A DNA stretch of 64,000 nucleotides, taken from positions 1,612,001 through 1,676,000 of the forward strand of contig OZ014416.1 in NCBI GenBank assembly GCA_963965975.1, read 5' to 3'. The stretch comes from Xestospongia bergquistia. Lineage: Eukaryota > Porifera > Demospongiae > Haplosclerida > Petrosiidae. Under the pieces are notes generated by a model. It had not been told where the DNA came from and did not search any database. It saw nothing but the letters and a program-made list of their open reading frames with translations. Below are positions 1 through 64,000 of this stretch, piece by piece. The position numbers and the translations under genes were made by a program. Numbering within the stretch: the first letter of the stretch is position 1; every line of letters begins with the position of its first letter.

Positions 1-1332
1 TTACGCTTTAGATCTGATTTGTTACCAACCAGAAATATGAGCTGTGCATCTGGAACAAAATGCTCCTATAGAGGCGATTAATACATACATAGTGAACATA
101 TACTTGAAGATGACACTTACTATATCATTCATGTATGCACTGAGAAAATCAAATGACTTACTATTGGAAATATCGTAAGTCAGTATAACACCCTATAAAT
201 GATAAATGGCATTCTTTTCAATATAGTGTCTTATTGTTGCTGCAATATCTGAATTGATATCTCATTACATCTTTAAGTATAATTACTACATTCAACAAAA
301 TTAGCTTGCATCAACTTCCTTGTGGAAGTTTTCTGTTTTAACACCAAATTTCAAGCAGTCGTGCACAAGGTTGTAACATTAATAGTGAGTATAAAATGTA
401 GACATACTTTGACATAATGTGACCTGATTTGCAAAAAGGGACCACTTCTGTCAAAGCATTTGGGACCTAATTTTGAAAAAAACACTGTTAAAACATATGA
501 AAAACAGTTTTTGATACATATAGAATAGTTATGCATTTATATAGCAACTGTATGTATACAAAACTGATATATTCAATATGTTTTAATGGTAGTTTGTTCA
601 CACAAACGTTTTGACAGAAGTGGTCCCTTTTTGAAAATCAGGTCACAAATAGTAATTAGAATGAAGCTCAATACACTAGTTATGGTATGTGTTGGGAGTT
701 ATAGTGACAGCTTTAATTGTGTTCATTACTTGATAGTAGCATGACAAAATTAACTAAAGCATACAAAGTACACAATATAGCTATATGACATGGTTAAAAA
801 GATTCATGACTGTAACAGTTATAGGAGAGAAAATGTTGCTTACGTCAGCCCCACTAAGATAACGTTCCTGTGGTGTGTCTGCATAAGTCTTCCAAAACTC
901 ACGTCGAAAATGATCATAATATTCACGTAATTCCAACTGAATTTTCTTGCCCAGAATAACAACTTCCTTGTCTATAAAATATAACAGAGAAGTGTTACTT
1001 TCAAATCAAATATCCAAAAAGTATCTTGACAGTAATTTAATACTCATCATGAAGCCACAACAATTAATTTTGCAATTGTCAAACTCAAGGCCTAAATGGG
1101 TCCAATTGGTTGTATATAAAGTTATATATATACATAGTGTCAGTACATGTATATAAGCTGTTTCTTGTTAGATCACTGAGGTAACTGCCAGTATTGTAGT
1201 GATGGATGATAGATGATTTTCCAACACCAGTATCTCCTACAATAGTTATGACCACTCTGTAGTTCTGTTCAATGATAAATCATGATCATAGTAACACTTT
1301 ATTGAGTACATAATCAAACTTACATTAGCCAT
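1..1332 (-). CDS. Gene A: Rab/Ras-like small GTPase head, 3' part outside window
   Basis: A small GTPase split by introns. Exons read on the minus strand: 1330-1332 back to about 1324 (M-A-N, donor GTAAGT), about 1160-1264 with the P-loop GDTGVGKS, 845-971 (DKEVVILGKKIQLEL), 121-192 (GVILTYDISNSKSF) and 1-65 with the guanine-specificity motif VGNKSDL. The 3' end of the P-loop exon is not resolved. Order and spacing match the first GTPase domain of gene B exon for exon, so this is probably the start of another twin-GTPase gene whose remainder lies left of the window. The usual DTAGQ motif of Rab proteins is not visible in the 845-971 exon. A relic of a kinase 3' end lies just upstream, as gene C lies upstream of B, so A and B are probably duplicates. 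Confidence 0.75.
418..647. repeat. Short terminal-inverted-repeat element (MITE-like) in an intron of gene A
   Basis: Arms of 38 bp at 418-455 and 610-647 are reverse complements with one mismatch; both start TGTGACCTGATTT from the outside. About 154 bp of unique AT-rich sequence separates them. No coding capacity and no clear target duplication is seen. It sits in the 193-844 intron, which otherwise holds nothing I recognise. Confidence 0.6.
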
Positions 1333-1639
1333 CTTTATGAAACTAGTCTTCTATCAAAACAAAAAGTGTCATGTGATGTTATTATTACACATCCTACAAC
1401 TTACCTGATGTCATCATTCACAGCTCACCAATATAATATAATTTATAAACAATAGAATAAATATTCTGTTGTTTCATAACTGTCACAAATTCTTATTAAT
1501 AATAATAATAAACAAATAATGTTACAATAGCAATATACTAATAAATACAAAATACATACAATAATATTAATAACATATATTGTCTTAAATTATACACATT
1601 GGTATAAGACCTGTATAATAATAATATATAATAATACAC

Positions 1640-1900
1640 AATACAAAAACGTATAATGTAAACAGGCGTGGAAAAAGGAATGCATCAAGAGGTGTGGCCA
1701 ATAAAGTGGTTGTTGTTCAGGATCTCTATAACCACCCAGAAAATATAAGGATCACAAAAGTGGGACTTGTCTCAGATTCCTGTCTTTAACAATCTAACAT
1801 AATGTTAGAGTTTCTCTGGACAGTTTTGCAGAGCTGGTTGTTGTAGTTCCTCCATGTTGTATGGAAAATGACCATAGGTAACAAACAATTTCAATACCAA
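1640..1900 (-). pseudogene. Relic of a Src-type kinase 3' end (gene C copy)
   Basis: The stretch aligns by eye with the 3' end and 3' flank of gene C (about 9285-9590): a shared block around 'gatctctataaccacc', then 'aaaagtgggac.tgtctcag', 'caatctaacataat' and 'accataggtaacaa', with deletions between blocks and no open frame. It has the same position relative to gene A that gene C has relative to gene B. Further upstream, 2200-2270 also resembles 10920-10985 ('tgttactat.aatagacaaatc.taaaatagtaac'-like), so the intergenic DNA was duplicated too. The rest of 1333-2877 holds no gene I can support. Confidence 0.6.
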
Positions 1901-2877
1901 GGACAAATGTCAGTTTTTATGATTTAATTGAATTGGATAATGCACCAAAAAATCAGACAATTCATAAAGCTAATTATAAGTGTATACAACATCAGTACAA
2001 CTTTCAATGATTCACCTTGTACTATGACTATGAGTGAACTAACATGAAAATATTGCTGTATTCTAATTATTACCCACACTAATAATGGTAATATATAAAG
2101 TATTCATACCAATATTATATTTATATAATATACAATACAAACTGTGATGACAATACTAAACAATTTAGATTACTCTTTCACAACTTTATAGTATACATCA
2201 TCACAAAAATTGTAAAAGCTATGTTACTATAAATAGACATAATCTTAAAATAGTAACATGTACTTATGTTTATTCTTTTACAAAATAAGATGCTAAGTCA
2301 GAGATGTTACTATGGAATTTATACATATACTTCAATGTATTTTGTAGAGAAACATGCAATTAAAATGTCTATCAATCAGTTAATACAACCAATCTGTTGT
2401 TTACAGTGGATCCACTCCTCACTGTCTGGATTCTAGCACTAATAAACCTTGATATATTAGTAGTTAGTAATTTTTGATATCATACACTATACAATATGAC
2501 ATGAAGCAAGGTGATTGGTTGGTCCACAGTTTGGGTGTGAGCCAAACTACTGAAGAACTAGACTTCAATAGTCAGGATTATAATTATAATGTGAAGTTAA
2601 TTGTGTATAAGTAACTTTACCAATAACAGTTAGTATCCCCTAATGTGGCTTTTGTAGGGTCTGACTTCTTGAATCAGTGTCCTTAATAACATTAACTATG
2701 ATTTTCTTTCAGTCCCAATAGGTCAGCTTCTGAATTTAGCAGCAAAAATTTTAGAGCAAACATATACCATAAAGGCAAAACTAGGGTGTGGCTAAAGACA
2801 TCATCAATTTTGTTTGATAAAAAAATAAAATAGCATAAAATCACAGTATATACAAATATATATATATACTTGTTTGA

Positions 2878-3248
2878 TTACACAATAGATAATTGTTCAA
2901 AATTGTGTGCATTTATGTACTTAGAATAAACATCTGGTTGACTTAAAAATTGTAAAATTTCCATTGCAGTTTGTTTTTTACTAACAATCTTACTCTCTAG
3001 TGCTGAGATAACTGTACTCCAGGTCACAGGAGTGGGTCGTTCATCAAGCCAACTCTGTAACATGTCTGCAAGTTTTAGTGCCTCATTTAAATAGCTATAT
3101 CGTAATGACTGTAACTTCCCATTAGATACTTTTAATACAATACCAATATTCTCCCATACATCGATAACATCAGCTAACAGGTTTACTAGATCCTGTTTAT
3201 CAGGTATCTTGTTTAATACTTTACTAAGATCCACTTCATTATCAGCAC
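2878..3248 (-). CDS. Death-domain terminal exon of gene B (type 1)
   Basis: Final exon, 371 nt including the stop, joined in phase after the acidic exon 3302-3343. It encodes a helical Death-like fold: [20 protein letters not shown], then [20 protein letters not shown] and [20 protein letters not shown]. The spaced Trp, Leu and the PTPVTW loop match Death domains that sit at protein C-termini. It is close to the gene F copy (20590-20951) and distinct from the type 2 Death domain of H, I and J. Confidence 0.75.
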
Positions 3249-6200
3249 CTATCATAATAAATAGATAGTTGGTATGTATATATTAAAACATTGTGTTTTA
3301 CCAGTAGATGTGTCATTAGCAGATATTTCTTCAATTTCAATTTCTAAACAAAATTTAAAATAAGAAAATTAATTAGGAGATAGCATAATTATAATTTTCA
3401 TCTTTACTAACCATGAGTTGATTCAAACCAAGACCAACAAGGATGAGAACCATTTTCTTGAGTACATCGTATAACATCCTTTTTACTTGTACAAAAAAGA
3501 GTCCATTTATCTTCATCCCAGACAGTTGCGACATGAGTGCCTTCCACTTTACATGGACAATAAATACCAATCTCTGGTTGCATTTCTTTACTGATTCTTC
3601 TTGTTGTAATGGTTTCATTGATAGCTCTAAATAACTCTTTCTTTACTTCAAATTGATCTTCAGTGAATTCGCAGTGAATCTCAAACACGTTTTGCTCTTC
3701 AATAAAACTAATTTTTCCTCCACCAATCTTTCTTAATGTTATATAATTAGAGTAGACTTTGGAGTTGGACTCATCAATAACCCACAAGGATCTACCATGA
3801 TGTGTTAGTGATAGTAGGTGGACAATCATAGCACAAAAGAGACCAATTGGAGCACCTTTCTTAAAGTAAAACAGCAAAGGACATGAGGTAGAATTGTGTA
3901 CAGGATTGACTTCTGATGGATCAATTAATGGTAGCAATGCTGGCATGAAAAATTTGCTATCAGGTAATTCTGCAGCAATCAAAAGGTGCTGGAATATTTT
4001 TAAAATTTCTGAGCTAAACAATGGAAAACTAGAAGATATTTTCTTACATTTTTGAGACTTAGCAAATACGTCTTTGGAGACTAAACCATGATCAGCCATC
4101 TTTTTCATATCAACTGCCCCCGGACCAACACTAACTCCATTTCGTATTTTGCAGACAAGTATCATCAGTTCACTAACTACTTCAATCAAACTGTGGGGGA
4201 GGACAAACACTAAATCACTCACTCCAGGGTAATATAAGATGGTGTTGAGGAGATAAAAAAATTTAAGAGCACTCTGTATTTCTTCTATATGTAAACCCAA
4301 TCCTAGACCAGTAGCTTGACACTCTTCCAAGCTAAGTACTCCACAACTTGCAATGGCTTCTTGTCGTAACAAAATTTCGAAAGCATACCACCTTAATGGG
4401 ATTTTAACTTTGAATGCTTGATCCTTTAATTCAGCACGAATCTCTTTAATCACTGGATCATCAAACACACCTTGAGAAGCTTTACGACCATCAACTTCAT
4501 ACAAAATTTTTCCACTAGTAACATCATGGAATGACAAATTGCCCTCTATAGATTCGAATATTTTAGTGAGTTTTTTTTCTTTCTCCTCAATGGTTTCCAC
4601 TTCTTTCTTTAGTTTTTCTTCATACTCATCATGATGAGTAGCAATGGTAATGATTTTAAGCTTTTCAGGAGGTTTGATAATGACCTGAGATAGCTCAGTA
4701 TCAATGATCGATTGTTGCTGTTGAGCACTAGAATTAACCATGAGTATGAGACGTTTGAGGAGTGTCTCAACAGTTGGAGAATGTCCACTTACAATGTACT
4801 TTCCGTCTTCACATTGTAATACAGTAGAGGATTGACTAGATAGATCTTCAGCTAGATTAGTAACTAGCATAAGAACTGATGCACATGGTATAAAGGCTTG
4901 TAACAACTGTTGAAACTGAATTTGTCCTCCAGAGTCAATAAAGTACAGCCATTCTTTATGTAGAGTGAGCTTAACACCTTTTGTTGAAGCTTCATTAACG
5001 ATTTCTGACAGTTGCTTAGCTGCAGCTTCATTTATTGTTGGCAACTGATTAAGAGGCTCTAATGACATATGAGGTGAAACTACTGTAGCAGTGTTATTGA
5101 TAACTGGAAGCTTGGATTTTGGTTTACTACTACTGACAATGGGCTTCTTTGTGACTACAGTACTAATGAATGGTTTTAGTGGTAGTACTGGGTAACTAAA
5201 ATCTTTGTGAAGATCTTGCTCTTCAATCAGTGATCTAACTTCATTGGCAAATTTTTCGATCATTTTTTCATCATCGACTAGTTCCCAGCGATATTCATTC
5301 AGCTGACCATACTGACTCATAGAGAATTCTCCAATAGCAATTTGTGGAGACTCAACACAACCTGTGCTGATATTATTCTCATAAGGTTAAGAGAGAATTA
5401 GACATTTGACTGATGTTTTACCAGCTCTAGCTGGACCTTGGACAACAACTTTCGTAATACTAGTTTCAATCGATTCTCCTTGAAGAGCACTATGAAGATT
5501 TTTTTGATCTAAAGTGTTTGTAAAGAATCAGTACAGTTTGATAATTATCAATGAATAGCTACTTATAAAATTTGTTATTTACAGTGTTTAATTGCTTTAG
5601 AAACTCTAAGAAGCCATATAATAATCTTACATGTGACAACTTTATTAGCTACTAAGTAATGAAGTGACCTCATCCTGAAACCTATACATACAAAAAATAA
5701 AAACATACCAATTTCAGTGAATTCATTGACATTTAAAGAAACTACTTCTTGCTAAAAAGTTTAAAATAGAATTTATTATATCTATATATAGCATTACTCA
5801 ATTACCTTATCAATTCTAAGAGCTGAACTAGCTGGCTTTTGTAAATCAATTGCAAATGACTTCTATTAACAGTAAAATATATAATTATTATCGATATCTT
5901 AATAGATAAATAGTGTTATTCTACCTTTCTCTGAAAAAGGCTTGTAATTCTTTTAAAAACAGATACTTTTTGTTCCTATTAAAAATAATTACAGCACAAA
6001 TTAATTAACATATCATTTTTAGCATTTACCTTTAGAACTTGTCTAGATAATGTTTCAAAAGCCTCATTAATGTTAATATTCCTTTCTGCTGATGTCTCAA
6101 AAAATAACATCTTTAGTTTTCCAGCCAACTCCTCTCCTCTCTCTTTTAGGACTTGTCTTTCAGATTCCATATCTAACTTATTACCAACTAATATACATTG

Positions 6201-8913
6201 TACATTTCGTGAGGAATGCTAAAATAAACCCAAATTAGTGATTTGATAAGAACATACATACTCACAGCTTCAATATTTTGCAGCCATCTTGTAATATTAT
6301 CAAAAGAACATTGACTAGTAATATCATACACCAACATAATACCCTGTATAGCAATAAAGGTATACAATACATTTTATATTAATGATATACCATGGCTCTT
6401 GAATAATGTGGCATGGTTGTTACATCAGATATTTTATTTCCCGAAATATCTATTATTTCTAGACTCAATTTAACATGTTGATGATTATGATCTACTAGTT
6501 CTATTGTTTTAACTGTGACAACAATATCTATTATGAAGTATTATTATAATACAAATAATAAACAAACAATAATACCTACCATTCGATATATTAGAGAAGA
6601 CACAATTAAAGGACTGACAAATACATGTCTTTCCTATACCACTGTCTCCAATTACTAATATGGGTGTGGTATAATCCTAAATAACAGTTTAATATAGGTC
6701 ATACTTTGAGCTATAATAAACACCTTATTTGTAGCATTGCTGTCTTCAATGGTATTTGTAAGACCTTTCTAGATGAAAGTGTAACAACTAATGAGCAATG
6801 ATAGACTAACCTCCTTTAACACAACTGTTATAAGTGTTTCAAAAAGTTTGTCAATATTATCTCCAGTCAATGCTGATGTCTCCACAAATGGCATGCCATA
6901 ATCTAAGCTAAATTCCTTTCCTCTCTCTGTATCAATTTGTCTTTCAAGCTCTAGATCTGACTTGTTACCAACCAAAATGTACACTGTATCTAGTCCAGAA
7001 CGCCGCCTCTATAGGTGATCAATACATAGACCATATATTTGAAGACAAGACTTACTCTAAAAAGGTTCACCCAGTCAACAAGTATGCCAAGTTTTTTCAT
7101 TGTCAGAAATGTCATAAGTCAATATGACACCCTATAAATGATGTGAAATTCTTCTTAACAAAATGCCTCATTGGTTGCTACAACATTTTAAAAGATATAT
7201 TTTCAATACTTTCTAGTGGAAATGTTTCTTTTCTAATACCAAATTTCAACCAGTTATGCAATCTTATTACATTTGCAGTAAGAGCAAATATAGACATTCT
7301 TTGATATAAAATCACAATAATGCAAAATGCTCTATGACATGTGATTAAAAGTGATAACCATAACAATTAATAGAGAGAAATGTCACTTACACCAGCACTC
7401 AAGTTATCTGGATTATCTAGATGGTCTATTTCTTTTGGTGAAACTTGAAATTCATGTAATTCCAACAGAATTTTCTTGCCTTGAATATCAACTTCCTTAT
7501 CTATAAAATTAATCAAGAATTATTAATTTCAAATGGAAGACATGTCATAAAATCATAATGCTGACAGAATTCAATTTTGAAGTCACAACTATTAATTTTG
7601 TAACTGTCACACCCAAAGACTAATAGATGTATACATACATACATACATACATAAATACATACAAATACATACATATATACATACACACATATTATATATA
7701 TATATATATATATATCATATATATATATATATAATATATATATATATCATGATAATATTCATAGCCATACATATTTTATGGAGTGTCAGTTCTATATCAC
7801 ACGTAGAGACCTCATTGCAGATTAATATTTGAAAATATTGTACCCACTTAATTCCTTCTTCATTAACAGAAAATCAGGAGGTTTATATAGCTATAGACTT
7901 GATGACAAACTTTATCAATTGTCATTATTGACAAGTCTATAAGTGTTATAAACCTGCCAACCTGAGAATTTACAATACTATTACAGCCACATGCTATATG
8001 ATGGAGCAACATTAGCAGGTTAGTATAATGAATCTCAAAGTTAATAAACCTCCCAACTCAGGATTTTGTTAGACATATTACCCTCAAGTGATATCTTTTA
8101 CTAATTCTCTCATTAGTAGGTTTATCCCTTTTGATTTAGTAACACCGAATTATTATCTACTTCTGAATATTTAAGTAATAAACACTGAAATGGGATAGAT
8201 AGTATAGACTACAGGTCATGTAGTCTATACTATCTATGGTCATGGTCACCTTACTATGACCACACCCACTAAATTGCAAACCAGCAGCCACACCCCTACA
8301 TTCTCAAAAATAATGCTTGACCAAAGCATTGTCTTTTGCACAAATTTTGACCTCTACTAATGTTCCCACAGTTTACTCATACCTATTGTAATGTCATCTG
8401 TGTCTCTTTTCGAGCACAGGACCTCTACAACTACTGCCTCATCATTTCTATCATACTCAGTATACAACAAGGTGGCCTCTCCTTTAAGTACTAAAAGGAA
8501 AGATCAGAGATTTCAAAGCTAACATGACCACTTCACAGCCTCAACAACCACTTCTGAGTCTTTGTGTATTGTTAATTATTAACCAGCAAAGAGTTAATAA
8601 TTGGTTTCATTTTCTCCCGTTTGCAACTCAATGATTATATAACGCATATAGACTTCTGAACCACATTATAGAAAACACACACACACACACATACACAATA
8701 TTGTGATAGGACTTCTATATTTTTGATGGCGACTTCTTATGTTTTGATCACTGAGGTAACTACCAGTTGTGTAGCGATGGATAATAGATGATTTTCCAAC
8801 ACCAATATCTCCAGCAACAATAATCTTTACTTTATTTAATATGTCCTGCTCAATAATAAAATACAATCCTAGTAACACTTCATTGAGTATAAAAACAAAC
8901 TTACATAATCCAT
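2878..8913 (-). CDS. Gene B: twin Rab-like GTPase - ROC-COR - Death domain protein, with one in-frame stop
   Basis: Multi-exon gene. Start ATG at 8913 (M-D-Y, donor GTAAGT). GTPase 1: P-loop GDIGVGKSS (about 8750-8846), LELHEF exon (7395-7502), YDISDNEK (7050-7132), VGNKSDL and ETSALTGDN (6810-7012). A linker exon (6724-6771, KGLTNTIEDSNATNK) leads in frame into GTPase 2: GDSGIGKT (6590-6677), DISGNK (6393-6530), YDITSQ (6266-6344), VGNKLDM and FFETSA (6031-6219). Three small exons (5926-5976, 5816-5862, 5710-5753) end in NEFTEI and join in phase to the ROC-COR exon (3412-5508), a small acidic exon (3302-3343) and the Death exon (2878-3248). Exon lengths of the last three keep phase exactly. 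The TAA at 5387-5389 interrupts the ROC domain, so the gene may be a pseudogene, a polymorphic null or carry a sequence error. Likely cytosolic GTP-dependent scaffold signalling to death-fold partners; this is inference. Confidence 0.75.
3412..5508 (-). CDS. ROC-COR exon of gene B
   Basis: One 2097-nt exon, phase 2 in and phase 1 out. It holds a P-loop GPARAGKTS, a switch II motif FIDSGGQ, a THHD motif in place of NKxD (THxD is usual in ROC domains), then the COR-like stretch [14 protein letters not shown]...GVLSLEEC...[11 protein letters not shown] and a C-terminal part ending [10 protein letters not shown]. About 45 residues after the exon start, the paralogues read LILSQPYES; here the Gln codon CAA is TAA (5387-5389). 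Downstream of the stop the frame is open for more than 640 codons, with a possible restart Met at 5320 that would lack the P-loop. Confidence 0.8.
7627..7748. repeat. Microsatellite (ACAT)n and (TA)n
   Basis: Runs of 'acat' followed by long 'atatat' tracts in a gene B intron. The rest of the 7503-8700 intron holds one hairpin (8196-8237) and an (AC)n run at 8674-8690, and nothing coding. Confidence 0.9.
8196..8237. repeat. Perfect short hairpin
   Basis: GATAGTATAGACTAC, a 7-nt loop, then GTAGTCTATACTATC. It lies in the intron before the P-loop exon of gene B. Function unknown; it may be a foldback scar. Confidence 0.7.
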
Positions 8914-9331
8914 CTTTAGTCTTCTATCAAAAAACAGGAAACTGTCATGTGATGATCATTATTACACATACCACAATCTACACGATGTCATCATCACTAA
9001 CAGCTCACCAATACAATATGATTTACAAATAAGAGAATCATTTGTTATTTTATAACTGTCACAAATTCTTATTAATAATAACAATAAGCGAATAATGTTA
9101 CAATAGCAATATACTAATAAATACAAATACAAACAATAATATTAATAACATATATTGTTTAATATTATACACATTGGTATAAGACCTGTATAATAATAAT
9201 AATTAATAATAATGATAACAATATTATGCATTATTAATAAATCACTAGTTAATAAACTAATGAACAGTCACGCCATATAAAGACATACAATGTAAACGGG
9301 TGTGGAGGGAAGGGTGTGTCAAAAGGTGTGG

Positions 9332-10499
9332 TCAATGAAATGGTTGTTGCTCGGGATCTCTATAACCACCATCGTCAGATGAATAAAACTCTTCTAATTG
9401 CCATTGGAGGGTCTCAAAAGTGGGACGTGTCTCAGGTTCTTCTCTCCAACAATCTAACATAATATTATAAAGTTTCTCTGGACAATTTTGTGGAGCAGGC
9501 ATACGATATCCTTGTTGTAGAGCTTCTAGTGTCTGTGCATTTGTCATTCCGGGATAAGGGAAACGGCCGTAGGTAACAATCTCATATAAGACAATACCAT
9601 ATGACCAGACGTCAGCTTTGATTGTGAATCTGTTGTACATAGCTGCTTCAGGTGCTGTCCATTTGATAGGGAATTTAGCACCAGTGTGTGCTTCATAAAT
9701 ATCTTCATCAATTACACGAGCAAGACCAAAATCTGCTACTTTACATATCATGTGCTCACCTACTAAGATATTACGGGCTGCCAGATCACGATGGATGTAG
9801 TTTTGAGACTCCAAATATGCCATTCCTGCAGCTACCTGTGCTGACATGTCAATAAGCTGTGGTTGCTGTAGGCCCCGCCCATCAGCTCGGAGATAATCTA
9901 GGAGAGCACCGTGTTTCATAAGTTCTGTAACAATATAAATAGGTTCCTCGTCTGTGCAAACAGCATATAACTGTATTAACTTGGGATGACGAAGTCTCTT
10001 CATTAATGAGGCTTCTTGTAAGAACTCATGTGGTGACATTGTCCCTGGTTTTAACGTTTTCACAGCTACAGATGTGGTACCATTCCACAATGCTTCCCAC
10101 ACTTCTCCAAATTGCCCCGCCCCCAAACGACGGACCATTTGTATAGTTCGTCGATCAATTTCCCATTCTTCATTAGCTTTATGTGAGAGACCAGCTGTTT
10201 GTGGTTTCTCGGGTTCGATACAAGGTGCAACGAGGTGACAACAGAGTCCATCTGCTTGTCTCTGGTAGTATGAAACCAGTTCTGAAATAGAATTAAAGGT
10301 AGCTTTTCTAGTGATAAAGAAGGAGCCGTTATCTAGACGTTTAATTTTATAATGTCGGACTCTCTCATGATCACGAATTGATAGCGAGAAATCTCCAGGA
10401 TTGGTCTCACTGTCTCGAATGAGATAAGCACCGAGTTGATTGACAGGAAGTTGAAGAAGTTTCTCAGCATCAACTCTCTTTATTTTACCAAAATACCAT
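9332..10499 (-). CDS. Gene C: Src-type SH2-tyrosine kinase exon without a visible SH3 exon
   Basis: One 1168-nt exon, acceptor at 10499, phase matching the SH3-to-SH2 junction of genes D and E (x-x-A then TGG TAT). SH2: WYFGKIKR...AYLIRDSE with the phosphotyrosine-binding Arg. Kinase: [31 protein letters not shown], activation-loop EDIYEA, KWTAPE. The C-terminal tail [12 protein letters not shown] carries a Tyr placed like the inhibitory tail tyrosine of Src. All catalytic residues are present. No SH3 or N-terminal exon occurs between 10500 and the stop of gene D at 12117. The exon may use an unidentified upstream exon, share the 5' exons of gene D by alternative splicing, or start at the Met at 10510. 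Phosphorylates protein tyrosines, presumably near the membrane if a lipidated N-terminus is spliced on. Confidence 0.85.
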
Positions 10500-10503
10500 C
10501 TAT

Positions 10504-12116
10504 AGATCACAAAGGAAAAGTTGCTATTTCACTCTGTACACGAATTAATATAATAACATCTTTAAATAAGGATATATTATTTAGATGGTTTCCCTTATTA
10601 AATGGAAATAATATAAAGAAAATACAAGCAATCAAAGTAGTTGTGTAGGAGTAAAGGTGATAAAATAACCTCCATTGTTACTTATCTACACAGAGGATGT
10701 CCCTGTAATAACGTAAGCTATTTTAGATATTAACTTTTGGTAAAGTACATAAGAAAACATACACTCCTCACATTCTTTGGTTACAAGATTCACAGTATAA
10801 AAATACTCACTATATAGTACACACTCTATTACTAACCTATGATTGTTATGACAACCAAATGGAATTACCCGTTTTGTGTAAAGTTAACATACCACAGCCA
10901 TATAAGTTATCAACCACATCACCTGACTATGTTACTATATATAGACACAATCCTAAAATAGTAACTTGTTTGGCTGTACAAAATAATTACATGCCAACAC
11001 TAACTAGCCATATCTTAGATAATACATTACTATGTATCTGTATAATATACAATTTACACATTATTTACATGATAAGATGTAGTGATGTAGTGACTAGTCA
11101 AATGATGTCAACTGTCTATTATAAAGTAGTGGCTGCTATCTTAGGAATGTTAAGACTCTTGGCTGAGATTTTTGGGAGAAAGTAACAATGTGTATATATA
11201 CCTTTTACAATAACAAAGTCTAAATTAAGGACAAACATTCTGATGTTAGACCCATATAATAAAATAATACTATATACATGTTATTACAACTCAATAATAT
11301 ATAAGTGAATACATATATATATGCTAAGGAAGTTTCTAAAGTGTTTATAAATGATCATTGCAGTAACTGTTAACAGATGTCCTCTTGTGTTATGTCAACA
11401 CAATCACTTTAACAGTTATATAACAAGTCTCTTCCCACTCATTTGATTTGAAGGATACAAATATACATATGTACACTTACATAAAACCTAGATACCTACT
11501 ACAAGATTTGTACTACATATAGGTATGTGTGTATTTAATGATGCATGGCAATCACACACTAGACAAGTGTCTCATGTTTGCAGTGTTAGCACTTGTATAT
11601 GGATAGTTTTGAAGCCTTGTTAACAAGTTGTAGCTCCATTTATTCAATTTTATTTCAGAAGTGTATTACTTTCCTTCATAAAAACATATAAAATGAATCT
11701 TGTTTCAAATTTTAGTCAGATGGTCTTGACAATTTTTTGACTCACACAATATTGATTCAAGTAACAGCTTAAATAATTTTAAAGGGAAAAGTTATAAAAA
11801 CAATACATGGAATGGCTTGGTTATTATTGTATGCACACACACATACTATATAATATTAGTCTGTGATAAATAGCACACACAATATATGTGGTCAACATAA
11901 TATATAAATATAATACCAGAGACATATACAGAATAATACAATGAATATGATTAGTATCAAAAAGCTAATAATATTCATTGGTGAGAAAATAACACGAGAC
12001 AGACAGACAGAAAAATTTGATAAAATAGAGTATGTCTATGTTTTAGTTGGTTTATCTTTTAAAAGATGATGTCACATCTAGTAGGTGTGGTCAGTAAATT
12101 AGCTTGGTGTATGTTA
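10504..12116. other. Intergenic stretch between genes D and C
   Basis: AT-rich. An open frame on the plus strand at 10859-11185 has no recognisable motif and I do not count it as a gene. No SH3 exon signature (the reverse complement of YIPSNYV coding) is present. Short 'acacaca' and 'agacagacag' runs occur at about 11833 and 12000. Confidence 0.6.
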
Positions 12117-14724
12117 TTAGTTTCCAAAGTTTTCAGGATCACGATATCCACCTTCAGTAGCTGTGTAGAACTCTTCTAGGCGCCACTGAAGTGACTCAAA
12201 TGTAGGTCTGTTGGCTGGCTCTTCCCTCCAGCACTCTAACATAACATCGTGTAGCTCCTTAGGGCAATTTGCTGGGCAGCCCATGCGATATCCCTGAGGA
12301 AGTTTCTCTAAAACTTCAGCATTGGTCATACCAGGATATGGAAAGCGACCATAAGTAATGATCTCATATAAGACAATACCAAATGACCAAATGTCAGATT
12401 TGATGGTAAATCTGTTATATAAAGCTGCTTCAGGTGCAGTCCATTTTATAGGGAACTTAGCACCAGTCTGTGCCTCATAAATATCTTCATCAATCACACG
12501 AGCAAGACCAAAATCTGCTACTTTACACATCATGTGATCACCTACTAAGATATTACGAGCTGCAAGATCTCGATGGATGTAGTTCTGAGTCTCCAAATAT
12601 GCCATTCCTGCAGCTACTTGAGCTGACATATCGATAAGTTGATTTTGTTGAAGAGAGCGTCCCTCTCCTCGAAGATACTCCAGCAAACTACCATATTTCA
12701 TGAGCTCTGTGATGATGAAAATTGGTTCTTCTCTAGTACATACAGCATACAACTGGATCAACTTTGGATGACGTAGTTTCTTCATTAGAGCTGCCTCTTG
12801 TAAGAACTCCTGTGGTGACATAGTACCTGTTTTCAATGTTTTCACAGCAACTGCAGTAGTACCATTCCATAGTCCTTCCCACACTTCACCGAATTGCCCT
12901 GCCCCTAAGCGACGTAACAGACGAATCTGTCGACGATCAATCTCCCACTCTTCATTAGCTTGCTTTGAAAGTCCAACAGTTTGAGGTTTCTCAACAGAAA
13001 GACAAGGATATTTTAGCTCAATACACAGGCCATCAGCTTGAATCTGATAATATTGAATTAACTCTGGAATAGTTGCAAACTGGACACGACGAGTGACAAA
13101 GAATGATCCATTTTCAAGTCGTCGGATTTTATAATGACGCACTCGATCTGTATCTCTTACAGATAGTGAGTAGTCTCCTGGAGTTGTCTCACTGTCCCTT
13201 ACTAGGTAAGAAGCATACTGATTAAAAGGCATCATGAGTTGCTTCTCGGCATCATTTCTTTTAATCTTGCCAAAATACCACCTAAGGCAAGAGAGAAAAA
13301 AAAACGAAGCTGTAAAAATGCCCCGAAGCAAAACCCACAGAACATAAAACAATATAAAAACAAATGAATTAGTTATTAATATCTCGTAGTATGCTATTAT
13401 GTTCTGGTAAAAAAGAAAGCGTATTTCGATTTACATGGGGTTCAAGTTTGCGTGCAACACCTGAGAATAAAAAGGGTTAAGAAATAGATTGGTAGGGGTC
13501 ACATGACATACCATAACAACAATTCTAATTATCAGTACAACAAAACAGCAATACTCTCAATTTACAAAACCCAACAAAAAGGCCGAGTCAAACGGCTTAT
13601 AGTAGATCACATTGTAATTGGAGTTTATTTAAAGTTTAAAACAACAATGGCATTTGACAACTATCAACATCTTTCAAACTATATACATATAATTTATACA
13701 TGTACACACATATATACATGAGCACGAGGCAGGAATGAGATGGGGTCCTAAAATAAACACAACATTAAGTTGTGAACATCAAATTAAAAAGCCATTACTA
13801 AGTGCTACACACCCACCCACACACAAAAGCACACTAAAGCTTAGTAATAACGTGATAATCGTGGCAGGCTTCTCTTTTAGAGTATGTGGTCAACCAGTCA
13901 TTACTATTGACATTATTACAGGTTGTATATAATTATATAGCACTCTTAAAATCACATTAAGTTAATTGTCTAAACTATAAAGAGTCTAATAACACAATAT
14001 GTAAATACAGATAAGATTAAAGCCAGCTTTGAAGGTAAATTTAAAAGATTTGTGGAATAAGCTATGAGAGTGAACATCAAGAACTATGTAGTACTAAGAT
14101 TATCAGTAGGCTATATCTACAGTAGATATAGTAGATTGGTTCTTGTTGAATAATTCTAGTTCATTGTAAGTGAAGCTATATAAATAAATACACAATGATG
14201 TAAGTAGTACAAGACTACAAGTAGTGTGGTAAGAGAGTACTGGTAATGTCTTGAGACAATTCTGATTCATTAATGTCTAGAGACATCTCTGATCTCACAT
14301 AGGATGATTACACAATTTGATAACAACAATTTTCAGTTGTCTGTACAGGTTTATAGTTCATATTACCACCACATAAAAGTAAAGGAAGGAGGATACTTCA
14401 TGTATATAATATAACCACAGCTCCAACTACAAATAATTCAAATTTTGTCAAGTTCCTTTACAATAGTAAATACACTACAAACCATTTTCTTTGTCATAGA
14501 CAAACACAACTATACTATAATACAGTTTAGCTATACTATTTGCAAACATACACGTAAGGTAACTGAAATATTGCACTTCAACAGAACTCCACTAAAAGCT
14601 ATGACTTCATATCCACTACCTTCAAAATCCTTTATAATAAAAGAAGCAACAGAGATGATTTGCCTGGTTTAATATTTCATTACACAATTTAATTAGTAGC
14701 AACAGTGACCTCTATGCCTGCCAC

Positions 14725-14774
<50 letters not shown>

Positions 14775-16187
14775 TACTGTGCATTGAACCTTACAAAATA
14801 AACATGCATTTATTTCAACATGTAAACAGCATGACGATTGCAACATAAACTTTTAAAATGAAACTATTTCACATACAGGTAGATGATACTATGTAGACAA
14901 AAAATGGGACATTGTTTTTGCAACTGGTCTCCTTTGGTTTTGTTAAACTACAATTTGGTCGAGCAAAGCTATGCTTTCTTATTGATTCATGCAGCACTAG
15001 AACACAAAACTTGTAACAGTCAATAATATCCTTCAACAAGGACAAACATTATAATGGCATGCCATAATGACAGTTTGTTATTTACTGTCTACAGATAAGT
15101 TCCAATGGTTGCTCAACATCTTCACTGAATTAACAGAAAAATATGACATGTTTAGTCTAATGTGAATAAACACAACTAAAAAGCACTAAAATCATAAGTC
15201 CTACATTAACAAGCACAAACAGACATTTGTCTTCTTACACAGTAACACATACACACACTTCAGTCAGTCTCATACAAAAGAAAACATTCACTCATATATA
15301 AGCTTTCACAGCCAGTATATAATACATTCCCAATACCAGGAATTACCTTACACACAGGAAACACAAAATGAACTCATTCCCATTGTAAAAAGCTATTCAC
15401 AGTCTAGTACATAATTACATATACATCATCTTCACTTACTCTTCAGCATCCAAGCTCTTCCATTCAGCGACATAATTACTAGGGATGTACCCTTCTTTGC
15501 CAGTGCTCTTACTACGAGCAAACCACCAATCTCCTTCATCAGTACTAATTATATAGAGCAAGTCACCTAGAGAAAGACGCAAGGAGGATAATTAAATAAA
15601 AATGAAAGAAATAAATATATAGTAAAAAAGAAACAAACCAACGAGATAATATTAGGAGATAAGTACACATGTAAATAAGTAAAAATTAAAAACAATTAAC
15701 AACAATCTTATAAGGTATGTTATTATAGCTTTACACATTATAGAGGTGATGAAGGTTAATTTAACATTATCTTAAATCATATATACAATTCTATTGTGTG
15801 TTTTATTGTGTTCAAAGATTTTCTTTACCTTTTTTGAATGACAAATCATCATCTGTTCTGCTATCATAGTCATATTTTCCAACAAACACTGGGTAATTTG
15901 GTTCTGGTTCTATCTTACCAATAGGTCCTGGAGGAGGGACTACAGCTCTATCAAAGAGAAGAGAGAATGAACCCTTAATGATTTTGTCATGGCCTTCCTT
16001 ACTTTCCCTGAAACGAGGATGACACCTGTTGCTGATGGTAGGGTTGTTGGAAGGCACTCATAGGCTGCCCGCCAGGTTGAGGGTACCCTACTCCGGCGGG
16101 TTGAGGGAATCCTTGTTGCTGGGCTGGATGTTGAGCTGGATGCTTTTTAGAATGTCCATCTTTCGTTTTGCTGCTAATACAACCCAT
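12117..16187 (-). CDS. Gene D: complete Src-family tyrosine kinase (531 aa)
   Basis: Four exons: 16003-16187, 15829-15947, 15440-15566 and 12117-13281. Their lengths sum to 1596 nt, exactly 532 codons with stop. N-terminus MGCISSKTK: Gly2 for myristoylation and Cys3 for palmitoylation, followed by a Gln/Pro-rich unique region. SH3 about residues 84-142 ([29 protein letters not shown]). SH2 from residue 145 ([15 protein letters not shown]). Kinase: [38 protein letters not shown] activation loop, KWTAPE, tail [11 protein letters not shown]. Every regulatory element of Src is present, including the SH2-kinase linker EKPQTVG. This is the best-preserved kinase of the array and the likely template for the others. 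Expected to act at the inner plasma membrane downstream of receptors and adhesion. Confidence 0.93.
13282..15439. other. Large intron of gene D with (AC)n microsatellite
   Basis: 2.2-kb intron between the SH3 and SH2 exons. It contains an (AC)n run at about 14730-14772. The last 130 bp before the SH3 exon (15309-15439) recur almost identically at 63322-63456 in gene J. No coding sequence is supported. Confidence 0.7.
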
Positions 16188-16293
16188 CCTTTAATTCTTT
16201 ATAAAGAGACTTTGTCTCGCAATTCTTCAGTTGATATTTGAGATACTACGAAGTTAAGAGATATTGCAGAGAAGGAAAATGTAGTTATTGTAA

Positions 16294-16322
16294 AGCAATG
16301 GCGTCGCACTACTAACCACTTC
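16294..16322 (-). promoter_or_regulatory. Conserved block upstream of gene D, shared with 40264-40292
   Basis: GCAATGGCGTCG followed by a TACTA...CC block, about 110 bp before the gene D start codon. A copy matching about 21 of 26 bases lies at 40264-40292, upstream of gene H. The reverse-complement core CGACGCCATTGC resembles YY1-type initiator motifs. This suggests a shared core promoter or first 5' UTR exon. Inference from two copies only. Confidence 0.4.
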
Positions 16323-16834
16323 TTCCTCCTCAAACTCAAAACAGCGGAACCAAAAGGAAGCCCTGCCCTTTTTCATCACCGCAAATACCTAATATTCAAA
16401 CTAAAATAAATAATTTTTAGTACACAGTCCGTTAAATTAAAATATTCTGGTATCTTCAAAGTCATTAAAAATTAATTGCTAAGTATTGAAGCCACTCATT
16501 TTATCGGTTCACATATTGACTGTGATCAATTAAATTAATACTTATAATTATATAAAAATATTCATTATAGAGGTTATAAACTTGAGTCAGTGGTCAGATG
16601 GTAACACAAATTATATGTTTATTAGAGAAGAAAAACACACTATGTTTCAAAGCCTCCTTCCTTAGAAAAAAGACAACAGAGTGGATTGCTTGAGACACCA
16701 TTCAAATTTATGACAATAGTTTCTGCCAGCAGACTGATATAAATGTCAAAACCAGCTGAGATATTGAATGTCACATTTTGTATTGTCTAGTTTGATTAGA
16801 TGCCAAGTATATCATACATACTTATCATTCAGCT

Positions 16835-19766
<2,932 letters not shown>

Positions 19767-19849
19767 ACTTTAATTCTTTGAAATGAGAGATTGCTGTTCA
19801 TGGATCAACTGCGGATAGAAAGGTCAGCTATAGTAGTCACTTTAAAATC

Positions 19850-20035
19850 TATTTTAATAAGGTCAAGGTTCAGGGTGTAATCAATTTCCAGAGGAAGTCC
19901 ACTACAGTTATGAATGCTATATAGTCTGTGGTGCATCAAGTAAATATTTGTCAGTGGATTTGACTTTAACTTAAAACTGTTCTCCTTCATATAGTGTCCC
20001 TTCTGCTCCTGATACATGGATCAACCAACTAAAGA
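19850..20035 (-). promoter_or_regulatory. Conserved upstream block of gene E, repeated at 42420-42560 and 57690-57860
   Basis: Shared landmarks are 'cagttatgaatg.tata', 'ggtgcatcaa', 'gtgtcccttctgctcctg' and 'atacatggatcaa.caac'. The block begins about 85 bp upstream of the gene E ATG. In the other two places it sits beside SH3-exon fragments of decayed copies. It may be a promoter or first non-coding exon. 20036-20589 holds an (AC)n run at 20051 and nothing else I recognise. Confidence 0.4.
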
Positions 20036-20589
20036 AATGCAAATCACTACACACACACACACACCTTTTAATGATAAAATTCTTACTCTTGTATAACAAT
20101 TTTAAAAAAATTTAACAACTTGTTATTAAACATTTTAAACATATTTTGTCAAAAAAATGAAACATCGATATTGCAAGGTATCATCAGTATTATTTTGAGT
20201 CTCCAAATACTGTTAATCTTTCTAAATTAGGTGTGCATTAATAACATTGAATAAACTCAAATACAACTTTTTATCATGTACCTGTTACAATAAGTCATTT
20301 TGGAAAATTCATCACTCTACACAGAGAATAATAATTAGGTGAAAAATGGAAATTACAGTAATGGCAAATACTATCAATTATGTTTCATAAAGCAAATCAC
20401 AGTATTATAGTTCACTTCTTTTCCATTGTTCCAAGAGACTATCACATTATAAGTCACTGTAAATACTACCATATCATGATACATCACATGATGGATCAAT
20501 TATATATGATGACATAGTGAAATGTAATTATGATAATTAATTACAAGTTATTTTCACGCAAAAGATAAAAGTCATATGTGAAAATAAAA

Positions 20590-20951
20590 TCACACACTGT
20601 CAGAGTCAAAAGTATATGCGTCAATGTACTTAGAATAAATTTTGGGTCGAGCTAAAAATTGAGAAATTTCCATTGCAGTTTGTTTTTTACCAACAATCTT
20701 ACTCTCTAGTGCTGAGATAACTGTACTCCAGGTCACAGGAGTGGGTTGCTCATCAAGCCAAATCTGCAACATATCTGCAAGTTTTAATGCTTCACTTAAA
20801 CTGCTATGTCGTAATGACTGTAACTTCCCATTAGATACTTTTAATACAATACCAATATTCTCCCATACATCAACAACATCAGCTAGCAGGTTTACTAGAT
20901 CATGTTTGTCAGGCATCTTGTTTAATACTTTACTAAGATCCATTTCATTAC
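20590..20951 (-). CDS. Death-domain terminal exon of gene F (type 1)
   Basis: Acceptor at 20951 gives G-N-E-M-D-L-S-K-V. The Death domain reads [20 protein letters not shown], then [20 protein letters not shown] and [19 protein letters not shown], and ends at a stop after [14 protein letters not shown]. About 85 percent like gene B's domain by eye. Confidence 0.8.
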
Positions 20952-23900
20952 CTAATAATCAAAAGTAACTACACAGACATGTAACTTGTACTGCTAACCA
21001 GTTAATATTTCATATAATGCCTTTTTACAACACAATGCTTGAACTTCATTTACTAGTAATTAAAACATAATATGTCATTTCTGCTATTATAACATAATTT
21101 ACTTACCATGAGCAGACTCAAACCAAGACCAACAAGGATGAGAACTGTATTCTGGAGTATAATATATAACATCTTTTTTACAAGTACAATAAAGAGTCCA
21201 TTGGTCTTCATCCCAGATGGTAGCAACATGTACAGCTTCCACTTTACATGGACAGTAAAAACCAACCTCTGGTTGCATTTCTTTAAAAATCCGCCTTGTT
21301 ATAGTGGTGTCATTGATAGCTCTGATTAACTCTTTCTTTAATTCCACTTGATCTTCAATTAGTTCATAATGAATCTTGAAAACATTGTGATCTTCAATAA
21401 AACTGACCTTTCCTCTACCAATCTTCCTTAAAGTTATGTAATTTGAATATATCTTAGAGTTGGACTCATCAATAACCCACAATGATCTACCATGATGTGT
21501 TAGAGATAGTAGATGAACTATCAGAGCACAAAAGAGACCAATTGGAGCACCTTTCTTAAAGTAAAACAGCAAAGGACATGAGGTAGAATTGTATGTAGGA
21601 TTGACTTTTGACGGATCGATTAAAGGTAGCAATGCTGGCATGAAAAATTTGTTATCAGGTAATTCTGTGGCAATCAAAAGGTGCTGGAATATTTTAAGCA
21701 CTTCTGAGCTAAAGGATTGGAAATAGGAAGATATCTTAACACTTTTTTGAGACTTAGCAAAGACATCTTTTGAAATGATACCACGATCAGCCATTTTCTT
21801 TGTGTCATCTGTTCCTCGTCCAACATTAAATCCACTTCGTATCTTGCAGACAGATATCATCAGTTCACTGACCACTTCAATCAAACTGTGGGGAAGGATG
21901 AACACTAAATCACTCACTCCAGGATAATATAAGATGGTATTGAGGAGATAGAATAATTTAAGAGCACTCTGTATTTCTTCTATTTCCAAACCCAATCCTA
22001 GACCAGTAGCTTGACACTCTTCCAAGCTAAGTACTCCACAACTTTTAATGGCTTTCTGTCGTAATAGAATTTCAAATGCATACCACCTTAATGGGATATT
22101 GACTTTAAATGCTTGATCCTTTAATTCAGCACGAATCTCTTTAATCACTGGATCATCAAACACACCTTGAGAAGCTTTACGACCATCAATTTCAGACAAT
22201 ATCTTTCCACTAGTGACATTATGATAAGACAGATTGCCTTCAATTGATTGAAATATCTTAGCAAGCTTTTCTTCTTTCTCTTCAATGCTTTCCACTACAT
22301 CTTCATTTTTACGTCGTTCTTCATACTTGTCACGATGGGTAGCAAGTGCTATGATTTTAAGCTTTTCTAGAGGTTTCATAATGATCTGAGATAGCTCAGT
22401 ATCACTGACTAATTGTTGCTGTTGAGCACTAGAATTAACCATGAGTACAAGACGTTTGAGGAGTGTCTCAACAGTTGGGGAGTGACCACTTGCATTGTAT
22501 TCTCCATCTTCACATTGTAATACAGTAGAGGATTGGCTAGAGAAATCTTCAGCTAGATTAGTAACTAGCATAAGGACTGATGCACATGGTATAAAGGCTT
22601 GTAACAACTGTTGAAACTGAATCTGTCCTCCAGAGTCAATGAAGTAAAGCCATTCTTTGTGTAAAGTGAGCTTAATGCCCTTTGTAGAAGCTTTATTGAC
22701 AATTTCAGACAACTGTTTGGTAGCACTGTCATTTAGTTTTGGTGATTGAACAAGATTTTGGCTACTAGAAGTGACTGGAATACTAGCTTCAGATCTTCTG
22801 CTTCTGAAAAATAGTTTCTTTGCGGATGCAGTAACTTTACCAACAATTGATATTGGGGCTGGTACTGGTCCTGATGCAGGATGATCTAAATCTTCAATTT
22901 CATTGTTAGTATCTTCCTCTTTAATTAGAGATCTAACTTCATTAGCAAACTTTTCAATCATTTTTTCATCATCTACTAGTTCCCAGTAATATTCATTTAG
23001 CTGACCATACTGATTTAGAGAGAATTCTCCAATAGCAATTTGTGGAGACTCAACACAACCTGTACTGATATTACTCTCATAAGGTTGAGAGAGAATTAGG
23101 CATTTCACTGATGTTTTACCAGATCTAGCTGGACCTTGGACAACTACTTTCGTAATGCTAGTTTCAACAGTTTCACCAGATTTCAGAGCATTATGAAGAT
23201 TGCTTTGATCTACATAATGAATGCAATATTATTATAATTAGTATTGGTGCCAAAAAGATGAATTCTGTAATCTTTATTTGTATCATGTGTTTTAGACTGT
23301 ATGAAACAATGGTACTTAAGGGATTGCTATATTCTTTGCCATTTTTTGCCATTCTTATATCCTTACTTTTTTATTATATTTGTAATTACTAAATAATTCC
23401 TCACAATTGTGTGAAACTTACCAATTTCAGTAAATTGATTATTGCCTTGAGATGAGAGTTCATTACCTTGAGATGAGAGTTCATTACATTGAGATGAGAG
23501 TTCATTGCCTTGAGATGAGAGTTCGTTGCCATTAGACAAGCTTCCAAAGTTTTCAGGACAATGATATCTAGCTGTGTAGAACTCTTCCAGCTGAAACTGT
23601 AGTGACCCAAATGTAGGTCTGTTGGCTGGGTTTTCCTTCCAGCACTCTAACATTATATCATGTAGCTTCTTAGGACAATTTGCTGGGCAACCCATACGAT
23701 ATCCTTGAGGAAGTTTCTCTAAAACTTCAGCATTGGTCATACCAGGATATGGAAAGCGACCATAGGTAATGATCTCATATAAGACAATACCAAATGACCA
23801 AATGTCAGATTTGATAGTAAATCTCTTATATAAAGCTACTTCAGGTGCTGTCCATTTTATGGGGAACTTGGCACCACTCTCAGCTTCATAAACATCTTTA

Positions 23901-26418
23901 TCAATCACACGAGCAAGACCAAAATCTGCTACTTTACACATCATGTGATCACCTACTAAGATATTACGAGCTCTAAGATCTCGATGGATATAGTTCTGAG
24001 TCTCCAAATATGCTATTCCTGCAGCTACTTGAGCTGACATATCAATAAGTTGATTTTGTTGAAGAGAGCGTCCCTCTCCTTGAAGATATTCCCATAAGCT
24101 ACCATATTTCATGAGCTCTGTGATGATGAAAATTGGTTCTTCTTTAGTACATACAGCATACAACTGGATTAACTTTGGATGACGTAGTTTCTTCATTAGA
24201 GCTGCCTCTTGTAAGAACTCCTGTGGTGACATAGTACCTGTTTTCAATGTTTTCACAGCAACTGCAGTAGTACCATTCCTTAGTCCTTCCCACACTTCAC
24301 TGAACTGCCCTGCTCCTAAGCGACGTATCAGACGAATCTGTCGACGATCAATCTCCCACTCATCATCAGAAAGACAAGGGTATCTTAACTCAACACACAG
24401 GCCATCAGCTTGAATCTGATAATATTGAATTAACTCTGGAATAGTTGCAAACTGGACACGACGAGTGACAAAAAATGATCCATTTTCAAGTCGTTGGATT
24501 TTATAATGATGCACTCGATCTGTATCTCTTACAGATAGTGAGTAGTCTCCTGGAGTTGTCTCACTGTCTCGTACTAGGTAAGAACCATACTGATTAAAAG
24601 ACATCATGAGTTGCTTCTCAGCATCATTTCTTTTAATCTTGCCAAAATACCACCTAAGGCAAGAGTGAGAGAGAGAGAAGTATGAACAGATTTTAGACAT
24701 TTTATATGTGGACAACAATCAAGGACTAATATGTGTATTAATAAACGATTTATTAAATATGATTATCACAAAATATTGGTAGATACTCCAATGTCGCTCT
24801 AAGTATCATATATTGTACTATTATCTGTTTTATTGTTTTTGTTCAAACCATAGAAAAAATATATAGTGGGTAACTATACACTATTTTTTCTACTAATTAA
24901 TGTTGATATTAAGATTATAGTTAATTAGCTATCAATAACTAATAAATATTTTGTTTGTTTTCTCACTTCTATAAGAAATACCAATTACTTACTATATCAA
25001 TACACTACTGACTAAACCCACATAGTTGTCTGTTGGTACATATTAATAACATAAATAATTAATTATTCATAAATTTAACTATCCATTTATTTGTACTTAC
25101 TTATGAGCATCCAAACTCTTCCAATCAGCGACATAATTGCTAGGGATGTACCCTTCTTTGCTGGTGATCTTATTACGAGCAAACCACCTATTTCCTTTAT
25201 TAGTACTAATTATATATAGAAGGTCACCTGAGTAAGGGTGAAAACAATAAAATAATGTTTCTAGAGGTGTGTCCAACTGATAATGTCTCAAGGAATGATG
25301 TTCCTTTGTTTTTATCTTGGCTTTTTGTGGAAGATTATCACTTGATAGACTGCCACAATGAGCTCAAGACTACTGTTGTTTCTAATTAAATGTTAAAAAA
25401 GATAACATGTATATTTTGCTTTCTTATCAGACCTCTGGGTAAAAACATACGTAGTATCTTGAGTGCTAGTAACAGAATGTCATACTTTAGTGCAAAATTA
25501 ACACATTTAAGTTCTGATGTTTATGGTTTAGGTTCTAGAGTATACTTTTAATTTCTCAAGGTGTTTCGTTACCAAAACTCTTCTACCAAAACTAATAATT
25601 AATTGTAACTAACTAAAACTCTGCTAGTAAATTGATACATACAAAGGTTGAAATAATAGAAGTGAATAACTAATCTTTCAGTACATCTAAGTAATCAATA
25701 CAACCTAATAGCACATACATGTATCATATATATATTTTGGAACATCTGTCATCTAATACCATATAGTACATTTAGTAGCTAGATTTCATGATAAATTAAA
25801 ATATCTAGACAGATATGCAAAACTAGTTATTGATCAAGGCTTTTTAGTAATACACTCATTTCTAGCTATATTATCTTCGTTCAATTAATCTCACCATTCA
25901 TTAGCACATGCAATGAGAATTTGCTTCATTTAGTGCACAGTATAACTTAGTTTATATTCTATAAACAAACATACTGAATAACTTATTAGCATTAGTCAAG
26001 TAATATTGCCCAGCACTTTATCTACATTAACTAAAACCACTTGTAATAATAAAACATTTAGTGAAGGAAATAAATAACTATAACTAATTAAAACTATTTA
26101 TCTAGGAGCAAAACTAATAAAACTAACTAAAGGTATTGTTCAAGAGCCAAAAACTAATTATAGCTATTTTGTAAAGCAAAAGTAACTACAACTAACTAAA
26201 AGTAATTGTGAAGAGGCCAAAACTAGCTATAAGTAATTAAAAGTTTAAAAAACCTAACTAAAACAATACTAATGAACAGAATTCGATTTTATACCTTTTT
26301 TGAAAGATAATTCATCATTTGTTCGACTATCATAATCATATTTCCCAACAAACACAGGATATTCATATTCATATCCAGTGTGCTGTACTAATGGCTTTTT
26401 AGTCTTGTCCTCTGTCAT
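20590..26418 (-). CDS. Gene F: SH3-SH2-tyrosine kinase-ROC-COR-Death fusion protein (1315 aa)
   Basis: Five exons: 26295-26418, 25101-25227, 23422-24653, 21117-23219 and 20590-20951. Lengths 124, 127, 1232, 2103 and 362 sum to 3948 nt, exactly 1316 codons with stop, with consistent intron phases and GT-AG borders. SH3 about 22-82; SH2 from Trp85 (GSYLVRDSE); kinase with [31 protein letters not shown] and KDVYEAE. Then comes a linker with four NELSSQ repeats ending NNQFTEI, the ROC domain (P-loop GPARSGKTS near 520, DSGGQ near 686, THRD near 785), COR-like region to about 1195, and Death domain 1196-1315. The start MTEDKTKK lacks Gly2, so no myristoylation. An upstream in-frame ATG at 26532 is possible. 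The SH2-kinase linker is about 13 residues shorter than in D. Probably a cytosolic tyrosine kinase coupled to a GTPase switch and a death-fold adaptor. Confidence 0.85.
21117..23219 (-). CDS. ROC-COR exon of gene F
   Basis: 2103 nt, open from acceptor to donor. It starts [19 protein letters not shown], then P-loop [10 protein letters not shown] basic variable spacer ([19 protein letters not shown]) separates the P-loop from switch [20 protein letters not shown] follows, then the COR-like segment [18 protein letters not shown] and [11 protein letters not shown]. The C-terminal part is Cys-containing: [16 protein letters not shown] and [10 protein letters not shown]. It is spliced in phase to the Death exon at 20951 without an intervening SH3 exon. 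Confidence 0.85.
23437..23530 (-). repeat. Coding 21-bp minisatellite: NELSSQG repeats in gene F linker
   Basis: Four tandem copies of a 21-bp unit encode NELSSQ(G/C) between the kinase tail and the FTEI splice motif. Genes I and J have three shorter copies. Gene H has an 18-bp version (NELSQV/A). A flexible, Ser/Gln-rich tether is implied. Confidence 0.85.
25228..26294. other. First intron of gene F, rich in degenerate 'aactaactaaaa' repeats
   Basis: 25600-25630 and 26030-26270 contain many imperfect 'ctaactaaaac' units. The same intron of gene I carries the same repeats (49500-49680, 50340-50580) plus an inserted element. No gene is seen. Confidence 0.6.
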
Positions 26419-26543
26419 CTTGGTGTTATTAGTTCTTAGTAAGGAAAGGCTGTCTCTCTGTTCAACTCTAGCTCTACTTGGCCTTTGTTGACCTTCACTT
26501 AAATAGAGAGGGTCTGGGGACACATGAAGCACGCAAGCAAGAA

Positions 26544-26606
26544 CGTAGCCAGCCCCTCCCTTAAATGAAACGGCTTCCGTTTCATTTAAGGGAGGGGCTG
26601 GTTACG
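26544..26606. repeat. 30-bp-arm hairpin just upstream of gene F
   Basis: Arms 26544-26573 and 26577-26606 are reverse complements with one mismatch and a 3-nt loop; the core is CAGCCCCTCCCTTAAATG. It starts 12 bp beyond the upstream in-frame ATG (26532). It could be a regulatory cruciform or a foldback insertion. 26610-26850 is probably the promoter region and shows no gene. Confidence 0.8.
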
Positions 26607-26849
26607 CGAGAATATACAAGAGGTATGCGGAACCTGGTCAATGGTACTGGTTCACATAGGCGGGGTGACAAATCAAAAGGAATGTTAAGTTAGCAGTAGA
26701 TTGGTAAGAGAAGTTACTAATAATTCAATTTCTATCCCTAATCTGTAGAAATAAGACGACCAGACCGTGCTATATACTCGCTACTTATGTGCCACAAAAC
26801 ATTAATACAAACTACAATACTGCAACATTTATTGACAAAGTGGATAATT

Positions 26850-27270
26850 TGAAGTATAGTTAAAAACTTAAAATACTTAAAATAAACATTTGGTTGTTTT
26901 AAAATTGATAAAACTTCTGTGTTTTTTTGCCAGCAATCAACTGATCATGATAGGGCATTTTAGACTATGTTTTTCTGGACAACCAATACTAAAAATCAAT
27001 AAACAAAACCAAGCTATATATACAATACAACAACCAATCAAATTACATCTAATGAGTCCATAGCAACTGTACTCCAGGTTAGAGGAGTGTGTCACTCATC
27101 AAGCCAATATATTCTGCAACATGTCTGCAAGTTTTAGTGCCTCACTTAAGTAGATATATTGTAATGCCTGTACCTTCTCGTTGGACACTTTTAATACAAT
27201 ACTAATATTCTCTCATACATCAACAACATCGGCTAACAGATTTATTGGATCATGTTTAATACTCTACTAC
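26850..27270 (-). pseudogene. Relic of a type 1 Death-domain exon
   Basis: Matches the Death exon of gene F in blocks: 'aataaacatttggttg', then after an insertion (about 26945-27060) 'actgtactccaggt', 'tctgcaacatgtctgcaagttttagtgcctcactt' in pieces, and 'catcaacaacatcggctaacag'. Indels and stops break the frame. It lies at the 3' end of pseudogene G. Confidence 0.7.
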
Positions 27271-28440
27271 TTCATTGTAGTAGGAGTGGTATCATCAGCA
27301 TTATGCTATACTTTTACACTGTTACTAGATCCCATCCCAAAATCTAAATCTTGAACATTTGAGCATACAATATACAGTCAATGGTGAGCCACTCGCATTA
27401 CAGGAATATTTAATTTTGCACAAACATAGAATTCACTTACTCTATATATATTCTATAGCATGATGGCAACATCATTATAAAGGTAACAATATGATTCAGA
27501 TTCAATATGATATTTTATTTACATAAAGTATCATATTAGTATGTTTAAAATTAGTGGTAAGGATTTTTCAATTAAATCGAAAGGTTAGCTTCATAATACA
27601 TTAGTTTCATTCAAATCGTATCAAATAATAAAACACCTATAAAAATAAATATACTAGATAAAATAATGTTGAAGATAGCACTTTTGTTTATTGTCATAGT
27701 TGTTAAGTGTATATAGCTGAATGATAAAAATGAGAATTGGTCCAGCACAGATCTGGAAAGAAAGAACATTATATTAATCAGTTGTATTAATGTATTTGTG
27801 TCATAAAGTATGGAAATAATTTATTGTTACTTGTGTGGGCATATCAAAAACACCACCCATACCATATATCTTGACTGTTCAATATGAGAAATAACAATAT
27901 TATATGATGGATGCATGTGGTCTCAAAGCAATATTCTTTTCTTAGTTTCAAGCTAAAATTTAATTGTAAGGGCACAGGAGTAAGATGATAAATGTTTGTG
28001 CTAAAAAGTAATAATAAATCAGCTAATGTGCTGTTTGATCTTGTGCATTATGGAAATTAAAATGTGAGAGGTGTGGTCTCACAGGTGATAAAGCAATTAG
28101 CTTCATCTCATGCTATATCTATTACATATTTCTTACTAATCATTCACCTAACAGCATGAAAGAAGAGCTAATAGCAATTACATTGTGATACTTTAGGTAT
28201 AAATTTGGAATAATGTTTTTAGTTTATTAAATACTAACATTAACCAAACATACCTCTTTTTATGTTGTATATGTGATTGTGATTGCTATTAAGAAGTAAT
28301 ACTGCTGTGAGGTTCATCTATAATAGTAATTATATGAGATATAAGGGAATTATGAATTACAAAGAGTGAAGTGCAATGAATTACTACAAACAATTTTTGT
28401 ATATTCATATGCTTGCAATATGACAATATTTAAATAATAT
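27271..28440. other. Gap inside the pseudogene G region without a recognisable gene
   Basis: AT-rich. 27750-27790 is homologous to the terminal-exon region of genes I and J ('tctggaaagaaagaacat...atg'), and 28310-28330 to a possible terminal exon (D-E-P-H-S-S-I-T-S, stop). Nothing else is supported. Confidence 0.5.
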
Positions 28441-28449
28441 ACATACCTG

Positions 28450-29109
28450 GTGTAGTGCCAAGGAGTTGGCAAATTTCAATGGCTAAGGATTTCTTCTGTA
28501 GAGGACCCTCTATAACATTGATAATATTATTCCATGTACCATGTACCAAGAGTGGGATTATTATTCAACCATGCAGCTCTGTAACATCTTAGACATTTTG
28601 ACATCATTATAAAAGTTAGAACAACACGATCCTTCAATAGTGTTAGGATCCACTCCAAGTAGATCTCCCATCTGTTGCCATTTAGCAGCGATAGAAGAAG
28701 CAACCTAAGCAGGATTTGTTTCTCTGGTTTGTTAGCTATGAAGTAAAAAAGTTATCAATACAATAAATTATTATAAGGAAATACATTGAGTCCTCTCAGA
28801 TCATGTTTAAAGCAGTCTAGCATTGATAACAAGATTTTCCTCATCACACCTTTAATGTTAGACATTGGTGCTGGTGGTATATATGTGAGAGAGAGAGAAA
28901 GTTGCTTGGTGCCAGACATTCTTGATCGCCATAACATACTAACTATCTTGTTCTCTTTCCATGGTGATGACATTATGTCACCTTCTTTGATAGTAATCTC
29001 ATCACCTTCATTAGCAGTGTAGGAAACATGACTTTAGCTTTTAATTTGTTGTGAAGTTGACCTCTTGAATCAAATAATGATGAAAGAGGAACAGATTTCT
29101 CTAGAACTA

Positions 29110-29144
<35 letters not shown>

Positions 29145-30600
29145 TCAATTTACACTGTTGTTATTGATGTTTGCATACTACTGATGTTCGCTAATTTACA
29201 TATAGTAAAAAGTCATGTTAATTCAAATTTTATGGTAGGGTCAAATTCAGATAGACAATTAAAAGGCAATATCTTAACTACAGGAAATAGTGGATATTGA
29301 AACAATACTAAATGATTATAGGATAGGTTGACTTATGGTTATGATGAAATAAAGTATAAGATCTATTTGTTCAAATTAACTTAATAACTAGCTAAGCATC
29401 AACAAAATGACTAAGTTGGAATACATCAATATACTTTTGTTTCTTTCATACCTGTTGATACCTTTTCCAAATATTCATCATTATCTAAAGAAGGTTTAAT
29501 GTAAACAGTTAGTATAATAAGTATATTGTACTACATACCATCATTAGTGGACTCAAACCAAGACCAACAAGGATGAGAACTGTTTTCTGGAATATGTGGT
29601 ATGACATTTGTTTGCTTAAGCAAAGAAGAGTCCTATTGTCTTCTTTCAAGACTATTGCAATATGAGTGCTTTTCATTTCACATGGACAATAAAAGGCAAC
29701 TTTAGGTTGCATTTCTTTAATAATTTGTCTAGTTGTTATAGTTTCATTGATGGCATCAACTAGATCTTTCTTTACTTCAACTTGATCTTTAGAGAATTCA
29801 CAGTGAATTTTAAACATGTCGATGTCTTCGATAAAACTGACTTTCCCACCAACCAATGTTATGTAATTTGAATATATCTTGGAGTCAGACTCATCAAGTA
29901 TCCATAATGGTATATCATCATGATTGTTATATGTTGTTGGAACTCTACACAATTTTTAATTGCAGTTATAGCATTGAACCTTTTCTGTGAAGATATATAC
30001 ATCTAAATAATCAATACTTCTGTTTGTACAAATATCATATATAGACACACATTATGCAGTAGTCAGTATTAACTCTATTTACTAATATTGTTAAATGCTT
30101 ATATACTAGATCGTCTGAACTTTTATTCAAGTTAATCTTAAGTTAATCTGAAATTGTAATAGATGTGCTTTATATAGGAATACTATATTCTTCATTAGTT
30201 GTGTAAAACTCTTCTAGACACTTCTGATGAAGTGATTTATATATTGGTCTGTTTGCCAGCTTGTAACTCCACCACCCCAACATGATATCATGAAGTTCTT
30301 TAGGACAATTAACTGGGCAGTCGATATGTATTCCCCCTATACAACTTCCAATAGATTATTATAGAAGATCTCAGGATATGACCATAGGTAATGATCTCAC
30401 ATATGGCAATACCAAATGACCAGGCATCAAATATGAAGCTGTATCAAGCACTGTCTATATAAAGTGCTCATCTACTAAGATATTATGAGCTGCAGAGTCA
30501 CGATGGATGTAGTCTGGTTCTGAGTCTCTAAATATGCTATTCCTGTGTGCAGCTACTTGAGCTGACATATCAATAATAGGAGAATGATTATTATCATCAG
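28450..30600 (-). pseudogene. Pseudogene G: decayed kinase-ROC-COR-SH3-Death copy
   Basis: Order on the minus strand: kinase scraps 30170-30570 (FYTTNEEYSIPI-like tail, 'atattatgagctgc', 'cgatggatgtagt'); a ROC-COR 3' fragment 29540-29940 ([18 protein letters not shown], then FYCPCEMKSTHIAIV) with a frameshift before the CWSWFES end; a small exon 29455-29493 (NDEYLEKVSTG); an SH3 remnant 28845-29110; and a Death type 2 remnant 28450-28735. The SH3 and Death frames are broken by several indels. The P-loop half of the ROC domain is gone. Not functional. Confidence 0.8.
29107..29143. repeat. (AAT)n microsatellite
   Basis: About 12 'ata/aat' trinucleotides in a pseudogene G intron. Confidence 0.9.
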
Positions 30601-30984
30601 AAAGATAATTTGATGCACCAATACATATATTATACAGATTTAGTAATTACCATAATAGTGAGTTTAGATTAATGCTATATAGTAGTAAAGGCTGGAGTTC
30701 TACTTTAGTTCTTTTCAATGAAATCATAAGGTTAACTTTGTAACATGTTTGCACTCAAAGAAACTAATAGTATAAAAATAATTAAAGTTGTTAAAAATGT
30801 CAAGAATAACACTCCATTTTTTATTGTCACAGTTAACTATATATTGCCAAATAATAAAAAGAGAATTGGTCCAACATGTATCTGGAAAGAAGAAATATTA
30901 TGTTAATAAGTTATGTCAACGTATGTGATGTCACAAAGCATTTTGTGACACCATTTTTTAAACATACCACTTTCGTGTTGTACA

Positions 30985-33900
30985 TATGTTGTGATTGCTA
31001 CTGAGAAGTACTAACACAAGGTCCATCTATAATATATGAAATATAATGTATCAGGTAATTACAAATTACAAAAAAGAAGTGTGGTAATAATACTGCAACA
31101 AACTATTTATTTATTTAATCATTTTCATATACACTTGCATGTATCTATTATGACACTAATTCAATTATTCCATACCTGGTATAGTGCCAAGGAATTGACA
31201 GATTTCAATGGCAATTGATTTCTTCTGTAGAGGACCTTCTATAACACTGATGATGTTGTCCCATGTAGCAGGAGTGGGCTCATTATCCAACCAGCTCTGT
31301 AACATCTTGGACATCTTCACATCATCAGGTAAACTAGAATAATGCAATGATTCAATTGTGTTAGGATCCACTCCAAGTAGATCTCCCATCTGTTGCCATT
31401 TAGAAGTGACAGGAGAAAGCAACCTAAGCAGCACATATTTCTCTGGTTTGTTAGCTATGAAGTAAAGATATTATCAATGTAATGAAAAAATAAAACCAAC
31501 TACAAATGAACCCTCTCATATCATGTTTAGTATTGATAACAAGATTTTCATCATACCTTTAATTGGTACTGGTGGTATGAGAGAGAGATAGTTGCTTGGT
31601 GCCAGACCTTTTTGATCACCATAACATACTAACCACTGTTCATCTTGTTCTGTTTCCATGGTGATGACATCAACAATGTCACCTTCTTTGATGGTAATCT
31701 CATCATCTTTATCAGCAGTATAGGAGAACATAACTTTAGCTTTTAATTTGTTATTAAGTTGACCTCTTGAACAAGATAATGATGAAAGAGGGACAGGCTT
31801 CTCTAGAACTAGAAAATAATAAAAGTTGTTTTAATTTCAAATTTGTGGGCTAAAATGTCAGACAGACAAGACATCTTAGCTACAGGAAGCTTAGTATATA
31901 TAGTGGATACTGCAACCACAATAAATGATAATAGAGTAGGTTGGCTTATGATCAGTTGATTTAATATGTATAATCTTCTGAATATTACATTAATTGTAGA
32001 TCAAATGTCATCTATCAAGAGGTATGCAACTACAAAGCTACTTAAATGACCTAAAAATGATGATTACATGTTTAGGTCTATCCATGCAAGTATCATACCA
32101 TCATCACCAATATATTCATCATGTCTATAGAATGTTTAACATAAACACTAGTATAATAAGTATACTTCACATACCATCATTAGTGGACTCAAACCAAGAC
32201 CAACAAGGATGAGAACTGTTTTCTGGAGTATGTTGGATGACATTTTGTTTGTTTGAGCAAAGAAGAGTCCGATTGTCTTCTTCCCAGACAGTAGCAACAT
32301 GTATGCCTTCCACTTCACATGGACAATAAAAGGCAACTTTAGGTTGCATTTCTTTAATAATTTGTCTAATTATTATAGTTTCATTAATGGCATTGACTAG
32401 ATCTTTTTTTACTTCAACTTGATCTTTAGAGAATTCACAGTGAATTTCAAATAAGTCATGGTCTTCAACAAAACTGACTTTCCCACCAACCAATTTTTTC
32501 AATGTTACATAATTTGAATAACTCTTGAAGTCAGACTCATCAAGTATCCATAATGGCATACCATTAGGATGTGTTATAGAGAGTAGGCAGACAATCATGG
32601 CACAAAAGAGACCAATTGGAGCACCTTTCTCAAAGTAAAACAGCAAAGGACATGAGGTAGAATTGTGTACAGGATTGACTTCTGATGGATCAATTAAAGG
32701 TAGTAATGCTGGCATGAACACTTTGTTATCAGGTAACTCTGTGGCAATCAAAAGGTGCTGGAATATTTTAAGCACTTCTGAGCTAAAGGATTGGAAATAG
32801 GAAGATATCTTAACACTTTTTTGAGACTTAGCAAACACATCTTTTGAAATGATACCACGATCAGCCATTTTCTTAATATCAATTGCACCTCGTCCAACAT
32901 TAACTTCATTTCGTATTTTGCAGACAAGTATCATCAGTTCACTGACTACTTCAATCAAATTGTGGGGAAAGACAAATACTAAATCACTTACTCCAGGGTA
33001 ATATAAGATGGTGTTGAGGAGATAGAAGAATTTAAGAGCACTCTGTATTTCTTCTATATGTAAACCCAATCCTAGACCAGTAGCTTGACACTCTTCCAAA
33101 CTAAGTACTCCACAACCTTTAATGGCCTCTTGACGTAACAGAATTTCAAAAGCATACCACCTTAATGGGATATTAACTTTAAATGCTTGATCCTTTAATT
33201 CAGCACGAATATCTTTAATCACTGGATCATCAAACACACCTTGAGAAGCTTTACGACCATCAACTTCAGACAATATCTTTCCAGTAGTGACATCATGGTA
33301 AGACAGATTACCTTCAATAGATCGAAATATTTCAGAAAGCTTTTCTTCTTTCTTTTCAATAGTTTCAACTTCTTCTCCATTTTTAACTTGTTCCTCATAC
33401 TTGTCACGATGGGTAGCAAGGGTAATGATTTTAAGCTTTTCTGGAGGTTTAATAATGACCTGAGATAGCTCAGTATCATTGATTAACTGCTGCTGTTGAA
33501 CACTAGAATTAACCATGAGTATAAGATGTTTAAGGAGTGTCTCAACGGATGGAGAATGACCACTTACTTTGTATTCTCCATCTTCACATTGTAAGACAGT
33601 TGAGGATTGACTAGAAAGATCTTCAGCTAGATTAATAACTAGCATAAGGACTGATGCACATGGTATAAAGGCTTGTAACAACTGTTGAAACTGAATTTGC
33701 CCTCCAGAGTCAATAAAGTAAAGCCATTCTTTGTGTAGAGTAAGCTTAATGCCCTCAACAGAAGCTTTGTTGACAATATCAGACAACTGCTGGGTAGCAC
33801 TATCATTTACTTTTGGAAGCTGGACAGGTGGTAAGTCCAGAGAAAGCTCTACATCAATTTGGCTACTATTACTGACTGGGATCCTAGCTTTAGCATTTCT

Positions 33901-36900
33901 ATTTCTGACAAATAGTTTCTTTGTGAATGCAGTAACTTTACCAACAATTGATTTTGGGGCTGGTGTGGGTACTGCATTGCCTAAATCTATGTCTAAATCT
34001 TCATTTTCATTGTTAGAATCTTCATCATCTTGAATTAGAGATCTGACTTCATTGGCAAACTTTTCAATCATTTTTTCATCATCAACTAGTTCCCAGTGAC
34101 ACTCATTCAGATGACCATACTGACTCATAGAGAATTCTCCAATAGCAATTTGTGGAGACTCAACACAACCTGTACTGATATTACTCTCATAAGGTTGAGA
34201 AAGAATTAGACATTTGACTGATGTTTTACCAGCTCTAGCTGGACCTTGGACAACAGCTTTTGTAATACTAGTTTCAACGGATCCACCAGATTTCATAGCA
34301 TTATGAAGATTTCTTTGATCTATATAAGGAATATAATAATATTATAATTAACAATAATAATATTGTAATTAACATTTTATTAATATTAGTGCAAAAAGAC
34401 ATGCTAGTGTATTTGTATCACATGTTTTAGACTATATGAAGCACTGGCAAGTTACATAGGAATTGCTAGATCTGTAGTTTTGGCCTTTGGTGTCCATACA
34501 ATTTTTACTTTTTAAAATGGTTTTTATTGTATATACTTGTAATTACTAAATGATTCCTCACAATGGTATAAAACTGACCAATTTCAGTAAATTGATTATT
34601 GGCTTGAGAGAGTTCATTGGCATGAGAGAGCTCATTGACTTGAGAGAGCTCATTGACTTGAGAGAGTTCATTGACTTGAGAAAGCTCATTGGCTTGAGAG
34701 AGCTCATTGGCTTGAGATGAGAATTCATTAGCATGAAATGAAACCTCAGTAACATGAGAACATTCCATAAAATACAAGTCCTCTAGATGACATTGAAGAA
34801 ACTCAAATGTGGGCCGATCAGCTGCATTACCCCTCCAACAATCCAACATTATCTGGTATAGTGACTCAGGTGTATTTGTTGGACATGGCATACGATATCC
34901 CCTATTCACCTTTTGTAGAACTTCACTATTGGACATACCAGGATAAGGAATGCGGCCATATGTCACTAACTCTGTTAATAATATACCAAATGACCACACA
35001 TCAGATTTGATACTAAAACGATTGTACAAAGCAGCCTCTGGTGCTGTCCATTTAATAGGGATTTTTTCACCTTCAGGTGCACTATATTCATCATCAGCTA
35101 TCAGGCGTGCAAAACCAAAATTGGCAACATTTACAATGTTGTTTTCACCTACTAAGATATTACGAGCAGCCAGATCACGATGGATGTAGTTGTGCATTTC
35201 TAAGTATGCCATTCCAGCAGCAATCTGAGCAGCCATGTCAATGAGTTGTGGCAGCTGTAAACGTCGTCCTTCTTGGGACTGGAGGTAGTTAAGGAGGCTA
35301 CCCTTGGGCATAAGTTCTGTGATGATATATATTGGATCTTCTTTTGTGCAGACAGCATATAGTTGGATTAATTTGGAATGACGTAGTTTCTTCATGATGT
35401 GAGCTTCTTCAAGGAAAGCTTGTGGTTGCATAGTGCCTGATTTCAATGTCTTCACAGCAACTGGTGTTGTATTATTCCAAAGACCCTCATAGACCTCACC
35501 AAATTGGTCGGTACCAAGAAGCCTTAACAACGTAATAGATTGTCGAGGAATTTCCCACATATCCTTGACCTTATGGTAAAGGTCAATCTGAGGTTTCTCC
35601 AAGGCCATACGAAGGTTACAACATAGACCATAAGAGCTCTTTGTGTAATACTCTACCAGTTCTTTTAAAGTGCTAAAAACTGCTCGGTGAATAATAAAAT
35701 ACCCTCTTTTATCTAACTTCATAATAGGATAATGCCTGACTCTTTTACCACTTTGTATGGAAAGAAAATATTTGCCTGGTTTGGTCCCTGATTCTCGTAT
35801 GAGGAAAGTACCACGCATTGCATCATGAAGAAGCTCATTGGCTTTGTCAGATTCAATGGGACCAAAGTACCAGCTAAAGAAGAGGAAATAGATATGACAA
35901 CATAGGTAAAACAAACAAAGCATTTTAAAATCTAATTGATCATATTTGCTAAAATATACAATAAAAAATAATGAACACTGTCCTCGGGTTATATAGTCTT
36001 TAAACATTTAACATCAGAATTTGAACAAAGTTGCTGCTTCCTGACAAGATTATAATTATGAAAAGTCATCTTAAGATAGCTTTGATGGTACTTATATTAG
36101 CATAAAGTAATCATAAAGAAATCTTATGAAATAAAGAGCTTCAATATGACTTCTATGGAATATTGAAGCTATGTCTGAGTAACACCTAATTTATGTACAT
36201 GATTTTATTCTTTTGTTGAAAATTCACAAAATCACTGTCAAATTTAGCAGACCTTTTCATTCTTAACAGAATATAGAGCACGTTGCAATTGTATGACATT
36301 AAAATTAAAGGGAGGGTATCATGAAAAATCACTATATTTTTTTTTAATTTAAAAAGAATCCTTTGGTGATATATAGCTCAGCATATTTTTTTCAGATTTT
36401 TTCTGGCTACCATTAGCTAGAAAAAAATAGTTGTTTCCAGCTATTTTTCAATAAGCTACAGACGTTTCCTGTTGAGGTTGAAATTGGGTGGGGCCGTTAT
36501 GTGATGTCATCAAAGGGAGAGATTTCTGCTAATCCATGCGCATCTATACAAGTATAGACCTTTTACACAGCAAGGTGTGAACATGCTTTGCTGACAAACA
36601 CCTCTCTATGCAAGGATTTGACACGTTTGTCTCCAGAATACCAGACATCATCTTTAGAGGCCTACCACAGTGTGGTTATCCACTTTGCACCAAAGTCAAA
36701 TGCCTTTTCTTATCCAGGGATGCATTGCAGGTGTGTATTAATTTGTGAATTAAGGTTTCTTTTGCTTACTACCAAGTTATTTTTGTAAGAATAATTGTTA
36801 TTGCCTCCCATTATACAATTTTGCAGGTTGGAGTTGGCATCACTACACTTTAATGAAAACTCTAATCGTGATCAGGCAGTAACCAAACAGAGCAAGGAAC

Positions 36901-38745
36901 AGTTTGACATTGTGTTTCCCAAATACAAGAAAGGGGGGTACATTGTTCGCAAAGTGACTGTAGACCAAACATATGGTAAGACATGCTAACTAAATACCAA
37001 TAGTCTTTGTTCCTGTGTTAATTGTTCACTATAATTCCACTGCAGGATATTTAGAAAGACATTTGAACTCAGTATAGATGGCAGTAGAGGGGATGCAAGT
37101 GTACATGATGAGGAGCTAGCACCATTAAGTAGTCAATACACAAGGCCAGACAAGGACACTGCCATTTCAAGTCATAAGAGTACATTTAGATTGTCATAAT
37201 AATAACTATTGTATGCATAACAAACAAACTTCACAAATGTGGATATTTGAAACCTGTGTAGTTACTAAAATCAGATGGAAAAGTGTTCCTAATCTTTACT
37301 GCACAACTTGGTAAAATTACTCTTACTCTTTTCCCGAGCCATCCCCAGCACCAACTGGTTAGCTGGCTGTATGCCATATAGCGGTAATGTCTGCAGGAAA
37401 TATGAATGCAACATGAAGCGATGTATAATAATATTATGTGTAGCACCCATACATTTAAGCACACAGATTGAAACCCTTCATGGTCTGTGATACAATGTAT
37501 CTCATTGCTACTCTCTTTCATCTTGTCTTTTACAATGTCTATTTCACAGCAACACACACATTCACGACCTGTTGCCATCACTTCACATTGTCCACATTGA
37601 CACCTACAAAAAGGCAGAACAGTACTATAAATAGGTCTGTATTGTCAAGCCTGGAGAATTTACTTTCATATTCCACTGGAGAGTGGGATGGAAGTATTCA
37701 CCACTTGCAATCGGCTCAAAACTGTATGGTTCTATGATTTCTGAGCCTGTATCTTCATGACTGCTCTCTATAGGATCTGGATTTTCTCCCTCAAAACTGG
37801 AAAAGGAGTAAGACAGTCTTATTTCACTAGCTGCATAGCTGTCAGCATCATTGGTGCCAGAAGAACTGATCGAGTTGTCGCTTTCTTCCATTGCAACGCT
37901 TTATTTCTCTCCCTTTGATGACATCACATAACGGCCCCACCCGATTTCAACCTCAACAGGAAGTGCTTTTACATCCTGGAAAAATAGCTGGAAACAACTA
38001 TTTTTTTCTAGCTAATGGTAGCCAGAAAAAATCTGGAAAAAATATTCTGAGCTATATACCACCTAATGATTATTTTTAAGTAAACAAAAAAAATAGTGAT
38101 TTTTCATGATACCCTCCCTTTAAACATGACATCCAGAGTATATTCCATACAATTCTTTTGCAGCATTTGTCATTCAAATGTATAGTGAAACAAAAAAGGT
38201 ATACACTGTTCAACAACATTTTTATTGTAATAACACAATATGTCAATAATTTTCTAAACAACAACACAATCTAAATCTTAACAGACAAATTCATGATAAC
38301 TCGATATCATGTGTCAATATTAGGTCTTAAAATTCAACTACTTCAAACAAATCAAAGAAGACTGAACCAATAGCAAAGTCTGGTGATAATGTATTTCCCA
38401 AGCTATTGTCACTTCAAACTATCTCTAACATACATTTTATTGCTTTCATTTCTTTCTTAATGCTGACATACACAGACACAAAGCAAACAGTTTAATAAAC
38501 ATAGTTTAGTAACAAAACACAAACTCACTCTTCAGCTTGTATGGTACTGTTTTCAGTCACATAATTACTGGGGATATACCCTTCACGACCAGTATATAAG
38601 GAACGTGCCAGCCACCAATCGCCATCTTGGTTGTTGAGTATTTCAAGACATTCTCCTTTTCGAAAGGAGAGATCTTCACTTATTTTCTTATCATAATCAA
38701 ACAGGGCAATAATTTTAGGACCTTCACTTGTGACTCTTTTTATAT
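30985..38745 (-). CDS. Gene H: divergent SH3-SH2-pseudokinase-ROC-COR-SH3-Death fusion
   Basis: Exons: 38529 to about 38745 (SH3), 34579-35873 (SH2-kinase-linker), 32175-34319 (ROC-COR), 31557-31808 (second SH3), 31176-31454 (Death type 2), and probably a terminal exon near 31028 (DGPCVSTSQ, stop). All measured junctions keep phase. SH3: [32 protein letters not shown]2: GTFLIRESG. The kinase is unusual: the glycine loop is LGTDQFGEV and DFG is replaced by NFG (VANFGFARL), although VAVKTLK and HRDLAARN remain. No tail tyrosine motif is visible. The linker carries seven NELSQ/NELSH repeats and ends NNQFTEI. The N-terminal coding exon was not found between 38775 and 40300. Likely a kinase-dead or Mg-independent scaffold version of the fusion family. 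Confidence 0.82.
31176..31454 (-). CDS. Death-domain exon of gene H (type 2)
   Basis: 279 nt beginning [20 protein letters not shown]; then [35 protein letters not shown] and [20 protein letters not shown]. This is a typical Death-domain pattern (core Trp, a six-helix length of about 85 residues). The donor follows GTIPG at 31176. A short terminal exon follows. Confidence 0.82.
31557..31808 (-). CDS. Second SH3 exon of gene H
   Basis: 252 nt, phase 2 to phase 1. Encodes [10 protein letters not shown], then an SH3 domain: [45 protein letters not shown] is replaced by MFSYTA, but the acidic RT loop, the Trp and the PSNYL strand are intact. It is unlike the N-terminal Src SH3 domains and closer to adaptor SH3s. 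It is present in G, H, I and J, absent in B and F. Confidence 0.85.
32175..34319 (-). CDS. ROC-COR exon of gene H
   Basis: 2145 nt, fully open. Starts [21 protein letters not shown]-loop [59 protein letters not shown], and ends SWFESTNDG at the donor. The acidic-basic spacer between the P-loop and switch II is longer than in gene B. It joins in phase to the SH3 exon at 31808. Confidence 0.85.
34579..35873 (-). CDS. SH2-(pseudo)kinase-linker exon of gene H
   Basis: 1295 nt from the acceptor at 35873 to the donor after NNQFTEI at 34579. The SH2 begins [15 protein letters not shown]. The kinase has Lys in VAVKTLK and Asp in HRDLAARN but Asn in the metal-binding DFG position (codon AAT). The activation loop [11 protein letters not shown] keeps a Tyr. 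It diverges from the D-type copies over its whole length, so it is an older branch and not a recent duplicate. Confidence 0.85.
34604..34726 (-). repeat. Coding 18-bp minisatellite: NELSQ repeats in gene H linker
   Basis: Seven tandem units encode [18 protein letters not shown] between the pseudokinase and the FTEI motif. This is the same position as the NELSSQG repeats of F, I and J but with a different unit length. Confidence 0.85.
36575..37076 (+). pseudogene. C-terminal fragment of an element-encoded protein
   Basis: Three exon-like pieces: up to about 36731 ([20 protein letters not shown]...YPGMHC), 36825-36975 ([16 protein letters not shown]...VTVDQTYG) and 37046-37076 (YLERHLNSV, stop), with good GT-AG borders and consistent phases. 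The reading frame begins right at the terminal repeat, so the 5' part is missing. I recognise this pattern as the C-terminus of proteins carried by multi-copy elements in invertebrates and fish, but cannot name the family. It is a deletion derivative. Confidence 0.55.
37231..37891 (-). CDS. Element-borne protein with P2X7-ballast-like cysteine domain
   Basis: First exon from Met at 37891 ([20 protein letters not shown]..., acidic, then [14 protein letters not shown]). Second exon from about 37606 ([20 protein letters not shown], then [17 protein letters not shown], and [20 protein letters not shown]). The Cys-rich start, the VCLN...VL block and the YRxxAYxQxxxWxxGxLGK...IPSCAV...IR block match the zinc-binding intracellular ballast domain of P2X7 receptors. 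That domain occurs as stand-alone multi-copy genes in invertebrates. The splice between the exons is not certain (possible weak donor near 37672). The host is the transposon, not the signalling array. Confidence 0.6.
38529..38745 (-). CDS. N-terminal SH3 exon of gene H
   Basis: Whole SH3 domain in one exon: [40 protein letters not shown], ending at the donor GTGAGT after AEE. Genes D, E, F and I split this domain over two exons at the RT loop (KKG/GD). H is therefore an independent intron state. The acceptor is probably near 38745. The N-terminal exon is not identified. Confidence 0.8.
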
Positions 38746-38774
38746 AATGAAGTAACAAAAAAGAAAACATAAGA

Positions 38775-40263
38775 CAATACTGCTTTATTACAGGAATATA
38801 TAGAACATTAATTGTACTTATTAGATGAGTGGGTGGACAAAATTGTTACAATATTGATCTAAATTAAAAATTTTATATGAGCAAAACTCTGTAATCTTAT
38901 TGGTCAATTGGCAGATTCTTAATCCAGCAAGAAACCTCAACAAACTACTCCAAAAAAATCTGAATTAATTTCTGAACAATGAAAGTATTTTCTTGATATC
39001 ATACATGAATTCAAAGTTATTATTATGTTACTCATTGAGTCATAATCATAAGCAGTAAGTAAAATGACATATTATGATACAATACTACGTATTATAGTGT
39101 TTCATTTAGACTGGAAATGAATCTAGTTTAAACTAAATAGCTATATACTCTTCACTTTCTTTAGAACATTTAGTAAAGTAACAATTTTTAGATTATTATA
39201 ATCTGAAAATCTTAGATACTGCATTTTCAATTTCTACAAATAATGGAACTACCTTTGAAACACTAACTACTAAAAATCTCCACTAACCTATGAAGTTATA
39301 TTGATTTAAACCCTTTCTGTACTGACCACACAGTGCTAATATCAACTTCACTTAGAAAATAATGTTGAATAATTTGGAGTATAAGATATCAGACTCAAAT
39401 TACATGTAGTCTGTACACATACATGCATTCCTTTCTACATGTATGTGGTTTCCTCCTACAAGATCAACTGTCATATAATCAACTCCTACAAAACAATTTG
39501 CATGCTATAAATCAACTCTCATGAAATCAATTTTTTACAAAGTCCACCTGGGTGTTCCATCTTCTACTATATTCAAACTAAAATACATTGTGCTTTTCTG
39601 CTGCATACAAACTTAATTTCACTATAAAGGACTACCTTATTATACAGCTTTAATTACACAAAAAGTCAGCTTCATTACAATGAACATATGATATATTTGA
39701 AAATATAAAACAAGGGAAGCTAGCACAGTCTTGATGAGTACTTTGAAGCCATTAAGTCTATATATTATTTATTGTTATTAAAACTTGAATGAACTATTGT
39801 ATTTCTTTAAATATGCATTATTTTACTTCAGCTGATAGATTTCATGGCAAAATTGGTTTCATGAGAGTCGATTTTATGCCATTTGCTCTTGTAAGAGTTG
39901 ACTTCACAGTACAAAATCAGTAGAGAATGGGCTGTTTATGCACATAACTGTTTACAGGATTACATCATTGATATCGTCAGCAGATCTCTTTCCCCAGACC
40001 CTAAACCTTCCCAAATCCAAACAACAATAACATGTTCTTTTAAAATTAGTAGTCACAGAGCACAATGCTACACAACCATTAAATACGGAAACAAGGTTGC
40101 CAAAATTAGTTTTGTCTCTATAGACCTCCTAACAAATTATGCCAAATATCTGGGGATGAGGCTAGACTATATATATACCAAAAGATTCATTCTGTCCACC
40201 ATTTCATCCAACAATCCATCCAGCCATCAATCCATACCTTTCATTCATTTCACTTTACTGTGC
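38775..40263. other. Upstream region of gene H with an imperfect inverted-repeat pair
   Basis: 39450-39535 and 39840-39905 contain related units of opposite orientation ('ataaatcaactctcatgaaa' against 'tttcatgagagtcgatttta'), suggesting a degenerate inverted-repeat element. A plus-strand open frame at 39898-40296 has no recognisable content. The block at 40264-40292 resembles the gene D upstream block. Confidence 0.4.
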
Positions 40264-40619
40264 AGCAATGGCGTCGTAATACTAGCCGCTAGCTAGAAGA
40301 CAACACAGCAAAACTAAAAAGGAATCTCTGGAATCTTTCTCTATATCTAGCGGAAATAGAAGCCGTGTAATTGGCAACTTACTGCAGACGGAGACCCCCC
40401 AAATAGTTTAGTAATGCTTCTACACTTTTTAATTACAGCAACAGTTTTTGTAAAAATATGTGGTCACAGTTTTTGTTTGTAAAAATTTCATATCGATAAG
40501 CATTATGAAAGTAATTTGTTAACTCTAATTATCAACGTCATTAAATGCTTCCAGAGCTTCTGTTCAAGATTAATTAATTTTAATCTGGCAATCTGTGAAA
40601 TTGTAATGGAAATGCTTTA

Positions 40620-42395
<1,776 letters not shown>

Positions 42396-42714
42396 TCAAG
42401 GTTCAGGAGTAATTATTTCAATTTCAAAAATGAGGTATCACTCCAGTTATGAATGATATAGTGTACATGTGGTGCATCAAATGGATACTTGTTAGTAAAT
42501 TTGACTCCAAGACTCTTCTCCTATATATAGTGTCCCTTCTGCTCCTGATACATGGATCAATCAACAGATGGAGTAAAAACATGTCACTATGCACACACAT
42601 ACACACAATTCTTACTCTTGTATAAATTAAAAGTGATATAAATTTTGTCAAATTTGTTCCTTTAAAAAAACATTTTTGTCCAATTGTATTATTCAATATT
42701 CATTATAATATATT

Positions 42715-43245
42715 TAGAATATATAAACATCTGGTTGATTTTAAAATTTCTGCAATTTGCTGTTTACCACTCTCTAGTGTTGAAATAACTGTACTCCAGG
42801 TCACAGGAGTGGGTTCCTCATCAAGCCAACTCTGCAACATGTCTGCAAGTTTTAGTGCCTCATTTAAGTAGCTATATATCGTAATGACTGTAACTTCCCA
42901 TTAGATACTTTTAATACAATACCAATATTCTCCCATACATCAATTACATCAGCTAACAGGTTTACTAGATCCTGTTTATCAGGTATCTTGTTTAATACTT
43001 TACTAATGTCCACTTCATTACCTAATAATCAAAGTAACTACATAGATATGTAGCTTGTACTGCTTACCAGTTAAAGTTTCACATGACTCCTTTTTATAAC
43101 ACAATGGTTGAGCTTCATTTACTAGTAATTAAAACATAATGTCATCAAACAAGAATGAGAATTGTTTTCTGGAGTATGTTGTATGAAACTTTGTTTATTT
43201 GAACAAAGGAGAGTCCAATTCTCTTCCAATTACTTGCATGGAATT
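42715..43245 (-). pseudogene. Relics of a type 1 Death exon and a ROC-COR 3' end
   Basis: 42715-43027 matches the Death exon of genes B and F ('actgtactccaggtcacaggagtggg') with a 2-bp insertion and a deletion near 42765 that break the frame. 43145-43240 matches the ROC-COR 3' end ('gatgagaactgttttctggagtatgttg'-like). They lie directly downstream of gene I and show that a fusion gene of the F kind once stood here. Confidence 0.7.
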
Positions 43246-43447
43246 AAAGTAAATAATTGCACAATCATTTGTTCTATTCCGTAGTATGATGACACCAGTA
43301 GGTTAGATTAATGTCTTTGTTTCACTCAAATTAACTTCAATAATAAAAAAGCTATAAAAATAAATTTAAAAATGTTGAAAATAACACTATTATTTATTGT
43401 CACAGTTATTAACTATATATAACCAAATAATAAAATTTGGAATTAGT

Positions 43448-50798
<7,351 letters not shown>

Positions 50799-50988
50799 CT
50801 TGGTATTGTTAGTTCTTTGTAAGGAAACACTCTCTCTGTTCAACTCTAGCTCTACCTAAAGTCTCGTCCCCAGCAAGCGAAAGTTGGTCTGGTCACACGA
50901 GTTGTTCCCAGTAAGGAATGTCTTCCGGCTTATCCTGATTGTCTACCCGAATATATAGAAATTGACTACTACAGACTGACACCCTATA

Positions 50989-51195
50989 TATTTATGGAGT
51001 GCAAAATTAAAAAATTATCACGATATAATAAATAAGTCATTATTTATCAAATTATTGTTAATTTACTTCTTATTTATGGAGCGCCGTTTGTGTAAAAATT
51101 AAAAAATTATCATAATATGATATATAAGTCATTAGTTATCAAATTATTGTTGATTTACTTCTTATTTATGGAGCACCGTTTGTGTCAAAATTAAA
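50989..51195. repeat. Tandem repeat, unit about 82-92 bp
   Basis: Three occurrences of 'tatttatggagcgccgtttg' (or close) spaced 82 and 92 bp apart, with 'aaattaaaaaattatca.gata' and 'caaattattgtt.atttacttctt' between. It lies between gene I and the reverse-transcriptase element and is not coding. Confidence 0.8.
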
Positions 51196-51459
51196 TACAT
51201 TCAATGGTACATTTAACATGTTATGATTTACTTTTTATTGTTACTTAAGATGTTTCCAGTTAGTTGGTTAGGTGGGAAGTCGAGGACGGACATTAAAACT
51301 CCGTATAACCCCGTTATATTGAAATTTTTTGAATTTCTTAATAATTTTTTTTTGAAAGTAAATGCACATTATTATTTAAATAAACTAAAAACTAAAAAAT
51401 TGCTACATCAATTTTTAACAGGTAAAGAATAAGGCATAAAGAAAAAAGAAATTTTGACA

Positions 51460-55335
<3,876 letters not shown>

Positions 55336-55544
55336 TAGTACCTGTTTTCAATGTTTTCACAGCAACTGCAGTAGTACCATTCCATAGTCCTTCTCACACT
55401 TCATTGAATTGCCCTGCCCCTAAACAACGCATCAGACGAATCTGCCAGCGATCAATCTCCCACTCTTCTAGCTTGCTTTGAAAGTCCAACAGTTTGAGGT
55501 TTCTCAACAGAAGGACAACTAGACAAGGATATCTTAACTCAAGG

Positions 55545-55569
55545 AGGGAGGGAGGGAGGGAGGGAGAGG

Positions 55570-55617
<48 letters not shown>

Positions 55618-55621
55618 GAGA
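55545..55621. repeat. (GGGA)n/(GA)n microsatellite
   Basis: Remnant of the polypyrimidine-tract repeat in pseudogene K, now abutting the kinase stub because the SH2 coding part is missing. Confidence 0.9.
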
Positions 55622-57119
55622 TGACCACATTTTAGATACTTATTATGTTGTCAAAGTGTCAAGGACTACATGTAGGATATATACTAATAAATGTTATTAT
55701 AAATACAAAATAATAATAGATACTCCAATATCACTTTAAGTGTCTGTTTTATTGTTTTAAAATCAATATACTCAATAAATGTCATAGAAAGAAGAAATAC
55801 TATACTTCTAATGAATAATGTGTTTAGTTAAATATTAAGAGTACAAATAACTATTATGTTAGTTTTCTCAGTCATATCAATTACTTACTAATTAGGTCTT
55901 ATATCAATGTACTGTTGACTATATATTGCAAACTGGAAATTTACAAGGAAGAATATTTTCATGAAAATTTTTTTGATGTTTAAGAATTCAAATTATATGG
56001 TTATATATGTATCACACCTATTGTTAACTGAGAATTGAATTTTGTTTATCAAATGACTTTACATTTGAAAAATTCATGAAAGCGTTCCTCGTCAAACATT
56101 TTCCTGTATGCAATAAAGACCTTATATGGTAGATTCAATATAGTATTGTTGTACATTGGTTAGTATACATTAATAACATATACTTAATCAAACAGTTATT
56201 TATTAATAAATTTAATATATTTAAATTGATTTATATTGTTTATACTTACTCTTCAGCATCCAAGCTCTTCCATTCAACAACATAATTACTAGGGACATAC
56301 CCTTCTTTGCTAGTGTTCTTACTACAAGCAAACCACCAGTTTTTATCATCAGTATTAATAATATATAGGAGATCACCTTAGAGAGGAGTAAATTAAGATA
56401 TGCATTAAATTATAATATAGAGGTGTGTCCAACTGATATTGCTATTATTATGAAATAAAGAATGTATTCTTTTACCTTTCATATGTATTTTGTGACAGAC
56501 TATCATATCATAGACTGATAATGAGACTACTATTAATGTCTCTAACAAAATGTTTGCAAAGAGAACACATCAAACAAAATAAATCTACTTTCTTCTGGTG
56601 ATTATGAAGACCCTGTCTATTAAAAACTATACAAACTATGGCCTCCTATCAAACCTCTGGACATTTTAATACAGATGTGGAGAAATTAAAACATATGTGG
56701 TATATAGAGTAATAGATGATGTATTTTAATGTATTAAATAAATTTAAGTTTCAAGTTTAGGGTCTAGAGTAGTTTTAATTTCCTGTTAAAGCATGGAATT
56801 CATTATCACCACTCTAGACAATAAATCACTGATTCCATAACAGAGATTTCTGGCCATAAGACAGAAAATACTCACTGGATAATATTTAATTTTTATACCT
56901 TTTTTGAAAGATAAATCATTATCTGTTTGACTATCATAATCATATTTCCCAATAAACACAGTATAATTTAGTTCAACAGGTTCTGGAGGGGGGACTACAG
57001 ATGGAGACTCAGAGATCTTCTGAGAATTATATCCAGTGTACTGCGTTGATGGCTTCTTAGGATGATCCTTTGTCATCTTAGTGTTAGTACAGCCCATACT
57101 TTAATTCTTTGTAAGGAAA

Positions 57120-58100
57120 GCCTGCCCTTTTGTTTAATTCTTTCATTTGCCTTTCCACTGAAAGAGAAAGAGAGAGAGAGAGAGAGAGAAATGCATGATC
57201 TGATTTTAGACAGTTATTATATGACCAAAGGATCAAGGACTATACATATAGGATGTATACTAATTAATAAATGTTATTATAAACACAAAATAGTAACAGA
57301 TACTCCAATATTACTCTAATTGTCATATATTATATTATTATCTGTTTTATTGTTTTAAAATCATCATACTCAATAAATATAATATAAAAAGTAATACTAT
57401 ATTTTTAATGAATAATGTTTTTAACTAAAAATTAAGAGTACATATATCTATTTTGTTAGTTTTCTGATCAGTCATATAAATTACTTACTAATTAGGTCTT
57501 ATATCAATGTAGTACTGAGTGAAGTATATATTTCTCCATTAGTGACATATTCAGACAACTATAATTATTCATAAATTTATATTTAATCAATGTATTTATA
57601 TCAATTTACTTGTTTATACTTACTCTTCAGCATCTAAACTCTTCCATTCAGCAACATAATTACTAGGAATGATAGGTCAAGGTTCAGGAGTAATCAATTC
57701 AATTTCAAAAAGGAAGCATCACTTCAGTTATAAATGATATAGTAATCTAACCTGTACATGTGGTGGATCAAATGGATATTTGTTAGTAAATTTGACTCCA
57801 AGACTATTCTCCTATATATAGTGTCCCTTCTGCTCCTGATACATGGATCAACCAACTGATGTGATAGAAACATGTCACTATACAGACACACACAATTGTT
57901 ACTCTTGTGTTATTAAATTTTGTCAAATTTGTCCCTTTATAAAACATTTTAAAACAAATTTTCCAATTGTATTATTCAATATTCATTATAATATATTTAG
58001 AATATATAAACATCTGGTTGATTTTAAAATTTCTGCAGTTAGCTTTTTACCAACAATCACAGGAGTTGATTGTTTATCAAGCCAAATCTGCAACTTGTCT
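57120..58100 (-). pseudogene. Remnants of an L-like copy between genes J and K
   Basis: 57167-57500 matches the intron of relic L (41598-42230: 'aatgcatgatc.gattttagac', 'aaggatcaaggactatacata'), with its own (GA)n. 57622-57671 is a truncated SH3 exon (SNYVAEW(K)SLDAEE), 57690-57860 the gene E upstream block, and 57980-58090 a Death type 1 scrap. The order is the same as at 41600-42800, so this is a second copy of the same ruined unit, without the foldback. Confidence 0.7.
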
Positions 58101-58327
58101 TCCATTACTTGCATGGAGTTAAAGTAAATAATTGCACAATCATTTGTTCTATTCTGTGCTATGATGACACCAGTAAGTTAGATTAATGTGTTTGTTTCAC
58201 TCAAATCAACTTCAAATAATAATAAAAACCTATAAAAATAAATTTTAAAATGTCAAAAATAGCACTCTATTATTTATTGTCAAAGTTATTAACTATATAT
58301 AGACAAATAATAACATTTGGAATTAGT

Positions 58328-61300
58328 TCAGCTGCAGCATGAATCTGGAAAAAAAGAACATTATGTTACTCAGTGGTCTTAATGTACTTGATGTTATAAA
58401 GTATTCTGTGACATAAAAATAATTTATTATTGCTTGTATAGGTGTATTGTGGGCACTATATCCGTTAGTAATGTGTTGACTGTTTAATATGGCAAATAAT
58501 GCACATACAATAACTATTCATACCTGGTGTACTGCCAAGGAATTGACAAATCTCAGTAGCTAAGGATTTCTTTTGTAGAGGACCCTCTATAACACTGATG
58601 ATGTTGTTCCATGTAGCAGGAGTGGGTTCATTATCCAACCAGCTCTGTAACATCTTGGACATCTTGACATCATCAGAGAAACTAGAATAACACAACATCT
58701 CAATAGTGTTAGGATCCACTCCAAGTAGATCTCCCATCTGTTGCCATTTAGCAGTGATAGAAGAAAGCAACCTAAGCAGCATATGTTTCTCTGGTTTGCT
58801 AGCTATGAAGTAAAGATATTATCAATGCATGTAATGAAGAAATGAAACCAGCTACATTTCATGTTTAAAGCAGTCTAGTATTGATAACAAGATTTTCTTC
58901 ATCATACCTTTAATGTTAGGTATTGGTACTGATGGTATGAGAGAGAGATAGTTGCTTGGTGCCAGACCTTTTTGATCACCGTAACGTATTAACCACCATC
59001 CATCTTGGTCTGTTTCCATATTGATGACATCAACAATGTCACCCTCTTTGATGGTAATCTCATCATCTTTATCAACAGTGTAGGAGAACATGGCTTTAGC
59101 TTTTAACTTGTTATGAAGTTGACCTCTTGAATCAGGTATTGATGAAAGAGGGACATTAGGTGAAACTAGAGAATAAAAAACAATTTACACCATTGTTATT
59201 GATGTTTACGTACTACTGATCTTCAATAGCATACATTTAGTAATTAGTGAATTTGTGGGCTCAATTTTCAGACAGACAATTGAAATCAACATCTTATAGA
59301 AGTACAATGGTGGATACTCTAAATGCTAATAGGGGAAGTTGGCTCATGATCAGTTGATTTAAGAAGTAGTTTAAGTTATCTGTCTTGTTTAAATTGATTA
59401 TTGTCAGGAGATAAGAAAACGACATAACTACTTAGAATACTAGTCTCATTATTAAACACTAAGAAACAAGACCTATTATAGTGCATGATTGTTTATGTAA
59501 ACAGTCTTATATGAAATAAAGTACAAGATTTGTTAATGCAAATTAACTAGCTAAACATCAATAAATCGTTAATTTGGAAAATTTTTATATACTCTTGTCT
59601 CTTTCACATCTGTTGATACCTATTCATCATTATCTATCTATACTTTATGTAAACATTTAGTATATAATATAGTATTTAACTGCACATACCATCATTAGTG
59701 GAGTCAAACCAAGACCAACAAGGATGAGAACTGTTTTCTGGAGTATAATGTATAACATCTTCTTTATATGTACAATAAAGAGTCCATTGGTCTTCATCCC
59801 AGATGGTAGCAATATGTGTGCCATCCACATTACATGGACAATAAAAACCAACCTCTGGTTGCATTTCTTTAACGATTTTTCTTGTTGTAATGGTTTCATT
59901 GATAGCTCTCATTAGCTCTTTCTTTACTTCAATGCAATCTTGAATGAATTTGTAATAAATCTTAAACACATTGTGATCTTCAATGAAATCAACCTTTCCT
60001 CTGCCAATCTTTCTTAGTGTTATGAAATTGGAGTATATCTTAGAGTCTGACTCATCAATAACCCACAATGATCTACCATGATGTGTTATAGAGAGAAGGT
60101 GGACTATCGCAGCACAAAAGAGACCAATTGGAGCACCTTTCTTAAAGTAAAACAGCAAAGGACATGAGGTAGAATTGTGTACAGGATTGACTTCTGATGG
60201 ATCAATTAAAGGTAGTAATGCTGGCATGAAAAATTTGTTATCAGGTAATTCTGTGGCAATCAAAAGGTGCTGGAATATTTTAAGCACTTCTGAGCTAAAG
60301 GATTGGAAATAAGAAGATATTTTATTACTTTTTTGAGACTTAGCAAAGGCATCTTTCGAAATGATACCACGGTCAGCCATTTTTTTAACATCAATTGTTC
60401 CTGAACCAATTCCAACTCCATTTCGTATTTTGCAGACAAGTATCATCAGCTCACTGACTACTTCAATCAAACTGTGGGGGAGGATGAACACTAAATCACT
60501 CACTCCAGGGTAATATAAGATGTTGTTGAGGAGATAGAAGAATTTAAGAGCACTCTGTATTTCTTCTATATATAAACCTAATCCTAGACCAGTAGCTTTG
60601 CATTCTTCCAAGCTAAGCACTCCACAACCTTTAATGGCTTCTTGACGCAGCAAAATTTCAAATGCATACCACTTTAATGGGATATTAACTTTAAATGCTT
60701 GATCCTTTAATTCAGCACGAATCTCTTTAATCACTGGATCATCAAACACACCCTGATAAGCTTTACGACCATCTACTTCAGACAAAATCTTTCCAGTAGT
60801 GACATTATGATAAGACAGATTGCCTTCAATAGATTGAAATATCTTAGCAAGCTTTTCTTCTTTCTCTTCAATGCTTTCCACTACATTTTCATTTCTAAGT
60901 TGTTCTTCATACTTGTCACGATGGGTAGCAAGTGCAAATATTTTAAGTTTTTCTGGAGGCTTGATAATGACCTGAGATAGCTCAGTATCATTTAATAATC
61001 TTTGCTGTTGGACACTATTAACCATGAGTATGAGACGTTTGAGGAGTGTCTCAACAGTTGGTGAGTGACCACTTACAACATATTCTCCATCTTCACATTG
61101 TAACACAGTTGAGGATTGACTAGATAGATCTTCAGCTAGATTAATAACTAGCATAAGGACTGATGCACATGGTATAAAGGCTTGTAATAACTGTTGAAAC
61201 TGAATTTGTCCTCCAGAGTCAATAAAGTAGAGCCATTCTTTGTGTAGTGTGAGCTTAATGCCCTCAGTAGAAGCTTTGTTGACAATATCAGACAACTGCT

Positions 61301-63284
61301 GGGTAGCACTATCATTTATTTTTGGAAGCTGGACAGGTGGTAAGTCCAGAGAAGGTTCTACATCACTTTGGTTACTAGTACTGACTGGGATCCTAGCTTC
61401 AGTTCTCTTGCTCCTAACAAATAGTTTCTTTGTGAATGCAGTAACTTTACCAATAATTGATTTTGAGGCTGGTACTGGTACTAGTACTGGATCTAAATCT
61501 TCAATTTCATTGTTAGTATCTTCCTCTTGAGTAAGAGATCTGATTTCATTGGCAAACTTTTCAATCATTTTTTCATCATCTACTATTTCCCAGTGACATT
61601 CATTCAGTTGACCATACTGACTCATAGAGAATTCTCCAATAGCAATTTGTGGAGACTCAACACAACCTGTGCTGATATTACTCTCATAAGGTTGAGAGAG
61701 AGTTAGGCATTTGACTGATGTTTTACCAGCTCTAGCTGGACCTTGGACAACTGCTTTCGTAATACAGGTCTCAACAGTTCTACCAGATTTCAGAGCATTA
61801 TGAAGATTGATTTGATCTACATAATGAATGCAATATTATTATAATTAGTATTGGTGCCAAAAAGATAAATTCTGTAATGTTATATTGTATCATGTGTTTT
61901 AGGATTATCAAACAATGGTACTTAAGGGATTGCTATATTTTTTTGCCATTCTTATATCCTTACTTTTAAATCACATTTGTAATTATTAAGTAATTCCTCA
62001 TAATTGTATGAAACTTACCAATTTCAGTAAATTGATTATTGCCCTGAGATGAGAGTTCATTACCTTGAGATGAGAGTTCAGTGCCTTGAGATGAGAGTTT
62101 GTTGCTATTAGACAAGCTTCCAAAGCTTTCAGGATCACGATATCCACCTTCAGTGTCTGTGTAGAATTCTTCTAGGCGCCACTGAAGAGACTCAAATGTA
62201 GGTCTGTTGGCTGGCTCTTCCCTCCAGCAATCTAACATTATATCATGTAGCTCCTTAGGACAATTTGCTGGGCAGCCCATACGATATCCTTGAGAAAGTT
62301 TCTCTAAGACTTCAGCATTAGTCATACCAGGATATGGAAAGAGACCATAGGTAATGATCTCATACAAGACAATACCAAATGACCAAACGTCAGATTTGAT
62401 AGTAAATCTCTTACATAAAACTGCTTCAGGTGCTGTCCATTTTATAGGGAACTTGGCACCAGTCGTTTCCACATAAATATCTTCATCGATCACATGAGCA
62501 AGACCAAAATCTGCTACTTTACATATCATGTGATCACCTACTAAGATATTATGAGCTGTAAGATCTCGATGGATGCAGTTCTGAGTCTCCAAATATGCCA
62601 TTCCTGCAGCTACTTGAGCTGACATATCGATAAGTTGAATTTTTTGAAGAAATCGTCCCTCTCCTCGAAGATATTCCAGCAAACTACCATATTTCATTAA
62701 CTCCATGATGATGAAAAATGGTTCTTCTGTAGTACATACAGCATACAACTGGATTAACTTTAAATGACGTAGTTTCATCATTAGAGCTGCCTCTTGTAAG
62801 AACTCCTGTGGTGACATACTACCTGTTTTCAATGTTTTCACAGCAACTGCAGTAGTACCATTCCATAGCCCCTCCCATACCTCACTGAATTGCCCTGCTC
62901 CTAAGCGACGTATCAGACGAATCTGTCGACGATCAATCTCCCACTTTTCATTAGCTTGCTTTGAAAGTCCAACAGTTTGAGGTTTCTCAACAGCAAGACA
63001 AGGATATTTTAGCTCAACACACAGGCCATCAGCTTGAATCTGATAATATTGAATTAACTGTGGAATAGTTGCAAACTCGACACGATGAGTGACAAAGAAT
63101 GATCCATTTTCATGTCGTCGGATTTTATAATGACGCACTCTATCTGTATCTCTTACAGATAGTGAGTAGTCTCCTGGAGTTGTTTCATGGTCTCGTACTA
63201 GGAAAGAAGCATACTGATTAAAAGGCATCATGAGTTGCTTCTCAGCATCATTTCTTTTAATCCTGCCAAAATACCAACTAGGGT

Positions 63285-63318
<34 letters not shown>

Positions 63319-63580
63319 GTTTTCACAGCCAGTATATAATACGTTCTCAATACCAGGAACTACCTTACACACAGGAAACACAAAATGAACTCATTCCCAT
63401 TGTAAAAAGCTATTCACAGTCTAGTACATAATTACATATACATCGTCTTCACTTACTCTTCAGCATCCAAGCTCTTCCATTCAGCAACATAATTACTAGG
63501 GATGTACCCTTCTTTGCCAGTGATCTTACTACGAGCAAACCACCAATCTCCATCAGTAGTAATGATATATAGATGGTCAC
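58328..63580 (-). CDS. Gene J: Src kinase-ROC-COR-SH3-Death fusion, intact but 5' truncated by window end
   Basis: Exons: 63457-63580 (SH3 second half), 62019-63277 (SH2-kinase-linker, 1259 nt), 59690-61816 (ROC-COR, 2127 nt), 58908-59165 (SH3), 58524-58802 (Death) and 58328-58344 (DSCCS, stop). All phases agree. Kinase: [46 protein letters not shown]; tail [11 protein letters not shown] then NELSSQG repeats and NNQFTEI. The catalytic Asp and Asn are kept; HRDLAARN is changed to HRDLTAHN, as in I. The SH3 exon lacks one residue (TTDGDWW against STDEGDWW in D). The N-terminal exon must lie beyond 64000. This is the best copy of the longer fusion type. Confidence 0.85.
58524..59165 (-). CDS. 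SH3 and Death (type 2) exons of gene J
   Basis: SH3 exon 58908-59165 ([40 protein letters not shown]) and Death exon 58524-58802 ([44 protein letters not shown]). Lengths of 258 and 279 nt keep phase. Confidence 0.83.
59690..61816 (-). CDS. ROC-COR exon of gene J
   Basis: 2127 nt, open throughout: [73 protein letters not shown], donor after DSTNDG. Near-identical to gene I, three residues shorter in the spacer after IEDLD. Confidence 0.87.
63281..63319. repeat. Short (GA)n at the SH2 splice acceptor of gene J
   Basis: GA run interrupted by one 'ggga'. Same position as in genes E and I but only about 35 bp. Confidence 0.9.
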
Positions 63581-64000
63581 CTGAGAAAGGGTGAAAACAA
63601 TAAAATAATATTTCTAGAAGTGTGTCCAATTGATATTGTCTTATTATGACGCAAGGAATGATGTTCCTTTGTCTTTATCTTGTGGATGACTATCACTTGA
63701 TAGACTGCCACAATGAGCTCAAGACTACTGCTGTTCTAATTAAATGTTAAAAAAGACAACATATGTAGTTTACTTTCCTATCAGACCTCTGGGTAAAAAC
63801 ATACATGGTATCTAGAGTACTAGTAACAGAATGTCATACTTTAGTGCAAAATTAACACATTTAAGTTCTGATGTTCATGGTTTAGGTTCTAGAGTATACT
63901 TTTAATTTCTCAATAAAATATGGTATTTCATTACCAGTACTCTAGACACCGTCTTCAGAAATAATTGGATAAACACATTCCATAACAAAGATGGAAATAC
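63581..64000. other. Gene J intron, continuing off the window
   Basis: Nearly identical to the gene I intron from 49065 onward ('gagaaagggtgaaaacaataaaataatatttctag', 'gatagactgccacaatgagctcaagac'). No gene. Confidence 0.7.

Follow-up and report, generated by a model that had tools for sequence, protein, structure and literature searches.

Src family kinases carry an N-terminal myristoylation glycine and a regulatory tyrosine in the C-terminal tail, and DAPK1 carries ankyrin repeats. The available part of a review of Roco proteins distinguishes three groups, with DAPK1 representing the one in which the kinase comes first and a Death domain is present (PMC6337361). The kinases named in the available parts of the Roco papers are either Ser/Thr or tyrosine-kinase-like (PMC6337361; PMC2927912), and the available text on brown-algal LRR-ROCO genes mentions that other organisms have ROCOs bearing N-terminal kinase and death domains, with the kinase type not given (PMC11378527). 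We analysed a 64 000-nucleotide stretch of the genome of the sponge Xestospongia bergquistia (C6:1612001-1676000, referred to below as the window) and searched 146 Mb of this genome in 21 contigs. Judging from its sequence, one locus in the window, gene F, is very probably a single spliced gene that encodes an SH3-SH2-tyrosine kinase head followed by a repeat linker, a ROC-COR tandem and a Death domain.

Gene F has five exons on the minus strand. Exon 1 (26418-26295, 124 nt) contains the start codon and the first half of the SH3 domain and has no Gly2, exon 2 (25227-25101, 127 nt) contains the second half of SH3, and exon 3 (24653-23422, 1232 nt) encodes SH2, the tyrosine kinase and a linker of NELSSQ repeats, ending at a donor after NNQFTEI. 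Exon 4 (23209-21107, 2103 nt) encodes the ROC-COR tandem with its P-loop, and exon 5 (20951-20590, 362 nt) the Death domain and the stop codon. GT-AG borders are found at all four introns, and the joined exons (3948 nt, no internal stops) are translated into 1315 residues and a stop, which bears out the 1316-codon gene with GT-AG borders described in the first-pass annotation. The kinase exon had also been described as stop-free, and its frame indeed passes through the repeat linker up to the donor. The same annotation had joined 23422 to 23219; the donor is correct but the acceptor is not, as the ROC exon begins at 23209. The intron between the kinase and ROC exons (intron 3, 23421-23210, 212 nt, GT-AG) contains an AATAAA. 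The linker, with which exon 3 closes (23422..23578, minus strand), starts with an altered Src-type tail, RYHCPENFG, and continues with the NELSSQ repeats to its NNQFTEI donor end. The chance that this 156-nt segment would have an open frame is about 2-3%, with the donor phase not yet required (0.029 by nucleotide shuffling; 200 of 9288 windows from presumed non-coding DNA).

Profile searches recovered the entire head of gene F: the SH3 domain across the joined exons 1 and 2 matched SH3_1 (1.3e-11), exon 3 matched SH2 (1e-26) and PK_Tyr_Ser-Thr (1.6e-94) in Pfam, and the order SH3-SH2-tyrosine kinase is present. The best matches of the kinase in a PDB sequence search were Src, then Fgr and Hck. 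The N-terminus, MTEDKTKK, lacks the myristoylation glycine, and there is a tyrosine near the Src tail position (in RYHCPENFG), yet the chain continues, so that there is no regulatory C-terminal tail. The ROC exon had no match in Pfam or NCBIfam and was therefore compared by fold (VIA-align, Foldseek), with LRRK/Roco proteins as the closest solved structures. The predicted fold places the ROC G domain directly before COR, and the G1, G3 and G4 motifs are present in ROC, which predicts nucleotide binding. In an alignment of 43 sequences, K31, T32 and S33 are found in at least 90%, and D191, G193-Q195 and D293 are invariant. Exon 5 matched the helical fold of Death domains, which would put a C-terminal Death domain behind ROC-COR. 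Thus, the domains expected from the first reading were found by profile for SH3, SH2 and kinase, while the ROC-COR and Death identities, which are below Pfam thresholds, rest on predicted fold. Searching PDB sequences with the ROC exon yielded three matches (best E 0.069), which we regarded as chance, and the 152 genome-wide matches of the Pfam Roc profile were rejected as unspecific, Rab exons scoring as well. Death exons had at least 150 matches genome-wide and, among the matches listed, nearly all showed ∼ 32-48% identity to that of gene F.

A kinase exon followed by a ROC exon, with the FTEI donor at the junction, is seen in four further copies. In gene K63, exon 1 (C6:1677311-1677128) lies outside the window and is followed on the minus strand by an SH3 exon (63457..63580), an SH2-kinase-linker exon with its donor after NNQFTEI (62019..63277), a ROC-COR exon (59690..61816), an exon for an extra SH3 between COR and Death (58908..59165; the homologous L040 frame matches SH3_1 at 8.9e-11) and a Death exon (58465..58802) that runs to an in-frame stop and has a GTATGA donor-like site ahead of it, its 3' end being tentative. 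All six exons are open and give 1429 residues with the order SH3-SH2-TK-linker-ROC-COR-SH3-Death. The linkers of F and K63 differ by nine non-synonymous changes and one synonymous change and look unconstrained. Gene K36 has an SH2-kinase-linker exon with a type B head, in which NFG replaces DFG (34580..35872, minus strand), a ROC-COR exon (32179..34317, minus strand), then SH3 (31785-31576) and Death (31455-31189). Gene K48 likewise has SH2-kinase-linker (47144..48401) and ROC-COR (44807..46936) exons on the minus strand, then SH3 (44269-44060) and Death (43927-43661); its kinase frame is broken between 47280 and 47266, whereas the frame is open to the donor in K63, K36 and the copy at 1686-1689 kb.

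The window also contains three free Src-type kinase exons (9332..18154, minus strand; 17983-16862, 13280-12120 and 10498-9377), which have a stop soon after the kinase and no linker. Two kinds of Death exon are found downstream of K48, the K63-like one at 43927-43661 and an F-like one with a frame break at 43019-42751. The remains of a further gene are seen at 29922-27114 (ROC-COR end 29922-29546, SH3 29083-28889, Death 28704-28460, Death fragment 27257-27114), and fragments of Src-type exons at 57076-53952 and 41600-40720, and others of this kind occur in L044 and around C6:1680-1683 kb. A 341-aa frame at 52149-53174 appears reverse transcriptase-like by eye and has no Pfam match.

The ROC exon is present on C6 in at least 16 copies at 75-100% identity, five of them behind a Src-type exon. 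All 11 kinase-less copies found on this contig (L013-L017 and L019-L024, C6:1534832-1617506 and 1909305-1911395) have Rab/Rho-like exons at most 1.5 kb upstream. A GTPase-headed sister copy in the window (3413..6990, minus strand) has Rab-like exons at 6990-6027 and a ROC-COR exon with one in-frame stop at 5506-3413. Very probably, these genes form a tandem ROC-COR-(SH3)-Death family with swapped heads, Rab/Rho-like in the 11 close copies and Src in five. L039 contains portions of three or more GTPase domains one after another. More distant ROC copies are L025-L038; the frames upstream of 13 of these 14 were read, and pieces from three of the 13 were put to Pfam: a TAZ zinc finger frame (1.7e-6) lies beside the ROC-COR of L025, in the upstream region L043 (C3:358501-364500), a Ras-like frame lies near L029 and a Death-like frame, under the cut-off, near L035. 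Adjacency of the upstream frame and ROC in these distant copies is no proof of one gene.

The first-pass annotation had proposed a single gene with a Src-ROC-COR-Death architecture, and this proposal is supported by the open frame, the missing ATG of the ROC exon, the shared donor and the K63 paralogue. The ROC frames of F, R62, R47, R5 and the 1686 kb copy lack an ATG ahead of the P-loop, so these exons need something upstream, and we rejected an independent start for them; the R34 frame, which has a Met before the P-loop, is excepted. The FTEI-G/GT donor is found in all five Src-headed ROC-COR copies and in nine of the 11 GTPase-headed ones; its presence in kinase-less copies means that the donor is a feature of the ROC-COR genes. 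The Src exon enters it in frame, except in K48 with its broken kinase frame. Alternatively, the locus might yield two distinct proteins, a Src-like kinase terminated after the linker (by polyadenylation or intron retention) and a ROC-COR-Death protein from another promoter, with the joined frame as a relic or minor isoform. Such an arrangement would fit the AATAAA inside intron 3 of F and of K36, the in-frame stop of F located 19 codons past FTEI and the Met of R34. However, the corresponding introns of K63 and K48 have no AATAAA, and with only two of four introns containing it we rejected this signal as a conserved poly(A) site. Together with the lack of an ATG before the P-loop in gene F, the constant donor phase across the five Src-headed copies and the failure to find any GTPase exon in the window from 9.4 to 64 kb, this makes separate products quite improbable. 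That the assembly has juxtaposed unrelated exons is most improbable: tandem repeats are hard to assemble, but the same junction is seen in five kinase-ROC pairs, and P0122 and P0123, two kinase frames with the linker, are on other contigs and distinct from the copies in this genome.

Phylogenetic analysis of the kinases showed two well-supported lineages of Src heads, type A and type B, each holding fused copies. The well-supported branches of the tree require the fused label to have changed two or more times, the forks within the lineages being weakly settled; clustering of this label on the kinase tree did not exceed chance expectation (67 of 500 shuffles gave a value as low). Between F and K36, dS is 1.84 for the kinase and 0.33 for ROC; thus, heads and bodies differ in history. 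The head of gene F has 91% protein identity to that of the free copy K13 and 85% to that of K63, with a dS of 0.14 to each. In the free Src neighbours the C-terminal tail is short and contains a tyrosine. The type-B Src at 1696 kb, also free, terminates in QYHHANEL-TAA, which we take to be much like a Src tail; the type-B linkers run on from approximately the same place, and their repeats contain ANELSSQ or ANELSQ, that is, the ANEL unit of this free end. The fusion may have originated when a Src gene lost its stop codon, the ANEL unit of its C-terminal tail was repeated to form the linker and the Src exon was joined to a small linker exon spliced to ROC; in some copies, type-B heads would later have given way to type-A heads.

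The product of gene F could act as a GTP-dependent dimer switch with a signalling head and a Death output. The head would sense or be acted upon (phosphotyrosine binding by SH2, activation of the kinase, or attack on a bait), the ROC-COR dimer would change with its GTP state, and the Death domain would then recruit a death-fold adaptor. We put the chance that the output is death or immune switching somewhat below even. Plant NLRs carry integrated domains and, by analogy, the Src and Rab/Rho heads might be baits, copies of signalling proteins attacked by invaders and placed on a ROC-COR-Death switch, with no need for kinase activity in the head. Consistent with such a role, among the seven linker-bearing heads (five in this genome, with P0122 and P0123 on other contigs) the DFG Asp is lost in four (K36, the 1688 kb copy, P0122 and P0123) and the alpha-C Glu in K48, so that five of seven lack a catalytic residue, whereas both residues are intact in all six free Src copies (two of them read from frames; the activation loop of K18 is altered). 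In three fused type-A heads (K48 included up to its break) dN/dS is 0.68, compared with 0.31 in the corresponding ROC exons, and the branches of fused heads are longer than those of K13 and 1696k, the free copies closest to them. In the GTPase heads nearest ROC, the switch II exon is readable by pattern in four of 11 copies, and on visual inspection all four have kept NKxD but lost DxxGQ. However, the heads of F and K63 retain Lys, Glu, HRD, Asn and DFG (the third loop Gly is Ser), the branches of free K18 and K10 are long as well, and free Src pairs reach dN/dS values of 0.26-0.41. Hardly any excess over ROC is seen in the last Rab exon (0.39 in 11 copies vs 0.33, with four of 11 ROC copies entered), one of the four readable GTPase heads, L023, is frame-broken downstream, and relaxed constraint would explain the same pattern. 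The bait role is possible but unlikely. Judging from its retained residues, gene F possibly encodes an active tyrosine kinase, and tyrosine phosphorylation as part of one polypeptide, claimed in the first-pass annotation, is plausible for this gene, but five of the seven linker-bearing heads lack a catalytic residue.

A tandem array in decay, with the fused genes as by-products of unequal crossing-over that have no selected product, would account for the broken K48, R5 and 1686 kb copies, the numerous exon fragments within the window, the dN/dS of 0.96 between the K63 and K48 heads and the unconstrained linker. It is nonetheless improbable, given that F and K63 are open over 1315 and 1429 codons, that the four ROC exons of the window have pairwise dN/dS of 0.20-0.33 and that two additional linker-bearing kinase frames exist on other contigs. 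We favour, as a reasonably likely explanation, the combination of a one-gene F, a head-swapped family and the origin and switch mechanism proposed above; the bait reading overlaps it, so the likelihoods given here are not expected to add up to one. A more specific version, distinctly doubtful, is that these are animal intracellular receptors in which integrated baits sit on a ROC-COR-Death switch and Rab, Rho and Src heads replace one another at a single linker junction, some heads having become pseudo-enzymes that report tampering with Src and small-GTPase signalling and respond via death-fold assembly. The array also suggests a route by which a Src tail may become a linker and escape tail control, and a Src head beside Rab- and Rho-headed sisters and near-identical free Src copies offers a natural comparison of how ROC-COR couples to its attachments.

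Like gene F, Src family kinases have the SH3-SH2-TK order; unlike them, gene F has no Gly2 and its tail continues into the linker and ROC-COR-Death. DAPK1 has a calmodulin-dependent Ser/Thr kinase as its head, where gene F has SH3-SH2-tyrosine kinase, and Pfam scans found no ankyrin match in the exons of gene F. According to the available part of the review, DAPK1 (Roco group 3) resembles gene F in having a kinase, ROC-COR, a C-terminal Death domain and no LRR (PMC6337361). LRRK1 and LRRK2 (Roco group 2) share the ROC-COR fold, but LRRK proteins are described there with LRR at the N-terminal side and a kinase that follows COR, whereas gene F has its kinase in front and Death behind (PMC6337361). 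A literature search that covered few subscription papers found no Src-headed Roco protein among the entries listed, in agreement with the novelty claimed at first, but the kinase-ROC-COR-Death order was already known in DAPK1, as the available text of the review makes clear (PMC6337361). Given this order and the N-terminal kinases mentioned on ROCOs elsewhere, the novelty lies in the Src-type head and in head swapping. The Death/TRADD-N proteins of the sponge Amphimedon are comparable in that Death-like domains have been combined with numerous partners in a lineage-specific manner, S/T/Y kinases and SH2 included, but the architectures are built on TRADD-N, and no Src-ROC-COR-Death protein is among those described in the available text (PMC8195603). 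If head swapping serves recognition, the sponge array would be an animal counterpart of the integrated domains of plant NLRs and of the proposed brown-algal ROCO receptors. As in the array, the ROC-COR genes of brown algae, proposed immune receptors, have diversified via exon shuffling; in the available account, however, it is LRR exons that are shuffled, whereas entire head domains differ in the sponge (PMC11378527).
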